A stretch of DNA of 64,000 nt. Source: Muriicola soli. GTDB lineage: Bacteria > Bacteroidota > Bacteroidia > Flavobacteriales > Flavobacteriaceae. Below the pieces are notes generated by a model. It was not told the DNA's origin, made no database searches, and saw only the letters and a list, made by a program, of their open reading frames with translations. Location of the stretch: positions 1,054,001-1,118,000 of the forward strand of contig NZ_CP035544.1 in the NCBI RefSeq assembly GCF_004139715.1, given 5' to 3'. Positions 1 through 64,000 of this stretch are shown here, in pieces. Numbering within the stretch: position 1 is the first letter of the stretch; every line of letters begins with the position of its first letter. The position numbers and the translations under genes are program-made.

Positions 1-1
1 T

Positions 2-91
2 GAAATTAATACAAGTAATAGTGATTGTATTACTGTCGATCCTACCAGTGCTAATGAAGTAAGCTTAACAAATAATCAATGTTTAAATTAA
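2..91 (+). CDS. C-terminal fragment of an unidentified protein
   Basis: An open frame enters from the left edge and ends at a TAA at 89-91, giving 29 residues rich in Ser, Thr, Asn and Asp with two cysteines (it ends NNQCLN). That composition suits the end of a secreted protein, but the fragment is too short to assign. It converges on the minus-strand membrane-protein gene ending at 189. The 97 bases between them show no convincing terminator. It could be a chance open frame. Confidence 0.35.
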   Translation, partial: EINTSNSDCITVDPTSANEVSLTNNQCLN

Positions 92-188
92 TCCTATAAT
101 ATATTAGGAGAATATTCTATTCACTTTTAATTTAGGTTTCTAGATAATGAAACCAAAGTAAAAATAATTAAATGCATTCTGAATATAA

Positions 189-1130
189 TTAAAACAAAAG
201 TGACATGACTCGATTAAATGGGAGATAATTAAGAGGAAGAAGAAGAAAAACTGATAAATAGAACCAGGAGAAAACAGTTGGCCGTTCTTTTAAAGATTGG
301 ATAAATCCAAGAAGGGCTAATATGGTAGCAAATCCTAAAACCGTAGCAATAGGATAGGTGGTAAGAATAAATGTTACGAGAAAAATATCACGTATTCGAG
401 ATAAATAAAATTTCTGTGGTATTATAAAGCTTATTGCGATCAGGCCTTCAATCAATATAGTCCAATACGTAAGGAAATACCCAAATCCTTCAATGCTATC
501 CGCACCTTTCAATTCATAACTAAGACCCAGGTCATTTGTTTGCCTTAATCGAGATAAATTAGCCTCATTCTCCTTCAGAAGGTTCAAATCTATATCTCCT
601 ATAAAGGATGTAGAACCAAAGAATCTTGGATCAGTGGTATTGGTAAAGTCAAAGAACGAGCTGTTAAGAAACTCAGGAGCCAGAAATTTACCAATAGTTG
701 CAAAGAGAAAACAGAATCCTATAATATATTTTGCCTGACCTTTCATGAAATTAAGGGCAAAATTATAATTTCCTTGGGCAAGAAATAAAGATAAAATTAC
801 GGACAACATAGCGTAGGCAAATATATGCTTATGATTGGGCACATAACCTACCAGGTCCAACACTAAATAGAAGGTTGCACCAAAACCAAAAATTACTATC
901 CAATAAAATGGGTTGACCCTTAATCTTTTAAACAATATACCTGGAACTATGATAAAAGGCATAAAGATGTTTAAATAACCATTGTCAGTCATAAAAGTTA
1001 GGTAGATAACCAACAGAATTTGTAGAATAAGATTCAATAATCCCTCAGAAGAATTTAACTCCTCCCAAGTATGAACTGTTTTTAACCTTGAATCAAAATA
1101 CCTTATAATTTTACTCATCGCTATATTCAT
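189..1130 (-). CDS. Polytopic membrane protein, HTTM-like, linked to a DCC-family protein
   Basis: A 313-residue protein with about eight hydrophobic helices, including the segments LLNLILQILLVIYLTFMT and YIIGFCFLFATIGKFLAPEF. I cannot assign a family firmly. Its layout and its position downstream of a DUF393/DCC thiol-disulfide protein suggest the HTTM / vitamin-K-carboxylase-like membrane group, which is often encoded beside DUF393 proteins; that is inference from context. It is the last gene of a three-gene minus-strand set, and its first codons overlap the end of the preceding gene by about 20 bases. A second start four codons in (1118) would nearly remove the overlap and is equally plausible. 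Function unknown; inner membrane location is well supported. Confidence 0.6.
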   Translation of the reverse strand: MNIAMSKIIRYFDSRLKTVHTWEELNSSEGLLNLILQILLVIYLTFMTDNGYLNIFMPFIIVPGILFKRLRVNPFYWIVIFGFGATFYLVLDLVGYVPNHKHIFAYAMLSVILSLFLAQGNYNFALNFMKGQAKYIIGFCFLFATIGKFLAPEFLNSSFFDFTNTTDPRFFGSTSFIGDIDLNLLKENEANLSRLRQTNDLGLSYELKGADSIEGFGYFLTYWTILIEGLIAISFIIPQKFYLSRIRDIFLVTFILTTYPIATVLGFATILALLGFIQSLKERPTVFSWFYLSVFLLLPLNYLPFNRVMSLLF

Positions 1131-1581
1131 TTAGTAATTTCAATGATATCTTATTGGTCTGATCATCGAAACTTGTGCGGTACACAGAAACACTAAAAAT
1201 TTGCGAAGGATCGATATTGCTTCTGCATGAGTCATTAGCAGGAACTATTTCCCCAGAATTGTTGTCTAAGCACCATCTCATAACCCTTACTTCTATTAAT
1301 GCATCTTCTAGCCTTTCTTCATTTGGAAGAATTCTTAAGGCCACATCCAGATCTTTTAATTCTTCCACATTCCGAAAATTCAAAAAATAGGTCTTTCCAT
1401 TATCAATGAGTTTAAATCCCGCTACCCTATATAGCATTTTATCAACTTTTCCGAACATCCGCATTCCGCCACCCATCCAACTATCCATATGATCTGTCTC
1501 TACCAGAATCACATTTCGGACAAAGAAAAAAACCATTACTACTGGAACTAACAGAGAAAGAATTCTTTTGGATTTTGACAT
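1111..1581 (-). CDS. Small membrane-anchored protein of unknown function
   Basis: Starting at the ATG at 1579-1581, the product is 156 residues: a short basic N-terminus (MSKSKRILSLL), one hydrophobic helix ending near residue 25, and a soluble domain presumably outside the cytoplasm. I chose this start because the longer frame back to 1632 runs into the DCC gene, whereas this start lies 8 bases after the DCC stop at 1590. The soluble part has a Gly/Met-rich patch (WMGGGMRMFG) and three cysteines. No family recognised. Position between a DCC oxidoreductase and a polytopic membrane protein suggests the three work together. Confidence 0.55.
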   Translation of the reverse strand: MSKSKRILSLLVPVVMVFFFVRNVILVETDHMDSWMGGGMRMFGKVDKMLYRVAGFKLIDNGKTYFLNFRNVEELKDLDVALRILPNEERLEDALIEVRVMRWCLDNNSGEIVPANDSCRSNIDPSQIFSVSVYRTSFDDQTNKISLKLLNEYSDE

Positions 1582-1589
1582 AATAAAAT

Positions 1590-2009
1590 TTATAAAAATT
1601 GATCTTTTTCTTCGGGATTTGGTAATCTGCAAGAATCCCGCTTGCCAAAAAATCTGTATCTATTTCTGGCTATAAAGTTATATATAGAATCTCTTAGAAC
1701 TTTTGGTAATAATAGAAAGAAGCCCGCGAGTGTTCTATATCCAAAAGAAAGTTCCTTTAATATCATGAGTATGGCAGTTGATTTGTCATGGACTTTTCCA
1801 TTTTTATAAAGATATATCGTAGTGTAGGAGCTGTTTGTTTGAGTGTTAGCACAGTTGATATATTTATTCGAAATATCCGATTGAAGGGATGAATAAAATA
1901 TTTTTTTGGCTTTATCTCTTTTAATTACAAAATCGATGAATCCATTACATAGATTACATATACCGTCGAAGAAGATAATATATTCCGGATCAACATTATT
2001 TTGCTTCAT
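1590..2009 (-). CDS. DCC-family (DUF393) thiol-disulfide oxidoreductase-like protein
   Basis: A 139-residue protein starting with the family signature: FFDGICNLCNGFIDFVIKRD holds the D-G-x-C-x-x-C motif at about residues 15-20 that gives the DCC family its name. The remaining conserved block, with FYSSLQSD and the Tyr-Arg-rich tail RNRYRFFGKRDSCRLP, also fits. Members are small cytoplasmic proteins with a thioredoxin-like CxxC; the physiological partner is generally unknown. It is first in a minus-strand set with a small anchored unknown and a polytopic membrane protein. No Bacteroidota-type -7 box was found in the 166 bases upstream (2010-2175). Confidence 0.85.
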   Translation of the reverse strand: MKQNNVDPEYIIFFDGICNLCNGFIDFVIKRDKAKKIFYSSLQSDISNKYINCANTQTNSSYTTIYLYKNGKVHDKSTAILMILKELSFGYRTLAGFFLLLPKVLRDSIYNFIARNRYRFFGKRDSCRLPNPEEKDQFL

Positions 2010-2175
2010 TTTTTAAAGTAAAGAATTCCATTATTACCAAAATAGAAAAAACGATAAATACCCAAAAATCAAGGTAAATGATTAGTTAAACATCTAAATA
2101 AAGGCTCGGGAATATCTTATTGTTATTTGGATGTAATGCAGACTTGTTTAAATTTATTGCAGAAAGGTTCTAAAT

Positions 2176-3168
2176 CTACCTTTTTAAAAGTGCTATAATT
2201 GGCTGTGATATACGAAAAAGAAAAAAATTCTTTAGAAAAAGAACTCTAAATAAATTTTTTTTGCTGTTAGAAATATGATGTTCTATAAATAATAATTTCT
2301 CTGAATTTAATTTGTTTCTGTAATCATTAATTTTCTTATAGGAGTAACCATTTTTAAACAAAAGAAAGAAGGCATTAACATTTACCAAGGTTAACCGTTC
2401 CCTAAAAAAACGGTGTTCTGATTTATTATCCTGGATAACGGCTTTGTTATAAAAAGAATTGATGTTCCGCAATATTTTAATGTAATCCCTAGCATACTTA
2501 TCCTTCTTTGCCATGTCCGAATTACGGGTTATGGAATTGGAAGAGTGTAAAAATTCAGAGCCGATGATATCAACTGCCAGAACTCGCTTTGCGTAATACA
2601 ACACCCTGGTGTTAAATTCAAAATCTTCCCCATAAATGTGTTCTAAAAAGAACAAATTATGTTTCATTAGAAACTCTTTCGAGTATACCTTATTGCAGGC
2701 AGATCCTAAATATTGTATCTTTTGGTAGTATTCTATACCAGGGTAGATATTTCCTTGGCTATTGGTTGCCATTGTATTTAATATTACTCCTTGCTCATCG
2801 ATGGATCTGGCTCCAAATTCTAGCACATCTAGACTATAGTTGTCCATTTTAGAAATTAAAGATGATAGGGTATTAGGCATCAGTTTATCATCGGCATCCA
2901 GAAAAATAACGTACTTGCCTTTGGCCTGCTCTATCCCGGTGTTTCTGGCTCCTCCAAGGCCTTTATTTTTTTGGGATATTACTGTAATCATGGGATGGTT
3001 TTTTGCTAAATCAACGGCGACCTGTTCACTATTGTCAGGAGAACCATCGTTAATCATTAAAACTTCAACACAATCTTCAAGATCATTTTGATCAAGTACT
3101 GAATTTACACAGTTCTTGAGATATGAAGCGACGTTGTACATAGGAATTACTACAGTGACTTTATTCAT
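2176..3168 (-). CDS. Glycosyltransferase family 2
   Basis: A 330-residue inverting GT-A fold enzyme that would transfer a sugar from a nucleotide-sugar to the growing lipid-linked repeat unit at the cytoplasmic face. It begins VTVVIPMYNVASYLKNCVNS, has MINDGSPDNS near residue 40 (nucleotide contact), NKGLGGARNTGI near residue 70, and the metal-binding FLDADDKL near residue 90. The donor and acceptor cannot be read from sequence. It is the distal gene of the minus-strand EPS arm, 19 bases after the polymerase gene. AT-rich like its neighbours. Confidence 0.9.
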   Translation of the reverse strand: MNKVTVVIPMYNVASYLKNCVNSVLDQNDLEDCVEVLMINDGSPDNSEQVAVDLAKNHPMITVISQKNKGLGGARNTGIEQAKGKYVIFLDADDKLMPNTLSSLISKMDNYSLDVLEFGARSIDEQGVILNTMATNSQGNIYPGIEYYQKIQYLGSACNKVYSKEFLMKHNLFFLEHIYGEDFEFNTRVLYYAKRVLAVDIIGSEFLHSSNSITRNSDMAKKDKYARDYIKILRNINSFYNKAVIQDNKSEHRFFRERLTLVNVNAFFLLFKNGYSYKKINDYRNKLNSEKLLFIEHHISNSKKNLFRVLFLKNFFLFRISQPIIALLKR

Positions 3169-3187
3169 AAGCCATTCTTATTCAGTA

Positions 3188-4282
3188 TTATAATTCAGGT
3201 TCAGCGTAGTAAACTGCGTACATAAAATAGGTGAAAAGGAAATAAAATAACACAGCACTATTTAGGAAAAGTTTTCTTTTTCGGATCAAGGTTTTATCCT
3301 TTAAAATAGGATATATAATTATAACGGCCATAAGAAACCAAGATAGGTAAGCAAATCGATTTGAAAAACTTGCTCTAATCACTAATATCCAAAAGGCATT
3401 GCAAATCAGGTAAGTGATAAATAAAGAATTAAAAGTTTTATCCTTGAACTTACGAATGAAAATAAAATACCATCCAAGAAGAATCGCAGCGGCACTGTAT
3501 ATCAAAAAGTCAAATCTGAAACTATTATTTACACTACCACTTAAGTAGGACTCTAGTCTTGGATCTGCAAATCCCACTGAAATAAAAAGGGATTCCCAAA
3601 ATCCACCCAGTGCAATTGATAAGGGAATTGCCGACAGCCAAAAAACAGAAAACACTTTAACATTAGTAAAATACTTTGCAATAAAAAATGCTCCCACTGG
3701 AAGTAAAAGAGTTTGGTGAAAGAGAACAGCAGCTGTCAAGAACAATATTTGAGGCAAAGATTTATCACGATAGGTCATAGCCCACAAAAAAAATGAAGTG
3801 GCCATACCATTTCTAATACCATTCACTCCATAAGTCCAGAAACTCAAAGACACTATTAAAAGTAGAAAGGAATAAAACCAGTAGTTCTTAAAATACACCT
3901 TGGATATCCTATACATCGGATAAATATAAATCGCACAACAAAGAAGGAAAAATTGATGAATTGTCAATATCTTGGCAGATAGTTTCATAAAGGAATGAAA
4001 GACTATATCCTTATCTGTTAACAGAGATCCCCCAAGTTCATAATGCTCAAAATGACGAGCATAGGTTCTCATATCAGTGAAATAGTATCCACTAATGGGC
4101 CTAAGCCCCATAAAGATTATTATCGTAATTAGTAACGTTAATCCAACGCTCTTAGTGTAAATAATATTTTTTGGACTATCGAGCCTCAGGACGGCGGAAT
4201 GAAATACCGTTAACAAAACAATAGTCAAGGAAATATAAATATAAAGTGCATAATATATCTCAAGCGGTATAAAATCTATCAT
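3188..4282 (-). CDS. EpsG-family (Wzy-like) polysaccharide polymerase
   Basis: A 364-residue membrane protein with about ten helices. The stretch GLRPISGYYFTDMRTYARHF near residues 60-80 and the central FWTYGVNGIRNGMATSFFLW match the EpsG group of O-antigen/EPS polymerases, which join repeat units on the outer face of the inner membrane. It sits among glycosyltransferases and, with the flippase at 10921-12438, makes this a Wzx/Wzy-type system. The sequence of this family is very divergent, so the call rests on topology, the NGIRNG-type motif and context. Confidence 0.75.
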   Translation of the reverse strand: MIDFIPLEIYYALYIYISLTIVLLTVFHSAVLRLDSPKNIIYTKSVGLTLLITIIIFMGLRPISGYYFTDMRTYARHFEHYELGGSLLTDKDIVFHSFMKLSAKILTIHQFFLLCCAIYIYPMYRISKVYFKNYWFYSFLLLIVSLSFWTYGVNGIRNGMATSFFLWAMTYRDKSLPQILFLTAAVLFHQTLLLPVGAFFIAKYFTNVKVFSVFWLSAIPLSIALGGFWESLFISVGFADPRLESYLSGSVNNSFRFDFLIYSAAAILLGWYFIFIRKFKDKTFNSLFITYLICNAFWILVIRASFSNRFAYLSWFLMAVIIIYPILKDKTLIRKRKLFLNSAVLFYFLFTYFMYAVYYAEPEL

Positions 4283-4297
4283 TTCAACAAGATAAAT

Positions 4298-5509
4298 TTA
4301 AAGCAGATACTCTTCTGCAATCCGTTCTAACTTATACTTTGAAAGAAGAGCAGATTTATTCTTATTCAGTTTTGTATGATATTCTATATTAGAAATGACT
4401 TCTAACAAAGCATCAGCTAATTCGACTTCCTCATCAAGGAATCCCGATTCTTTTGGAATACCCAATTCTCCTTTATATAGATTTGGAGTAATAATTCCAC
4501 TTTCTGTTATAATAAATTCTCCATTCCTTTCCAAAAGTCTATAACTCATTAATTCTATAATTCCATTAGTTGAGTGTGAAGAGACGACTGGTGTGCCTAC
4601 TGCAATAGCTTCAATGATAACATTAGGTGTTCCTTCGTAATGGGACGAAAGAGCTAATACTCTGGACGCTTTTATATATTTATAAGGGTTGGATCGCCTA
4701 CCAAGAAAAAATACATTATTGTTTAATCCAAATTCATGGACCAAATTATCTATATAGTTACTAATAACAGGATCACCGTCGCCAATAAAAACTAAATTTA
4801 TATCTTTTCTCTTCTTATGCACAAAATTGAAGGCATTAATTAAATGCCAGGGTGCTTTTTCTTTAGATAGTCGTCCAATAAAAACAATACAATCGCTTGA
4901 GAATATTTTTTTTTCTTGTATCTCTGTTATTTTCTCATTACTATTTTTAATTATTTTACCAATATCATGAGGATTATAGATGACTTTTAAATTGTTAAAT
5001 CGGTATCCGCATTTGGTCAATAAATCTTCTTTTATTGTTTTACTAATGCAAACAACCTTATGAAAACTCCTATACGAACTCTTATATGCGTAAGTATAAA
5101 TTTTATTTAAAATCGTTTTGTTAGACAATTCTATGCTCTTAAAGGAATGGATACTTCCTATTTTAGTTTCACTACTGAGAGTTAGAGAAGAAAATAAATT
5201 AGCCATGTCTCCGAATGAGATAGTATATTCAATACTATATTTTTTAATCATCTTCCTAATTCTAATTGGAGCTTTAAGGTAAAAACGCAGCCGTTGAAAT
5301 TTTGACATTTCGTAAAGATCTTTTTCAGAAAGTGCATATTCGTTTTCGTTAAAATTAATAATGTCATTTTCAAGCTTTATAATCTTGAGTACTTTTACTT
5401 TGTACCCTTTATTAAGATAATAATCATAGAAATAAGTCGATAAGCGTTCCATGCCACCAACACTTCCGTAAGGAATAATTAACAATATTGCTCTAGAGTA
5501 TTTTTTCAT
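4298..5509 (-). CDS. Glycosyltransferase family 4
   Basis: A 403-residue GT-B enzyme. The N-terminal half has the acceptor-side glycine loop YGSVGGMERLSTYF. The C-terminal half carries the donor-binding features: FIGRLSKEKAPWHLI near residue 215, VFIGDGDP near 245, and the EX7E-type region HYEGTPNVIIEAIAVGTPVV near 290-310. It is retaining by family and predicted to act on the repeat unit in the cytoplasm. The gene ends 15 bases before the EpsG-like start. Its DNA is notably AT-rich (I count 18 G+C in the 60 bases 5041-5100). Confidence 0.88.
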   Translation of the reverse strand: MKKYSRAILLIIPYGSVGGMERLSTYFYDYYLNKGYKVKVLKIIKLENDIINFNENEYALSEKDLYEMSKFQRLRFYLKAPIRIRKMIKKYSIEYTISFGDMANLFSSLTLSSETKIGSIHSFKSIELSNKTILNKIYTYAYKSSYRSFHKVVCISKTIKEDLLTKCGYRFNNLKVIYNPHDIGKIIKNSNEKITEIQEKKIFSSDCIVFIGRLSKEKAPWHLINAFNFVHKKRKDINLVFIGDGDPVISNYIDNLVHEFGLNNNVFFLGRRSNPYKYIKASRVLALSSHYEGTPNVIIEAIAVGTPVVSSHSTNGIIELMSYRLLERNGEFIITESGIITPNLYKGELGIPKESGFLDEEVELADALLEVISNIEYHTKLNKNKSALLSKYKLERIAEEYLL

Positions 5510-5512
5510 TTT

Positions 5513-6454
5513 TTAATCCAAAATCGATTTTGAAGGGTCAATTGATTTGATAATTGAATCACATAAAGATTTAGTAAAATCTACTCCAGAATATTGATCA
5601 ATATGAATACCATCATAAGTATCGTACTTTTTAACTGAACTACTAAAATTTATATAGTCTATTTGCAAGCTGTCTGATAATTCTTTCATTTCTTGATCGA
5701 AATTATGCCAATATTTTAATTCAATTTTATTTATCTCCTCATCAATTGGTAATCTGACCAAATAAACACGCCCATGATTTTTTAGGAAACTAGCGGTTTT
5801 TTTTAGGTCCTCCATCCTTACATTTGATTTAACCCACTTTAAGGAATGTCTTTTATAACGTTCAATTTGAATTTGTTTCCATTCATTTAATATATTTTGA
5901 TCAGTGGGTAGATTATTATCCTGAAGCCATCCATCTTTATGCGTCAGTGTCATTTTTCTAAACATGCCCTTGAAATGAAAATAATTAAAGTTTTTAAGGA
6001 GATATTCGAAATTTGGACTAACATCCACCCATTTCATATTATGAGGTGGTAAATCAGATTCAAAATAAACCCCTCTTTCTTCTTCATGATTACCTGATCG
6101 ATTGGATACTGACCATGGATGAACACTTATTATAAATATGCCGTTTTTCGCTTTTGAATTCAATTTTCTTTTTACACTTTCTAGATAAGGTTTTCCATAG
6201 GAAATTTCAAACAATGTAAAACTGTAATTAAAAATGGGTAGATCTAGGTCAGAGTCTGTAAAATATTTATTAATAATCTTGGGTTGAATGCCTTGAAAAC
6301 TTCGAGAGTCGCCTAGAATAAGTGAAGGTGCTTTTGGAGTTGTAAATTTCTCATAGAAATAATCAACATAGCCACCATATTGCACAAGCGTTATAGTTAC
6401 AATACTAACAACAAGAATTAGAAATAATATAGCTTTAATAATAAATCTTCTCAT
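5513..6454 (-). CDS. SGNH/GDSL-like periplasmic partner of an MBOAT acyltransferase
   Basis: Starting at the ATG at 6452-6454 the product is 313 residues: one N-terminal membrane helix (FIIKAILFLILVVSIVTI), then an SGNH-hydrolase-like domain. Visible blocks are LILGDSRSFQGI (GDS, nucleophile Ser), FIISVHPWSV, and near the C-terminus YDGIHIDQYSG, where D-x-x-H completes the triad. This is the arrangement of AlgJ/AlgX- or PatB-like proteins that finish O-acetyl transfer to a polysaccharide outside the cell membrane. I chose this start because it follows the MBOAT stop (6456-6458) by one base; a longer frame to 6496 would overlap the MBOAT coding end. Function inferred from motif and pairing. 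Confidence 0.75.
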   Translation of the reverse strand: MRRFIIKAILFLILVVSIVTITLVQYGGYVDYFYEKFTTPKAPSLILGDSRSFQGIQPKIINKYFTDSDLDLPIFNYSFTLFEISYGKPYLESVKRKLNSKAKNGIFIISVHPWSVSNRSGNHEEERGVYFESDLPPHNMKWVDVSPNFEYLLKNFNYFHFKGMFRKMTLTHKDGWLQDNNLPTDQNILNEWKQIQIERYKRHSLKWVKSNVRMEDLKKTASFLKNHGRVYLVRLPIDEEINKIELKYWHNFDQEMKELSDSLQIDYINFSSSVKKYDTYDGIHIDQYSGVDFTKSLCDSIIKSIDPSKSILD

Positions 6455-6455
6455 A

Positions 6456-7886
6456 TCAGAATTGAAAGTATATAAAGGATTGAGATTTAGCCCCAAAGAA
6501 GAAAATAATACAAAAAAAGAATACGTATAAAAACCATCTTAAAATGGGGATTTCTCCATTATGTAAATAAAGTCCGTGAGTTCTATTCCTTTGAAGCCAT
6601 TCAACTGGAATTAACATGAGTATATATAATAACGGTTTCATGTCAACGGAGGGTACAGAGAGAATCGATATATCGAATAAGGATTTGGTATAATTAAACG
6701 CTTCAGTAACGGATGCAGCTCTAAAAAAAATCCAAGCAATCAGGGTTAAAATAAAAGTAATTCCGATTTGGCCAATCTCCTTGAAGTTAATAAATAAACG
6801 TCCCTCGGCTATGGTATTGGTGTTCATACGATTTTTCTTTAAAAGAAGTAAGGGTAAGAAATAAAGAGCATTTAAAAATCCCCAAATAATAAATGTCCAA
6901 TTGGCCCCATGCCAAAATCCACTTACAATAAAGATTATAAAGGTGTTTCTAATTTTTGAACTATTGCCTCCTTTGCTCCCGCCAAGGGGAATATATAGAT
7001 AATCTCTGAACCATGTGGACAAAGAAATATGCCATCTTCGCCAAAACTCTGCGATATCTCTTGAAAAGTAGGGGTACTTGAAATTTTGCATGAGATTAAA
7101 CCCAAAAAGCCTCGCAGTTCCTATGGCAATGTCAGAATATCCCGAAAAATCTCCATAGATCTGAAAAGCAAAAAAGAAGGCGCCGAGGAAAAGATCTGAG
7201 GCATTCATGTCTGTATAGTTATCGAACACCATATTGACAACGATAGCACAGTTATCTGCAATTACTATTTTTTTGAATAAACCCCATAATATTTGTCTCA
7301 AACCGTCACTAGCTTCGGCATAATTGAATTTTCTTTTCTTGTAAAATTGCGGCAATAAATTTGTTGCTCTTTCTATCGGACCAGCAACTAGTTGAGGGAA
7401 GAAACTTACAAAGGCAAAGAATGAAATAATATCCCTGGTTGGCTTTAGCTTTGCATTATAGACATCTATAGTATAACTCATTGTTTGAAAAGTGTAAAAA
7501 CTTATTCCTACGGGTAATACAATATCTAATGTAAAGGAATCTATTTCATATCCAATTGTATTAAAGGCTTGTTGCAAAGACCCTGCAAAAAAATTGAAGT
7601 ATTTAAAGAAACCTAAAAAGCCGAGATTGACTAATAAACTTATTATTAGTAAAATTTTTTTCTTTCCTGAACGAGTTGATTTTTCTATTGCCAGACCACA
7701 GAAATAGTCTATGAAGGAACTAAAAACAATCAGGGATAAAAACCGCCAATCCCACCAACCATAAAAGACATAACTAGCTGTTAGTAGTAATAAATTTTGT
7801 ATTCTTAAACTTTTATTGAGAACAAACCAGTATAGAACGAAAACAACCGGCAAGAATATGAGGAACTCAAAGGAATTAAATAACAT
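6456..7886 (-). CDS. MBOAT family O-acyltransferase (AlgI/PatA-like)
   Basis: A 476-residue integral membrane protein of about eleven helices. Family landmarks: start FEFLIFLPVVFVLYWFVLN, the loop WHISLSTWFRDYLYIPLGGS near residue 295, and the catalytic histidine in VSGFWHGANWTFIIWG near residue 325. AlgI-type members move an acetyl group across the inner membrane for polysaccharide O-acetylation. The SGNH gene begins one base after its stop, so the two are a transport-transfer pair. An acetylated exopolysaccharide is the natural inference. Confidence 0.9.
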   Translation of the reverse strand: MLFNSFEFLIFLPVVFVLYWFVLNKSLRIQNLLLLTASYVFYGWWDWRFLSLIVFSSFIDYFCGLAIEKSTRSGKKKILLIISLLVNLGFLGFFKYFNFFAGSLQQAFNTIGYEIDSFTLDIVLPVGISFYTFQTMSYTIDVYNAKLKPTRDIISFFAFVSFFPQLVAGPIERATNLLPQFYKKRKFNYAEASDGLRQILWGLFKKIVIADNCAIVVNMVFDNYTDMNASDLFLGAFFFAFQIYGDFSGYSDIAIGTARLFGFNLMQNFKYPYFSRDIAEFWRRWHISLSTWFRDYLYIPLGGSKGGNSSKIRNTFIIFIVSGFWHGANWTFIIWGFLNALYFLPLLLLKKNRMNTNTIAEGRLFINFKEIGQIGITFILTLIAWIFFRAASVTEAFNYTKSLFDISILSVPSVDMKPLLYILMLIPVEWLQRNRTHGLYLHNGEIPILRWFLYVFFFCIIFFFGAKSQSFIYFQF

Positions 7887-7897
7887 ATTCTCCGGCT

Positions 7898-8668
7898 TTA
7901 GTTGAATCTATTTTTCAGATTTCTCAATCTGAGATTCTTTATTAAGGATTCAATTAGATTCTTACCAAAGAGACTTATTAATTTCCTTTTAACATTGGGT
8001 AAGAAAGTTTTTTTATTAGAAACCCAAGACATGGCAAAATGATGAATACTAAAAGTGTTATCAGTTGGGCTAACAATACCAGTTCCATGGTCTTTAGCAC
8101 AAAAGTAATCCTTAGGAAACATGAATAAATCCTGATCATTAACCTCATAGTTTAGGGAAGTTAAATCAACTTTGTTAAGCTCCGATAGACCATATTTTTT
8201 GTTAATTTGTTTACCCATAACTCTGGGGAGGGTTTGGATATCCAAATCGCCATTTTCTTTAATAAAATGCCTTTCTCTATAGTGATCTAAGCATTGAGCC
8301 AACCATGTTGTGCCTTTTTCAGCTCCTATAACTGCAGCTTCAATCATACCTTCACCTTCAGTCCCAAAAAAATAAGGGAGGTGAAGAAGAGGATCAAAAG
8401 ACTTACGAACTTCAACATCTGTATCCAAATAAATACCACCGTGATGATACAGGGCATATAAACGTATATAGTCAGCTGCGAATGCGTATTTTTTCTGTTC
8501 AAAAGCTTGCTTGACCCATGTTGACTTTTGCAAATCAAAACGATTTAAATCCCATAGTACTAGCTCATAGTTTGGTAAATGAGTTTTCCAACTTTCCATG
8601 CATTTGGAAATCATAGGCGGATAAGGATCACCGCTAAGCCAACAATAATGAATCTTTTTTGGGATCAT
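7898..8668 (-). CDS. GT32-like glycosyltransferase with DXD sugar-binding motif
   Basis: A 256-residue protein. It starts MIPKKIHYCWLSGDPYP, then KYAFAADYIRLYALYHHGGI and YLDTDVEVRKSF near residues 70-100, the DXD metal and nucleotide-sugar site of the Gly_transf_sug (OCH1-like) family. Such enzymes in bacterial surface-polysaccharide loci add hexoses or similar sugars in the cytoplasm. It lies 11 bases upstream of the MBOAT gene in the same direction. Specificity unknown. Confidence 0.88.
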   Translation of the reverse strand: MIPKKIHYCWLSGDPYPPMISKCMESWKTHLPNYELVLWDLNRFDLQKSTWVKQAFEQKKYAFAADYIRLYALYHHGGIYLDTDVEVRKSFDPLLHLPYFFGTEGEGMIEAAVIGAEKGTTWLAQCLDHYRERHFIKENGDLDIQTLPRVMGKQINKKYGLSELNKVDLTSLNYEVNDQDLFMFPKDYFCAKDHGTGIVSPTDNTFSIHHFAMSWVSNKKTFLPNVKRKLISLFGKNLIESLIKNLRLRNLKNRFN

Positions 8669-8677
8669 ACTAGTAGC

Positions 8678-9640
8678 TTAAATAAATTGACTGCATTTTT
8701 CTTTTAAGGGATTGGCGAGCTTATGGTGTAATTCCAGATTTTTCACCATCGTTTCAGTCGTAATCTTATTTTTTAATCCGAAATTTGAAGTAAAACTTCC
8801 GTCCTCCGCTATATCGATACGATTAAACAATTCAATTATACCATCAAAACGGCATGTATCGACGAAAGTGTTGAATGAGTTTAAGAAAATTACGGGGGTG
8901 CCCATAGCCAAGCAAGGTAATGCACAATGTATTCTCGATGTTATTACTAATTTCGCCTTCGCATACTTTTTTAAACATTCTTCGGCATATGCAAATTTCT
9001 GATCATCATTTTCCTTTCCCCTAGGCCTTATCTGAGTCACGTATTCTGCGGTGTCCAGTACCTCTTTATCTATTACTTTATGTAGTTGTCTATTAATTTT
9101 GCCAAGCTTAAAGATATTTCCATTTAATAAAGACTTAATTAGATATTTAGGGCTTTGGAAAATCTTATTCATGGTAGGGTAATTATAAAATGGATCTACT
9201 ATATAAACTTTTTCACCTCTTTCAGTGTCAGGAACTTTGTAAGTATCTAAAGTAAGGGTTAGGCAACCTGAAAAATAGGCATCAATTCCTTTTTCTTTTA
9301 AAATCTTTACAGTGTGTTTATCTCTGCATCCTATGGGTTCATGTTCTTTCAAGTATGCTACACCTAATCTATCCAGCATATAAGGGGCCGCTGTTGAATT
9401 CACATGAAAAGACACAAATAGAGGGTCAATAGATTTAGCAGGGATCCAATCACTATGGTTATGCGTAAACCACCCATTCATAATGAGTTTTATATGATTT
9501 CCGGAGTATGTAGCTAATTTTTCTCTATTGAGATATTGATCTACTTTAGGTAAATACTGTTTTGCAGCCAGGCTTTGAACATAGTCACCTACGTTATATT
9601 TCTCCCGTCCTTCCTGATAAGTTAGTAATCCGTATTCCAT
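8678..9640 (-). CDS. Polysaccharide pyruvyl transferase family protein
   Basis: A 320-residue protein starting with MEYGLLTYQ followed by KYNVGDYVQSLAA, the N-terminal signature (N-x-G-D) of the PF04230 polysaccharide pyruvyl transferases. The C-terminal half has LVITSRIHCALPCLAMGTPV, the conserved S-R-I-H block. The family transfers pyruvate from phosphoenolpyruvate to sugar hydroxyls as a ketal, adding negative charge. The enzyme is cytoplasmic. It is placed between the PP-loop gene (6 bases upstream) and the GT32-like gene (9 bases downstream). A minority of family members have other roles. Confidence 0.85.
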   Translation of the reverse strand: MEYGLLTYQEGREKYNVGDYVQSLAAKQYLPKVDQYLNREKLATYSGNHIKLIMNGWFTHNHSDWIPAKSIDPLFVSFHVNSTAAPYMLDRLGVAYLKEHEPIGCRDKHTVKILKEKGIDAYFSGCLTLTLDTYKVPDTERGEKVYIVDPFYNYPTMNKIFQSPKYLIKSLLNGNIFKLGKINRQLHKVIDKEVLDTAEYVTQIRPRGKENDDQKFAYAEECLKKYAKAKLVITSRIHCALPCLAMGTPVIFLNSFNTFVDTCRFDGIIELFNRIDIAEDGSFTSNFGLKNKITTETMVKNLELHHKLANPLKEKCSQFI

Positions 9641-9646
9641 TGAAGC

Positions 9647-10924
9647 TCAATTTTTTATTTTCTGATATATTTTATGAAGTAATGGTAATCTTTCCCTCAG
9701 TATTAGCCGCAATCTCTTCTTGTTTTTAACCTTTTCTGCATTTTGGTTGACTATTTCACTCAGGTTCAGATTTGCAAATCTTTCAATTGCCTTTTGTTCA
9801 ATTTCTAAATCGTTTAGTATAAAAAAGGAATCCGTTTGTTTTGCCATATCCTGCAAACACTCCCATTGATATTTTATTCCAACGGTCATGATTGCATCTT
9901 TATGGAAATTTTTAAACAAACGCTCATAAAGATCTTTTGGAGGTGTAAACCCATAAGATTCTGGATTTTTATTAGATAATATAATACTCAACATTGTGCG
10001 CTGACATTTATGGCAGTAGTTACAGTTATATCCTGTCCTTTCTTCTGCATAACAGACTCTTAACTTAATTGGATTTTTAGTATGCTCTACATAGGAAATG
10101 ACATTTTGAATTTTATCTGTTCTCCTTTGGTCATAGCCATCGTGTGTTACTACAGTATTGGCCCATTTCATATTTTCATCAATCTTTGGAGAGGAACCCC
10201 AACTGTAGCTAACCTCAGAAGTAGCCGATGCTGCTATCCTGATATCCGTGATCTTATAAGTAAAACTTAATGGGGCAAGTACTCCAAGAAGGGCCATTCC
10301 ATGCTGAATACCCCCCCACCAGCCTAAATCTGTAAGCAGATTAACCCTGTAAGTATAAAATTCTCTTAAATTGGATTCAATATAGAATAAGCGATCATGA
10401 TCAATTATAGTTTCTTCATTATTAAATTGAACAAATTCATTCCAACGCTTTTTATCTCTAATTTCAACATCCGCCCCGTGGATAGAGATTAGAAATGGAT
10501 TTTTGGATAAATTCCTTATTAAAGAATCGTATGAATCTAAACCTCCACTAAACAATAAAGAAGTATTATTCCCATTAATTTTATTTTTAATAATCTTTTT
10601 AACGTTAATATTTCCTTTTAAAGTATTATCCGGAAAAAACTCTAAAAACTGAGATTTAAGATTCTCTAAAGAAGCTAGAAATGTTTCATCACACTCATTA
10701 AGATATACATCAAAGCCAACAAACCAACTTATTGGCATTAAATTCGATAAAAGAGGTATTATCAATAAGCTTTCGGGAGTATCGCTTATGTCTTTGTCGT
10801 ATTTGACGTAAAAACGTTGATCAGCATGAAAATATTTCTTAATGCTCCCATAAATTTCATAGTCATATTTAACTAATGTTCCATTTTGCTCAACGTGTAT
10901 TTTACTTACTACAATTTTGTTCAT
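9647..10924 (-). CDS. PP-loop ATP-pyrophosphatase-like protein with QueC-like cysteine motif
   Basis: A 425-residue protein. SLLFSGGLDSYDSL near residues 122-135 is a PP-loop (SGGxDS), used by enzymes that adenylate a carboxyl or carbonyl oxygen before amidation or thiolation. Near residues 300-315, C-x9-C-NY-C-HK-C resembles the zinc-binding cysteines of QueC (7-cyano-7-deazaguanine synthase). No other queuosine gene is nearby, and the protein is much longer than typical QueC (about 220-230 aa), with an N-terminal ~110-residue extension I do not recognise. Its start overlaps the flippase stop by 4 bases, tying it to polysaccharide synthesis. A role in amidating or otherwise modifying a sugar acid is possible but only inferred; the locus makes uronates that could be substrates. 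Confidence 0.65.
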   Translation of the reverse strand: MNKIVVSKIHVEQNGTLVKYDYEIYGSIKKYFHADQRFYVKYDKDISDTPESLLIIPLLSNLMPISWFVGFDVYLNECDETFLASLENLKSQFLEFFPDNTLKGNINVKKIIKNKINGNNTSLLFSGGLDSYDSLIRNLSKNPFLISIHGADVEIRDKKRWNEFVQFNNEETIIDHDRLFYIESNLREFYTYRVNLLTDLGWWGGIQHGMALLGVLAPLSFTYKITDIRIAASATSEVSYSWGSSPKIDENMKWANTVVTHDGYDQRRTDKIQNVISYVEHTKNPIKLRVCYAEERTGYNCNYCHKCQRTMLSIILSNKNPESYGFTPPKDLYERLFKNFHKDAIMTVGIKYQWECLQDMAKQTDSFFILNDLEIEQKAIERFANLNLSEIVNQNAEKVKNKKRLRLILRERLPLLHKIYQKIKN

Positions 10925-12438
10925 TGGTTAAGCTTTAATTTGGTTGCCTTGGAGATTGTGTTAAGAAACAATGCTTTTTCGTATGAATTACACCCTAAAA
11001 AGTAAATAAGCACGAAATAAGTAAGGCTATAAAGGAATGCCTTGAACATAAAATTTAACCAACCCGTGCCTGGAATTGTATTAATCAGCCACCCAATGCA
11101 CAGGGCGATAATAAATGCTAAAACTGTTCTATGAAATAATTCTTTAAAAAAACGAAATATGTTGATTTTGATCACTCTGTAATAATAGATATTCATTATA
11201 TTTTGCGCAATCATCCATCCGCATACAGAACCGGTAATCATACCTATAGCGCCATGATCTTTAGCTAAAAATGCACCAAGACCGGTGCCTAGTATTAAAA
11301 AAGTAAGATATACCAAAGCCTTAAAGCGCAGTTTATTCTGAGCTTCGAGGATTGAATTACCAAAACCTTGCACTAGTGGTAGTGTGTAGGCGAGCATGAT
11401 TATTAGCGCAATTATCCAGGAGTCAAAATATGATTCACCTACCCATAATAAAACAAATTGTTGTCCGTACAATAAAAATGCTCCTAGTATAAACATGAGT
11501 ACAATAAAGGATAAACGGCCAATTTTTATCATCATGTCGGTAAGTTGCTCACCTGAAGCATTAGCAACGACCATCTGAGTTGCTCTGGGAAGAAAAACGC
11601 TGGAAATTGCTGTAGAGAAAGCTCCATAGTACGTGCCTAGCATCACACCCACGGCGAAAATCGCTACAATTGTGGTGTTGGCAACGATACCTAATACCAT
11701 TTGGCCTACTTTCCATTGAAATTGTCCAACTAAAACAAAAACAAAAATCCAAATAGAATAACTGAATATTCTTTTCGGTAAATCAAAACTAAATTGATGT
11801 AAACGAAATTTCACGTTTAATCTCCGAATTACATAGTAAATTATTATTGCGATTAAAATTATATTTAGAGTAACATCAAGAATTACTAAGGAAACAGCAT
11901 CGCCTCCTAATAACAATAACCCTACAACCATTACGGAACGCAATAGATAACGACAAAGTTTTACGGATTTAGGAAATACAAATCTTTCATAACCAAAGCA
12001 AATTCCTTCAAAAGCTCCAGCCGGTAACCCAATAGCTAGAGCAAAAATCAAAATCGCAAACATTATTTTTGCTTTCTCTAACTGCACCAAATCGAGAGAA
12101 TTCGAAAATATATTCTCCAAATTAAAATAACAAATAGTACCCACAATGATCACAATTACAGATATAATACCGTAAATGATTAGAGTTGTAGCCAGAAAAT
12201 TTTCTTCACCTGTTTGGTCCTTTTCAGCCTTATATTTAGCAACAAATCGAACTACCGCATTACTCAGGCCAAAATCCAAGACGGAAATATAGCCAACAAA
12301 TGCACCAATCATAGTATATAATCCAAACTCATCATCCCCTAAACTTTTAATAATAAAAGGTGTGAGTAATAGCCCAACTACGTTAGTTACTATAATCGTT
12401 GTATAATTTAATAATGCTCCCCTTTTTAATTGACTCAC
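10921..12438 (-). CDS. Wzx-type polysaccharide flippase (MATE/MVF-like)
   Basis: A 505-residue membrane protein with about 14 helices. It begins QLKRGALLNYTTIIVTNVVG, the usual N-terminal start of polysaccharide biosynthesis flippases, followed by LGDDEFGLYTMIGAFVGYIS and LSNAVVRFVAKYKAE. It would move the undecaprenyl-linked repeat unit across the inner membrane. It is downstream of the nucleotide-sugar dehydrogenase (35-base gap), and its last 4 bases overlap the PP-loop gene start. Family certain; substrate unknown. Confidence 0.9.
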   Translation of the reverse strand: MSQLKRGALLNYTTIIVTNVVGLLLTPFIIKSLGDDEFGLYTMIGAFVGYISVLDFGLSNAVVRFVAKYKAEKDQTGEENFLATTLIIYGIISVIVIIVGTICYFNLENIFSNSLDLVQLEKAKIMFAILIFALAIGLPAGAFEGICFGYERFVFPKSVKLCRYLLRSVMVVGLLLLGGDAVSLVILDVTLNIILIAIIIYYVIRRLNVKFRLHQFSFDLPKRIFSYSIWIFVFVLVGQFQWKVGQMVLGIVANTTIVAIFAVGVMLGTYYGAFSTAISSVFLPRATQMVVANASGEQLTDMMIKIGRLSFIVLMFILGAFLLYGQQFVLLWVGESYFDSWIIALIIMLAYTLPLVQGFGNSILEAQNKLRFKALVYLTFLILGTGLGAFLAKDHGAIGMITGSVCGWMIAQNIMNIYYYRVIKINIFRFFKELFHRTVLAFIIALCIGWLINTIPGTGWLNFMFKAFLYSLTYFVLIYFLGCNSYEKALFLNTISKATKLKLNQ

Positions 12439-12473
12439 TGTAAATTCATTGTTACAACTTTTTAATAAAGAAA

Positions 12474-13754
12474 CTATAGTCTGCCATTGACAGATCCTTT
12501 TACTACACCTTTAACGTCATAAATAACACCCTTGGATTTTACCATAGAATTTAGGTCTAATGACTGAAATTCATCATGTGCGACTGTTAAAACAACGACG
12601 TCAAATTGATCTTTAGGACATTGATTTGTCGTTACTAGACCATATTCTCTAAAAACTTCATCTGAATTAGCCCATGGATCGTATATCGTGACATTTGTCC
12701 CAAAGTCTATCAATTTTCTAATAACACTGACCACCCCAGTATTTCTTACATCAGGGCAATTTTCTTTAAATGTGATGCCCAATACTAGTACTTTAGCATT
12801 CCGTATAAGCATATCCTGATGTGCCATAAGCCTTATTACTTCCGAGGCCACATATTGTCCCATACTATCGTTCAGCCTTCTTCCAGCTAGTATAATCTCA
12901 GGGTGATAACCCACTTCCTGGGCTTTTTGAGCTAAGTAATAAGGATCTACCCCAATACAATGCCCGCCTACGAGACCCGGTTTAAAGGGTAAAAAATTCC
13001 ATTTGGTTCCGGCAGCTTCCAGTACGGCATGGGTGTCAATATTCATCAGATTAAAGATCTTAGCTAATTCATTGACAAAGGCAATGTTAATATCACGTTG
13101 GGAATTTTCAATGACCTTGGCCGCTTCTGCCACTTTGATTGTTGGAGCCAGGTGGGTCCCTGCCGAAATAACCGAAGCATACAAGGCATCTACTTTAAGT
13201 CCAATTTCGGGCGTTGAGCCTGAGGTTACCTTTAAGATCTTGTCTACGGTATGCAGTTTATCTCCGGGATTGATCCGCTCCGGGGAGTATCCGGCATAAA
13301 AGTCCTCATTAAATTTCAACCCACTGATCCTTTCAAGCACAGGGATGCACTCTTCTTCTGTTGCTCCGGGGAAAACGGTTGATTCGTATATGACTATATC
13401 TCCTCTCTTTAGCACATTTCCAACGGTTTCACTGGCTTTGTACAAGGGTGTGAGATTTGGCCTGTTGTTTTTATCTACGGGAGTAGGCACTGTTATAATA
13501 TAAACCGAACAATCTGCGAGCACTTCCAATTGATCAGAACAATAGAGTCCGCTTTCATCCCCTGCTTTAGAAACCAATACTGATTTTAGTGTTTTTTCAT
13601 CTACCTCTAGGGTAGAATCTATTCCCTTGCTCAATTCAAGAATCCTATTCTTGTTGATGTCAAAACCAACTACAGGGTACTTTGTGGCAAAAAGTCGGGC
13701 TAATGGCAAGCCCACATAACCAAGACCAATAATTCCAATTTTTGTGTTTTTCAT
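12474..13754 (-). CDS. UDP-N-acetyl-hexosamine 6-dehydrogenase, TviB/WbpO-like
   Basis: About 426 residues from the ATG at 13752-13754, which overlaps the TGA of the upstream epimerase gene (ATGA). The longer frame to 13781 was rejected because this start places the Rossmann motif KIGIIGLGYVGLPLARLF at the N-terminus as in the family. The catalytic cysteine lies in GGHCIGVDPYYLAQ near residue 260, and VLGITFKENCPDVRNTGV marks the C-terminal UDP-binding domain. Such enzymes oxidise UDP-GlcNAc or UDP-GalNAc to the uronic acid with 2 NAD+. Paired with a TviC-like epimerase, the likely product is UDP-GalNAcA. The 3' part of the gene is more AT-rich than the 5' part (see findings). Confidence 0.88.
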   Translation of the reverse strand: MKNTKIGIIGLGYVGLPLARLFATKYPVVGFDINKNRILELSKGIDSTLEVDEKTLKSVLVSKAGDESGLYCSDQLEVLADCSVYIITVPTPVDKNNRPNLTPLYKASETVGNVLKRGDIVIYESTVFPGATEEECIPVLERISGLKFNEDFYAGYSPERINPGDKLHTVDKILKVTSGSTPEIGLKVDALYASVISAGTHLAPTIKVAEAAKVIENSQRDINIAFVNELAKIFNLMNIDTHAVLEAAGTKWNFLPFKPGLVGGHCIGVDPYYLAQKAQEVGYHPEIILAGRRLNDSMGQYVASEVIRLMAHQDMLIRNAKVLVLGITFKENCPDVRNTGVVSVIRKLIDFGTNVTIYDPWANSDEVFREYGLVTTNQCPKDQFDVVVLTVAHDEFQSLDLNSMVKSKGVIYDVKGVVKGSVNGRL

Positions 13755-14755
13755 TGGTTCTTTAAATTTTTCCAATACCATTGTATTGCTTCATTTAGTC
13801 CTTGTTTGATACTGAACTTAGGGGCATAGCCCAATAGCGTCTTTGCCTTTTCAATGGAAGCCAGAGAATGGGGTACATCGCCTTTTCTGGGTGGGCCGTA
13901 CTTCACTTTCACATCGGCGATTTTAGGATCGAATGAGGAAAGGTTTTTTTTGAGCAGAGATACCAATTCATTCAGATCGGTTTGCTCTCCGAAGGCAACA
14001 TTGTATACCTGGTTTAGGGCTTCTGAATTTGTAGTTGAAAGCGCCCTTATATTCATTTCAATCACATTATCAATATAGGTGAAATCCCGGGAATAACTTC
14101 CGTCTCCATTGATCACCGGCGACTCGTGTTTCATCAACTGCATCACAAACTTGGGGATAACGGCAGCGTAGGCCCCATTGGGATCCTGTTTTCTGCCAAA
14201 GACGTTAAAATATCGTAAACCAACGGTATCCAACCCATAAGCTTTGTGAAAGATATCAGCATACAGTTCATTGACATATTTTGTGATTGCATATGGAGAA
14301 AGCGGCTTGCCAATTCTATCTTCTACCTTGGGCAAGCCTTTAGAGTCTCCATAGGTGGATGAACTTGCAGCATAAACAAAACGCTTAACTTTTTGATCCC
14401 TGGAAGCAACCAGCATATTTAAAAACCCATTTACATTTACCTCGTTTGAGGTAATAGGATCGTTCAGGGACCTGGGCACCGAGCCCAATGCCGCCTGATG
14501 TAGCACAAAATCCTGCCCTGTACAAAGCTGTTGACAAGTTTTAAGGTCTCGTATGTCTCCTTCCGTAAATTTGAAATTAGGGTGGCCTAATAAGTGTTGG
14601 ATATTGTGCAAATGTCCTGTGGCCAAATTATCAAGACAGTTTACCTGATTTCCATTTTGCAGTAATGCTTCACAGAGATTGGAACCAATAAAACCGGCTC
14701 CTCCGGTTACCAGAATGCGTACTTCCGGGTTTAAATTCAATTGGCTTAGGTTCAT
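13751..14755 (-). CDS. UDP-N-acetylglucosamine 4-epimerase, TviC/WbpP-like
   Basis: A 334-residue extended SDR. It has the NAD-binding RILVTGGAGFIGSNLCEALL near residue 14, SSSTYGDSKGLPK, the catalytic YAITK (Y-x-x-x-K) near residue 165, and RYFNVFGRKQDPNGAYAAVI, a block characteristic of WbpP/TviC/Gne enzymes acting on N-acetylated UDP-hexoses. It interconverts UDP-GlcNAc and UDP-GalNAc (or their uronates). Translationally coupled to the dehydrogenase gene that follows it. An NAD-dependent epimerase of slightly different specificity remains possible. Confidence 0.85.
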   Translation of the reverse strand: MNLSQLNLNPEVRILVTGGAGFIGSNLCEALLQNGNQVNCLDNLATGHLHNIQHLLGHPNFKFTEGDIRDLKTCQQLCTGQDFVLHQAALGSVPRSLNDPITSNEVNVNGFLNMLVASRDQKVKRFVYAASSSTYGDSKGLPKVEDRIGKPLSPYAITKYVNELYADIFHKAYGLDTVGLRYFNVFGRKQDPNGAYAAVIPKFVMQLMKHESPVINGDGSYSRDFTYIDNVIEMNIRALSTTNSEALNQVYNVAFGEQTDLNELVSLLKKNLSSFDPKIADVKVKYGPPRKGDVPHSLASIEKAKTLLGYAPKFSIKQGLNEAIQWYWKNLKNQ

Positions 14756-14921
14756 CGTTCAGTTAATTGCACGGCAAATATGGATATATCCCGTGGAATC
14801 ACCCAGATAATTATACTAAGTTAATGTAAAATCCGACGAAAGTCATTGGAGCATATTTATAAATGATTCTATTATTTTGGGATAATTTAAGGAAGATGCT
14901 GTTTTTTATCCGTTAATTGGA

Positions 14922-15950
14922 CTACAAATGATAATAGTTTCGATACCATTCTATAAAAGCCCTAACTCCCACGGAAATTCCCGTGTTGGGGCTATAGTCA
15001 AAATCTTGCTTAAGATTTCCCAGATCAGCCCAGGTAGTGGTTACATCCCCGGGCTGCATGGGCATCATGTTCTTGATCGCTTTTTTATCTAATATTTTTT
15101 CGATCACTTCGATAAAATCGGTCAGTTTTACGGGTTGTCCATTTCCAATATTATACACTTTATATAATGAATCACCTTTTGAATCAGAATTCAAATCAGA
15201 TTCGATAACCTTCATTACTCCGCCTACTATATCATCAATATAGGTAAAGTCACGCTCTAATAGACCGTTGTTGAAGACTTCGATAGATTTTCCTTTTAGT
15301 ATTGCCTCAGTAAATAAAAACAAGGCCATATCCGGCCTTCCCCACGGGCCATATACTGTAAAAAATCGCAGCCCGGTGGTCATTATTCCATAGAGATGAC
15401 TATACGTATGAGCCATCAGTTCATTACTCTTTTTAGTAGCGGCATAGAGACTAATGGGCTTGTCTACCTGCTCATTTTCTGTAAAAGGAACTTTGCTGCT
15501 ATCTCCATAAACGCTGGAGCTGCTGGCATAAATCAGGTTTTTGATCCCCTCATGACGGCAGCATTCCAATACATTAAGAAATCCCACAACGTTACTATCC
15601 ACGTAGGTATCCGGGTTTTCAAGACTGTAGCGCACTCCTGCCTGAGCGGCCATATTACAGACAATCTCAAATTTTTCTTTTTGAAATAATTGAGGCAATG
15701 CTGTACGATCTTCCAAATGCATTCGTAAAAAGAGAAATTTATCTTTATATCTCTCACTGTTGACGGGATTGTTGAAGTGGGTAGATTTTTTTTTATCTAT
15801 ACCTAATTGGGAAAGTCGAGCGTGTTTTAATTCAACATCATAATAGTCGTTAATATTATCCAGCCCCACCACATCATGCCCTTTTTCGAGAAGTACTTTG
15901 CATAAGTGGAAACCGATAAAGCCGGCAGCCCCGGTAACTAAAATTTTCAT
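14922..15950 (-). CDS. UDP-glucuronate 4-epimerase, CapI-like
   Basis: A 342-residue extended SDR starting MKILVTGAAGFIGFHLCKVL. NINDYYDVELKHARL near residue 38 and RFFTVYGPWGRPDMALFLFT near residue 195 are hallmarks of the CapI/GAE group, which converts UDP-GlcA to UDP-GalA. The catalytic site is YAATKKSNE (YxxxK) near residue 160, with SSSSVYGDS before it. It is first of the minus-strand arm as read here, separated from the TviC-like gene by 166 bases with no clear promoter motif. Together with the TviB/TviC pair it predicts an acidic polymer. Confidence 0.87.
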   Translation of the reverse strand: MKILVTGAAGFIGFHLCKVLLEKGHDVVGLDNINDYYDVELKHARLSQLGIDKKKSTHFNNPVNSERYKDKFLFLRMHLEDRTALPQLFQKEKFEIVCNMAAQAGVRYSLENPDTYVDSNVVGFLNVLECCRHEGIKNLIYASSSSVYGDSSKVPFTENEQVDKPISLYAATKKSNELMAHTYSHLYGIMTTGLRFFTVYGPWGRPDMALFLFTEAILKGKSIEVFNNGLLERDFTYIDDIVGGVMKVIESDLNSDSKGDSLYKVYNIGNGQPVKLTDFIEVIEKILDKKAIKNMMPMQPGDVTTTWADLGNLKQDFDYSPNTGISVGVRAFIEWYRNYYHL

Positions 15951-16263
15951 TATATTTCTATTATATGAAGATTCGCCAGTAATTTAAAGACACCATAAAT
16001 TCAATTCGCTCCTTTGGCGTTATCCTTTCTAGCCTTGGCTATACAAAGATTGAATTTTTTTTAATACTTACCATAACGAGAAGAGTAAAGGTGAATGGTT
16101 AATTATTAGGATGAGCTGATTCGCAAGAACAGTTCAAAGTATGTATAAATTACCGATAAACCGATAAACCAAAATCTTAATCGAAATATTACATTGACTA
16201 AGGATGAAATCGACCAAATGGCGGTACTTTTAAGGTACCTGAATTACCAAAAAACTTGATTTC
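15951..16263 (-). other. Divergent intergenic region between the two EPS arms
   Basis: 313 bases between the CapI-like start (minus) and the aminotransferase start (plus). It must hold promoters for both arms, but I find no exact TAnnTTTG box in either direction. Near 16151-16170 there is a short direct repeat (ACCGATAA twice). A plus-strand frame about 16155-16257 ending in TGA encodes a hydrophilic stretch containing LTKDEIDQMAVLLRYLN but has no usual start codon. It may be the remnant of a lost gene. Confidence 0.4.
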
Positions 16264-17391
16264 TTGATCACAAAAACCAAAATCTGGCTCTCATCTCCCC
16301 ACATGGGAGGTACTGAAGAGCACTATGTAAAAGAAGCTTTTGATACTAATTGGGTTGCACCCCTGGGACCTAATGTTACTGCTTTTGAAAGTTCTATTGA
16401 GAAATATTTTGATAATGATTCTTATGCTGCGGCTCTGAGCAGTGGAACCGCCGCAATTCATCTCGCCTTGTCAATCCTTGGCGTTTCACAGGGAGACGAG
16501 GTACTTTGTCAGAGTTTTACCTTTTCCGCCTCTGCCAATCCTATCCTGTACCTGGGGGCGAAACCTGTTTTTGTGGATAGCGAAAAAGACAGCTGGAATA
16601 TCTGTCCGATCTTATTGGAAGAGGCCATAAAAGATCGCATAGCCAAAGGCAAAAAGCCCAAGGTGATCATTGCTGTTCATCTTTATGGAATGCCTTATAA
16701 GGCTGATGATATACAGAAAGTTTCAGAGAAGTACGGTATCCCGGTCCTGGAAGATAGCGCAGAAGCCCTTGGCAGTACTTATAAAGATAGGAAATGTGGT
16801 AGCTTGGGTGATATCGGAATACTCTCCTTTAACGGAAATAAAATCATTACCACCTCAGGAGGAGGGGCATTGGTCACCAGAGATCCTTCGCAAAAAGAAA
16901 AGGCTGTTTTCCTGGCTACCCAGGCCAGAGATACTGCCCCCCACTATCAACACAGTGAAGTAGGATACAATTACCGTTTGAGTAATGTCCTGGCAGGAAT
17001 AGGACGTGGACAGATGGAAGTTTTGGATGACAGAGTCGTGGCAAGACGCAACAATTATGAATTTTATAAGAAGGCTTTGTCTTCTGTTGAGGAGATCACA
17101 TTTCAAAAAGAACTTCCTGACTTTTATGCCAATAGGTGGTTAAGTTGTATCTTAACTCCCTCTTTTGCCATAAGGGAAAAGATACGTTTAGCCTTAGAGC
17201 AGCAGGAAATTGAATCCAGGCCCCTTTGGAAACCCATGCACTTGCAACCTGTTTTTAAGGATGAAGTTCATTATAGCAATGGAACATCCGAAGAACTTTT
17301 TAATTCAGGACTTTGTTTACCTAGTGGCTCTAACCTGGGAAAAGATGACCTGGAGCTGGTAGTTCACCATATTAAAAAGGCTTTACAATGA
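16264..17391 (+). CDS. DegT/DnrJ/EryC1/StrS-family nucleotide-sugar aminotransferase
   Basis: A 375-residue PLP enzyme. KIWLSSPHMGGTEEHYVKEA followed by NWVAPLGP is the N-terminus seen in PglE/WecE-like UDP-4-keto-sugar aminotransferases. VLEDSAEALGST near residue 165 and LSFNGNKIITTSGGGALVT near 190-205 hold the PLP aspartate and the Schiff-base lysine. The start is a TTG at 16264: an in-frame stop lies just upstream (16240-16242) and the first ATG (codon 14) would cut off the conserved start. It overlaps the next gene by 4 bases (ATGA). Together with the dehydratase it predicts a 4-amino-4,6-dideoxy-HexNAc such as UDP-bacillosamine precursor. Confidence 0.88.
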   Translation: MITKTKIWLSSPHMGGTEEHYVKEAFDTNWVAPLGPNVTAFESSIEKYFDNDSYAAALSSGTAAIHLALSILGVSQGDEVLCQSFTFSASANPILYLGAKPVFVDSEKDSWNICPILLEEAIKDRIAKGKKPKVIIAVHLYGMPYKADDIQKVSEKYGIPVLEDSAEALGSTYKDRKCGSLGDIGILSFNGNKIITTSGGGALVTRDPSQKEKAVFLATQARDTAPHYQHSEVGYNYRLSNVLAGIGRGQMEVLDDRVVARRNNYEFYKKALSSVEEITFQKELPDFYANRWLSCILTPSFAIREKIRLALEQQEIESRPLWKPMHLQPVFKDEVHYSNGTSEELFNSGLCLPSGSNLGKDDLELVVHHIKKALQ

Positions 17392-19316
17392 TTAGAAAAT
17401 ACCTTGCTAAATATCTGATTAAATACGCCTCTAAATGGATCGTACTGGCTATCGATGTCACCATCGTGGCGGCGTCTTTTATCTTGTCATACTTTATTCG
17501 ATTCAACTTAAGCCTGAATTTTGAGGTGGAGTGGTTATTAATGCAATTGCCAGTGGTGATGTTAATTTCGGCTATTGCTTTTTTAATAACCGGCTCCTAC
17601 AAAGGCGTGGTCAGGCATACAGGGCAAAAGGATGTTTACAACCTGTTTAATGCCATCTGTCTTTCCAGTATCATTACTATCAGTTTTCTCATACTAAACA
17701 AAGAAATCAGTTTGTTAGAAGGGTTTACTATTCCCTTACCAATTATTATCTTTCACAGTCTGATCTCCTTTTTAATTCTTACGGCTTCGCGATATGTTTT
17801 TAAAAGTATGTATTACAGCCTTTCTAATCGAAATGTGGCTTACAAAAATGTCATTATTTACGGGGCGGGAGAATCCGGTATTTTAACGTATAACGCGCTT
17901 TCTGGGCAATCCAAAGAGAATATTCGTGTTTTGGGTTATATAGACCACTCCAAGCGGAAAATTGGAAAGCAGATCAACGGGATTCCTGTGTATGCAAAAG
18001 AAGCACTCACGGAACAATTTATAGCCCGGCACGGGGTTTCCGAGATAATTTTTTCCATTCAAAATATCAATTCTAAGAAACTGAGATCCCTGGTAGAAGA
18101 GTTGGTAGACCTTCCTGTACAGGTCAAGATCGTACCCCCAATACAGGATTGGATCAACGGCGAACTTAAGCTCTCTCAGATCAAAAAAGTACAGATTGAA
18201 GATCTGTTGGAAAGAACACCGATCAAAATCATCAATCAGCAAATTGGGAATGAATTGGCCGGGAAAACTATCTTCGTTACCGGCGGGGCCGGTTCTATTG
18301 GAAGTGAACTGGTAAGACAAATTGCATCTTACAGATACAAGACTCTTGTCATTATCGACCAGGCCGAATCTGCTTTGTACGACCTGCAACAGGAACTGAA
18401 ACAGGACGGGAAGCACAATTTTATTCCTTTAGTAGGGGATATTCGCGATAAAAACAGAATGAACACATTCTTCCAGGAACACCAACCGGACATGGTCTTC
18501 CACGCGGCAGCCTACAAGCATGTTCCACTGATGGAGTACAATGCTTATGAGGCGATCAAGATCAATGTGGCAGGAACAAAAGCTATAGCCGATCTCTCGG
18601 TTCAGTATAATGTAGGAAAATTTGTTTTGATTTCCACAGATAAAGCAGTAAATCCTACCAATGTGATGGGCGCTACCAAGAGGATTGCTGAGATCTATAT
18701 TGGTTGTAAACAACAGGAGGGAGTAACTAAATTTATTACCACTCGCTTTGGAAATGTCCTGGGTTCAAATGGATCTGTGATTCCATTGTTCAGGAAGCAG
18801 ATAGAAAAAGGAGGGCCCCTTACCGTCACTCACGAAGCCGTGACGCGGTATTTTATGACCATACCTGAGGCATCCCAATTAGTACTTGAGGCTGCGGTGA
18901 TGGGAGTAGGAGGGGAGATCTTTATCTTTGACATGGGTGAATCCGTAAAAATATTTGATCTGGCCAAAAACATGATCAAGTTATCGGGACTCCAATATCC
19001 CGAAGATATCGATATAAAAATTACAGGCTTACGTCCAGGAGAAAAACTCTATGAGGAATTACTGGCCAATGGGGAAAACACCTTGCCTACCCATCATAAA
19101 AAGATTATGATTAGTAAGACCCGAGATTTCAATGTTCAGAAGATGCGATCGAAAATAGACGAATTATGCGTTACTAATATGTTTTTTAACGGAAATCCGG
19201 TGGTGCTGATGAAAGAAATTGTTCCAGAATACGTATCTAACAACTCTGAATTAAGTAAATTCGATAAGAAAAAAGAATCACCTAAGAATATAGCAACCAT
19301 TAGCGAAAATTTTTAA
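17388..19316 (+). CDS. Membrane-bound UDP-HexNAc 4,6-dehydratase, CapD/WbpM/PglF-like
   Basis: A 642-residue protein: four N-terminal helices (residues ~10-130), a first Rossmann domain beginning VIIYGAGESGILTYNAL near 155, and the catalytic SDR domain beginning KTIFVTGGAGSIGSELVRQI near 290. LISTDKAVNPTNVMGATKR near 410 is the CapD-type active-site block, with Met where classical SDRs have Tyr. TRFGNVLGSNGSVIPLFRKQ follows. It removes water from UDP-GlcNAc to give the 4-keto-6-deoxy sugar, the substrate of the aminotransferase just upstream. This long form with helices is the standard family length. Confidence 0.92.
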   Translation: MIRKYLAKYLIKYASKWIVLAIDVTIVAASFILSYFIRFNLSLNFEVEWLLMQLPVVMLISAIAFLITGSYKGVVRHTGQKDVYNLFNAICLSSIITISFLILNKEISLLEGFTIPLPIIIFHSLISFLILTASRYVFKSMYYSLSNRNVAYKNVIIYGAGESGILTYNALSGQSKENIRVLGYIDHSKRKIGKQINGIPVYAKEALTEQFIARHGVSEIIFSIQNINSKKLRSLVEELVDLPVQVKIVPPIQDWINGELKLSQIKKVQIEDLLERTPIKIINQQIGNELAGKTIFVTGGAGSIGSELVRQIASYRYKTLVIIDQAESALYDLQQELKQDGKHNFIPLVGDIRDKNRMNTFFQEHQPDMVFHAAAYKHVPLMEYNAYEAIKINVAGTKAIADLSVQYNVGKFVLISTDKAVNPTNVMGATKRIAEIYIGCKQQEGVTKFITTRFGNVLGSNGSVIPLFRKQIEKGGPLTVTHEAVTRYFMTIPEASQLVLEAAVMGVGGEIFIFDMGESVKIFDLAKNMIKLSGLQYPEDIDIKITGLRPGEKLYEELLANGENTLPTHHKKIMISKTRDFNVQKMRSKIDELCVTNMFFNGNPVVLMKEIVPEYVSNNSELSKFDKKKESPKNIATISENF

Positions 19317-19325
19317 GTTTAAGCC

Positions 19326-20117
19326 ATGCTGAAATACAACATATCACTAGATCTACGGAAACAATTAACAAGAGGTTCCCTTATACTATTTTTTCTTATG
19401 CTATTTTCTTGTGGTTCAAAAAAAGATATTGTTTATTTTCAAGATACTGCAGATTTTGAAACTGTTGTTGGCGTCAACAGGGCAGTGCCAAAGTTTAAGA
19501 TAGATGATGAATTGGTCATAATAATTTCAACCCTTAATCCTGAGGCTAGTGTGCCTTTTAACCTTTACAGAAGAATAGGAGAAAGCGGCAGTGAATCAGA
19601 AGCCAGCCAGGTAACTTATCTTGTAGACGAGAAAGGAGAAATAGATTTTCCTGTCCTTGGTAAGATTGGGGTAGTAGGATTATCGACCGAAGAGCTGAGA
19701 ATTTCTCTTCAAGAGAAACTCTCAGATTATCTCAAGGATCCGATTATCAATATTCGCCTTCGAAACTTTACCGTAACTATATTAGGAGAAGTTAACCAAC
19801 CCGGGACCTATCCGGTAATTGGAGAGCAGATTTCTATTTTGGAAGCTTTAGGCTTAGCCGGTGATATTACAATTAAAGGTAAACGCGATAATATTCTGGT
19901 AATCCGAGATTTCAACGGAACCAAAGTATACAATCGTATTGATCTTTTATCAAAGAATGCTTTGGATTCACCGGCATATTATCTTACACAAAATGATGTA
20001 GTTTATGTTGAGCCTAACCAGTCAAAGGTAAGTGAATCTACTATTGATAGCAGAACGACAATTACTCTTTCAATTGTATCTTTGATTATTACAAGTACCC
20101 TTATTTTAACAAGATAG
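19326..20117 (+). CDS. Polysaccharide export lipoprotein, Wza/BexD family
   Basis: A 263-residue protein with a lipoprotein signal ending LFSCGSKKD (lipid-anchored Cys near residue 29). The Poly_export domain follows (YFQDTADFE, then DDELVIIISTLNPEAS and YLVDEKGEIDFPVLG). One SLBB domain comes next (NFTVTILGEVNQPGTYPV), and a C-terminal hydrophobic helix (TITLSIVSLIITSTLIL) resembles the outer-membrane helix of Wza. It forms the export channel through the periplasm and outer membrane with Wzc. It starts 9 bases after the dehydratase gene. Confidence 0.92.
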   Translation: MLKYNISLDLRKQLTRGSLILFFLMLFSCGSKKDIVYFQDTADFETVVGVNRAVPKFKIDDELVIIISTLNPEASVPFNLYRRIGESGSESEASQVTYLVDEKGEIDFPVLGKIGVVGLSTEELRISLQEKLSDYLKDPIINIRLRNFTVTILGEVNQPGTYPVIGEQISILEALGLAGDITIKGKRDNILVIRDFNGTKVYNRIDLLSKNALDSPAYYLTQNDVVYVEPNQSKVSESTIDSRTTITLSIVSLIITSTLILTR

Positions 20118-20138
20118 CTTTAAACATTAGTATTCTAA

Positions 20139-22532
20139 ATGGAGTTAAATACGACAGAACGAAATTCGGAATCTTTTGATTTTAAAGAATATTTACGAAA
20201 GTATACTAGACATTGGAAGTGGATTTTACTATCTGTTTTAATTTGCCTTGGTATCGCTTTTCTGGTGATGCGTTATGATATCCCGGAGTATCTAGCTCAG
20301 GCAAGCATAAGAATAAAAGATAGTGATTCGTCTTCTCAATTAAATGTCTTTCAAGATCTGGATGTATTTGCTAATCAAGACCAGAGCATTGTTGAAGATG
20401 AAATCTTGATTTTGAAATCCAGATCTTATTTAAAAGAAGTGGTAAGGCGGCTGAGTTTAAATAGGCGAATCTTTGTTAAAGGACAAATTATTGACAGTGA
20501 AATCTATAGAGATTCACCATTTAATTTCAATTTTATAGCTCCAGATTCGATAATAGAGGCAATGTCCTACGAATTTCATTTGAGAATAAGTTCTAAAGAG
20601 ACTTTTGGTTTCAGTCTTGATGACAGTGAAAACTTTACTTCTTTTCAATTTGGTAAAACAATCGAGACTCCAGCTGGAGAATTAATCATCACGCCAAATA
20701 TGGAGGATATTGGTGACCTTTATGGTAATCAATATCGGATAGTGATTTCACCTGTGACCAGAGTTGCTCAAAACTATAAGGATCGAATTTCCATATTACC
20801 TGAGGAGAAAGGTTCTATGGTTTTGGGTATTTACCTACGTGATCCTGTTCTTCAACGCGCCAAAGATGTAATCAACACACTCATTCAAGTTTACAATGAA
20901 AGCACAATATCAGATAAAAAAGCTATAGCAGACAAAACCTCGAGTTTTATAAACGATAGGATTAATAGTCTCTATGCAGAATTGTCTACGGTAGATCAGA
21001 CAGCAGAGGAGTTTAAATCTGACAGGCGCTTACCAGATATTGAATCTCAGTCTAGTTTAAACCTTTCCGAAGGTGCCCTATACGAAGGTGAATTACAAAA
21101 AACCGAAATACAATTGGATATCGCCTCCTCCATGAGGGATCTGGTCAATAACACAGAAGGATACGAATTGCTACCTTCAAACATCGGATTGGAGGATCTT
21201 TCAATTGCAGAAACGACTTTGAAATACAATGAATTAGCGTCTACCAGAAAACGCCTTCTAGAAAGTTCTAGTGAGAATAATCCTGTTATAAGAAATCTCG
21301 ACCAACAATTGGAAAGTTTGAAAGCGAACATGAGTTCGAGTTTAAGCAGCATGACGAATAATCTGAATTTGGAACGAAATAGTCTGAGTAAGCGACTTTC
21401 CAATATAAATTCACGCCTATACTCTGCTCCCAAGAATGAACGAACACTAAGGGATATTACACGAAAGCAAGAAACCAAGGAAGCCCTATATCTATATTTA
21501 CTTCAAAAACGAGAAGAATCTCAAATTGCCTTCGCTTCTGCTGAGGCAAAAATTAAAACGATTGATCCTGCCTATTCCCTAACTAATGGTCCAGTCGGGA
21601 TGGATAAACGCATAATTTATCTAGGATCTATACTAATTGGATTATTAATACCATTTTCCATTATTTACGTGAATGACTTATTAGATACTAAAATTCACAA
21701 TAAATTGGATCTGGAAAAATTGGCCCAGGATCTTCCTGTTCTAGGGGAGTTGCCAAAAGTAGGTAAAAGACAAAAAAAGATAATTCAAGAGGAAGATCGT
21801 TCAATTCTTGCTGAATCCATGAGAATTTTACGTACAAACCTAGATTACCTCCTTAAACTAAAAGAGGGCACAGATAAAAAAAATAATATCATCTTTGTGA
21901 CTTCTAGTGTCTCTGGGGAAGGAAAGACATTCCTTGCTGCTAATTTAGGCGTTGTGCTGGCAAATTCTGGTAAAAAAGTGGCTATAGTAGGCGCGGATAT
22001 ACGAAATCCTAAACTATCAACATTTGTAAAGGAGAATAGCTCGTCGTCAAATCAAAAGCAATCAGAATCCTTTGATGACCGATTAGGACTTACTGAGTTT
22101 CTTTTTAATAAGTCTCTTGATCCAGATGATTTGATAACAAGGATTGAGGTGAATAAAACTAAGTTGGACTTAGTGCGTTCAGGTAAGATACCTCCCAATC
22201 CCGCCGAATTATTATTAAGTCCACGATTAGAGAGCTTTTTTAATTCCCTATCAGAGGATTATGATTATGTTATTGTTGATACTGCGCCACTTCTAGTAGT
22301 TTCTGACACCTTGGTAATCTCCAAATACGCAAATTATATACTATATGTGGTTAGGGCAGGAAAAACGGAGAAAAAGGTAATTGATTTTCCGATAAAACTT
22401 GCCAATGAAGGGAAGCTAAAGAATTTTTCCTTTGTTATCAATGGTGTTGAAAATTCTAATCTTGGCTATGGAGGAAAATATGGATATGGGTATTCATCAA
22501 AGAAAAAGAGTCGATGGTACCAGAGGGCTTAA
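20139..22532 (+). CDS. Wzc-type tyrosine-protein kinase / polysaccharide co-polymerase
   Basis: A 797-residue protein. Residues ~20-45 form the first membrane helix, the periplasmic Wzz-like domain with long coiled-coil character runs to ~490, and IIYLGSILIGLLIPFSIIYV is the second helix. The cytoplasmic BY-kinase has Walker A SSVSGEGKTFLAANLG near 590, Walker A' VAIVGADIRNP near 615, and Walker B YDYVIVDTAPLLVVSD near 708. The tail holds the autophosphorylation Tyr cluster (NLGYGGKYGYGYSSKK). It controls chain length and export with Wza. Its last 4 bases overlap the 3' end of the opposing YwqE-type phosphatase gene. Confidence 0.94.
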   Translation: MELNTTERNSESFDFKEYLRKYTRHWKWILLSVLICLGIAFLVMRYDIPEYLAQASIRIKDSDSSSQLNVFQDLDVFANQDQSIVEDEILILKSRSYLKEVVRRLSLNRRIFVKGQIIDSEIYRDSPFNFNFIAPDSIIEAMSYEFHLRISSKETFGFSLDDSENFTSFQFGKTIETPAGELIITPNMEDIGDLYGNQYRIVISPVTRVAQNYKDRISILPEEKGSMVLGIYLRDPVLQRAKDVINTLIQVYNESTISDKKAIADKTSSFINDRINSLYAELSTVDQTAEEFKSDRRLPDIESQSSLNLSEGALYEGELQKTEIQLDIASSMRDLVNNTEGYELLPSNIGLEDLSIAETTLKYNELASTRKRLLESSSENNPVIRNLDQQLESLKANMSSSLSSMTNNLNLERNSLSKRLSNINSRLYSAPKNERTLRDITRKQETKEALYLYLLQKREESQIAFASAEAKIKTIDPAYSLTNGPVGMDKRIIYLGSILIGLLIPFSIIYVNDLLDTKIHNKLDLEKLAQDLPVLGELPKVGKRQKKIIQEEDRSILAESMRILRTNLDYLLKLKEGTDKKNNIIFVTSSVSGEGKTFLAANLGVVLANSGKKVAIVGADIRNPKLSTFVKENSSSSNQKQSESFDDRLGLTEFLFNKSLDPDDLITRIEVNKTKLDLVRSGKIPPNPAELLLSPRLESFFNSLSEDYDYVIVDTAPLLVVSDTLVISKYANYILYVVRAGKTEKKVIDFPIKLANEGKLKNFSFVINGVENSNLGYGGKYGYGYSSKKKSRWYQRA

Positions 22533-23269
22533 TAAAAGTTATCGATGTTTCGGTTGATCAGAGGTAATATTTTTTGTAAGCTCTTTGTTGATATCTGTAT
22601 TTCCTTTAATGCCTTTATATGTCTCAGAGAATGCACGTCCGTACCCAGAAATTCGTAAGCATCCTTTTCTAATAGATCATATGCTGTTCTCGACACACTT
22701 CTGCCATAATAATTGCCCAAAGACAGAAGGTTTAATTGAAATTTTATTCCAAGATCTTTATATGCCGCAAATACCTGTGGTGTTTGATGCAAATACACGT
22801 ATCGTTCTGGGTGAGCTAATATAGTAAAGTAGCCTGCTTGGGCACACTTAACAATGGCACTTTTAAAATTAATAGCAGGCTGTAAATAGGACATTTCCAC
22901 AAGTAAATAATTAGATGGAAGCGGCATAGTCTTCCCTTCTTGAAGTAATTTTTCAAAGCTGCCATCAATCATGTGTTCAGCTGCGGCAGCTAAGGCAATA
23001 TGCTTTTGGCCTTTGCGCAACAACTCGGACTTCAATCGAGTAAGAGCATTTTCAATGGTTTTTGGGGTATTCGGATAATAGTCGTTCATGATATGAGGCG
23101 TTGCAATAAAGTTGGTGACCCCAAACAATTCAAATTCTTTAATTAATGCCATAGATTCCTCCACCGTTTTAGCTCCATCGTCAATTCCTGGTAGAATGTG
23201 ATTATGGATATCTACGAAGCCTTTTAAGTGATCTATTAAAAAATTCTTCTTCAGAAAAATATGAAACAC
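22529..23269 (-). CDS. YwqE/CpsB-type PHP-domain tyrosine-protein phosphatase
   Basis: About 246 residues of a manganese-dependent PHP phosphatase that should dephosphorylate the Wzc kinase. Metal ligands are visible in GFVDIHNHILPGIDDGA (H-x-H), TPHIMNDYYPN, LLVEMSY, ILAHPERY and FLGTDVHSLRH. I place the start at the GTG at 23267-23269, giving MFHIFLKKNFLIDHL, which matches the family's N-terminus. The longer TTG start at 23290 would fall inside a -7-like box. Convergent with wzc, overlapping it by 4 bases, so kinase and phosphatase are separately transcribed. Confidence 0.9.
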   Translation of the reverse strand: MFHIFLKKNFLIDHLKGFVDIHNHILPGIDDGAKTVEESMALIKEFELFGVTNFIATPHIMNDYYPNTPKTIENALTRLKSELLRKGQKHIALAAAAEHMIDGSFEKLLQEGKTMPLPSNYLLVEMSYLQPAINFKSAIVKCAQAGYFTILAHPERYVYLHQTPQVFAAYKDLGIKFQLNLLSLGNYYGRSVSRTAYDLLEKDAYEFLGTDVHSLRHIKALKEIQISTKSLQKILPLINRNIDNFY

Positions 23270-23287
23270 CTTAAATTCGGTTTTTAG

Positions 23288-23295
23288 CAAAATTA
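23288..23295 (-). promoter_or_regulatory. Putative -7 box (TAATTTTG) for the YwqE-type gene
   Basis: CAAAATTA on the plus strand reads TAATTTTG on the minus strand, matching the Bacteroidota -7 consensus TAnnTTTG. Transcription would begin near 23281, giving a short leader before the GTG at 23269. No TTG was found at the usual -33 spacing, so support is partial. Confidence 0.4.
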
Positions 23296-23584
23296 GCGTT
23301 TATCCTCAAGGAATACCTTATTTAGGAAACAATAACGAAGATTCCTGAACGTCTAATTATTAATTGGAGGTTAGCGTATTTTTCGATTAGTAGATATTTT
23401 GATTTCAAGTATTGGATTGTAAATTATTTATTTAAATATTTTTATTAATATAACTTTCAGTAGATATGGGCTTTTTTATGAGCTGAATACAAAGAGTCAT
23501 ATTTCATTAGGACGAACAACATTAAAAGGGGATTCAAAGGTGGTCTGGAATAATATCACCAATAATACTTTCTAGACTAACTTA
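23296..23584. other. AT-rich intergenic spacer between EPS and NRPS-PKS loci
   Basis: The space between the PPTase stop (minus) and the YwqE region. No open frame of interest, no clear hairpin-plus-T-run terminator and no repeat were seen. The YwqE transcript would run away from it; the NRPS operon transcript ends in it. Confidence 0.5.
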
Positions 23585-24349
23585 TTAATCTGACTTAAAT
23601 TTTGGCAACGGAGCAAAAAAAAGTCTCCTTTGTGCGTAATTATTATTTTGAAAGGCTATTGCTCCAATATGATTTTCATCAACATCAAAGCTCCGGACAT
23701 GTATTTTTTTAAGATTACCTATTAATGATGAATCTACAGTATGCAAACCGTCCAAAGTAGGTATTTTTACAGTCTCACTATCAAGTCCCTTACCTGATGC
23801 TTTGACGATAGCCTCTTTTCTTGTCCAGTACTTATAAAAGGCATATACCTCATTTTCAGCATTAATTATGGAATCTATTTCTTTAGCACCGAATACGTTG
23901 GGTAAAATTTCCATAAAATCAAATTGATCATTCAAATATTCAATGTCAATACCAACCGGGCAGTTAGCTATAGCAATTAATCCATAAGCGCCCGCGTGAG
24001 AGACATTGAAATGAATAGAAGGATATGATGGTATAAAAGGCTTTTGATTGACAGATGACTCCAGCTTTATTTTATTGATAGTCAATCCTGTTCGTTCAAC
24101 AAGAAGGAGTTTTAATAGTATTCTGCAAATTATAAATCTATGCTTGTCTTCTTCAAAACGATATTTATTTGAACGTTCACGCTCAGATTTTGTTAAATAT
24201 AACTTGGCATCGCTTACCAATGGAACATACGATGCAATTTTTATTTTGTACAAACGTATTGGTTCACAGTCCTCTGTATCAATGCCGATGTTTATCGTAG
24301 ATAAATGTACTGAATTGCACAAAATATCAGACTTGTTACTCTGCTTCAT
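23585..24349 (-). CDS. Sfp-type 4'-phosphopantetheinyl transferase
   Basis: A 254-residue protein that converts apo- to holo-carrier proteins by attaching the phosphopantetheine arm from CoA to the Ser of PCP/ACP domains. Motifs: KYRFEEDKHRFIICRILLK, then HFNVSHAGAYGLIAI (P2), VGIDIEYL with metal-binding D and E, and YKYWTRKEAIVKASGKGL (W-x-x-K-E-A). Length suits the Sfp subclass. Its start lies inside the last 14 bases of the NRPS gene, so the two are translationally coupled. It is the dedicated activator of the three carrier domains upstream in the operon. Confidence 0.93.
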   Translation of the reverse strand: MKQSNKSDILCNSVHLSTINIGIDTEDCEPIRLYKIKIASYVPLVSDAKLYLTKSERERSNKYRFEEDKHRFIICRILLKLLLVERTGLTINKIKLESSVNQKPFIPSYPSIHFNVSHAGAYGLIAIANCPVGIDIEYLNDQFDFMEILPNVFGAKEIDSIINAENEVYAFYKYWTRKEAIVKASGKGLDSETVKIPTLDGLHTVDSSLIGNLKKIHVRSFDVDENHIGAIAFQNNNYAQRRLFFAPLPKFKSD

Positions 24350-27300
24350 AATTGTCTAATACTTCTTGAAGCTTATTTGCAAATTCTTCAACAACAGGAG
24401 ATAAGAACATTTCCGAATGATTTCCAGGCAAAGTATGCTTTCGAATACCTCCTTTGGCAACTTGTTTCCAGCCCAGGTATTTATAATCGTGCGCGAAATA
24501 AATGTTCTTGGAAGATCTAAATAAATCTACAGCCATATTCTCAGGTTCTATGCTATAACGCATAAAGGCCCGATTATGCATCTTATCAATCCTTGAAGTG
24601 CGGTTAAACTGTAATTGGCGTTGCTTTTCGCTTCCAAGTCTAATTCTCAAAAATAATCCATTGAAATATATCTTAAGTAATTGCACCCTTCTCTCAAAAT
24701 TCTTCTTACTACTAAACATATTGAATACCATGAATATCAATTGCGCTATGGCATAGAGAAACCAGGTAAACTTTTTTAAGATGGGATTTTTAAAATAATA
24801 ATTAGGATAGACATAGGAGTCGAATAAAGATAATGTCTTAACCACTTTACCCTTAGCTCTTAATTGTTTTGCCATCTCATAGGCAATGACACCCCCCATA
24901 GAAAAGCCTGCCAGGTTGATAGGTTTTTCAGGGCATATTGACAAAATCTCGGAGATATAATGGGCAGCCATATCTTCTATGGAATCATGGGGTTCCACCT
25001 CTCCACTCAATCCTTTGGCCTGTAATGCATATACAGGCTGGTCTTCAGCTAGATTTTCCGCAAGAGTTTTAAATATTAAGACGTTGTAGTTGGCTCCATG
25101 AACTATGAATATTGGGTTTTTGCTTCCATTTGTATTTAGTGGAACTAAAGAATCCCATGAGATATATTCCTTATTCATGTAGGCCGCTAATTTTGAAATG
25201 GTCGGATATTCCAATAAAGCAGCCAAGGGCAATCTATTTCCAGTCTGTTTTTCAATTTGCGACATTATTCTGACTGCCAAGAGCGAGTGTCCGCCTAACT
25301 CAAAAAAGTCATTATGACGATCTATTTTTTCGATATTTAAGACATCTTGCCAAATGGTTGAAATAATTTTTTCAGATTCTGTTAGATCAGCAGTTTCCTG
25401 TTTGTCTGTTTTAAATAAAATTGAATTAGTTAATGTTTTTCGATCTATTTTTCCATTTAGGGTTGTGGGAAATTCATCCATAAAAACAAATCGATGAGGA
25501 ACCATATGGGCGGGAAGCGTTTCCTTTAGATAGGTTTTCCAATGATCAATATTGTCATTAGAAATCTTTTCTGAATTCTTTGGAATTATATTCGCCACCA
25601 GAAGATCATTATTTACAACTACGACGGAAGAATTTACATCATCAAGAGAATCTAAAACTTGTTCAATCTCAGACAATTCAATTCTATGACCTCTGATCTT
25701 AACTTGTTGGTCGATTCTACCTAAGCATTGAACTTCTCCTGAGAGAAGCAACTTCCCTAAATCTCCTGTTCTATATAAAACCGAAGTCTTATTGAAAGGA
25801 TTAGAGATAAACTTCTCATTGGTTAATTCTGGACGTTTCCAGTACCCTTCAGATACACCATCTCCCGCAATACAGATTTCCCCGATAGTATTTGGAGGAA
25901 CTAAGTTTCCCTGCTCATTCAGAATATATAGCTGGGTATTAGCGATGGGATGCCCTATGGTTATAACACTATCTTCTTTTCCTATTTGTTTGACTGAAGA
26001 CCAAATTGTAGTTTCCGTTGGACCATATACATTCCATAACTCATTTACTCGATCCAATATCTTCTTTGCCAATCCCAAAGGAAGGGCCTCACCACCACAT
26101 ACCGCTTTAATTGATAAATGCCGATCCCATCCAACATCCAACAACATTTGCCAGCTAGTAGGTGTTGCTTGCAACATGGTTATATTTTCATTTTCTAATA
26201 GTTCCAACAGCAAACGACTATCTTTTGCCGTCTCATCGTCAGCCATTACCAATGTCGCTCCTTTTAATAGAGGAAGAAATATTTCTAATCCTGCAATGTC
26301 AAAAGATATGGTAGTTATTGAAAGCAGTCTGTCTGATTCCTCAATTCCTGGTTCACTCATCATACTAAATAAGAAGTTTACCAGGTTTTTGTGGGTAACC
26401 ATTACCCCTTTTGGCTTACCTGTAGACCCGGAGGTATACATCAAATATGAAATGCGACCCGTGTCAACCGAAACATTTGGTGGCGTATTGGGGTATTGAG
26501 CCAAACTTGAAAACAGTTCTTCAATAGACAGAACTTTTGAATCTGTTGTAAACGACTTTAAGAAATCCTTTGTGGTAATTAGAAATTTGGACTCCGAATC
26601 TTTGAGCATAAAATCTAAGCGAGCTGAAGGATAATTTGGATCTAACGGTATATATGAGGCACCACATTTCATTATAGACAGCAAGGTTACTACTAATTCT
26701 ATTGAACGCGGTAAAGCCACTGCAACATGATCCATAGGTTGCACGCCATGTTCAATTAGATTTTGAGATAGCTGATTTACCTTTTTCTCTAGTTCTTCAT
26801 AGGTGATCACCTCGTGTCCAAACTTTATTGCCTCCTTATTAGAAAATACTTTTGCCTGTTTGGATATAAGCTCATGCAAAGGAATATCCGGATAAGTAAC
26901 TGAAGTATCGTTTAATTTATTAAAAGATTGATTATCAACTTCTGTTAAATCTCCAATGGCTATATCCGGGTTATCAGTAATCCTATTCAGAACCTCCTTA
27001 AAAGAACCCATCATTTGTTCTACGGACTCAGAACTAAATAGTGTGCTATTATAAGACCATTCCAAAATGAGCTCCTCTTCTGATCCCATTGCATTCAGGA
27101 AAAGCTCAAAGGATTCAAAAGTTCTTGGGTTACTAATAAGCTCGTAATCAAGACCAGCAAAGGAAACATTACTAGTCATTCCAAAATCTATATTGAAAAC
27201 AACGGGAACCAATGGAACTCTGGAAGGGTCTCTGGAGACATTAAGTTTTTGGAGTAATTGACCAAAGCTAAATTGCTGATGATCATAAGCGTCGAAAAGT

Positions 27301-28310
27301 GATGGTTTACGTTCCTTAAGATAGGTGGAGAAAGAAATATTCGGATCTATTTTGCTCCGTAAGGGTAATAAGTTTACACAATGCCCTATCAGTTGCATCA
27401 TGCCCGTAGCAGCTTGTCCTGCGGCGGGCAAACCCACAATAACATCACTCTGACCTGTTTGGCGAAACAAAAAGATTTCAAAGGCAGCGAGTAGTGTGGT
27501 CACAAAACTACACCCATGTCGTACACCTGTTGCCTTAAGAGCATTCAATAGTTCCTTTTCTATAGGGAAATCAAGGCGAGCGCTTTTGTATGTTCTTAAC
27601 TTAGGTCTTGGGTTATCAGTTGGCAGGGTTACTTGTGGAATAGGTGATTTAAATTGTTTAAGCCAGAAATTCTCAGTTAATTTAAAGGAGTCACTCTTTA
27701 AGAACTTCTGTTCCAGGTCTATATAAGATTCAAATACAATTGGTTCCGGTAATTGAGGCATACGGTTCAACACCTTTGCCGAATAGAGTGCACCCAATTC
27801 TTCAAGGAAGATGCCAATAGACCATCCATCGCACACTATATGATGGGCCGTAAGTGTAAACCTGTAGGTTTGGTTAGATAATTTAAGAAGACTATACCTT
27901 GCTAAAGGCCCTTTTACAAGATCAAAAATATGATTAGCTTCTTGTAACAAAAATTGCTCAACTTCTTCCTCCTTTTTATTTTCCGGAAGCGTGGAGAGAT
28001 CTTTAAAGTATAATTTTTGAGGAATCTGTTGCAAAACACTCATAAAACGACCATCTGCACTAAATACCGCTCTTAAGCACTGATGTCTTTGTATAATTTC
28101 GTTTACACTTTGTTCAAGAATATTAAGTTGTAACTCTCCCTTGAGAATAAGAGACACAGACTCGTTATAGCCTCTATTTGCTTCGTCTTCTCCTATTTGA
28201 CAAGCAACCCAAATTTCAGCCTGTGATTGATTAATATGCATCACACGTTCAATTGTCGGCCCGTCAAATGGATTAAACTTTGACTTAACTAAATCTTTCG
28301 TTTCCTTCAT
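24336..28310 (-). CDS. NRPS module C-A-PCP-TE (termination module, predicted glycine)
   Basis: A 1324-residue peptide synthetase. The condensation domain (~20-460) has HHIVCDG at ~156-162 (complete HHxxxDG). The adenylation domain (~475-955) has YTSGSTGKPKG at ~625, NVYGPTETT at ~760, YRTGDLG at ~845 and NGKIDRK at ~953. The PCP has ELGGHSLL with the attachment Ser near 1009. The thioesterase (~1065-1320) has AGFSMGG with Ser near 1137 and LPGNHSEM with the His near the end. By eye alignment to GrsA the pocket residues read D-I-L-Q-V-G-V-I-W, close to known glycine codes (DILQ-G-IW). The TE lid has a strongly hydrophobic stretch (WFLYAIAQLIFMVFNMF). It acts after the 2207-aa protein and releases the product. 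Confidence 0.93.
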   Translation of the reverse strand: MKETKDLVKSKFNPFDGPTIERVMHINQSQAEIWVACQIGEDEANRGYNESVSLILKGELQLNILEQSVNEIIQRHQCLRAVFSADGRFMSVLQQIPQKLYFKDLSTLPENKKEEEVEQFLLQEANHIFDLVKGPLARYSLLKLSNQTYRFTLTAHHIVCDGWSIGIFLEELGALYSAKVLNRMPQLPEPIVFESYIDLEQKFLKSDSFKLTENFWLKQFKSPIPQVTLPTDNPRPKLRTYKSARLDFPIEKELLNALKATGVRHGCSFVTTLLAAFEIFLFRQTGQSDVIVGLPAAGQAATGMMQLIGHCVNLLPLRSKIDPNISFSTYLKERKPSLFDAYDHQQFSFGQLLQKLNVSRDPSRVPLVPVVFNIDFGMTSNVSFAGLDYELISNPRTFESFELFLNAMGSEEELILEWSYNSTLFSSESVEQMMGSFKEVLNRITDNPDIAIGDLTEVDNQSFNKLNDTSVTYPDIPLHELISKQAKVFSNKEAIKFGHEVITYEELEKKVNQLSQNLIEHGVQPMDHVAVALPRSIELVVTLLSIMKCGASYIPLDPNYPSARLDFMLKDSESKFLITTKDFLKSFTTDSKVLSIEELFSSLAQYPNTPPNVSVDTGRISYLMYTSGSTGKPKGVMVTHKNLVNFLFSMMSEPGIEESDRLLSITTISFDIAGLEIFLPLLKGATLVMADDETAKDSRLLLELLENENITMLQATPTSWQMLLDVGWDRHLSIKAVCGGEALPLGLAKKILDRVNELWNVYGPTETTIWSSVKQIGKEDSVITIGHPIANTQLYILNEQGNLVPPNTIGEICIAGDGVSEGYWKRPELTNEKFISNPFNKTSVLYRTGDLGKLLLSGEVQCLGRIDQQVKIRGHRIELSEIEQVLDSLDDVNSSVVVVNNDLLVANIIPKNSEKISNDNIDHWKTYLKETLPAHMVPHRFVFMDEFPTTLNGKIDRKTLTNSILFKTDKQETADLTESEKIISTIWQDVLNIEKIDRHNDFFELGGHSLLAVRIMSQIEKQTGNRLPLAALLEYPTISKLAAYMNKEYISWDSLVPLNTNGSKNPIFIVHGANYNVLIFKTLAENLAEDQPVYALQAKGLSGEVEPHDSIEDMAAHYISEILSICPEKPINLAGFSMGGVIAYEMAKQLRAKGKVVKTLSLFDSYVYPNYYFKNPILKKFTWFLYAIAQLIFMVFNMFSSKKNFERRVQLLKIYFNGLFLRIRLGSEKQRQLQFNRTSRIDKMHNRAFMRYSIEPENMAVDLFRSSKNIYFAHDYKYLGWKQVAKGGIRKHTLPGNHSEMFLSPVVEEFANKLQEVLDNYEAE

Positions 28311-28351
28311 AATTTTAATGAATCATAAAACAGTGTTTGCAAATAATTATT

Positions 28352-31300
28352 TTATAATTCAATCTTTACATATTCGTCATTTTCCCCAACAACAAACCAT
28401 GCCGGATTACCAAGCTCATCAAATCCAAGGCGCGCATTTGGAACAGGTGGGGTATTTAGATCTCCATTGTTTATAACACTTGATTTAGAATTAACTTCCA
28501 ATGTATATGGGAAAATCTCAACTGCTATTAACTCTTCCAGGGAAGATATTACAGCTGCAATTACTTTCTTAACATCTTCCTTTGTATAGGCTTCTGTAAT
28601 AAAACAAGGAAATCCATCCCATATATGAAAACCTTTTTCTCTAAGTAAGACGAATAATAATTCGGAATATGGAATTTCTTCCAAAAACTTAATTCTCCAA
28701 AGAGAGCTATAATGAGTAATTACGATTGGGAGGTTTTTCTTTTTAAACCAAACATTTAGTTCATTGGCTAGATATTCGGTCATATCAGACAGTTTTTTCT
28801 GTAGTTCCGGACCTTTATCTTTTAAGTAAGTTAATGAGGCCTTACAAGCAGCAAGGGCCAAAGGGTGTCTTACAAATGTTCCCGCAAAGTAGGTAACACC
28901 AACTTCTGGATAGGAATCATCACCATATTGCCAGAAACCACCATCCAAGGCATCCATATATATTTTATTACCCAAAATTGCTCCAATGGATAAACCACCT
29001 CCAATTACTTTTCCATAGGTAGCCAGATCGGCCCTTATATCAAATAATGCCTGCGCACCTCCGGGATGTGTTCGAAAGCCTGTAATAACTTCATCAAATA
29101 TTAAAACTGTACCGGAATCTTTTGTGATATCACGTACTTGTTTCAAAAAGTCAATAGGTACAAATTCTGGTCTACGACTTTGTACAGGCTCAACAAGAAC
29201 CGCTGCTAATTCATGGGCTCGTCCCCGTATAATAGCCAGGCTTTCTTCCGTACCATAGTCTAATATAAGGACATTTTGAACAGCTCCTGGTAAAATACCG
29301 GCCGCTGCAGGAAAGGTTTTTAATTTACGTGACCCTCGTACAATTGCTTCGTCATTTATTCCGTGATAAGATCCTTTGAATGCCACTATAAGTGATCGCC
29401 CCGTAACTGTCCTGGCGATCCGCATACTACCCAGAACAGCCTCTGACCCTGTGTTACACAATGCAGCACGATCATGACCAGTCATCTCACACAGCAACTC
29501 ACAAACTTCACCGGCTAAGGGATGCTGTGGACCTACTTCGTAACCCTTTTCTACCTGATCTTGAATGGCCTTTTTGATAAAATCCGGTTGGTGGCCAAAG
29601 AAACAGGAGCCAAAACCGTTTAGGGTATCGATATACTCATTACCATCTAAGTCCCACAACCTGTTTCCTGCTGATTTCTCCACCACGATTGGATAAACTA
29701 GTTCTTTTGTCAAAGGCTTAAAGCCCGATACAACCCTGGGATCAGCCATACGAGCGCGATGTTTCTGGCTATATGTTTTACTCCCTGAAGTCTTCCTGTT
29801 ATAGCGATCTATTAAATCGGCTAAGAAGTTTTCTTGCAATTGACTTAACCCAGTCTTCACCTTTTCAATTTTCGGTGCAGCACCAAAAGGTTTGCTGTGT
29901 TCCTTTTTTTCAGCCTCCGACAAGGTTTCATTATTGACATTAGTAGCTAATGGTAAAGCTCCCATTTTGGGAGGGGTGGCCATTTGAGAATTTGTACCAT
30001 TACCCTGAAGTAATGCTATTTGCTTACCCAAAAGTTCAATTTGCTGAGCAATTAAACCTAAAGCTGAATCCTGGTTAATATTAGCACTATAGTTTTGAAG
30101 TGGGGGAGAAGATACGGTTGGTGTTGATTTGACCTCCGGGGAATCCGGTTTACCAACAGGTTTAAATAGTTCTACAGGTAAATTTTTATCCAAATACTCG
30201 GCTAAAAGATCAGGAGTATTTAATTCATCGTTTAATTGGCGAAAGGTAATTGGAATTTGGAATTCATTTTTACAAGTAGTGGCTAATTGAGTGAGTATTA
30301 GTGAATCCAGCCCAAGTTCAAGAAAATTAAATTCATAATCAGAATCCTCCAATTCTATTCCGGCTGTATCGTTTAGTATATCAGATAATTTTTGAATGAT
30401 ATTACTTTTTCTCATAGGTTTGGTATCGTTACTTCTTAAATTGGCATCGTTGTTTTGACCATTTGCTATATTTATATTTTCTTCACTTAATGCAGTAATT
30501 GGTGAAACAGCCAAATCAGATACGGGTGGATCAATCCAACAGGGTTTGCGATCAAAAGCATAAGAAGGAAGGGTTAAGCTGATTCTTGATTGTTCATTAT
30601 AGAATTCTGACCAATCTGGAGTAATGCCGTTTAGCCACAGTTGTCCAAGGGACCCTAGTAATGATGGATATGCTCCCTCCTCCTTCTTTGGCTTTGGCAA
30701 GCTAGCTAAAGCCGTTAATGACCTACCTTCTTTTTTCTGCTTTGATAAGGTCACCAGGGTTTGCCCAGGACCTACTTCCAGTAGAATCGGATTATCCAAT
30801 TCAAGAATGGTGTCCATAGCATCCGCGAAACGAACAGTATCACGTAAATGATTTGTCCAATATTCAGAACTAATTGCCTCAGAATCTTTTAGCCATTTTC
30901 CGGTAACTGTAGAAACGATTGGTATTCGAGGAACTTTCAAGGAAACATCTTCTACTTTGCTTTTAAATTCTTCCAGGATAGGATCCATCATAGTCGAGTG
31001 GAAGGCATGACTAGTGGCCAGATGCTGATGTGATATATTTTTATTTTTCAGAATTTTTGAGAATCTTTCTATTTCATCTATTGGGCCTGATACTACACAC
31101 AGTCTATCTGAATTCAATGCAGCAATAGATATACCTTTTGGAAGTATTTCATATACCTTGTCCTTTTCCAGCCGTAATGATAACATACTTCCCTTTGGTA
31201 ATTCACTTACCAACTTTCCTCGTATTGCGACTATTTTTAGAGCATCTTTTAGACTGAATATGCCTGCTAAATGCGCCGCAACGAATTCTCCAATGCTATG

Positions 31301-34300
31301 ACCACATAATAATGTTGGTTTTATTCCCCAGCTTAACCATAGCTGGGAAAGCGCATATTCGGTTACAAAAATGGCAGGTTGGGTGTATCTGGTATCTTTA
31401 AGCTTTTCTTCAGCTTTTAAAAGTTCAGCATTTGGGAATAGTATTTCTCTTATATCTTCTTTTAGGTACTCCTTAAGTATTTCAGAACATGAGTCCACAG
31501 CCTGTTGATAGACTTTTTCATGTTCGTAGAGTGATCTTCCCATGTGTATATACTGCGCCCCTTGTCCCGGGTACAGAAACGCAAGTTCATCAGGAGTAAT
31601 TTTAAGTGTATTACTTTTTATATTTTCAATCTCGTTGTTTATCAATATGCTAGTTGCATCAGAAGTATTATTGACTATTGCAAATCGTCTATGAGAAAAC
31701 TCTTCCCGGGTTTTCTGCAAACTATAGCATACATCGGCCATGTTCACTGTCGGGTTATTAGCCAAAAATTGAGCTAGAGATTTATTATAGCCGTCCAAAC
31801 TAGTTTGGGACTTGGCGGACCAAGTTAAAAGCTGCATTGGTCTGCCAGAATCTGAAGATTTCAAATTCATTTGGTACTCTTCTAAGACTACATGAACATT
31901 CGTTCCTCCAACACCAAAAGAACTTACGCCAGCCCTTCGAGCTCCGTTAAAACTCCATTCGTTTAATTGATCATTAACATAAAATGGACTTCCTTTAAAT
32001 TCGATAACTGGATTGGGTATTTCAAAGCCCAACGAAGGAGGAATTTGTTTGTGCTTTAGAGCTAATAATGTCTTTATCAATCCTGCAACTCCGGCGGCCG
32101 CTGTTAAATGCCCCATATTACTTTTTATAGAGCCTATTGCACAGAATTCACTCTTTAGTTGTTCACCGAAGGCCATACGAAGGCCTTCAAATTCGATTGG
32201 ATCGCCCAAGGGAGTAGCGGTGCCATGAACTTCAATATAACTTATTGATGAAGGGGATATGTTTGCATCCAAGATAGCTCTCCTAATGACATCTGCTTGT
32301 CCTTCAGCAGAAGGAGCAGTAAAACTTCCTTTATTTCCGCCGTCATTATTAACCCCCACCCCTTTAATTACTCCATAGATAGTATCTCCGTCTTTTTCAG
32401 CCGATTCGAGACTTTTAAGAACAACAACACCTGCACCATCGCTAAAAACTGTACCCTTGGCTTGTGCATCGAATGGCCTGCAATGTCCATCAGGACTTAA
32501 CATAGACCCTTCTTGATAAAGGTGTCCACTATTTATTGGTGAGGTAAGACTTGCACCACCCGCTAGAGCGATTTCACACTGTCCATTTCTAATTGCTTGA
32601 ACCGCCTCTGCAATAGCAAGAAGCGAGGTGGAGCAGGCTGATTGTACGCTTACTGCGGGACCTTTTAGATTTAGATGATATGCAGTCCTAGAGGAAATAT
32701 AATCCTTTTCGTTAACTGTATCAGTTTGCAGAACACCGACCTGTTTTAATAATTCTTTATTAGGTAGAACATTCTTTTTGTAATATGTATTTGTACCAGT
32801 ACCTGCGTAAACTCCTATACTTCCATTAAAGTGGCTTGGAAGATAACCTGACTGTTCAAGAGCTTCCCACGCAATTTCAAGAAACATACGTTGCTGTGGA
32901 TCCATTGCTTCCGCTAATTTTGGGTTGATTCCAAAAAATTTAGCATCAAAATATTTAGCAGATGGCACAATACCTCTTGCTCCCACGTAAAGAGGATCAT
33001 TGCGCAATAGTTCAGGTAGATTCTTATCGAGCTCTTCAGGGGCAAAAAAAGTTGTTGTTTCTTTACCTTCTCTAAGAATTTCCCATAATTCATGGATAGT
33101 ATTGGCACCTGGAAATCTCCCGGACATGCCTATTACCGCAATATCTTTGGAAATTTCGATTTTATCTTTCTCTGAATAACTGTAGTCAGAAATTGAAGTT
33201 TTGTTACTCTCAACATATTTGGATAATGATTCTACGGTTGGAAATTGATATATTTTAGTTACAGGAATATTGCAGTTCAGTTTTTTCTTTAATAATCCAG
33301 CCACTTTTTGAGTGAGTATTGAAGTTCCACCCATTTCAAAGAAATTATCCTCAATGCTTATTATGGGGATTTGCAGTTGTTCGCGCCATATCCCTGCTAT
33401 ATTTTTTTCAAGCCTGGTGCGAGGTTTTTTTACCGGTGGTGCTGAAGCTGGTCTTTGATAAACAGGATTCGGTAAATTCTTCTTGTCGATTTTCCCATTT
33501 TTAGTTACCGGAAATTTCTCTACCCAAATAAAAATTGAAGGAATCATGTAATCAGGAAGAATTTCTTCAAGCTGTTTACGAACAAAGGTGGTATCCTGTT
33601 TGTTATCGGAAGATTGTAAGTAGGCTAATATTCTAGATTTGCCTCCTAACCTTTCATCTAAAATAACTACACATTTTTTAATGTTCGGAAGTTTTGTTAG
33701 TACTTCTTGAATTTCACCAAGTTCAATACGATGCCCTCTTAGTTTTATCTGCTCATCCTTCCGTCCTAGACATTGCACTTCTCCATTTGGTAAGATTTTA
33801 CCAATATCGCCACTTAGATACATTTTACCATTACCACGAAAATGATCATTAATAAAGCGCTCATCATTTAATTCCGGTCGATTCAAGTAACCCAATGAAA
33901 CGCCATCACCACCTATAACAATTTCTCCTTCTTCACCTTGCTTTACAGGATTACCTTCTTTGTCTAAAATATATGCATATGAATTAGCGACTGGTTTTCC
34001 TATAGCAATAGGATCGTCATCTTCTGAAATTCTAGTTAGGAAGGCACAAACAGTTGTTTCTGTTGGACCATATATATTCCACAATTCAGTGCATAAAGTA
34101 AGGAGTTTTCTTGCCAAGTTCAAGGGTACGGCTTCTCCTCCTATTAAAGCTTTGAGTTTTAAAGGTTTTTCCCAACCAGAATCTAATAGTATTTGCCATA
34201 TACTTGGCGTTCCCCACATCATGGTTATGTTGTCTTCCAGGGCTTTCTCTAATAGTTTTTGACCATCTAGTCTTGTATCTTCATCTACAAGAACTACGGT

Positions 34301-34975
34301 AGCCCCATGTAGTAACGGTAAGTATATTTCCATTACCATAGCGTCAAATGAGATGGAAGTAACTGCAAATATTTTGTCATTTCTTGAAATACCAGGTTCA
34401 TCACCCATGGAATAAACAAGATTTATTGCATTTAGGTGAGAAACTTGAACGCCTTTTGGCTTACCAGTAGATCCAGAAGTGTAAATAATATAGGCTACTG
34501 AGTTAGAATCTATTTCTAGATCAAGGGATTTAGAAGTTAAGTCTTCTCTATCATTTCTCAGTTCTTCAATAAAAATATTCTTTTCACTTTTAATAACACT
34601 ATTGTTTAGAGATTCAGTTATTATGAAACTGGCATCAGAATCGTCAATCATAATTTCTTTTCTCTTTAAAGGATAGGTAACATCAATTGGCACGTAACCA
34701 GCACCACATTGCAGAATTGCGAAAATGGATATGATAAGTTCCGGAGATCTTTCTAAAGAGAGGGCTACAATTTGACCAGGACGGAGCCCCCTATTATACA
34801 AATATTGAGCGGATTGGTTAATACTTTCCTGTAGTCTCTTATAACTAATTCTTTGTTCACCAAATTCCAGTGCAATAGCATCAGGATTTTCATTGGCCTG
34901 ATATTCCAGCAGCTTATGTAGAGTTGAATTTGGATATTTAAGAATTGGTCCTTTAATCGTATAGTTAGGGTTCAT
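28352..34975 (-). CDS. Hybrid NRPS-PKS A-PCP-KS-AT-ACP-aminotransferase
   Basis: A 2207-residue assembly-line protein. A domain ~1-505 (YTSGSTGKPKG ~166, NIYGPTETT ~300, NGKIDKK ~493). PCP (EMGGTSIL, Ser ~552). KS ~610-1035 with Cys in SACSTSL ~781, VEVHGTATPLG-type His ~917 and NMGHLTAA His ~955. AT ~1130-1430 with GHSIGE ~1225 and SHAFH ~1323, the malonyl-type signature. ACP (LGLDSL, Ser ~1558). Then a linker and a class-III PLP aminotransferase ~1740-2150 with NTGSEAVLGSMRIAR, FDEVITGFR and Lys in TYGKVIGGG ~1988. No KR, DH, ER or MT domain lies between AT and ACP. The tail PVPNARLGFDELGNPAWFV resembles sequence between AMT and C domains in fused systems. The first pocket residue is Asp, so the starter should be an amino acid (D-A-M-W-L-G-I-V-C, not assigned). 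First gene of the operon; no exact -7 box was found upstream. Confidence 0.93.
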   Translation of the reverse strand: MNPNYTIKGPILKYPNSTLHKLLEYQANENPDAIALEFGEQRISYKRLQESINQSAQYLYNRGLRPGQIVALSLERSPELIISIFAILQCGAGYVPIDVTYPLKRKEIMIDDSDASFIITESLNNSVIKSEKNIFIEELRNDREDLTSKSLDLEIDSNSVAYIIYTSGSTGKPKGVQVSHLNAINLVYSMGDEPGISRNDKIFAVTSISFDAMVMEIYLPLLHGATVVLVDEDTRLDGQKLLEKALEDNITMMWGTPSIWQILLDSGWEKPLKLKALIGGEAVPLNLARKLLTLCTELWNIYGPTETTVCAFLTRISEDDDPIAIGKPVANSYAYILDKEGNPVKQGEEGEIVIGGDGVSLGYLNRPELNDERFINDHFRGNGKMYLSGDIGKILPNGEVQCLGRKDEQIKLRGHRIELGEIQEVLTKLPNIKKCVVILDERLGGKSRILAYLQSSDNKQDTTFVRKQLEEILPDYMIPSIFIWVEKFPVTKNGKIDKKNLPNPVYQRPASAPPVKKPRTRLEKNIAGIWREQLQIPIISIEDNFFEMGGTSILTQKVAGLLKKKLNCNIPVTKIYQFPTVESLSKYVESNKTSISDYSYSEKDKIEISKDIAVIGMSGRFPGANTIHELWEILREGKETTTFFAPEELDKNLPELLRNDPLYVGARGIVPSAKYFDAKFFGINPKLAEAMDPQQRMFLEIAWEALEQSGYLPSHFNGSIGVYAGTGTNTYYKKNVLPNKELLKQVGVLQTDTVNEKDYISSRTAYHLNLKGPAVSVQSACSTSLLAIAEAVQAIRNGQCEIALAGGASLTSPINSGHLYQEGSMLSPDGHCRPFDAQAKGTVFSDGAGVVVLKSLESAEKDGDTIYGVIKGVGVNNDGGNKGSFTAPSAEGQADVIRRAILDANISPSSISYIEVHGTATPLGDPIEFEGLRMAFGEQLKSEFCAIGSIKSNMGHLTAAAGVAGLIKTLLALKHKQIPPSLGFEIPNPVIEFKGSPFYVNDQLNEWSFNGARRAGVSSFGVGGTNVHVVLEEYQMNLKSSDSGRPMQLLTWSAKSQTSLDGYNKSLAQFLANNPTVNMADVCYSLQKTREEFSHRRFAIVNNTSDATSILINNEIENIKSNTLKITPDELAFLYPGQGAQYIHMGRSLYEHEKVYQQAVDSCSEILKEYLKEDIREILFPNAELLKAEEKLKDTRYTQPAIFVTEYALSQLWLSWGIKPTLLCGHSIGEFVAAHLAGIFSLKDALKIVAIRGKLVSELPKGSMLSLRLEKDKVYEILPKGISIAALNSDRLCVVSGPIDEIERFSKILKNKNISHQHLATSHAFHSTMMDPILEEFKSKVEDVSLKVPRIPIVSTVTGKWLKDSEAISSEYWTNHLRDTVRFADAMDTILELDNPILLEVGPGQTLVTLSKQKKEGRSLTALASLPKPKKEEGAYPSLLGSLGQLWLNGITPDWSEFYNEQSRISLTLPSYAFDRKPCWIDPPVSDLAVSPITALSEENINIANGQNNDANLRSNDTKPMRKSNIIQKLSDILNDTAGIELEDSDYEFNFLELGLDSLILTQLATTCKNEFQIPITFRQLNDELNTPDLLAEYLDKNLPVELFKPVGKPDSPEVKSTPTVSSPPLQNYSANINQDSALGLIAQQIELLGKQIALLQGNGTNSQMATPPKMGALPLATNVNNETLSEAEKKEHSKPFGAAPKIEKVKTGLSQLQENFLADLIDRYNRKTSGSKTYSQKHRARMADPRVVSGFKPLTKELVYPIVVEKSAGNRLWDLDGNEYIDTLNGFGSCFFGHQPDFIKKAIQDQVEKGYEVGPQHPLAGEVCELLCEMTGHDRAALCNTGSEAVLGSMRIARTVTGRSLIVAFKGSYHGINDEAIVRGSRKLKTFPAAAGILPGAVQNVLILDYGTEESLAIIRGRAHELAAVLVEPVQSRRPEFVPIDFLKQVRDITKDSGTVLIFDEVITGFRTHPGGAQALFDIRADLATYGKVIGGGLSIGAILGNKIYMDALDGGFWQYGDDSYPEVGVTYFAGTFVRHPLALAACKASLTYLKDKGPELQKKLSDMTEYLANELNVWFKKKNLPIVITHYSSLWRIKFLEEIPYSELLFVLLREKGFHIWDGFPCFITEAYTKEDVKKVIAAVISSLEELIAVEIFPYTLEVNSKSSVINNGDLNTPPVPNARLGFDELGNPAWFVVGENDEYVKIEL

Positions 34976-35375
34976 TATCTATAGACTTTGTTTGAATACT
35001 AATTGTTATCTAATTTTCCCTAGATTACTTAGATGTTAATTAAATATTATAAATTTTCAAATTCAAATTCAATTGTAATTTATGAGAGTTACCGAGAATA
35101 TTTATCTTCTATCTAATAGTTTGTAAATGAAATGGTTGTATCTAAATTAATTGATCACTTACAACTTTGATTGAGATTTTTGTAATTTATATACAAGATT
35201 ACTAATTATCCACATTTAGTGAGTAATTCTTCCTTATTTGGTAATAAAATCCGACATGTTACTTTTCTCAACTAACGAATATGGAATATTCTTTAAAAGA
35301 ATAATTAATATTGCAAAACTTAACTAGACAAGTAATTTAATTTTCCCAACGAGTATTAATTAAATTTATTTTGTT
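34976..35375. other. Divergent promoter region between the NRPS-PKS and CPBP-like genes
   Basis: 400 very AT-rich bases with no supported gene. Both flanking genes start here, so promoters must be present, but I find no exact TAnnTTTG in either direction; the nearest plus-strand match is the T-rich TTTATTTTG around 35366-35374. No clear operator palindrome was recognised. Confidence 0.5.
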
Positions 35376-36170
35376 TTGAAAAACTATCTCTTCAAGTATG
35401 AAATCTGGATATTTTTGGTCCTTGCCCCTCTTATAAATACTCTAGTTGTTTATTTAAGAACTAATGGCCTGATCAGTAGCTTTATTTATGACCATGGTCG
35501 CTTTTTCGCACTTCTACTTTTATTGGTGAGCCTAATAAATCTAACCAAGGGTATTGAGGGGGTAAAGAATATTTTTAGGCCTATGTTAAATTGGAAAATT
35601 AACCCAATTTGGTATCTGTTTAGTTTATCATTCGCTTTTACTATAGCTTCATTAACATTGATTTTGAAAGGGTTCTACAATAGTATTGAACTTTCAATTC
35701 TATTTAAACTAGATCCTTATGTAACTGTTAAAAGTAGTTTGGTTATATTAATATGGGCTTTTGTGGGAGAGGTTGTTTGGGTTAGTTACTGCGTGCGAGA
35801 ATTGTCGAAAGTCACAAGACCATTTTATTCTAGTCAAATAATCGGCTTCTTTTGGGCCTTATGGTGGGTTCCTGTTGTTTATCTAAATCAAGGTGTTATT
35901 CTTGACCTGCCCTTATGGCCTTTATTTTTAAATATGATGGGGGCGGCAGGTATGTGTACTTTTGTTTATGGTCATACAAAGAGTGGGTTGTGCGTTTGGC
36001 TGTTGCAGTTTATGTTGAATATGTCAATTATTTTACTTCCAGTCTCGCCCAAAATAGGAGGTGTACCTACTTATTCTCTTTTTGCTGTGCTTTATTTTTC
36101 TGCTATGTTGGTATTAATGTATTTTTTTTATCCTTCAAAAAAAATTATTTCTTTAAAAAGAGCAAACTAA
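35376..36170 (+). CDS. CPBP-fold membrane protein lacking the protease residues
   Basis: A 264-residue, about eight-helix membrane protein. The CPBP (Abi, CAAX-protease/bacteriocin-processing) layout is clear in order: FVGEVVWVSYCVREL where active members have GEExxxR, FFWALWWVPVVY where they have LWHLP, and LLQFMLNMS where they have HxxxN. The second Glu, the Arg and both catalytic His are replaced, so it should not be a protease. The start is a TTG at 35376; no ATG is available near it. It is divergent from the NRPS-PKS operon. CPBP proteins are often tied to immunity against small peptides, so a self-protection or product-binding role is inferred, not shown. The family call rests on motif order. 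Confidence 0.65.
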   Translation: MKNYLFKYEIWIFLVLAPLINTLVVYLRTNGLISSFIYDHGRFFALLLLLVSLINLTKGIEGVKNIFRPMLNWKINPIWYLFSLSFAFTIASLTLILKGFYNSIELSILFKLDPYVTVKSSLVILIWAFVGEVVWVSYCVRELSKVTRPFYSSQIIGFFWALWWVPVVYLNQGVILDLPLWPLFLNMMGAAGMCTFVYGHTKSGLCVWLLQFMLNMSIILLPVSPKIGGVPTYSLFAVLYFSAMLVLMYFFYPSKKIISLKRAN

Positions 36171-36195
36171 GATTAAACTCTTACTGTTATCAAAA

Positions 36196-37038
36196 TCAAT
36201 TCTCGGCACCTAGGAAGCATAACCTTGAAAATTGATTATTAGATAAGAATGAAAGGTGCCAAATAGTGAAACTCGCCTCTTGAAATTGTTTAGGATAGTT
36301 ATGCGAGAAAGAATGTTCGTGCCCATAGATTTGAGATTTAGGGTTAGAATTAAAATCATGATCTAATCCAATAGGCTCAATAGCAATAAAAACTATATTA
36401 TTCAAAGTACTTAAATGTTGTATTAATGATTCTAATTGATTTTGCGTGAAATATTCCAGTACCCCCATGAAGGTTACAAAAATTGAATTTCCCTGAGGAT
36501 TAATTGCTATCCAATCGTTAATGTCTTTTGCAACAAATTCAAGTTTTTTATTACCAGCATATTTTATTTCATTAAGTTTTATTTGATCGAGACTAAGATC
36601 AACACCAATAAATCTCTGGATGTCCGGAAATTTCTTGGATAAATAAGAAAGGATATAACCATTTCCACACCCTATTTCTACCAGAGAATCATATTTTATT
36701 TGAGTATTAGCTAGTTTTTTCTGGAGCAAATCAAAAATGAACTCGGATTTGGGCAAATCATTGTTCACTAATCTTTCTTCATATTTTGAGCAGAATTCAT
36801 GACCTTGATTTATCCAAAAATCCTTGTGAATACTTGCTAGAGATTCTGCGCCCGCATTTTCTGCTTTTTTGAGAAGAGCTCGTCTCATTAATTTGTCAGT
36901 TATTGTAGGATTATTATCTACAAAAAAACTCAAGCCCTGAATTTGTAATTCCTTTGCTCTTTTCGGAAATAATACAAGCATAATATTACCAACCGTAACG
37001 GTTAGGATTTTAATGACAATTGAACGAAGCTTTTTCAT
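36196..37038 (-). CDS. Class I SAM-dependent methyltransferase
   Basis: A 280-residue protein with a hydrophobic N-terminus (VIKILTVTVGNIMLVLF), then a Rossmann methyltransferase core: VEIGCGNGYILSYL (motif I) near 115, FIGVDLSLDQI (SAM ribose-binding acidic residue), and LEFVAKDINDWI. The substrate cannot be read. It is convergent with the CPBP-like gene (25-base gap) and lies between the assembly line and mnmE. It could be a tailoring enzyme for the NRPS-PKS product or an unrelated gene. Its DNA is AT-rich, like the island rather than the housekeeping side. Confidence 0.8.
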   Translation of the reverse strand: MKKLRSIVIKILTVTVGNIMLVLFPKRAKELQIQGLSFFVDNNPTITDKLMRRALLKKAENAGAESLASIHKDFWINQGHEFCSKYEERLVNNDLPKSEFIFDLLQKKLANTQIKYDSLVEIGCGNGYILSYLSKKFPDIQRFIGVDLSLDQIKLNEIKYAGNKKLEFVAKDINDWIAINPQGNSIFVTFMGVLEYFTQNQLESLIQHLSTLNNIVFIAIEPIGLDHDFNSNPKSQIYGHEHSFSHNYPKQFQEASFTIWHLSFLSNNQFSRLCFLGAEN

Positions 37039-37218
37039 GATAACAATTTGAAACTAAATAGTCAAACGATTTTATGAACTAAATATTTCAGAAAAGTAGT
37101 GAGACGGTAGGCAAATATTTTTATCCAATAGAAAAATTTTTGAAAGTATAATTAACAAAACTTTTGCGTATCTGTATAGAATGAAAAATATTTATAATGC
37201 AAGACAATTTTTTTCAAT

Positions 37219-38616
37219 TTACTTCCCGATACAAAAATTCGAAAAGATATTGCCCAGCAGGTCGTCCGAACTGATTTTTCCGGTAATTTCCCCGAGGTGG
37301 TAGAGGACCTGACGGATATCAACGGCCAGTAAATCGCCTGAAAGACCGGCTTCAAGGCCCTCCTGAACTTTAACTATTTCTTCTGTTGCCTTTATCAATG
37401 CATTGTAATGGCGTGAGTTAGAGATAATGGTATCTCCAGAGGAAAGCGCTCCGGTATTTACCAGCTCCAGAAACACATCTTTCAGCTTTTCCAGACCTGA
37501 ATTTTCCTTCGCCGAGATATAAAGAGCTGTTGGCAATTCCCCCTTTAGGTCCGATAAGATTTTGTCGTCGAGGGCGTCGACTTTATTGAATACCAGCAAA
37601 ATTCTTTTATTCGGATAACTATCCCTCAGGGACTCCAACCTGTGTTGAGCCTTTTCGAGTTTTGAGTTGGAATTTCCCAGTTCAAAGGCATCGACGAGGT
37701 AGATGACCAAACCCGCCTTCTCAATCTTCTCATGGGTCTTGCGTATTCCTATCGATTCCACGACGTCTTCAGTGTCCCTTATCCCAGCAGTATCGATAAA
37801 GCGAAATCCGATCCCGCCGATCACGAGTTCGTCCTCAATGGTATCTCTTGTGGTCCCCGGGATAGGACTTACAATAGCGCGTTCCTCTTTTAACAAGGCG
37901 TTCAGAAGAGTGGATTTACCCACATTCGGCTCACCAACTATAGCGATCGGGATACCATTTTTTATGACATTTCCCAAGGCAAAGGAATCGACAAGATTCT
38001 TGAAGACGGCTTGAATCCGGACAAGCAGTTCAGAGAACTGTGCTTTGTCTGCAAATTCAACGTCTTCCTCAGCAAAATCCAGCTCGAGTTCAATCAGGGA
38101 GGCAAAATTGAGCAATTCTTCGCGCAGCTTTGAGATCTCATTGCTAAATCCACCACGCATCTGTTGAAGGGCGAGCTGGTGGGATGCAGCATTCTCGGAG
38201 GCGATCAGGTCGGCTACGGCTTCGGCCTGACTAAGATCTAATTTTCCATTAAGAAATCCTCTCAGGGTAAATTCTCCTGCCTCGGCCATGCGGCACCCTT
38301 TTCGTAAAAACAGTTGTATGATTTCCTGCTGAATATAGGGTGAACCATGACATGAGATCTCAATCACATTTTCCCCGGTGTAGGAATTAGGGCCTTTGAA
38401 CACGGTGACCAAGACCTGGTCTATGGTTCGGGAGCCATCCATGATATATCCCAGGTGAACGGTATGACTTTTTTCTTGTGTAAGAAGTTTGGAACTGTTC
38501 GGGCGAAATACTTCAGAGGTTTTTGAAATGGCGTCCCTGCCTGAGACGCGTATAACGGCGATGGCTCCGGTGCCCGGAGCTGTGGCCATTGCTACAATAG
38601 TATCCTGAGGGATCAT
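37219..38616 (-). CDS. mnmE: tRNA modification GTPase MnmE
   Basis: A 465-residue protein of standard length. It starts DTIVAMATAPGTGAIAVIRV and has the folate-binding N-domain with GRDAISKTSEVF, the helical domain, and an inserted G domain: VGEPNVGKSTLLNAL near 225, PGTTRDTIEDE (G2) near 250, DTAGIRDTED (G3) and FNKVDALDD (G4). It ends FCIGK, the C-x-G-K motif needed for chemistry. With MnmG it makes 5-carboxymethylaminomethyl-uridine at the wobble position of tRNAs. It marks the return to housekeeping composition. A -7-like TATTTTTG lies at 38630-38637 on the minus strand. Confidence 0.97.
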   Translation of the reverse strand: MIPQDTIVAMATAPGTGAIAVIRVSGRDAISKTSEVFRPNSSKLLTQEKSHTVHLGYIMDGSRTIDQVLVTVFKGPNSYTGENVIEISCHGSPYIQQEIIQLFLRKGCRMAEAGEFTLRGFLNGKLDLSQAEAVADLIASENAASHQLALQQMRGGFSNEISKLREELLNFASLIELELDFAEEDVEFADKAQFSELLVRIQAVFKNLVDSFALGNVIKNGIPIAIVGEPNVGKSTLLNALLKEERAIVSPIPGTTRDTIEDELVIGGIGFRFIDTAGIRDTEDVVESIGIRKTHEKIEKAGLVIYLVDAFELGNSNSKLEKAQHRLESLRDSYPNKRILLVFNKVDALDDKILSDLKGELPTALYISAKENSGLEKLKDVFLELVNTGALSSGDTIISNSRHYNALIKATEEIVKVQEGLEAGLSGDLLAVDIRQVLYHLGEITGKISSDDLLGNIFSNFCIGK

Positions 38617-38726
38617 CGAATAATTTTTGCAAAAATAGGGAAAAGGAATTTTGGGTACCTACTGTACTTTTTGTAACAAATTGAAGAAAGAATAGACAAA
38701 TAATATATAACTATCAATCATCAATC

Positions 38727-39089
38727 ATGGAAGTCATCAATCAATCAACACTACGGGTAGACAGGCAACTGCTTGTTATAACACATTTAACGCAGCTCTT
38801 GTCCTATATCATTGGTTTCGGCGGACTCATCACCCCCCTTATCATTTGGTTATCCTCCAGGGATAGGGTAGAAGGAATGGATGAGCATGGAAAGGCTATC
38901 CTAAACTTTCAGTTGAGCCTAATCTTGTATTTCATCTTCAGTATTCCTGCCATTCTCCTATTAGGATTGGGTATATTGGGTATAATAGGGGTGATTATTC
39001 TGGGTTTTATATTGCCCATTGTCAATGCAGTAAGGGCAAGTAATGGGGAATCACCGAGTTATTTTATGACGATTCGTTTTATTTCGTAA
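38727..39089 (+). CDS. DUF4870 small membrane protein
   Basis: A 120-residue protein with three hydrophobic segments. LLSYIIGFGGLITPLIIWLS followed by DEHGKAILNFQLSLILYFIF is characteristic of DUF4870 (Tic20-like small integral membrane proteins). Function unknown. Monocistronic: divergent from mnmE and followed by a perfect hairpin terminator. Confidence 0.88.
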   Translation: MEVINQSTLRVDRQLLVITHLTQLLSYIIGFGGLITPLIIWLSSRDRVEGMDEHGKAILNFQLSLILYFIFSIPAILLLGLGILGIIGVIILGFILPIVNAVRASNGESPSYFMTIRFIS

Positions 39090-39102
39090 TAAAATACCAA
39101 TA

Positions 39103-39128
39103 AAAAATCCGGTTCATACCGGATTTTT
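39103..39128. terminator. Bidirectional intrinsic terminator
   Basis: A perfect 11-bp stem (AAAAATCCGGT / ACCGGATTTTT) with a TCAT loop, between the converging DUF4870 gene and dnaN. A and T runs on both sides allow it to work in both directions. Confidence 0.88.
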
Positions 39129-39142
39129 ATTTTAACTCTATC

Positions 39143-40261
39143 TTAGTTATTCAACATCACCGGCATCACAAGCATGGTGACTTCTTCCCCTTCATCGAGG
39201 CCATCCACTGGAGTGAGAATTCCTGCCCTGTTGGGTAGGCTTAATTCCAGGGCTACCTCCTCTGATGAAAGGTTCCCGAGCATTTCAACCAGGAAACGGG
39301 AATTAAACCCGATCTGCATATCATCCCCCTGGTAAGCACAGGTTAGTCGCTCTTCGGCCTTGTTACTGTAGTCGATATCCTCTGCGCTGATATTCAACTC
39401 AGCTCCTGCAATTCGCAACCTGATCTGGTGTGTAGTCCTGTTTGAGAAAATGGATACCCGACGAACAGAACTCAGAAAGTGATTCCTGGCAATCGTTAGC
39501 TTGTTTGGGTTCTCTTTCGGAATTACCGCTTCGTAATTAGGGTATTTCCCGTCAATCAGTCGGCAGATCAATTCGATATTGGAAAAACTGAACTTGGCAT
39601 TGCTGTCATTGTATTCCACCTTTACCTGCTCTTCGCTTCCGGAGAGGATGCCTTTTAATAAATTCAGTGGTTTTTTCGGCATGATAAACTCGGCCACCTC
39701 CGAAGCCTTAACATCGTTTCGCCTGTATTTTACAAGTTTATGAGCATCGGTGGCCACGAAGGTCAAATGTTCCGAAGAAAACTGGAAGAAAACCCCACTC
39801 ATTACAGGTCTCAGATCGTCATTGCCTGCTGCAAAGATGGTTTTGGTGATCGCAGTGGCCAGGATGTCTCCCATGATCGTAGTTGAACTGGGACTACCTA
39901 ATTCTACTGCTTTGGGAAATTCTGCACCATCGGCATACGCAAGGGCATATTTACCGTAATTAGAACTAATCTCTACGGTATGGTTATCTTCCACAACGAA
40001 GGTCAGGGGTTGTTCAGGAAAAGTTTTTAAGGTGTCCAATAGTAGCCTTGCCGGCACGGCAATGGTCCCTTCGTTATCCGATTCCACTTCAAGCTCGGCA
40101 CTCATAGTGGTCTCGAGATCTGAGGCTGAAACAATTAGTTTGCGTTGTTGTAATTCAAAGAGAAAATTATCAAGTATTGGGAGGGTATTGCTGCTATTGA
40201 TTACTCCACCTAATACCTGTAGTTGCTTTAAAAGATATGTACTTGAAACAATGAATTTCAC
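39143..40261 (-). CDS. dnaN: DNA polymerase III beta subunit (sliding clamp)
   Basis: A 372-residue protein of normal clamp length, starting MKFIVSSTYLLKQLQVLGGV. Family blocks include NTLPILDNFLFEL, DLETTMSAELEV, FVATDAHKLVKYRR near 175 and the C-terminal EEVTMLVMPVMLNN, which carries the conserved P-M-x-L-type end. It tethers DNA polymerase III to DNA. A minus-strand -7-like TATATTTG lies at 40380-40387, about 120 bases upstream, without a clear -33 box. Confidence 0.97.
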   Translation of the reverse strand: MKFIVSSTYLLKQLQVLGGVINSSNTLPILDNFLFELQQRKLIVSASDLETTMSAELEVESDNEGTIAVPARLLLDTLKTFPEQPLTFVVEDNHTVEISSNYGKYALAYADGAEFPKAVELGSPSSTTIMGDILATAITKTIFAAGNDDLRPVMSGVFFQFSSEHLTFVATDAHKLVKYRRNDVKASEVAEFIMPKKPLNLLKGILSGSEEQVKVEYNDSNAKFSFSNIELICRLIDGKYPNYEAVIPKENPNKLTIARNHFLSSVRRVSIFSNRTTHQIRLRIAGAELNISAEDIDYSNKAEERLTCAYQGDDMQIGFNSRFLVEMLGNLSSEEVALELSLPNRAGILTPVDGLDEGEEVTMLVMPVMLNN

Positions 40262-40426
40262 AAGTTTAGTTTTTTAGTTGTTTAAGGGGTCGGGATTCGT
40301 TTATATCAGCTTAAAAAAGTTTAACCTACATATTCTATCATGCTTTACTCGTGAAAAAATCACAATAAAGGCTTCCAAACAAATATATCCCAATTGAATA
40401 TTTCCATAAAACTTACTTATCAACAC

Positions 40427-42090
40427 TTATCTGCCATATTGACTCCTTCTCCAAAAGACAAAAAGCAGGGAAATGGCAGCGGCATAGAGTAGGGGAAGCC
40501 CAATGTTTATAAACTGCCATCGACTTTTTTCGGAGGCAATTTTCTCTTCATCCAGCATCGGGATGATCACTTTGCGGTTTCGAATGTTTATAAGTCCGGT
40601 ATCATCCAGAAGGAAATTAAGGCTATTTATCAGGAATTCCTTGTTGCCATAATAGTTATTTGTCCATTTATCGTAACCTAATTCCAGCGGTCGGCCATTG
40701 CGCAATTGGTTGGCGATTAAATCCCCGTCGCTGATGATGATCATTTTGTTTTCTATACCCGTTTCTAAATTCCCTCCCAGGTCTAAAGGTTTAATGCGAT
40801 TGGTAAAAGCCGAATTCAGTTGCCCTTCCACTAAAACCGCAAGAGGGTAATTTCCCTCTGTGTATTTTTCCCTGTCAGGGGGTGTATTCAGGAGATCAAA
40901 GCTGATCAACCTCGGTGTAGTCACTCTTCTGGAGAGGGGCGAACTTTTTGCTAAAACCGTTTTGCTATAGGCATTTTCCAGGGTATCTATTGTACTTGTA
41001 AATTGAAATCTAAGAGCTTCAATATTGGCGTTTACGGGGTGGTTATTCGCCGTAAAGACCATGGGATTGTATACCCAGGGCAGGGGTTGTATTCTGAAGC
41101 ATTACCCTCCCCGCTGGCCAGGACGATTTGTGTACAGTACAGATCATCCACAAGATCCGTATTGAGCCTGACCCCGAATTTAAAAAAGAAGTCATTGAGA
41201 TTGAGATCCCGCGGCAGGGCCATAGCCTCACCTTCCTCGTTAAAGAGGCTGTCGAGCTCCATCACAATAGGATCAACCAGCCAAAGAGAACGACCACCAT
41301 TGACGATAAATTGATCCAGCACGTATTTTTCTTTTTCTGTAAAGGCCTCCGTAGGCTTGGCGATTAGTGCCAGGTCATAAGTTTTTAATTGCTCATATAC
41401 TCCCTGTGGATTGGCCTCAACCGAATCGAGAGTAATGGCCCCAATATTGTAATACTCCCTGACAGAAGTTAGAAGGTCGGCCAAATATATGTCGTTCAGT
41501 TCTCCATTGCCCTTTATCACTGCGATCCGCTTTTTTTCTTTTACCGCCAGTTTAGAAAGAGCGTCTGCAAAGGCGTATTCCAGATTTTGCACCGAATTGT
41601 TTACTCTGGCCTCAACACTTGCTCCTAATTTATTCTTCAGTAGGGGTACCTTTACCGTTCTGTCCCGGTAAGTGACCATCGCCCATGGGAAGACAAGTTC
41701 CTGTGAGACTTTACCTTCCATTTCAGTGGTTACACTGGCGGGAGTAAGGCCAATTCGCTGTAATTGTTCTATGGTGGCTTCTGCCAGGGCAGGGTCCGCC
41801 AACGGATCTTCAAAAGCGTATTTAATCTTACCGTTCTTGTTAGAAATATTTTCTAGGAGTTGCTCAGTTTCCACTTTCAGTCGCTGGAATTCTGAAGGAA
41901 GGTCTCCATCGAGCAGCACGTCCACAATTACAGGAGCGTCAAATCGCTCTAATACCTCTTCACTGGCCTCTGACAGAGTAAAACGGTTGTCTTCAGTTAG
42001 GTCGAATCTAACGAAGAGAATGGAGGAAAGGAGGTTGAGCAAGATCAGGATCCCTAGGCCAATACCCGAATGCATGAGAATTTTCTTCAT
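40427..42090 (-). pseudogene. gldG: GldG, gliding-motility ABC transporter component, frameshifted
   Basis: GldG, the auxiliary membrane protein paired with GldF in the gliding-associated ABC transporter, split over two frames. The first part (42090 to 41032) begins MKKILMHSGIGLGILILLNL and includes SLWLVDPIVMELDSLF; it goes out of frame after EYNPCP. The second part (to 40427) continues NNHPVNANIEALRFQF and ends with a membrane helix (LPLLYAAAISLLFVFW). Reading through with one extra base in the C/G run at 41074-41086 gives PWVYNPMVFTANNHPV, the expected GldG sequence, in a protein of about 555 residues. Either a sequencing or assembly indel, or a true mutation. It starts 4 bases after gldF. 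Confidence 0.85.
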
Positions 42091-42094
42091 GGTC

Positions 42095-42823
42095 TTAGTG
42101 CCGTTGTTTTAATCGGGTTAAGGTGAGGTAGGCAAAAAATATCGAGATCGAAATAAAGTAAACCACATCCCTAGAATCAATTATACCTCTACCAATACGT
42201 TCATAATGGGCTTTCATGCCGAAGTTTTCAATAAAAAGGGAAAGACTACCGTTTGTGATCAAGGCTGCAATCGACTCAAAACCGAGATAGGCAAACAGAG
42301 ATAATAAGATCGCAAGAAGAAAGGCCACAATTTGATTCTCAGACAGCGTTGACGTAAAAATTCCGATACTCGTATAGGCAATAAGCAATAGCAGCATGCC
42401 AAAATAAGATCCCATCACCAAACCGAAGTCGAAATTTCCGGCTTCAGTACCCAAGGCAGAAATACTCCAAACATATATCGTAGTTGGAATCAGTGCCATT
42501 ATTCCCAGAATAAAAATTCCCAGAAACTTGCCCAGCACAAGCGCCCAGGGACTTAGAGGTCTCATGAGGAGCAGCTCAAGTGTTCCTAATTTCATTTCTT
42601 CAGAAAAACTCTTCATGCTCAGTCCCGGAATGAGGATCAGAAAAATGTAGGGAGCTAGCATAAAAAAGGCCGATAGCTCTGCGAATCCATAATCAAATAC
42701 ATTGTAAGGCCCTTTGAACACCCATAAGAACAAACCGTTGACAAGTAAAAATAGGACTAGGGCCAAAGGACCGGTAGCGGTAGTAAAAAAGGATGTTATT
42801 TCTCTTTTGAAGATTGCAAACAT
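42095..42823 (-). CDS. gldF: GldF, gliding-motility ABC transporter permease
   Basis: A 242-residue permease with six helices, starting MFAIFKREITSFFTTATGP. LILIPGLSMKSFSEEMKLGT and LELLLMRPLSPWALVLGKFL form the ABC-2 permease signature typical of GldF. With GldG and the ATPase GldA (not in the window) it forms a transporter implicated in gliding of Flavobacterium. Directly upstream of gldG. Confidence 0.93.
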   Translation of the reverse strand: MFAIFKREITSFFTTATGPLALVLFLLVNGLFLWVFKGPYNVFDYGFAELSAFFMLAPYIFLILIPGLSMKSFSEEMKLGTLELLLMRPLSPWALVLGKFLGIFILGIMALIPTTIYVWSISALGTEAGNFDFGLVMGSYFGMLLLLIAYTSIGIFTSTLSENQIVAFLLAILLSLFAYLGFESIAALITNGSLSLFIENFGMKAHYERIGRGIIDSRDVVYFISISIFFAYLTLTRLKQRH

Positions 42824-42828
42824 AGGGT

Positions 42829-43125
42829 TTAGTTTAGGCTGTGCACTTTCTGAACGCTCCAGGCCTCAGGTTTATCTGCAAAAAGTTTTTTAGTTCGCCC
42901 CCATACATCTTTGAAGAAGTCCGAATTGCGGTACGCTTCCAGATGTTCTTCAGTTTCCCATTGACTGTAGGTAAAAAAGAGGGTAGAATCACTGGCGTCC
43001 TGATAAAGTTCTAATAGAGAACAGCCCTCAAAGCCTCTTATTTTATCTTTTGTTGCGTCAAAAATTCGTTCAAAACTACTGATATTTTCCTTTTTAAACT
43101 GAAGCTTCACGATTCGTACAATCAT
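42829..43125 (-). CDS. Antibiotic biosynthesis monooxygenase (ABM)-fold protein
   Basis: A 98-residue dimeric ferredoxin-like-fold protein: MIVRIVKLQFKKENISSF, then FEGCSLLELYQDASD, TLFFTYSQWETEEHLEAYRN and a C-terminal strand. ABM-domain proteins include quinol monooxygenases and heme-degrading enzymes; many small ones have no known substrate. It follows the SAM-hydrolase gene directly and precedes gldF by 5 bases, a conserved-looking housekeeping run. Despite the family name, nothing links it to the NRPS-PKS island. Confidence 0.85.
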   Translation of the reverse strand: MIVRIVKLQFKKENISSFERIFDATKDKIRGFEGCSLLELYQDASDSTLFFTYSQWETEEHLEAYRNSDFFKDVWGRTKKLFADKPEAWSVQKVHSLN

Positions 43126-43956
43126 TTAAATAAAATTAATGGTTACGGTATCCCTGTAATCCAATCCAATTAAGCTTGAAGCACTGCCTACGGTGTTGGG
43201 GTCGCTCTTGTAGATGGCTAGCTCTATGTAGTCTGCAGAATTGAACAGGGCCAATAGATCGCCCGGCCCTTTTCTTTGATTTTTATCCAGGTTAAAGTCG
43301 ACAATATCACTGTAATTATTTTCAATCCTCCTGATCTTTTTATTTCTGGCGAGCAATTCAAAATCGCGACCTTTTCTATAGGCATCAAACAGGCTTTTTT
43401 GAATATTGGTCACCACATTGCCGTAGTTGTCGATGTAGATCACGCTGCCGGCAATGGTATTGCCGTTATTTGTAATCCTGGGAGAGAATTCTTTCAGTTC
43501 CTTGAGGTCATTGAATTTCTTCCCCACCACTTCCAAAGTACCGCCACGGGCAATATGGCAGGCTACCTTCACAAAAACCTCCAGTACCGGAAAGGCCCCG
43601 GGATGGGGGTTTGGGATTTTTAGTTCTACGACCTTTTCGGGTTTAATCTCAGTGGTAATCAGACTGCTCACACCATTGTTTGCAAGGATAAAATAATGAC
43701 CGTCCACATAGACCGCGAGGTGTTGGTTCTCCTCCGTGCACTCGGCATCAACCCCAACAATGTGGATAGATCCTTTCGGAAATGCTTTGTATGAATTTTT
43801 CAAGATATAAGCGCATTCCTGGATGTTGAACGGACTAATGGCGTGAGAAATATCAACAATTTTCGCATCTTCCAGCTCGGTGTAAATAGTTCCTTTAATA
43901 GCGCCTACAAAATGGTCTTTATATCCAAAATCGGTGGTTAAAGTGATGATCGCCAT
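43126..43956 (-). CDS. S-adenosyl-L-methionine hydrolase (DUF62 family)
   Basis: A 276-residue protein. It starts MAIITLTTDFGYKDHFVGAI, with Asp and Phe-Gly of the SAM-binding site, then VDISHAISPFNIQECAYIL and HIVGVDAECTEEN. This is the SAM hydroxide adenosyltransferase group, relatives of fluorinase and chlorinase that use water instead of halide and yield adenosine and methionine. The halogenase-specific loop is not expected here. A minus-strand -7-like TAATTTTG lies at 44015-44022, overlapping the phoH promoter region. Confidence 0.9.
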   Translation of the reverse strand: MAIITLTTDFGYKDHFVGAIKGTIYTELEDAKIVDISHAISPFNIQECAYILKNSYKAFPKGSIHIVGVDAECTEENQHLAVYVDGHYFILANNGVSSLITTEIKPEKVVELKIPNPHPGAFPVLEVFVKVACHIARGGTLEVVGKKFNDLKELKEFSPRITNNGNTIAGSVIYIDNYGNVVTNIQKSLFDAYRKGRDFELLARNKKIRRIENNYSDIVDFNLDKNQRKGPGDLLALFNSADYIELAIYKSDPNTVGSASSLIGLDYRDTVTINFI

Positions 43957-43976
43957 TAAGCAATGTTGATATTTTT

Positions 43977-44009
43977 TTGGGTCTTCAAACTGTTTTATTC
44001 TTAAGTTTG
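43977..44009 (+). promoter_or_regulatory. Putative promoter of phoH-purC
   Basis: TTG at 43977-43979, a 22-base spacer and TAAGTTTG at 44002-44009 fit the Bacteroidota housekeeping promoter TTG-N17-23-TAnnTTTG. Transcription would start near 44016, about 65 bases before the TTG start codon of phoH. Confidence 0.55.
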
Positions 44010-44082
44010 TACGTCAAAATTAATCAAAAAAACAGCGTTGCGAAATTTATATTCACCCCATTACAAATAAGAACGAACTTCC

Positions 44083-45036
44083 TTGAACGAACTCACTCTA
44101 GAACTCACAGAAATTAGTCCGAGAGAATTTTTTGGACATCAGAACGAACATATAGACCTTCTCAAAAAGTATTTTCCCAAACTGAAGATCGTTGCCCGAG
44201 GCAGTAAGATCAAAGTTTACGGTGACGATCAGATGCTCGATGAATTCGACAAGCGCTTTAAAATGCTGACAGCTCATTTTTCAAAGTATAACAAGCTTGA
44301 TGAAAATGTAATTGAAAGAGTGCTAACCAGCAACGATAAAGATGAACTTTCATCACCGGCCGACAGCAATGATATTCTCGTCCACGGGGTCAGTGGGAGG
44401 TATATCAAGGCCCAGACTGTAAATCAGCGACGTCTGGTTGACGCCATGTCTAAAAACGATATGGTATTCGCCATAGGCCCTGCAGGAACCGGTAAGACAT
44501 ATACCGGGGTGGCCCTGGCTGTGCGGGCCCTTAAGAATAAGGAAGTAAAAAGAATTATCCTTACGCGTCCGGCGGTGGAAGCAGGGGAGAATCTGGGCTT
44601 TTTACCGGGTGACCTTAAGGAAAAGCTGGATCCATACATGCAACCTTTATACGATGCACTACGCGATATGATCCCTTCTGAAAAATTAGCGCATTACATT
44701 GAGAATGGGACCATTCAGATAGCGCCAATGGCCTTTATGAGGGGCAGGACACTCGATCATGCCTTTGTTATTCTCGATGAAGCCCAAAACACCACTCATG
44801 CGCAGATGAAGATGTTCCTTACGCGAATGGGGAAAAATGCAAAATTTTTACTCACCGGAGACCCGGGACAGATCGACCTTCCCCGCAGGGTGATTTCCGG
44901 ACTAAAAGAGGCCTTGTTAATTCTTAAGAATGTTGAGGGAATTCAGATGATCTACCTTGATGACAAAGATGTAATTCGCCATAAGCTTGTAAAAAAGGTC
45001 ATCGATGCCTATAAGAATATTGAGCATCAGAACTGA
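44083..45036 (+). CDS. PhoH family ATPase (PhoH-like)
   Basis: A 317-residue cytoplasmic ATPase. Walker [21 protein letters not shown] near 131, [20 protein letters not shown] near 165, Walker [21 protein letters not shown] near 225, and [13 protein letters not shown] near 260. PhoH-like proteins are linked to RNA metabolism and ribosome-associated processes; the exact role is unclear. The start codon is TTG at 44083; the first residues [17 protein letters not shown] match the family N-terminus. purC follows 8 bases later. Confidence 0.93.
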
Positions 45037-45044
45037 TAACACTT

Positions 45045-46004
45045 ATGAGCAGTAATACGATCATCAGCACTGATTTTGCCTTTCCTGGACAAAAAAAAAT
45101 ATATAAGGGAAAAGTAAGAGAGGTCTACACCCTTGAAAATGATCTTTTGGTGATGATCGCCACAGACCGACTATCGGCATTTGACGTTGTGATGCCCAGG
45201 GGAATTCCTTATAAAGGCCAGATCCTGAACCAGATCGCTACAAAAATGATGGCCGATACCTCAGACATCGTGCCTAACTGGCTGTTGGCAACACCTGATC
45301 CTAATGTGGCTGTTGGCCATGCTTGTGATCCTTTTAAGGTAGAGATGGTGATTCGCGGCTACTTGTCAGGTCACGCTGCCAGGGAATACAAAAGCGGAAA
45401 AAGGACAATTTGTGGCCTTCCCATGCCTGAAGTGATGAAAGAAAACGACAAATTCCCGGAACCTTTGATCACTCCGGCGACCAAGGCAGAGAAAGGCGAT
45501 CACGACGAGGATATCTCAAGGGAAGATATTTTGAAACGGGGTATTGTCTCTGAAGATGACTACGAGGTCCTTGAAAAATATACCAGGGCACTATTTCAGA
45601 GGGGCACCGAGATAGCTGCCGAAAGAGGTCTGATCCTTGTTGATACCAAGTATGAATTTGGAAAGCGAAAAGACGGCACCATCGTCCTAATTGATGAGAT
45701 CCATACGCCTGATTCTTCACGATATTTCTATTCCGAAGGTTATCAAAAGCGGCAGGATAACAACGAGCCGCAAAAGCAACTCTCCAAGGAGTTTGTAAGG
45801 CAGTGGCTTATTCAAAATGGTTTTCAGGGATTGGAAGGGCAACAAGTTCCTGAGATGACCGATGAATACATCAATTCGGTTTCAGAGCGCTATATAGAAC
45901 TGTATGAAAATATCACCGGAGAACATTTTGAGGCAGCTGATATTTCAAATATCAACCAGCGTATTGAAAAAAATGTGCTCGCCTATCTGGGTAAATTGGG
46001 ATAA
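45045..46004 (+). CDS. purC: Phosphoribosylaminoimidazole-succinocarboxamide synthase
   Basis: A 319-residue SAICAR synthetase (ATP + CAIR + aspartate in purine synthesis). Landmarks: [20 protein letters not shown] near 20, [30 protein letters not shown]-type [16 protein letters not shown] near 100, and [20 protein letters not shown] near 205. Length matches the longer class (yeast Ade1-like, ~300 aa) rather than the ~235-aa E. coli form. It is co-transcribed with phoH and followed by a hairpin terminator. Confidence 0.95.
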
Positions 46005-46076
46005 TGTTATTTTAAGAACTAAATAAGATAGCTTGGCCACTCTGCCCTAAGAAGATTTTTAAATCTCTTTAAATTA

Positions 46077-46102
46077 AAAAGACCACGTTGCCGTGGTCTT
46101 TT
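46077..46102. terminator. Bidirectional intrinsic terminator after purC and tRNA-Met
   Basis: An 11-bp stem AAAAGACCACG / CGTGGTCTTTT with a 4-base loop, lying between purC (plus) and the 3' end of the tRNA (minus). The A and T runs flank it on both sides. Confidence 0.85.
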
Positions 46103-46105
46103 CAG

Positions 46106-46179
46106 TAGCGAGAGGGAGACTTGAACTCCCGACCTCAGGGTTATGAATCCTGCGCTCTAACCACCTGAGCTACCTCGCC
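46106..46179 (-). tRNA. tRNA-Met (CAT anticodon)
   Basis: A 74-nt minus-strand cloverleaf: acceptor GGCGAGG pairs with TCTCGCT (two G-U pairs), D arm GCTCAGGTGGTTAGAGC, anticodon loop TTCATAA, and T arm GGGAG-TTCAAGT-CTCCC, discriminator A. CCA is not encoded. CAT could also be an Ile2 tRNA modified to lysidine; methionine elongator is the default reading. It has its own promoter and a downstream terminator. Confidence 0.93.
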
Positions 46180-46199
46180 ATAGGTTTTGTAAGCGGCTG

Positions 46200-46230
46200 C
46201 AAATATAAAGTTTAATTTTTGCTACATCAA
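46200..46230 (-). promoter_or_regulatory. Promoter of the tRNA-Met gene
   Basis: Read on the minus strand: TTG (46230-46228), a 20-base spacer and TATATTTG (46207-46200), a full match to TTG-N-TAnnTTTG. Transcription would begin near 46193, shortly before the tRNA 5' end at 46179. Confidence 0.7.
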
Positions 46231-46314
46231 AATTAGGGTCTCAAAAAATAAATGTAGGAGAATATTTTTTAATCATATAGAAATATATATATTGCCCGAA
46301 GTAAAAATCCCCAA

Positions 46315-46698
46315 ATGTCCGATAAAACAAAGTTTGAATTAGAATTCGTCATCCAATCTTCACCACAGTTGCTTTTTCAGTACCTGTCTACGCCCTCCGG
46401 GCTCTCAGAATGGTTTGCTGATAATGTCAATTCGAGGGGTGAACGCTTTAACTTCATCTGGGACGGATCTGAAGAAGGGGCAAAACTCCTGAAAAAGAAA
46501 AGCGATGAATTTATTCGTTTTGCCTGGGAGCACATGGAAGATGACAGCTATTTTGAAATGAGGATCATCGTAGACGAGATCACCAGTGACGTTTCATTAT
46601 TTATTACTGATTTTGCCGAAGAGGACGAGCTTGATGAAGCCAAAATGTTGTGGGAGAACCAGGTAGCTGATCTGAAACAGGTGCTGGGATCGAAGTAG
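46315..46698 (+). CDS. START-like / AHSA1-like domain protein
   Basis: A 127-residue single-domain protein with the SRPBCC helix-grip fold: KFELEFVIQSSPQLLFQYLS, GLSEWFADNVNSRGERFNFI, and a long C-terminal helix ending NQVADLKQVLGSK. Similar short START-domain proteins are common in Bacteroidota and have no assigned ligand. It is followed at once by a hairpin terminator. Rich in Glu and Asp, so acidic. Confidence 0.85.
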   Translation: MSDKTKFELEFVIQSSPQLLFQYLSTPSGLSEWFADNVNSRGERFNFIWDGSEEGAKLLKKKSDEFIRFAWEHMEDDSYFEMRIIVDEITSDVSLFITDFAEEDELDEAKMLWENQVADLKQVLGSK

Positions 46699-46725
46699 AT
46701 TTTCAAAAGAGAAGCAGTATCTTTG

Positions 46726-46750
46726 GCCTTGAATTTTTCAAGGCTTTTTT
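46726..46750 (+). terminator. Intrinsic terminator touching the next start codon
   Basis: A 7-bp stem GCCTTGA / TCAAGGC with an ATTTT loop (46726-46744), followed by six T (46745-46750). The ATG of the next gene begins at the very next base, 46751. Confidence 0.75.
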
Positions 46751-47596
46751 ATGATCAATTACAACGGCGATCTGTTAGAGGATGATTCGTTTTATCTCAA
46801 TGCTTACAATCGGGGCTTAACCCACGGGGATGCCCTTGTAGAGACAATCAGAATCGCCCCCGGGAAGATCTATTTCTGGGAAGAACACTATCTAAGGCTT
46901 ATGGCCTCCATGCGTATCCTACGAATGGAGATTCCGATGGAGTTTACCATGGAATTTCTTCAGGAAGAGTTGCTAAAAACCATAGAAGCCAGTTCGCTCA
47001 ACAAAAACACAGTTTTGGCCGAGTTATATGTTTTTGTTTCTAATTCATCTAAGCAGGAAAGTACAGCAAGGATGGTTTCCTATGTCGTAGTATTAAAGGA
47101 ACATCCATCAGCTTTTTATCTGCATCTTGAGGAAGAGTACAGCGTTGATCTCTATAAGGACTTCTATGTGCAGGCAGGAATGCTTTCTAACCTTTCAACT
47201 ACAAACAGGGTACTGCAGACGATCGGAGGGGTATACGCCAGGGAAAATGGTTTTGACGATTGTATTTTACTCAATGATCAAAAAAATGTTGTTCAAACTC
47301 TGAAAGGAAATCTATTTCTCGTAAATGGGGAATCGATCAAAACCCCACCCTTATCCGACGGCTGTAAAAATGGTGTGGTAAGAAAGAAAATCATTGAACT
47401 TCTACGGAAAAGTCCGGAATATCAAATAGAGGAGGCTTCAATTTCTCCATTTGAATTGCAAAAGGCAGATGAAATTTTTATCAGCAATACCGATGACGGC
47501 GTCATATCTGTTAGTCATTACAGAAAGGCAACCTACATAAAAGTAGCAGCAAAAAACATATTGGGTAAACTCAATGCGGTGGCCCGACTCAGTTAA
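46751..47596 (+). CDS. Class IV aminotransferase-fold protein with altered active site
   Basis: A 281-residue PLP fold-type IV protein (PabC/IlvE-like): MINYNGDLLEDDSFYLNAYN, RGLTHGDALVETIRI, FWEEHYLRLMASMRILRMEI and DDCILLNDQKNVVQ. In PabC and IlvE the PLP lysine sits in K-x-x-N; here that block is LSTTNRVLQTIGG with Ser (TCA codon) at the Lys place. The conserved Glu (V-T-E or S-E-G) is Gln in VVQTLKGNLFLV. It may therefore be catalytically inactive or use another mechanism. Its start codon directly abuts a terminator. Convergent with, and overlapping by 8 bases, the YqgE gene. Confidence 0.85.
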   Translation: MINYNGDLLEDDSFYLNAYNRGLTHGDALVETIRIAPGKIYFWEEHYLRLMASMRILRMEIPMEFTMEFLQEELLKTIEASSLNKNTVLAELYVFVSNSSKQESTARMVSYVVVLKEHPSAFYLHLEEEYSVDLYKDFYVQAGMLSNLSTTNRVLQTIGGVYARENGFDDCILLNDQKNVVQTLKGNLFLVNGESIKTPPLSDGCKNGVVRKKIIELLRKSPEYQIEEASISPFELQKADEIFISNTDDGVISVSHYRKATYIKVAAKNILGKLNAVARLS

Positions 47597-48149
47597 GGCT
47601 GGGGTTTTCGGGTGCATTTGACCAAAGGAGATAATCGCCTCCGAGCTCCATCATCTTTTCCTTCCAGAATGAGATGGCAGATTTCTCGATGATCTCACTC
47701 TCGTAATGATTTTTAACAACGATCCACGATTTGGAATCCAATTCCTGGTCGAGTTGCAGGGATGACCATCCGGAATATCCGAGAAAGAACCTGATATCTT
47801 TTGGTGTAATTTCGCCTGTATTGATCAGGCTGATGGTAGTATCAAAATCGCCTCCCCAATAAATACCGTCCGATATCTCAACACTGTCGCTGATCAGGTG
47901 CGGTACTTTGTGAATGAAGTAAAGATTGTCCTGCTCTACAGGTCCTCCGTTAAAAACAGGAAAGGGCACCATGATCTCACTGATCAATTCACTTATGTCG
48001 TAATCGAGGGGTTTGTTGAGGATAAAACCGACCGAACCTTCTTCATTGTGTTCGGCAATCAGAACTACAGATCTATTGAAGGAAACATCCCCTGTCAATG
48101 AAGGCTCTGCAATCAAAAGCTTTCCTTTCTTAGGTTTTAAACTCGTCAT
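47589..48149 (-). CDS. YqgE/AlgH family protein
   Basis: A 186-residue protein matching the YqgE/AlgH family: KKGKLLIAEPSLTGDVSFNR, VVLIAEHNEEGSVGFILNKP, PVFNGGPVEQDNLYFIHKVP, and FFLGYSGWSSLQLDQEL near 145. Function unresolved; the name AlgH comes from a Pseudomonas alginate locus, but that link is not reliable and this gene is in a housekeeping setting. Confidence 0.92.
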   Translation of the reverse strand: MTSLKPKKGKLLIAEPSLTGDVSFNRSVVLIAEHNEEGSVGFILNKPLDYDISELISEIMVPFPVFNGGPVEQDNLYFIHKVPHLISDSVEISDGIYWGGDFDTTISLINTGEITPKDIRFFLGYSGWSSLQLDQELDSKSWIVVKNHYESEIIEKSAISFWKEKMMELGGDYLLWSNAPENPSLN

Positions 48150-48210
48150 TTGGGAAGTTCCTTTTTTCTAAAGTAAAATAAAACTATTGAACTACAAAAA
48201 ATGCCTCAAC

Positions 48211-48239
48211 AAAAAAAGCACCTCGTGAGGGAGGTGCTT
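48211..48239 (-). terminator. Intrinsic terminator of the HU gene
   Basis: On the minus strand AAGCACCTC / GAGGTGCTT (9-bp stem, 6-base loop) is followed by a run of seven T. It lies 25 bases after the HU stop. Confidence 0.88.
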
Positions 48240-48263
48240 CAAGTATATTGTACAGAACAAAAA

Positions 48264-48536
48264 CTAGTTAACAGCGCCGCTCAAATCAGAACCTGCCTTG
48301 AATTTAACTACATTTTTTGCCTTAATATGGATTGTTTTTCCAGTAGAAGGGTTTCTTCCTTCTCTAGCACTTCTTCTAGATACTGACCATGATCCGAATC
48401 CAACCAAAGATACTCGGTTACCTTTTTTAAGGGAACTTTCTACGTTTCCTAAAAAGGATTCCAAAGCTTTCTTAGCGGCTGCTTTTGTGATGCCAGCGTC
48501 AGCTGCCATAGCATCGATTAATTCTGTTTTGTTCAT
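48264..48536 (-). CDS. HU-family DNA-binding protein
   Basis: A 90-residue nucleoid protein of standard HU length: MNKTELIDAMAADAGITKAA, FLGNVESSLKKGNRVSLVGF, and SRRSAREGRNPSTGKTIHIK, the DNA-binding arm with its conserved R-x-G-R-N-P. It bends DNA as a dimer. A full promoter and a strong terminator frame it as a single-gene unit. Confidence 0.96.
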   Translation of the reverse strand: MNKTELIDAMAADAGITKAAAKKALESFLGNVESSLKKGNRVSLVGFGSWSVSRRSAREGRNPSTGKTIHIKAKNVVKFKAGSDLSGAVN

Positions 48537-48579
48537 AATTTAAGTAAATTAATTGTTGTTAAACATTTTAAAGCTCAAA

Positions 48580-48609
48580 CAAATTTATACGGATTTGCCG
48601 TTAACGCAA
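48580..48609 (-). promoter_or_regulatory. Promoter of the HU gene
   Basis: Read on the minus strand: TTG (48609-48607), a 19-base spacer and TAAATTTG (48587-48580), matching the Bacteroidota promoter. Transcription would start near 48573, about 37 bases before the start codon. Confidence 0.72.
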
Positions 48610-48711
48610 GTAAAATCAAGGGAAATCGGGGTTTTTGTTAATAACTTCAAGGGTTTGTTGATAAAGTGCGAATTTTTTGACGGATTCTTTGAGGCCAATA
48701 ATAACGGTACT

Positions 48712-49659
48712 TCAGACAAGATGAGCATTATCATCCAATTTTAAACCGTTTAATACTTCTTTGGCCGTCATTTTTCTTTTGCCCGGCAATTGTATTTCTG
48801 TCAAATCCAGATATCCTCCCTTTGCTGCTATTCTGATCTTGCTTTTTTCGTTCAATACTTTGCCCGGTATCGTAGAATGTTCCTCTTCCACATAGTCTGC
48901 AGCGTAGACCTTTAAATAAATATTGTCATCACCATTCACCAGATTGGTCCATGCAGCAGGGTAGGGGCTCAGGCCCCTGATATGGTTGTAGATTGATTTA
49001 AGGGGTTGATTCCAAACTATTCGGCAATTGTCTTTTGTGAGCTTTGGAGCCGTATTTAGGGTCTTAAGATTTTTCTGCGTATAGGTCTCTACTTCACCTT
49101 CTGCGATCTTATCCACTGTAGCCAAAACCAACTCAGCCCCTGCTTGCATTAAGCGATCGTGCAGTGCACCTGCATTGTCATTTTCCTGAATATTACATTC
49201 GGATTGCATAATAATGGCTCCGGTGTCTATTTTTTCATCGATAAAAAAAGTGGTCACTCCCGTTTTGGATTCCCCGTTTATAATGGCCCAATTAATGGGC
49301 GCAGCACCCCGGTAATCAGGAAGGAGGGATGCGTGTAGATTAAAAGTCCCGTATTCCGGCATGTCCCAAACTACTTTTGGCAGCATCCTGAAGGCCACCA
49401 CAATTTGTAAATTTGCCTTTAAAGCCCTTAGTTCCTCAAGAAAATGGGTATTCTTTAGATTAGTGGGTTGTAATACTTTCAAGCCCTGCGCCACTGCATA
49501 TTTCTTAACTGCCGATTCCCTGAGTGATCGCCCTCTTCCTGCAGGTCTGTCCGGTGCAGTGATCACGCCAACCACGGAATAATCGCTTTCAACAAGAGTC
49601 GATAAAGTGGCTACTGCAAAATCAGGGGTGCCCATAAATACAATTCTCAATGATCTCAT
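48712..49659 (-). CDS. fmt: Methionyl-tRNA formyltransferase
   Basis: A 315-residue enzyme that formylates initiator Met-tRNA with 10-formyl-THF. RIVFMGTPDFAVATLSTLVE at the N-terminus, TAPDRPAGRGRSL, the catalytic region FNLHASLLPDYRGAAPINWA near 110, and FIDEKIDTGAIIMQSE near 140. The C-terminal OB-like domain is present (PYPAAWTNLVNG, then GYLDLTEIQLPGKRKM). Its start overlaps the recQ stop by 4 bases. Confidence 0.96.
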   Translation of the reverse strand: MRSLRIVFMGTPDFAVATLSTLVESDYSVVGVITAPDRPAGRGRSLRESAVKKYAVAQGLKVLQPTNLKNTHFLEELRALKANLQIVVAFRMLPKVVWDMPEYGTFNLHASLLPDYRGAAPINWAIINGESKTGVTTFFIDEKIDTGAIIMQSECNIQENDNAGALHDRLMQAGAELVLATVDKIAEGEVETYTQKNLKTLNTAPKLTKDNCRIVWNQPLKSIYNHIRGLSPYPAAWTNLVNGDDNIYLKVYAADYVEEEHSTIPGKVLNEKSKIRIAAKGGYLDLTEIQLPGKRKMTAKEVLNGLKLDDNAHLV

Positions 49660-51557
49660 TTTGTCAGGGTGTATTTGTTATTACTGGTAAGTTCGATCTT
49701 GCCCTCTTCCATAAGGTAGCGCAATTCATTTAAAATGATTTCTTTATCCTGCCCAAGGGAATTTATTAGGTTTTGAGGCGATAGGGCTTTGTCCTGAATC
49801 ATTTTAAGGATGTCCCTGTCAAGTGCTTTGAGCTCTTTTCCTGTAACCGATGAAGCTCTGCGACATACATCACAGGCCCCACACTTTATATTCGTTTGCT
49901 CTCCGAAATAAGACAAAAGCTGGCCAGACCTGCACTGGGAACCATTTCTAACATAGTCCAGTACCGCCTGAACATTCATGATCTTGACCTTGTTGAGATC
50001 TTTAATTTTATTTGAAAAGGTATTGATGGTACGATCGTCTTCCCGGGGCACTAAAAAGGTAATCCGCATATCCTGTTGTTCATTATTGAATTCAAGCATG
50101 CCATCCATCTCCGCTTTTTTAAGCGAAGCGATCACCTGATCCTCCCTGACGCCTGCTTTTTTTGCCACCAAAACCGGACTTATCTTCGTTTCGAATTCGA
50201 AAACACCCCCGTAAGTCCTCAAAAGGGTCTGAAGGATGTTCATGTCCTTGGGATTGGCGTCGAGGTAATTAAAAATGGCAGCCTTGGATGCCGTAAATTG
50301 AACAGATGTCTTTTGAGAAAATTGCTGAGACAGGGAAATGACGGAATTCTGATCTAAAAGGCGAAGCCCATTGTAGGTCAGCGAGGAAATTAAGCCATAG
50401 GTATCGCAGAAATGATTGAAATTAAAGGGGAAATCACTGGTTTCTTCACTGCCATAGGCGATCTGGAAGTAATTATTCAGTTTGTTGTACAATAGCTTTA
50501 CAAAGGAAACATCGGGAAGTACGGAAATAAATTGTTTTTTTAGTCGGCTTTCATCTTCCGGATTCACCAATAAAATGGCATAAGCTCTTTGCCCATCCCT
50601 TCCGGCTCTTCCGGCCTCCTGAAAATAGCTCTCTATGCTTTCCGGTAATTCATAATGGATCACTTTACGAACATCGGCCTTGTCAATACCCATCCCAAAT
50701 GCACTGGTCGCTACCATTACGCTTATTTTGTCTTCCTTCCACGCTTTTAGGCTGTCTTCTTTCTCATTTCGTGTCATACCCCCGTGAAAAGCTCTGGCAC
50801 TGATACCGTGATCTGCAAGGAAGTGGTAAAGCTCTTCCGTTTTACGCCGACTCCTTACATAAACTATTCCCGATTGTGAATCCTTTTTAAAGAGCCGGAT
50901 AAGCTGCTGATTCTTGTTTTCCTGCTTAAGGACGCTGTACACCAGATTTTCCCTCTCAAATGAATCCCTGACAACCAATGGAGAAGGCATCTTTAGGTTT
51001 TCGGTGATATCCTTGGCCACTGTCGAGGTTGCAGTTGCTGTTAAGGCGATAAAAGGTACTTCCGGATGTAATTCACGGAGTACTGAACATTCGAGATAAG
51101 CAGGTCTGAAATCGATTCCCCATTGCGATATACAATGTGCCTCGTCTATGGCGAAAAGGCTTGGATTCATCTCGCTGATTCGTTCCCTGACAAGTTCCTG
51201 CCGTAATCGCTCCGGGGAAAGGTATAGGAATTGATATCCCCCATAAAGGCAATTATCTAATAAGGTGATGGTTTCTTCATAAGAAATTCCACCGGTTAAT
51301 GCGACTGCTTTTATCCCTTTTGCCCTTAAACTGCCCACCTGATCTCTTATTAAGGCAACGAGCGGGGAGACTACAACACAGATTCCCTCGAGCATCATGC
51401 CGGGGATCTGATAACAAACCGATTTACCGCCTCCTGTAGGCAGTAAGGCCAGTACGTCCCTGCCTCCCAATACAGCGGAAATAATCTCTTCCTGAGATCC
51501 TCTGAAGGCCTTATGGCCCCAGTACCTGGATAATATTTCAGTAGGCGAATTTTTCAC
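49656..51557 (-). CDS. recQ: ATP-dependent DNA helicase RecQ
   Basis: A 633-residue superfamily-2 helicase: FRGSQEEIISAVLGGRDVLA, Walker A LLPTGGGKSVCYQIPG near 40, ALTGGISYEET, FAIDEAHCISQWG near 135, LTATATSTVAKDI near 170, and GRAGRDGQRAYAILL near 315. The RecQ-Ct zinc cysteines are C-G-A-C-D-V-C near 555 with an earlier Cys. The C-terminus is a short winged-helix region and lacks the HRDC domain of E. coli RecQ. Overlaps both neighbours by 4 bases, so it is in an operon with the ATPase gene and fmt. Confidence 0.93.
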   Translation of the reverse strand: MKNSPTEILSRYWGHKAFRGSQEEIISAVLGGRDVLALLPTGGGKSVCYQIPGMMLEGICVVVSPLVALIRDQVGSLRAKGIKAVALTGGISYEETITLLDNCLYGGYQFLYLSPERLRQELVRERISEMNPSLFAIDEAHCISQWGIDFRPAYLECSVLRELHPEVPFIALTATATSTVAKDITENLKMPSPLVVRDSFERENLVYSVLKQENKNQQLIRLFKKDSQSGIVYVRSRRKTEELYHFLADHGISARAFHGGMTRNEKEDSLKAWKEDKISVMVATSAFGMGIDKADVRKVIHYELPESIESYFQEAGRAGRDGQRAYAILLVNPEDESRLKKQFISVLPDVSFVKLLYNKLNNYFQIAYGSEETSDFPFNFNHFCDTYGLISSLTYNGLRLLDQNSVISLSQQFSQKTSVQFTASKAAIFNYLDANPKDMNILQTLLRTYGGVFEFETKISPVLVAKKAGVREDQVIASLKKAEMDGMLEFNNEQQDMRITFLVPREDDRTINTFSNKIKDLNKVKIMNVQAVLDYVRNGSQCRSGQLLSYFGEQTNIKCGACDVCRRASSVTGKELKALDRDILKMIQDKALSPQNLINSLGQDKEIILNELRYLMEEGKIELTSNNKYTLTK

Positions 51558-52117
51558 GAAGCAGGAATCAAATGATCAATAATAAATGTAGCCCTTTCCT
51601 CAATACTTCCTATAGGGACCTCAAGAGAATTGTAATTTAACTCCGTATACATTTTCTGCAGCTCCTCATGAATTTCAATGGCCTGTTCAAAAGTCTCCAG
51701 GCGTTCGTCATCTCTGGTATAAATGTCTTTCCAAGGGGGTAACATCACTAGTTGGTCATATTTGTGATTTCTGCAATATTGGATAAACTCATCGGGATAG
51801 GATTGATCAAAATAGTTCATATAGGCCAGGACATCGGGAAGGCCACGATCGTAAAAAGCCAGGTCACATTCCAGTGCATCTCCTGCCTTAAAATGTGAGA
51901 GTCGGGCTTCCAGAATATGCTTGTTAAAACGAAAAGGGTCATCTACAAAGGTCAGGGGATTAGAGTGTAGTCTTTCCAAATCTGCAAATTGCTTTGCCTC
52001 CGATGTAAAATCCCTTATTACTTCGTGGAAACAAAAGAAGCCTTTCTCCTCGAGCATCTGTATTATTGAGGTTTTACCGGTTCCCGGTCCGCCAGTAATT
52101 ACAATCCGTTTTGGCAT
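51554..52117 (-). CDS. AAA_28-type P-loop nucleotide-binding protein
   Basis: A 187-residue protein beginning PKRIVITGGPGTGKTSIIQM (Walker A at residues 8-16), then FFCFHEVIRDFTSEAKQF and DLAFYDRGLPDVLAYMNYF. This matches the AAA_28/NadR-like group of small P-loop proteins that may phosphorylate small molecules. Substrate unknown. First gene of the recQ-fmt operon; a minus-strand -7-like TACTTTTG is at 52144-52137, giving a very short leader. Confidence 0.85.
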   Translation of the reverse strand: MPKRIVITGGPGTGKTSIIQMLEEKGFFCFHEVIRDFTSEAKQFADLERLHSNPLTFVDDPFRFNKHILEARLSHFKAGDALECDLAFYDRGLPDVLAYMNYFDQSYPDEFIQYCRNHKYDQLVMLPPWKDIYTRDDERLETFEQAIEIHEELQKMYTELNYNSLEVPIGSIEERATFIIDHLIPAS

Positions 52118-52136
52118 AATTTCCTAATCTTCTAGA

Positions 52137-52191
52137 CAAAAGTAAACAATACATCCATGGTGGTAAAATAGCCGGATTCCCTTTATATTTG
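52137..52191. promoter_or_regulatory. Divergent -7 boxes for the AAA_28 and DUF493 genes
   Basis: CAAAAGTA at 52137-52144 reads TACTTTTG on the minus strand; TATATTTG at 52184-52191 lies on the plus strand. Both fit TAnnTTTG and sit about 15-20 bases before the respective start codons. Clear -33 TTG boxes are lacking, so these are partial matches. Confidence 0.45.
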
Positions 52192-52205
52192 CAAAAAGGA
52201 ATTGC

Positions 52206-52493
52206 ATGAAGAACGAGAGCTCCGATGAATTTTACAAGCGGTTAAAGGAAGAACTTTTACGCACGAGTGCCTGGCCTTCAGATTATTTGTACAAGTTTAT
52301 CGTCCCAACGGATCCTTCAAAAATCAAGACTATTCAACGCATCTTTGACAATACCGGGGCAGTGATCGAATCCAGAAAATCCAGCAAAGGTAAATACACT
52401 AGTCTCTCCGTCACCGTTAATCTCGCCAACCCGGATGCGGTGATCAGCTATTACAAGGAAGTAGCCCAGGTAGAGGGTGTTATCTCCTTATAG
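52206..52493 (+). CDS. DUF493 (YbeD-like) family protein
   Basis: A 95-residue protein of the DUF493 family: SDEFYKRLKEELLRTSAWPS, YLYKFIVPTDPSKIKTIQRI and SSKGKYTSLSVTVNLANPDA give the ferredoxin-like fold resembling an ACT domain. The E. coli homologue YbeD is uncharacterised in function. Likely monocistronic or first of a plus-strand run with DUF4290 and murA. Confidence 0.88.
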   Translation: MKNESSDEFYKRLKEELLRTSAWPSDYLYKFIVPTDPSKIKTIQRIFDNTGAVIESRKSSKGKYTSLSVTVNLANPDAVISYYKEVAQVEGVISL

Positions 52494-52576
52494 ATAGGTA
52501 GTCTGCCATAATTTTAGTAATTTGCAGCCGAAATATTTTTACTTCCGAGCTTGTTCATCAACTTAAATACAGCACT

Positions 52577-53230
52577 TTGAATTCAGTAGAAACCCTAGAA
52601 TACAATACAGAACGCCCATATCTCATTATTCCTGAATACGGCCGTCATTTCCAGAAAATGGTTGATTATGCCGTGTCTATAGAAGACCGTGAGGAGCGCA
52701 ACCGGGTAGCCAAATCGATCATATCGGTGATGGGTAACCTTCAGCCACACCTCAGGGACGTACCCGATTTTCAGCACAAGTTATGGGACCAGCTTTTTAT
52801 CATGTCCGATTTTAAACTCGATGTGGACTCTCCTTTTCCCATTACGAGCCAGGAGATGCTGCAAGCCAGACCAGAACCTCTTGAATATCCACAGAATCAT
52901 CCCAAATACCGCTTCTACGGAAACAATATCAAAAGGATGATCGATGTTGCCATTCAGTGGGAAAAAGGCGATAAACGCGATGGCCTTGAGTACGCTATTG
53001 CTAACCACATGAAAAAGTGTTACCTCAATTGGAACAAGGACACAGTAGATGACAAAGCCATCTTTAAGCATTTGTACGAGTTAAGTGACGGAAAAATCGA
53101 TCTGGCGTCTGACGGGGAAAATCTCACCGAAAGTGTACAATTCCTGAAACAGAGAGTAACCAAGAGCAATAGGCCCAGCGGGTCCAATAAAAAAGGACAA
53201 CGCGGTAACCGAGGTAAAAAACGCTATTAA
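52577..53230 (+). CDS. DUF4290 protein
   Basis: A 217-residue protein of the Bacteroidota-specific DUF4290 family: LEYNTERPYLIIPEYGRHFQ, QPHLRDVPDFQHKLWDQLFI and EPLEYPQNHPKYRFYGNNIK. The C-terminal tail is strongly basic (SNKKGQRGNRGKKRY), suggesting nucleic-acid contact. The start codon is TTG at 52577. murA follows 14 bases later. Function unknown. Confidence 0.9.
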   Translation: MNSVETLEYNTERPYLIIPEYGRHFQKMVDYAVSIEDREERNRVAKSIISVMGNLQPHLRDVPDFQHKLWDQLFIMSDFKLDVDSPFPITSQEMLQARPEPLEYPQNHPKYRFYGNNIKRMIDVAIQWEKGDKRDGLEYAIANHMKKCYLNWNKDTVDDKAIFKHLYELSDGKIDLASDGENLTESVQFLKQRVTKSNRPSGSNKKGQRGNRGKKRY

Positions 53231-53244
53231 TTTCCGCGTAATTC

Positions 53245-54552
53245 ATGGGGACATTTAAAATAGAAGGCGGACACCAACTACACGGAAGCATCACGCCACA
53301 GGGAGCTAAAAATGAAGCGCTTCAGATCTTATGCGCTGTACTTCTCACACCCGAAGAAGTTAGCATTCAAAACATTCCGGACATTGTCGATGTAAATAAA
53401 CTGATTGCACTACTCGAGGATCTCGGAGTTAAAATCAGGAAGAAGGGGAAAGGTTCTTACACCTTTATGGCCGATGATGTCAACCTGGATTACCTGCTTT
53501 CAGACCAATTTAAACAGGACGGAAGGGGCCTGAGAGGATCCATAATGCTTGTTGGACCGCTTCTTGCAAGATTTGGCAAGGGCTATATTCCCAAACCGGG
53601 CGGAGACAAAATAGGCCGTAGGCGACTAGACACTCACTTTGAAGGTTTTATTAAGCTTGGAGCCAGCTTCAGGTATAATAAAGAAGAACATTTCTACGGT
53701 GTTGAGGCCAAGAAACTCAAGGGCACCTATATGCTACTAGACGAGGCTTCGGTTACGGGTACTGCGAATATCCTTATGGCAGCAGTTTTGGCAGAAGGAA
53801 CGACCACCATTTACAATGCTGCCTGTGAACCTTATTTGCAGCAGCTTTGTAAGATGCTGAACCGGATGGGGGCAAAGATCAATGGTATTGGCTCCAATTT
53901 GCTTACCATAGAAGGGGTTGAGTCCCTGAAGGGAACTAGTCATACCATGCTACCCGACATGATCGAAATTGGGAGCTGGATAGGCCTTGCAGCGATGACC
54001 AAGAGTGAACTCACCATCAAGAATGTCAGCTGGGAAAATTTGGGTCAGATCCCCACGGCATTTAGTAAATTGGGGATCACGATAGAAAGAAAAGGAGATG
54101 ATATTTTTATTCCGGCGCATACCACCGGATACAAAATACACAACTACATTGATGGATCTATTTTAACGGTTGCTGATGCGCCCTGGCCTGGCTTAACGCC
54201 TGATTTGCTCAGTATAATCCTTGTTGTTGCCACTCAGGCCAAAGGGGAGGTGCTCATCCATCAGAAAATGTTTGAGAGCAGATTGTTTTTTGTCGATAAA
54301 CTCATCGACATGGGTGCCAAGATTATTTTATGTGATCCGCACAGGGCCACGGTTATAGGGCACGACTTTAAATCGACGCTAAAGTCTACCGTCATGGTAT
54401 CTCCCGACATTAGAGCAGGGGTGTCCCTTCTTATAGCTGCGCTATCAGCTAAAGGTACTTCTACCATTCACAATATTGAACAGATTGATAGGGGATATGA
54501 ATCCATAGATACCCGTTTACGAGCCATTGGCGCTCATATCACAAGGATTTGA
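53245..54552 (+). CDS. murA: UDP-N-acetylglucosamine 1-carboxyvinyltransferase, Asp variant
   Basis: A 435-residue enzyme for the first committed step of peptidoglycan synthesis (PEP + UDP-GlcNAc). Landmarks: GAKNEALQILCAVLLT (catalytic Lys region), LRGSIMLVGPLLARFGKGYI, TAN-type ASVTGTANILMAAVLAEGTT, and DIRAGVSLLIAALSAKGTST near the end. The active-site loop is PGGDKIGRRRLDTHF: Asp stands where E. coli has Cys115 in GGCxIG. The same Cys to Asp change confers fosfomycin resistance in other MurA enzymes. It is followed by a GNAT gene starting within its stop codon. Confidence 0.96.
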   Translation: MGTFKIEGGHQLHGSITPQGAKNEALQILCAVLLTPEEVSIQNIPDIVDVNKLIALLEDLGVKIRKKGKGSYTFMADDVNLDYLLSDQFKQDGRGLRGSIMLVGPLLARFGKGYIPKPGGDKIGRRRLDTHFEGFIKLGASFRYNKEEHFYGVEAKKLKGTYMLLDEASVTGTANILMAAVLAEGTTTIYNAACEPYLQQLCKMLNRMGAKINGIGSNLLTIEGVESLKGTSHTMLPDMIEIGSWIGLAAMTKSELTIKNVSWENLGQIPTAFSKLGITIERKGDDIFIPAHTTGYKIHNYIDGSILTVADAPWPGLTPDLLSIILVVATQAKGEVLIHQKMFESRLFFVDKLIDMGAKIILCDPHRATVIGHDFKSTLKSTVMVSPDIRAGVSLLIAALSAKGTSTIHNIEQIDRGYESIDTRLRAIGAHITRI

Positions 54553-54872
54553 TGGCTCATCCTGAAGACTTCCCGCTTGTTCTCACTACTGTAGGAAATC
54601 AAAAAAGATTTGAACTGCAACTCCCACAGGGTGTGGCCTATGTTGAATATATCCAGAATGTTCAGGGAATTATTTATCTCACTCATACCGAGGTCCCGAA
54701 GCAACTCGAAGGTAAAGGCGTGGGAAGTGCCCTTTTGAAGAAAGTTTTTGCTCATATAAGGTCGCTCGAGGTAAAACTTGCCCCACTATGCCCCTTTGTC
54801 GCCTCTTATCTCAACAGATATCCTGAAGAGGGCAAAGGTATGCTGGCTCCGGGCTTTTTTATTGGGAATTAA
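54552..54872 (+). CDS. GNAT-related small N-acetyltransferase (YidJ/CG-type)
   Basis: 106 residues from the ATG at 54552, one base inside the murA stop (TGATG). The upstream TTG codon was not used as start. IYLTHTEVPKQLEGKGVGSA near 40-60 and LEVKLAPLCPFVASYLNRYP at the end match the short GCN5-related family (Acetyltransf_CG) with the acetyl-CoA loop EGKGVGSALL. Substrate unknown. Its 3' end overlaps the converging membrane-protein gene by 4 bases. Confidence 0.87.
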   Translation: MAHPEDFPLVLTTVGNQKRFELQLPQGVAYVEYIQNVQGIIYLTHTEVPKQLEGKGVGSALLKKVFAHIRSLEVKLAPLCPFVASYLNRYPEEGKGMLAPGFFIGN

Positions 54873-55276
54873 TCATAGAAGGTAAAGTAGTTCCAAATAA
54901 ATATCGCAGACCAAAGAATGGCTCTTAGCCAATTTAAATTTGCCAATTCCACTAAAGTATTTCGAGAGAATTCGCCGGCTGTAATGGACTTGTGTCTCGG
55001 AACGAAAATGGTGAATGTAAGAAGCCATACCAGAAGCACCAGGACAAAACAAGCAATACTGTAAATTGTTTTTTCACTTTGGAGAAGAGAACCGTATAGC
55101 ATTAACTGGCCCAGCATCAGCGGAATAACGATGATAGATATCCTCGGAGTGTATTTCTTATGCCAGGAAATGAGGCCCTCTTCTGAATAAAAAAGGAAGC
55201 CCGGATACACGATCAGCTGTACCATCCAAATGAGGATCAACAAGCCAAAATCCAATAAAAGTCGAATTGTTTCCAA
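54869..55276 (-). CDS. Four-helix membrane protein of unknown function
   Basis: A 135-residue protein with four hydrophobic helices (LLLDFGLLILIWMVQLIVY, ISIIVIPLMLGQLMLYG, TIYSIACFVLVLLVWLLTF, and LRAILWSAIFIWNYFTF). FVPRHKSI sits in the third loop. I do not recognise a named family. The gene starts 5 bases after the pirin stop, so they are probably one operon. Confidence 0.7.
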   Translation of the reverse strand: METIRLLLDFGLLILIWMVQLIVYPGFLFYSEEGLISWHKKYTPRISIIVIPLMLGQLMLYGSLLQSEKTIYSIACFVLVLLVWLLTFTIFVPRHKSITAGEFSRNTLVELANLNWLRAILWSAIFIWNYFTFYD

Positions 55277-55281
55277 GGGGA

Positions 55282-56283
55282 TTATTTTTCTACAAGGGTT
55301 CCGTCCGGATATTTCGCAAACCTCCCCTTTTCCCTGTCATGAACATTATCCGGATGTGGCCAGGGCCATCCTCCAAACTGGGTTAGCCGGTACTCCTGCA
55401 TGGCCTGTTGAATTTCCTGATCAGTGTTCATTACAAAAGGACCGTATTTGGCGACCGGTTCATCAATAGGTTTACCCTGCAACATTAAAAAATGAGCTGT
55501 TTCCAAACCGTTATTGGTTACTTCCACCTCTTTGGCGTTTAAGCCGATGGCATTATCGGGCTTGATACGCGTACTATCAATTACACAGGAATCTCCTTCG
55601 TAGAAATACAAAGTGCGATTTACCGATTCCGGTATTTCAGGAAATGTAAAACTGGCACCGGGTTGCAGATGCAAGTTCCAGACGGCTACGTGGTTTTCAT
55701 CAATTGCGGCCCATGAATCCGGAGCTGGGGAGGGGGCCTTATTCCCATTATATGTTCCTGCTATAATTCTCAGGGAAACACCGTCCTTCTTAATTTGTGG
55801 GATTTCTTCATTCCACAGCATCCTGAAATGCGGATCTACCATTTTAGCTGCCTTGGGAAGGTTTAACCAGATCTGAAAGAGCTCAAGAGGGTTTTCTTTA
55901 TCTTTTTTAAGCAGAGGAAACATCTCGGAGTGCTGTACCCCCCTGCCTGCGGTCATCCATTGCACGTCGCCCTGGCCAAATCTGCCTGCAGCTCCGAGGG
56001 AATCAGAATGATCACAAAATCCTTTATTTACGATAGTTATCGTTTCAAAACCACGGTGTGGATGATAAGGAAAGCCGGGTACGGTATGACCGTGGTACAT
56101 TCTCCAACCCTGGGCATTGGGTGAAAAATCATTACCCAGGTTTCGTCCTTCCAGAGATGCGGCCGGACCCATATTTTCGTTGCCTTTTGGATAGTGATCG
56201 AGGTGGTATACACAAAATAGAAATGGGTCTTCGGTTTCCCAGGGGAATCCCAGTGGTTTAATATTCCGTATAGAATTGGCCAT
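55282..56283 (-). CDS. Pirin family protein
   Basis: A 333-residue bicupin protein. The N-terminal cupin metal site is in PYHPHRGFETITIVNKG near 75 and GRGVQHSEMFPLL near 115 (H-x-H, H, E). The C-terminal cupin is present (LHLQPGASFTFPEIPESVNR). Pirins bind Fe(II); some act as quercetin dioxygenases, others in regulation or unknown roles. GPFVMNTDQEIQQAMQEYRL is the conserved C-terminal region. Upstream of a small membrane-protein gene. Confidence 0.93.
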   Translation of the reverse strand: MANSIRNIKPLGFPWETEDPFLFCVYHLDHYPKGNENMGPAASLEGRNLGNDFSPNAQGWRMYHGHTVPGFPYHPHRGFETITIVNKGFCDHSDSLGAAGRFGQGDVQWMTAGRGVQHSEMFPLLKKDKENPLELFQIWLNLPKAAKMVDPHFRMLWNEEIPQIKKDGVSLRIIAGTYNGNKAPSPAPDSWAAIDENHVAVWNLHLQPGASFTFPEIPESVNRTLYFYEGDSCVIDSTRIKPDNAIGLNAKEVEVTNNGLETAHFLMLQGKPIDEPVAKYGPFVMNTDQEIQQAMQEYRLTQFGGWPWPHPDNVHDREKGRFAKYPDGTLVEK

Positions 56284-56368
56284 AGAATTAAATTTGAGGA
56301 TAAAAATAAGGATTACCCCGAGTGGACTGTCTTATAGATATGTTAACGGAATCTTTTTGCAGATGAAA

Positions 56369-56812
56369 TTACCCTTTGGCATTATTGATCTCTACCCAGT
56401 TACCCTCAGGGTCTAGAAGATATATTTGGCGAACGCCATCGCCCCTTAGAGATACAGCTCCTTTTGTTCCCTCCCAGTCCCAGAAGGAAATATTTTTTTC
56501 CTTTAAGTAGTCAATAAATTCTTCCAGATTAGGGAGTGAAAGACACAAATGCTCACTTTTTGACCTGATTTTATCAACCTTATCCTTCCTAATGAGGTGT
56601 AATTGTGAGGTTCCGTCTATACTGAACCACCTAAAGCCAGCTGCCTTGGAAGGATGGCGGATGTCTTGTAATCTGAGTACATCAGAATAAAAATCACCGG
56701 TTTTTTGAAGGTCTTCCACGATCATTGAATAATGATCTATATGGAAAGAAAACGATTGGGAATGACCAGATAATGGCAAAGAGAAGAGGGCCAGAAGGAT
56801 CATATATTTCAT
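56369..56812 (-). CDS. Secreted VOC (glyoxalase-like) family protein
   Basis: 147 residues from the ATG at 56810-56812: a signal peptide (MKYMILLALFSLPLSGHSQ), then a vicinal-oxygen-chelate domain: HIDHYSMIVEDLQKTGDFYS, LHLIRKDKVDK, LEEFIDYLKEKNISFWDWEG and IYLLDPEGNWVEINN with metal-type Glu. The longer frame to 56890 overlaps the upstream gene and was rejected because this start gives a clean signal peptide 13 bases after the upstream stop. Its substrate is unknown. Confidence 0.83.
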   Translation of the reverse strand: MKYMILLALFSLPLSGHSQSFSFHIDHYSMIVEDLQKTGDFYSDVLRLQDIRHPSKAAGFRWFSIDGTSQLHLIRKDKVDKIRSKSEHLCLSLPNLEEFIDYLKEKNISFWDWEGTKGAVSLRGDGVRQIYLLDPEGNWVEINNAKG

Positions 56813-56825
56813 AGTACTGGTGTTT

Positions 56826-57809
56826 TTATTTCTTAGGCTCGTAAGATACAAATGCAAACTTTTCGCTGTCCGGGGCCCAGGAAGGTACATTCAGGGTGCC
56901 CTGCCCTCCTATAAAGGTGCACAGGCTTGTAATTTGTTTATTCTGAAGGTTATAGAGACGAAGAGCTACTAGTTTTAAAGGCGGATGTGCCTGGCCCTGA
57001 TCTTCAAGGTATGTAAGGAATACGAGATATTTTCCATCTGGTGAAGGATGCGGGAACCAATTCGAATAGATGTCGTCTGTGAGCTGCACTTTATTCCTGC
57101 CATCTGCATTCATCCGCCAGAGCTCCATAGAACCCGAACGGTATGAATTGTAATAGATAAACCGGCCATCCGGACTGTACTCAGGGCCGTCATCAAGACC
57201 CGCTTCTTCCGTGAGTCGAACCTCTTGTCCGCCCTTGATACCAATGCGATAAATATCAAAGTCACCATTGCGATGCGCAGTATAGACTACAGATTTACCA
57301 TCCGGCGCCCAACCATGCCAATAGGAAGGAGCTTTTTCTGTAATCCTGGTTGGGAGACCCCCTGCAATGGGCAGAGTATAAATTCGGGAGGTCCCGAATC
57401 CACTATTTTCCATTTGATCGTTATTGCTGATGGCAAGTAAGGTTCCGTCAGGAGAGATTCCATGATCATTATTGCATTGTCTGGCCTCACCTGTATCAAT
57501 AAGTTCCTTGGTGTTTAGACCGGGAGTTATTTTAAAAAGCAAACCATCCTGATTGATAATCAAATATGTTCCATCCAGACTCCAGTTAGGAGCTTCAAAA
57601 TGAGCATTTTCTTCCAGGATGAGGTTACGTTCACCGGTGTTGAGATCATACGTTTCAAGTCGTGATATCACAGCATTGGATTGTGTGTGTCCAGCGAAAG
57701 ACAACAGTAAAATAAGAATGTAAAGCGGAAGACTTTTAACATAGTCCGTTCGAGGGGGGTTGAATCCGCTTTTATTTGGCACATCAGCTGTCTGTAAAAT
57801 CGATGTCAT
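56826..57809 (-). CDS. TolB/PD40-type beta-propeller protein, secreted
   Basis: About 327 residues with a hydrophobic export segment ([17 protein letters not shown]) and WD40-like PD40 repeats: [73 protein letters not shown] and [15 protein letters not shown]. These are TolB-like propeller blades, usually for protein or peptide contacts in the periplasm. The start is uncertain: frames run back to 57896 inside the CDGSH gene; I used the ATG at 57807-57809, which still overlaps the upstream gene by 26 bases. Likely in one operon with the upstream Fe-S gene and downstream VOC gene. Confidence 0.8.
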
Positions 57810-58224
57810 TGTGACTACCATCGCAATAGGGTTTGTTATCCGAAGCACCGCAGCGACAAAATGCTGTAGCTCTCTTTTTAGTTTCTTTTGATCCATCTGC
57901 CATGGTAATTTCCAGTTCTCCGTGTACCATCAGTGGTCCACCGGGTGTTACTTCTACTTTCTGACTCATATTCTGATTTTTATTTTTTGTGTTTTCTTTT
58001 TCATTTGTTAACCGATAAGACAGTGCTCCTGATGGACATCCGTCAATTTGCGATTGCAAGGCATCTGAAGATGCATTTTCAGGTGTGATCCATGGCTTCT
58101 CATCAGGCTTGTAAACGGAAGGAAGTTTGTTCACGCAGACTTTGGCGTGAATACATAACGCGGGTTTCCAAATAACAGTAATTTCACCATTGCTGTATTC
58201 CTTGATAATCTGCTTTTCTCCCAT
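57784..58224 (-). CDS. Fer4_19 plus CDGSH iron-sulfur protein
   Basis: A 146-residue two-domain Fe-S protein. The N-terminal part has [20 protein letters not shown] and [13 protein letters not shown], the divergent 4Fe-4S mono-cluster domain (Fer4_19). The C-terminal part has [21 protein letters not shown], the CDGSH-type 2Fe-2S site (C-x-C...C-x3-H) near 125. Proteins with this pairing are small cytoplasmic redox or Fe-S carriers of unknown partner. Flanked by the DUF6435-like gene (4-base gap) and the propeller gene. Confidence 0.9.
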
Positions 58225-58228
58225 CCGA

Positions 58229-58402
58229 TTAATTCTTTTGCATCAACTCATCAATTTTTTTCTGAATCTCTTCAGCTTCTGCGTATTTCGCATCACCTGC
58301 ACTGCGGTTGACCTTAGAAAGGTCAAAAGCCTCTTTCATCACAGCCTTGTACTGCGCCTGTAATTTTTCTACCGGGTCTTTCTTTTTAAACAATCCGAAC
58401 AT
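58229..58402 (-). CDS. Small DUF6435-like protein
   Basis: A 57-residue frame from ATG (58400-58402) to TAA (58229-58231), MFGLFKKKDPVEKLQAQYKA at the start and AEAEEIQKKIDELMQKN at the end: a short, strongly helical, charged protein. The FGLFKKKDP-type start and length resemble DUF6435-like proteins of marine Bacteroidota and gammaproteobacteria. It lies 13 bases after the M20 stop and 4 bases before the CDGSH start, so it is in the operon. Function unknown. It is easily missed because of its size. Confidence 0.72.
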   Translation of the reverse strand: MFGLFKKKDPVEKLQAQYKAVMKEAFDLSKVNRSAGDAKYAEAEEIQKKIDELMQKN

Positions 58403-58415
58403 AGCTTCTTTTTTA

Positions 58416-59843
58416 TTAATTATTTCCTATTGGTGGTGGTCCGTCAGGGATCATGGGTTCATAGACCTCATTGCCCTTGCGTTCTTTGTATTCTGATTTA
58501 ATTTTTTCAACCATCTTTGGATTCTCAAATAGATCTGCCATGGTCATTCCCAAGGCTTTAGCCGCGTGTACCATGCCTTTGTGACCGATGCTCATGCCTC
58601 CGCAGGCCACTACAGCCCAGGAATGCCAGGGTGTATCCTTTGGCGCCACAGTGACACTGAGGTTGATGTTTGGCACATTCCAGCTTACATCGCCCACATC
58701 TGTGGAACCGCCTCCGGGATTTTCTTTGGTTTTCTCTAGTGGTGATATCTCACTGGCCATCCCCACCATCGGTTTTCCTGTTTCTTCCTGAATTCGTCTT
58801 CCAAAGGCCGTTTCTTCATCTGTATAGGAAATAGGGCCTAATAATTCCAGGTTTTTTTGCATCACTTCGCCACCGGCCCGATTCACCAATACTTCGTAGA
58901 TCCCGGAAATAAGCGAAATTTTATAATCGACGTTGGCCAGTATAGCTGCTCCTTCAGCCATTGCCCTTACTCTTTCGTAAACGGGCATCATGCCAATCCT
59001 TTTCGTATCCCTTACCCGTACCCATAGTCGGGAATAATCGGGTACTACATTTACCACCTGACCGCCGTCCTGAATATGATAATGAATCCTCACTGTTGGT
59101 TTTATGTGTTCCCGGTAATAATTTATTCCAGTAGTATATAATTCAAGGGCATCAGAGGCGCTCCTGCCATTCCACGGATCGGCGGAGGCATGTGCAGCTT
59201 GCCCAAAGAATTCAACTTTGAAATCGATAAGGGCTAAAGTACTCTGTACATCGGCCTCAGTTTTTGCACCGGGATGCCAGCTCAGGTTCACATCAACATC
59301 ATCCCATAATCCTTCCTTTACCATCCAGATCTTCCCGAAAAATTTTTCTTCAGCCGGGGTACCAAAAAATTTCACCGTACCCTTGAGTTCACCTTTTTCA
59401 ATTAATTCTTTCACGGCAATGGCGGCTCCAAGGCTGGCGGTTCCAAAGAGGTTATGACCGCAGCCATGACCGGCAGCACCTTCTTCCAAAGGAGATTTTG
59501 TAGGTTGGGCTTTTTGCGAGATCCCCGGTAGTGCGTCAAATTCTCCCAGTACACTAATCACGGGTTTACCGGATCCATAGGTGGCGACAAAGGCTGTGGG
59601 CATTTCCGCGACCCCTCTTTCTACGGTAAAACCGTTGGCTTCGGCGTAATCTGCAAGTATTTTGGAAGAATCGTCCTCCTCAAATGCCGTTTCTGCCTGG
59701 GCCCATATAGAATCACTAATTTGGATGAGTCTGGTCTTGTGTTGTTCAATACTCTCAACTATCGCTTTTTTACTGCCATTGATCTTTTGAGCGTGTAAAG
59801 GAAGGATTAAGGCGAAGATAAAGAGGTAAAAAATGTTTTTCAT
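58416..59843 (-). CDS. M20-family amidohydrolase (AbgB-like), secreted
   Basis: A 475-residue metallohydrolase with a signal peptide (MKNIFYLFIFALILPLHAQ). Metal-site blocks: VLGEFDALPGISQ near 98, GAAGHGCGHNLFG near 125, and PAEEKFFGKIWM near 170. FFGQAAHASADPWNGRSASD near 215 belongs to the lid/dimerisation domain. This is the M20D group including AbgB (p-aminobenzoyl-glutamate hydrolase); exported members probably remove amino-acid N-acyl groups. First gene of the M20-DUF6435-CDGSH-propeller-VOC run. Confidence 0.9.
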   Translation of the reverse strand: MKNIFYLFIFALILPLHAQKINGSKKAIVESIEQHKTRLIQISDSIWAQAETAFEEDDSSKILADYAEANGFTVERGVAEMPTAFVATYGSGKPVISVLGEFDALPGISQKAQPTKSPLEEGAAGHGCGHNLFGTASLGAAIAVKELIEKGELKGTVKFFGTPAEEKFFGKIWMVKEGLWDDVDVNLSWHPGAKTEADVQSTLALIDFKVEFFGQAAHASADPWNGRSASDALELYTTGINYYREHIKPTVRIHYHIQDGGQVVNVVPDYSRLWVRVRDTKRIGMMPVYERVRAMAEGAAILANVDYKISLISGIYEVLVNRAGGEVMQKNLELLGPISYTDEETAFGRRIQEETGKPMVGMASEISPLEKTKENPGGGSTDVGDVSWNVPNINLSVTVAPKDTPWHSWAVVACGGMSIGHKGMVHAAKALGMTMADLFENPKMVEKIKSEYKERKGNEVYEPMIPDGPPPIGNN

Positions 59844-59980
59844 AATCTGAGGGTTTTTGGTGGTGCACTAATTTATGCTGAATAAATCTATAGAGCTTAA
59901 TTGCTCTACTGCGGTCAGATGTGCTTAAATATAGTAAAAAGCAAATAACCAACGACTGTGGGTCTTCTTCAATTTATGGC

Positions 59981-61285
59981 CTAAGAGAGGGCCGACTTAT
60001 AAGTGTCCAGACACCGTTCTCTGGCTTCTTTGTGATCGACCATTTTTGGGACGTAATCGTCTGTGTCCACTTCCGGGACCCATTCTTTGATGTATTTACG
60101 GTCTTTATCAAACTTGTCGATTTGAGTCATGGGATTAAAGATGCGGAAATAGGGTGCGGCGTCAACTCCACTTCCTGCTGCCCATTGCCAATTCCCTACA
60201 TTGCTGCTGAGCTCGTAATCCAAAAGTTTTTCTGCAAAATAAGCTTCTCCCCACCGCCAATCGATCAGGAGGTGTTTGCAGAGGAAACTCGCGACCAGCA
60301 TTCTCACTCTGTTGTGCATGTACCCTGTGGCATTTAACTGCCGCATTCCGGCATCTACAAGGGCGTAACCCGTTTTACCGTTCTTCCATTTCTCAAATTC
60401 ATCTTCGTTGTTTCGCCAGGGGATGCGATCGTATTTCTTTCTAAATGCCTCATTGGTCGTTCTGGGAAAATGCCAGAGGATCTGCATAAAAAATTCCCTC
60501 CAGATAAGCTCATTAAGAAAGGTTTCATTTTTTTCCGCCTTTGCCTTTCTTACCATTTCCCGAACTGAGACTGTACCGAACCTCAGGTGTGGCCCAAGGT
60601 GAGATGTAGCGTCCTTGGCCGGGAAATTTCTGGTTTTCTCGTAGTCTTCAATTAGTGAAGGAGATACATCATAATCAGGAACTTTTATATCTGATTCCTT
60701 AAATCCCATATCCTGAAGTGAGAGAAAAGGCAATTCTTTATTCTGGTAAAAGTTTTTTCCCTGAAGATCATCTTTTCCATCCTGAAGAGGTTTTACTTCC
60801 TTAAAATGTTCCTTCCATGTCTTCATGAAAGGCGTATACACTACATAGGGGTCACCATCGTCTTTGACTACTTCATCTTTTTCAAAAATCACCTGATCCT
60901 TAAACGTATGAAAATCAATATCGACAGACTTTAGGTAGTCATTAATTTTTCCATCGCGTTCTGTAGCGTACGGTTCGTAATCCCGATTGCAATAGACTCC
61001 TTTTAAATCAAAATCTTTATTTAGTTTTTTAAAGACATCCAGTGGCTCATCGTGATAAAATGCAATGGAAGACCCAAAGTTGTTTTGCAAGCGATCTCTG
61101 AGGCTATTCAATCTGTCGTGGATAAAATTTAAGCGAGCGTCATCTTCAGGCAATTCCCCAAGTATCTGAGGATCAAAGATAAAAACTGGGAGCACAGGGA
61201 AGTCGCCCTTCAGGGCATGAATTAAACCCGTATTATCTTCCAATCTTAGATCTCTTCTAAACCAAAATACCGCTACTTCTGCCAT
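59981..61285 (-). CDS. Cryptochrome/deoxyribodipyrimidine photolyase
   Basis: A 434-residue flavoprotein. The N-terminal photolyase domain is VAVFWFRRDLRLEDNTGL and VFIFDPQIL. The C-terminal FAD domain has GPHLRFGTVSVREMVRK near 235, FLNELIWREFFMQILWHFP, and TGYALVDAGMRQLNATGYMH near 325, then VGNWQWAAGSGVDAAPYFRI and FNPMTQ. The layout is class I CPD photolyase-like, repairing UV lesions with blue light; a cryptochrome function cannot be excluded. It is last in the operon after SDR and SRPBCC genes, each 0-1 bases apart. Confidence 0.9.
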   Translation of the reverse strand: MAEVAVFWFRRDLRLEDNTGLIHALKGDFPVLPVFIFDPQILGELPEDDARLNFIHDRLNSLRDRLQNNFGSSIAFYHDEPLDVFKKLNKDFDLKGVYCNRDYEPYATERDGKINDYLKSVDIDFHTFKDQVIFEKDEVVKDDGDPYVVYTPFMKTWKEHFKEVKPLQDGKDDLQGKNFYQNKELPFLSLQDMGFKESDIKVPDYDVSPSLIEDYEKTRNFPAKDATSHLGPHLRFGTVSVREMVRKAKAEKNETFLNELIWREFFMQILWHFPRTTNEAFRKKYDRIPWRNNEDEFEKWKNGKTGYALVDAGMRQLNATGYMHNRVRMLVASFLCKHLLIDWRWGEAYFAEKLLDYELSSNVGNWQWAAGSGVDAAPYFRIFNPMTQIDKFDKDRKYIKEWVPEVDTDDYVPKMVDHKEARERCLDTYKSALS

Positions 61286-61981
61286 TTATGAAATATTAAG
61301 GGACGACATTCCACCGTCTACGCCCAAAATTTGCCCTGTCATCCAGCTGCTGTCCTCTTTTAGCAAGAATGCGGCCATACGAGCGATATCTTCGGCTGTA
61401 CCCACTCGTTTAAGCGGATGTCTGTCGGCCATCATTTCTTTTTTTCTGTCGTTACTGAGTAACCTTGACGCTAAAGGAGTATCAACCAAAGAAGGAGCGA
61501 TGACGTTCACTCTTACTTTGGGCGTATTTTCAGCAGCCAAAGCTTTTGCAAACCCCTCTATTGCACCTTTTGCAGCAGCTACACTTGTGTGGAACGGCAT
61601 GCCCATCCCTACAGCTACTGTACTGAAGAAAACCATAGATGATCCCTCCGACATTTTAGGCATAATTTGTTTTACGACTTTGACTAGACTGAAGAAATTG
61701 ATCTCCATATCTTCTCTGAAAGTATCCAGCCCCATCATTTTCAGGGGTTTTAGATTAATACTTCCGGGACAATATACAAAACCGCCGAGCGATTCCGGTA
61801 AAGCCGAAAGGTCGAGTTCGTCCTTAGTTACATCAAAGGAGATATGTGTTACGTTCAGTGATGACAATTCATCAGCAGTTCTTGAAGCGACAAATACCGT
61901 ATGGGTATCCTGTAATAGTTTTACCAGTTCAAGGCCTATGCCCTGAGATCCTCCGATAAGGAGTATGTTTTTATTTTTCAT
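61286..61981 (-). CDS. Short-chain dehydrogenase/reductase
   Basis: A 231-residue classical SDR: NILLIGGSQGIGLELVKLL (NAD(P) loop G-x3-G-x-G), with FVYCPGSINLKPL and SSMVFFSTVAVGMG. The Tyr-x-x-x-Lys active site is not obvious: the corresponding stretch reads HTSVAAAKGAIEGFAKAL with Ser/Val where Tyr is expected, though the Lys is kept, so activity may be altered. VNVIAPSLVDTPLASRL and the C-terminal GQILGVDGGMSSL are conserved. Co-transcribed with the photolyase, a pairing common in flavobacterial light-responsive clusters. Confidence 0.85.
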   Translation of the reverse strand: MKNKNILLIGGSQGIGLELVKLLQDTHTVFVASRTADELSSLNVTHISFDVTKDELDLSALPESLGGFVYCPGSINLKPLKMMGLDTFREDMEINFFSLVKVVKQIMPKMSEGSSMVFFSTVAVGMGMPFHTSVAAAKGAIEGFAKALAAENTPKVRVNVIAPSLVDTPLASRLLSNDRKKEMMADRHPLKRVGTAEDIARMAAFLLKEDSSWMTGQILGVDGGMSSLNIS

Positions 61982-61982
61982 A

Positions 61983-62474
61983 TTATATCTGTTCTATTTT
62001 AAATGTTCTTTTGGAATCGGGTAAACTTCCGAATCTGGAAGAGAGTTGTTCTTCGCGATATGAAAAGATGGAAATCAGTTGTTTTTTTACCAGCAGGGGA
62101 TGAGCCATCTTTCCGAGGATACCCAGTGGGAGCTTGTAATCAATGATATCCTCCATTTCGACTCCTCCGGGTACTTCATTGATAAAGTGTTTGTGATGCC
62201 ACAGCGCATAGGGGCCAAATCGTTGTTCATCGACGAAATAAGAACCTTTATTTACGTGAGTGATTTCTGTTACCCACCGGGTGGAAAAACCCGGAAAGGG
62301 ACTTACTTTATATTGGATGATCTGACCGGCAAACATGGGTCTGTCAGCTCCGGACAATATATTAAAACCCATTTCAGGAGGGGTAATGACACTCAGGTTG
62401 GCTGGATTGGAAAGAAAGTCCCAGGCTAGTTGTCTTGAGATGGGAAACGACTGTTTAGCCGATAATCTATACAT
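61983..62474 (-). CDS. SRPBCC family (ligand-binding) protein
   Basis: A 163-residue helix-grip protein: YRLSAKQSFPISRQLAWDFL, SNPANLSVITPPEMGFNIL, ISPFPGFSTRWVTEI-type core, and EVPGGVEMEDIIDYKLPLG then LLVKKQLISIFSYREEQLSSR. Similar SRPBCC genes sit with photolyase and SDR genes in light-regulated carotenoid or repair clusters. It is the first gene of the operon. Ligand unknown. Confidence 0.85.
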   Translation of the reverse strand: MYRLSAKQSFPISRQLAWDFLSNPANLSVITPPEMGFNILSGADRPMFAGQIIQYKVSPFPGFSTRWVTEITHVNKGSYFVDEQRFGPYALWHHKHFINEVPGGVEMEDIIDYKLPLGILGKMAHPLLVKKQLISIFSYREEQLSSRFGSLPDSKRTFKIEQI

Positions 62475-62492
62475 ACCTTTTTAACATTTCAT

Positions 62493-62541
62493 CAAAAATA
62501 TGATCATTATTGTTTAATAAAAAATAATAATTGTTAAACAA
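62493..62541 (-). promoter_or_regulatory. Putative promoter and MerR-like palindrome of the photolyase operon
   Basis: CAAAAATA at 62493-62500 reads TATTTTTG (-7 box) on the minus strand. Just upstream of it, TTGTTTAA (62510-62517) and TTAAACAA (62534-62541) form an inverted repeat with 16 bases between; TTGTTAAACAA (62531-62541) is also a palindrome by itself. No exact -33 TTG was found at standard spacing, as is usual for activator-dependent promoters. Operator role is inferred. Confidence 0.45.
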
Positions 62542-62677
62542 ATAGTAAAGTTAAGTCCAATTAATTCAATTTATTAAGTATTTTTCAGCATGAGAAACAA
62601 CCGTCTTTTAAGGTAAGTTTACAGACCTTTATATCCTATTTATCCGTAAATTTGAAAGAACCAAAACCTTTTAAAAA

Positions 62678-63520
62678 ATGAAAAGATTAATCTATGTATT
62701 CTTGGCCATATTGGTGAGCATACCTGCGATGGCACAAATTCAATCACCCCAGCCCAGTCCGGCTGCAAAAATCATGCAACGGGTAGGACTAACCGACGTA
62801 ACAGTGGAATATTCACGACCTTCCATGCGGGGAAGAACCATATTTGGTGATTTAGTTCCTTTTGATAAATTATGGAGAACAGGAGCCAATGCAAGAACTA
62901 CCATAACTTTCGATACCGATATAATAGTAGGGGACGGATCACTTAAGGCCGGATCTTATGCCATCTTTACGAAACCCAGTGCAACTTCTTGGGACGTATA
63001 CTTTTACACCGAAACAGGAGGCGGCGGAACGCCTCAGGAGTGGGACGAAAGCAAGATTGCTGCCCAGATCAAAGTGAATACTTTACCTATTGAAATGCCA
63101 ATAGAAACATTTACAATTTCCTTTGACGATTTACACAGCAGCGGCGCAACCCTTGGGATGATGTGGGAGAACACTTACATTGGAATACCTTTCACGGTGC
63201 CTTCCAAAGAGATGACCATGAAAAGTATTGAATCTGTAATGGCGGGTCCTTCAGGTAATGATTATTTTGCCGCCGCTACTTTCTACTACGATCAGGGAAT
63301 GGACCTGAACAAAGCAAAAGAATGGATAGATAAAGCCGTGGCTATGAATAGTAATGCGTTCTGGATCATGAGGACTCAATCGCTTATTTATGCAAAAATG
63401 GGAGACAAGAAAGGAGCTATAGAGGCTGCTAAAAATTCCCTGGCTGCTGCCAAGGCTGCAAAAAATGCCGACTATGTAAAGCTTAACGAAGATTCCTTAA
63501 AAGAATGGGGAGCCATGTAG
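62678..63520 (+). CDS. DUF2911 protein, secreted
   Basis: A 280-residue protein with a signal peptide (MKRLIYVFLAILVSIPAMAQ) and the DUF2911 domain: DVTVEYSRPSMRGRTIFGDL, LWRTGANARTTITFDTDIIV and LKAGSYAIFTKPSATSWDVY, ending at about residue 170. The C-terminal ~90 residues look TPR-like (AKEWIDKAVAMN, then QSLIYAKMGDKKGAIEAAKN). Function unknown; common in Bacteroidota. A plus-strand TAAATTTG at 62647-62654 may be its -7 box. Followed by a hairpin terminator. Confidence 0.9.
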   Translation: MKRLIYVFLAILVSIPAMAQIQSPQPSPAAKIMQRVGLTDVTVEYSRPSMRGRTIFGDLVPFDKLWRTGANARTTITFDTDIIVGDGSLKAGSYAIFTKPSATSWDVYFYTETGGGGTPQEWDESKIAAQIKVNTLPIEMPIETFTISFDDLHSSGATLGMMWENTYIGIPFTVPSKEMTMKSIESVMAGPSGNDYFAAATFYYDQGMDLNKAKEWIDKAVAMNSNAFWIMRTQSLIYAKMGDKKGAIEAAKNSLAAAKAAKNADYVKLNEDSLKEWGAM

Positions 63521-63541
63521 GCGACTTGGAAAAATTCTGAT

Positions 63542-63568
63542 AAAAACCCTTGCGATGCAGGGGTTTTT
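63542..63568. terminator. Bidirectional intrinsic terminator
   Basis: A 12-bp stem (AAAAACCCTTGC / GCAGGGGTTTTT, one G-T pair) with a GAT loop, between the DUF2911 gene and the converging symporter gene. It overlaps the last bases of the symporter stop region. Confidence 0.82.
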
Positions 63569-64000
63569 AAGTTTCTAAAGGCGGGTTTCTCAATACCCGA
63601 TCAAATCCTTCGAGAGCCATAGCCAGGAGGATCACCAGTGTACATCCGAAGGCATTGAGCCAAAGGTAAGACATCCAATCTCCCAGGAAGCCCACAATAA
63701 CAACGATCTGAGTGATGATCGCTGCAACAAAAACGGCATTTCCTTTTACAAATTTAAAGAAGAAGGCAAGGAGGAAGATCCCGAGAACGTTTCCGTAAAA
63801 AACAGAACCTATAATATTTACCAACTGAATGAGGTTGTCAAACAAGTCGGCCACTCCGGCAATACAAATTGCAATAATACCCCACATCAGGGTGAAGCCT
63901 TTGGATACCCTTACGTAGTGTTTCTGAGTAAACTCTTGCTTCTTGTTGCGTTTATAGAGATCGAGGGCTGTAATCGTCCCCAGGGCATTTAATTCTGAAG
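63567..64000 (-). CDS. Sodium:solute symporter (SSS family), 3' part
   Basis: The reading frame stays open from 63569 to the right window edge (about 144 residues), so the ATG at 63885-63887 is internal. The visible part ends a membrane protein with about four helices; the proximal SELNALGTITALDLYKRNK resembles the cytoplasmic loop of SSS-family sodium symporters (solute plus Na+), followed by KGFTLMWGIIAICIAGVADL. The substrate cannot be determined. The 5' part is outside the window. Confidence 0.75.
   Translation of the reverse strand, partial: SELNALGTITALDLYKRNKKQEFTQKHYVRVSKGFTLMWGIIAICIAGVADLFDNLIQLVNIIGSVFYGNVLGIFLLAFFFKFVKGNAVFVAAIITQIVVIVGFLGDWMSYLWLNAFGCTLVILLAMALEGFDRVLRNPPLET

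Follow-up and report, generated by a model that had tools for sequence, protein, structure and literature searches.

What does an NRPS-PKS line make when it consists of two proteins, the first of which ends in an in-line aminotransferase (AMT) domain, and is such a line peculiar to its host? The question is raised by a locus of Muriicola soli contained in the window, i.e., the whole 64,000-nucleotide stretch of DNA that was analyzed. The relevant features of the window are as follows.

23585..24349, minus strand: 4'-phosphopantetheinyl transferase (PPTase), 254 aa; Pfam ACPS, with NCBIfam matches below the cut-off
24336..28310, minus strand: NRPS C-A-PCP-TE (P0002), 1324 aa, from ORF and Pfam; code of the second A domain, read by motif, DILQCGVIWK (glycine-like)
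28352..34975, minus strand: hybrid megasynthase A-PCP-KS-AT-ACP-AMT (P0001), 2207 aa, from ORF and Pfam; code of the starter A domain, read by motif, DAMWIGIVCK
28355..29860, minus strand: AMT domain with the C-terminal tail PPVPNARLG (P0004), the query of the homologue searches
35376..36170, plus strand: multi-transmembrane CAAX-protease-like (Rce1-like) membrane protein, 264 aa; weak Pfam match (E 6e-4, below the cut-off)
36196..37038, minus strand: class I SAM methyltransferase, 280 aa, from Pfam; tied to the cluster in Flavobacteriaceae

Gene content and extent of the cluster

As the initial annotation had it, the hybrid megasynthase, the NRPS, and the PPTase are encoded in a row. Its domain strings agree with the Pfam models detected (E ≤ 0.001), which were AMP-binding, two stretches of PP-binding, the N- and C-terminal ketoacyl-synt models, Acyl_transf_1, and Aminotran_3 in the megasynthase and Condensation, AMP-binding, PP-binding, and Thioesterase in the NRPS. 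No KR, DH, or ER model matched either of the two megasynthases at this threshold, as had also been noted. The A, PCP, KS, AT, ACP, C, and TE domains are all present with their active-site residues, and the two proteins constitute a hybrid NRPS-type I PKS assembly line. The megasynthase and NRPS genes are separated by 41 bp, and the NRPS and PPTase ORFs share 14 bp, so that the single operon proposed earlier can fairly be assumed. Within the whole 3.07-Mb host genome (one contig), the Condensation match is unique to this cluster.

By its sequence, the AMT domain is an in-line Aminotran_3 of the MycA/McyE type, placed C-terminal to the ACP and equipped with the PLP Lys and the catalytic Asp. Only two PDB sequences aligned with it at E ≤ 1e-60, and both are the mycosubtilin AMT (best, 2.5e-118 to 6kfm), which bears out the class assigned earlier. 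MycA of the mycosubtilin/iturin line, which shares the in-line domain, acts on a fatty acyl chain within a much longer lipopeptide line, whereas in the window an A domain starts the chain, and two amino acid modules are typical of the family. Microcystin McyE has the order KS-AT-ACP-AMT followed by an NRPS module, as in the window, but it belongs to a multi-module macrocycle line with an Adda-type polyketide and lacks a short A-starter line. Statine-type NRPS-PKS units join an amino acid and one malonyl, as is predicted here, and their KR gives a C3 alcohol; in the window line, with no KR model matched, an AMT replaces the KR. The amine donor of MycA is Gln, according to the accessible portion of PMC3870968.

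The interval first assigned to the cluster (23585 to 34975) held for the three genes, but it was too short. The cluster extends to 37038 and includes the membrane protein gene and the methyltransferase gene, an extension that is new here. Of 15 Flavobacteriaceae genomes with the cluster, 13 had a methyltransferase homologue (E ≤ 1e-25), against none of 30 genomes without it (Fisher, 1.4e-9), and the membrane protein was found in 6 of the 15 and none of the 30 (Fisher, 6e-4), P values that overstate independence since the 45 genomes are kin. The methyltransferase and AMT genes shared a contig in 11 of the 13 genomes and were on different contigs in the other 2 (G171 and G300). Completeness was 90% or higher and contamination 5% or lower in 36 of the 45 genomes compared; the 30 cluster-free genomes include one (G027) that carries just a more distant AMT.

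A structure model of the methyltransferase (pLDDT, 90.5) is consistent with a class I SAM methyltransferase in general. Reading its substrate from the fold was dropped, with the 50 Foldseek matches listed being methyltransferases of many kinds (TM-score, 0.36 to 0.57 by query length). As a guess, the membrane protein might be an immunity or export helper.

Among the best 80 loci of the homologue search, the fetched DNA contained the stand-alone methyltransferase in 26 cases and the membrane protein in 16. In 10 others, from Larkinella and Pedobacter, the partner protein was of a size to hold an in-line N-methyltransferase (nMT), and none of these 10 loci had the stand-alone gene. The nMT was identified by Pfam in one such partner (L088), and a BLAST layout seeded from that protein found the nMT in equally many (10) partner proteins. 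The mutual exclusivity of the two methylation routes is split by taxonomy and could reflect descent. Neither route was detected in the fetched DNA of 44 of the 80 loci; thus, methylation is not a trait of the family.

Distribution and conservation in Bacteroidota

The initial annotation knew of no described flavobacterial product of this exact layout; a reading of the layout itself as undescribed or a one-off did not hold. With the AMT domain as the query, 17 of 397 Flavobacteriaceae genomes passed E ≤ 1e-75, of which 15 (host included) had at least 68% identity, with the match enclosed in an open frame of 1893 to 2474 aa; the remaining two matched at 43% and 39%. A class-wide draw gave 38 of 395 genomes, with at least 57% identity in 35 (host included) and best matches of merely 38 to 43% in 3. 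A pattern scan of one genome per species returned at least 595 stretches, at least 583 of them confirmed, figures that differ from a count of loci since two patterns may match one locus. The best 80 loci, a set that speaks to strong relatives rather than to weaker ones elsewhere, belong to what we take to be exclusively Bacteroidota (Winogradskyella, Maribacter, Flavobacterium, Gelidibacter, Pedobacter, Mucilaginibacter, Hymenobacter, Spirosoma, Larkinella, Fibrisoma, and others).

A partner gene of the C-A-PCP-TE type was present within three genes downstream in 73 of these 80 loci and a PPTase homologue within six genes downstream in 61; both were near in 57. The seven loci without the partner comprised two that end at contig ends (L065 and L118), a Maribacter variant (L059 to L062), and one with another gene in its place (L076). 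In one further genome (L131) the megasynthase stood alone, and in another (L132) megasynthase and partner were fused as a single 3437-aa ORF, which fits a hand-over from the AMT to the C domain. Extra modules occurred at L071, L073, L078, L081, L083, and L108. The window cluster is one member of a widespread Bacteroidota family that combines A-PCP-KS-AT-ACP-AMT with a downstream C-A-(nMT)-PCP-TE.

The megasynthase layout itself is in print. Table 2 of PMC3870968 gives Pedobacter heparinus C6XWU5 as A-CP-KS-AT-CP-PLP1, with the antiSMASH string Nrp-Mal-Gly-Pk, a layout identical to that in the window; in the accessible portion of that source it is an entry in a survey of PLP domains, where neither a product nor exchange of the starter nor a link to a methyltransferase is given. 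Two large surveys are also relevant: PMC9248904, with 600 Bacteroidetes genomes and 306 gene cluster families, 12 of which have MIBiG references, and PMC10734526, with 2,680 Flavobacteriaceae genomes in which NRPS-PKS hybrids were 6.68% of clusters. The word "aminotransferase" is absent from the main text of both, and either may include the cluster (e.g., in supplements) without naming the AMT domain. Consistent with the earlier statement that no described flavobacterial product was known, none was found for this layout in the papers searched, a scope with MIBiG and most subscription journals outside it.

Catalytic residues were compared in the window megasynthase and 77 homologues longer than 1800 aa, from 77 of the best 80 loci. 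PCP1 Ser552, KS Cys781, His917, and His956, AT Ser1227, ACP Ser1558, A10 Lys495, and AMT Asp1961 and PLP Lys1989 were invariant in all 78 proteins. The A4 Asp was kept in 76, with gaps in the remaining 2, and the AT motif was HAFH in 78 of 78, which we take to mark a malonyl-type AT. Of 77 partner-type ORFs, the 61 single-module homologues of 1300 to 1420 aa were aligned with the window NRPS; all 62 proteins have the C-domain His and Asp, PCP Ser, A10 Lys, and TE His, and 61 have the TE Ser. The presence of carriers rests on this residue alignment, a carrier-domain regular expression having missed them in many proteins. The core motifs described as intact in the window are thus near-invariant among its relatives.

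The genomic site is variable. In the window, the cluster sits between mnmE (37219-38616) and CpsB (22529-23290). In a sister species (L136), homologues of mnmE and CpsB/Wzc enclose two unrelated genes in place of the cluster, encoding a 1691-aa Invasin/Big_1 protein and a 964-aa PEP-utiliser, an arrangement that is reported here for the first time. In another member of the genus (L135), mnmE is followed by ORFs of 1791 and 909 aa, neither of which matches the window, and in Flavobacteriales bacterium ALC-1 (L069) the cluster has an mnmE homologue on its upstream side and dnaN on the other. Gain, loss, or exchange of the cluster has thus taken place at a variable site. A P0001 homologue was found in none of the eight genomes of the genus that were searched, three of which are less than 90% complete; their best matches were short aminotransferase-type ORFs aligning to the AMT region.

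Adenylation codes and the starter A-domain core

The A-domain codes were read by core motifs and alignment and then compared with known codes. They were mapped by core motifs rather than by alignment with GrsA because the PDB alignments listed for both A domains went to linear gramicidin synthase. The code of the second A domain in the window is identical at 8 of 10 positions to what we take to be the glycine code. Across partner proteins this code is mostly DILQCGxIWK, and in 53 of 62 it shares 6 to 9 of 10 positions with that glycine code. The remaining nine are not glycine-like; given these, the loci with extra modules, and those without a partner (7 of 80, and L131), the core product is not identical in all members. 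For the P. heparinus homologue, the antiSMASH string in PMC3870968 has glycine at the corresponding place.

Starter codes were compared in 72 megasynthases of 2050 to 2300 aa, namely that of the window and 71 of the 77 homologues. DVQFTGQVVK was the commonest (35 proteins) and DAENAGAVTK was found in 5; others included DATKVGEVGK, DPEHAGKISK, DFWNYGMVHK, and DLTKFGHIGK. Some of these are presumably Asn-, Thr-, or Asp-like, and codes with a Glu at the third position look basic. The window code, DAMWIGIVCK, had no good match among the codes used for comparison; its starter A domain probably loads a hydrophobic amino acid. In all five DAENAGAVTK loci, each from Winogradskyella, a related gene adjoins the cluster; in L050 its product has an alanine-racemase fold by Pfam, with an NCBIfam ornithine racemase match below the cut-off.

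In the same 72 proteins, pairs with different codes had a mean A-core identity of 0.33, which stayed at 0.31 to 0.34 in each KS..AMT identity bin between 0.5 and 0.8; in pairs with the same code, A-core identity climbed from 0.51 to 0.70 over these bins. Two Flavobacterium proteins (L071 and L073) illustrate the pattern, in that their KS..AMT regions are 80% identical, their C-terminal A subdomains plus PCP 60%, and their A cores 28%. In trees, the DAMW-like (support, 0.925) and DAEN/DAEH (1.0) groups are monophyletic for the A core and not for KS..AMT, whereas neither tree makes the large DVQ group monophyletic. The two trees have 20 of 69 splits in common, and of 27 A-core splits with strong support, 11 contradict strongly supported KS..AMT splits. 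The starter A domain has thus had its core exchanged repeatedly while the rest of the line was mostly kept, a result that is new for this family. Exchange is not needed for every code change, since L101 and L128 differ in code, yet their A cores are 0.55 identical (KS..AMT, 0.81).

Natural recombination of A-domain cores is already known from the wollamide/desotamide lines, where the core was likewise swapped and the flanks were retained (PMC9205934, accessible portion). That exchange took place between A domains inside one Streptomyces genome, whereas here it affects the starter A domain and, within one conserved line, extends across genera. Starter cores exchanged on one chassis form a natural series useful for the problem of A-domain swapping.

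Proposed product and alternatives

Taken together, the domain order and codes make it reasonably probable that the window line, a compact member of the Bacteroidota family, produces a 3,4-diaminoacyl-glycine, with a first residue that varies within the family and, in the window's group, probable methylation. The PPTase would arm the three carrier domains, and the N-terminal A domain would load an amino acid, probably a hydrophobic one in the window. KS-AT would then add malonyl to give a gamma-amino-beta-keto thioester, the ketone of which the AMT would convert to an amine at C3, yielding 3,4-diaminoacyl-ACP. This chain would be joined by the C domain of the second protein to glycine and freed by the TE as a linear acid or a seven-membered lactam. 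The module logic put forward earlier (amino acid starter, malonyl extension, TE release) is backed by the domain order, the A domain, the AT motif, and the TE; joining to a second amino acid is likewise supported, and we now propose from the A code that this residue is glycine. The clustered methyltransferase probably methylates the product in the window's group. Some clusters without it carry an N-methyltransferase within the glycine module, and many have neither nearby.

It is possible, if somewhat doubtful, that no free diamine is released. Gamma-amino-beta-keto thioesters close spontaneously, and the intermediate might end as a tetramic acid or pyrrolinone, or the TE might close a 1,4-diazepane-2,5-dione via the new amine. 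The conserved TE Ser (61/62) and His (62/62) are compatible with such closure, and the nMT-sized partner in 10 loci would favor a ring if the amide nitrogen is methylated. However, the AMT Asp and Lys are invariant (78/78), which argues that amination is in use; the release mode is not fixed by sequence alone.

The window cluster adjoins a capsule/EPS cluster with Wzx, Wza, Wzc, and CpsB genes, and the product might accordingly be a building block or substituent of that polysaccharide rather than a free small molecule. A Wza gene was within 20 kb of 6 of 50 AMT loci in 49 genomes (1.26 expected; P, 0.0019), but this is a trend in one family and not a link of the whole cluster family: the Flavobacteriaceae contributed 5 of 15 loci (0.33 expected), including the window that prompted the test, and only 1 of the 35 other loci was so placed. 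Elsewhere, genes for glycosyltransferases, a sugar transferase, or Wzc-like proteins lie beside the loci; the sugar transferase marker (PF02397) looked weakly enriched, by eye, among the matches listed. Moreover, the mnmE..CpsB-Wzc neighborhood is present in the sister species without the cluster, so that proximity need not be functional, and the TE would release the product from the enzyme. A polysaccharide role thus seems improbable. That the cluster is a decayed or nonfunctional relic is very improbable: its absence from the eight same-genus genomes indicates that it is not essential in the genus, but the ORFs are long and intact, and the active sites are conserved in the window and its homologues.

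If a 3,4-diaminoacyl-glycine is indeed the product, the line would be a possible route to vicinal diamines. What is most interesting is less the layout, already published, than the prospect of a fixed tail and an exchangeable head across a phylum. We tentatively suggest that malonyl extension, amination, and glycine form the fixed tail (methylated in some lineages), that A-core exchange supplies a lineage-specific head residue, and that a family of short 3,4-diaminoacyl-glycines is thereby shared by Bacteroidota; if true, this design would suit lineage-specific signals or ligands. Small, intact, and kept across several environmental Bacteroidota groups, the two-protein line lends itself readily to heterologous expression, and a single solved structure would bear on many clusters.

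A metallophore, suggested by the combination of vicinal diamine, amide, and carboxylate, was retained as no more than a chemical idea; no TonB-dependent receptor or metal uptake gene was among the window ORFs scanned by Pfam. Beside the cluster of a Pedobacter locus (L094), the 722-aa neighbor is a peptidase S46.

Capsule genes beside the cluster

In the window, the NRPS-PKS cluster directly adjoins a capsule/EPS gene cluster:

window 9647-23290, capsule/EPS gene cluster (Wzx, UDP-sugar dehydrogenase, epimerases, DegT aminotransferase, CapD-like, Wza, Wzc, CpsB)

A Wza gene lay within 20 kb of the gene for the in-line aminotransferase (AMT) in 5 of 15 Flavobacteriaceae loci, the window included, versus 0.33 expected, and in 1 of 35 loci outside this family. 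The class-wide AMT search also yielded 15 matches (a raw count, not per species sampled) in a single genus outside Flavobacteriaceae, group g264 (e.g., loci L130 and L134), with AMT identities of 57 to 59%.

Maribacter variant

Four Maribacter loci (L059 to L062) carry a variant megasynthase gene of ∼2460 aa, cut in L061, in which a C domain, detected in L059 and L062, precedes the A domain. Downstream of the megasynthase are a PPTase gene and Wza/Wzc homologues, and the usual C-A-PCP-TE gene is absent there from all four loci. L059, L060, and L062 each have an NRPS-like gene upstream.

Accessory genes at other loci

L067:11530-12408, putative Cupin_8 (JmjC-like) hydroxylase (Pfam, L067 copy only)
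L050:3290-4384, alanine-racemase-fold gene; related gene in L055 to L058
L094:72-2240, peptidase S46 gene, assigned by Pfam in L094; relatives occur in L100, L108, L123, and L127

Relatives of the Cupin_8 gene were found in or close to the cluster in 12 of the best 80 megasynthase loci, 10 of which had a DVQ-type starter code (Fisher, 0.028).

The alanine-racemase-fold gene is directly upstream of Winogradskyella megasynthases with the starter code DAENAGAVTK; the L050 copy, the one tested, matched the NCBIfam ornithine racemase model below the cut-off. The peptidase S46-type gene is upstream of the cluster in five Pedobacter loci, which could reflect genus synteny or else a target or self-protection gene.
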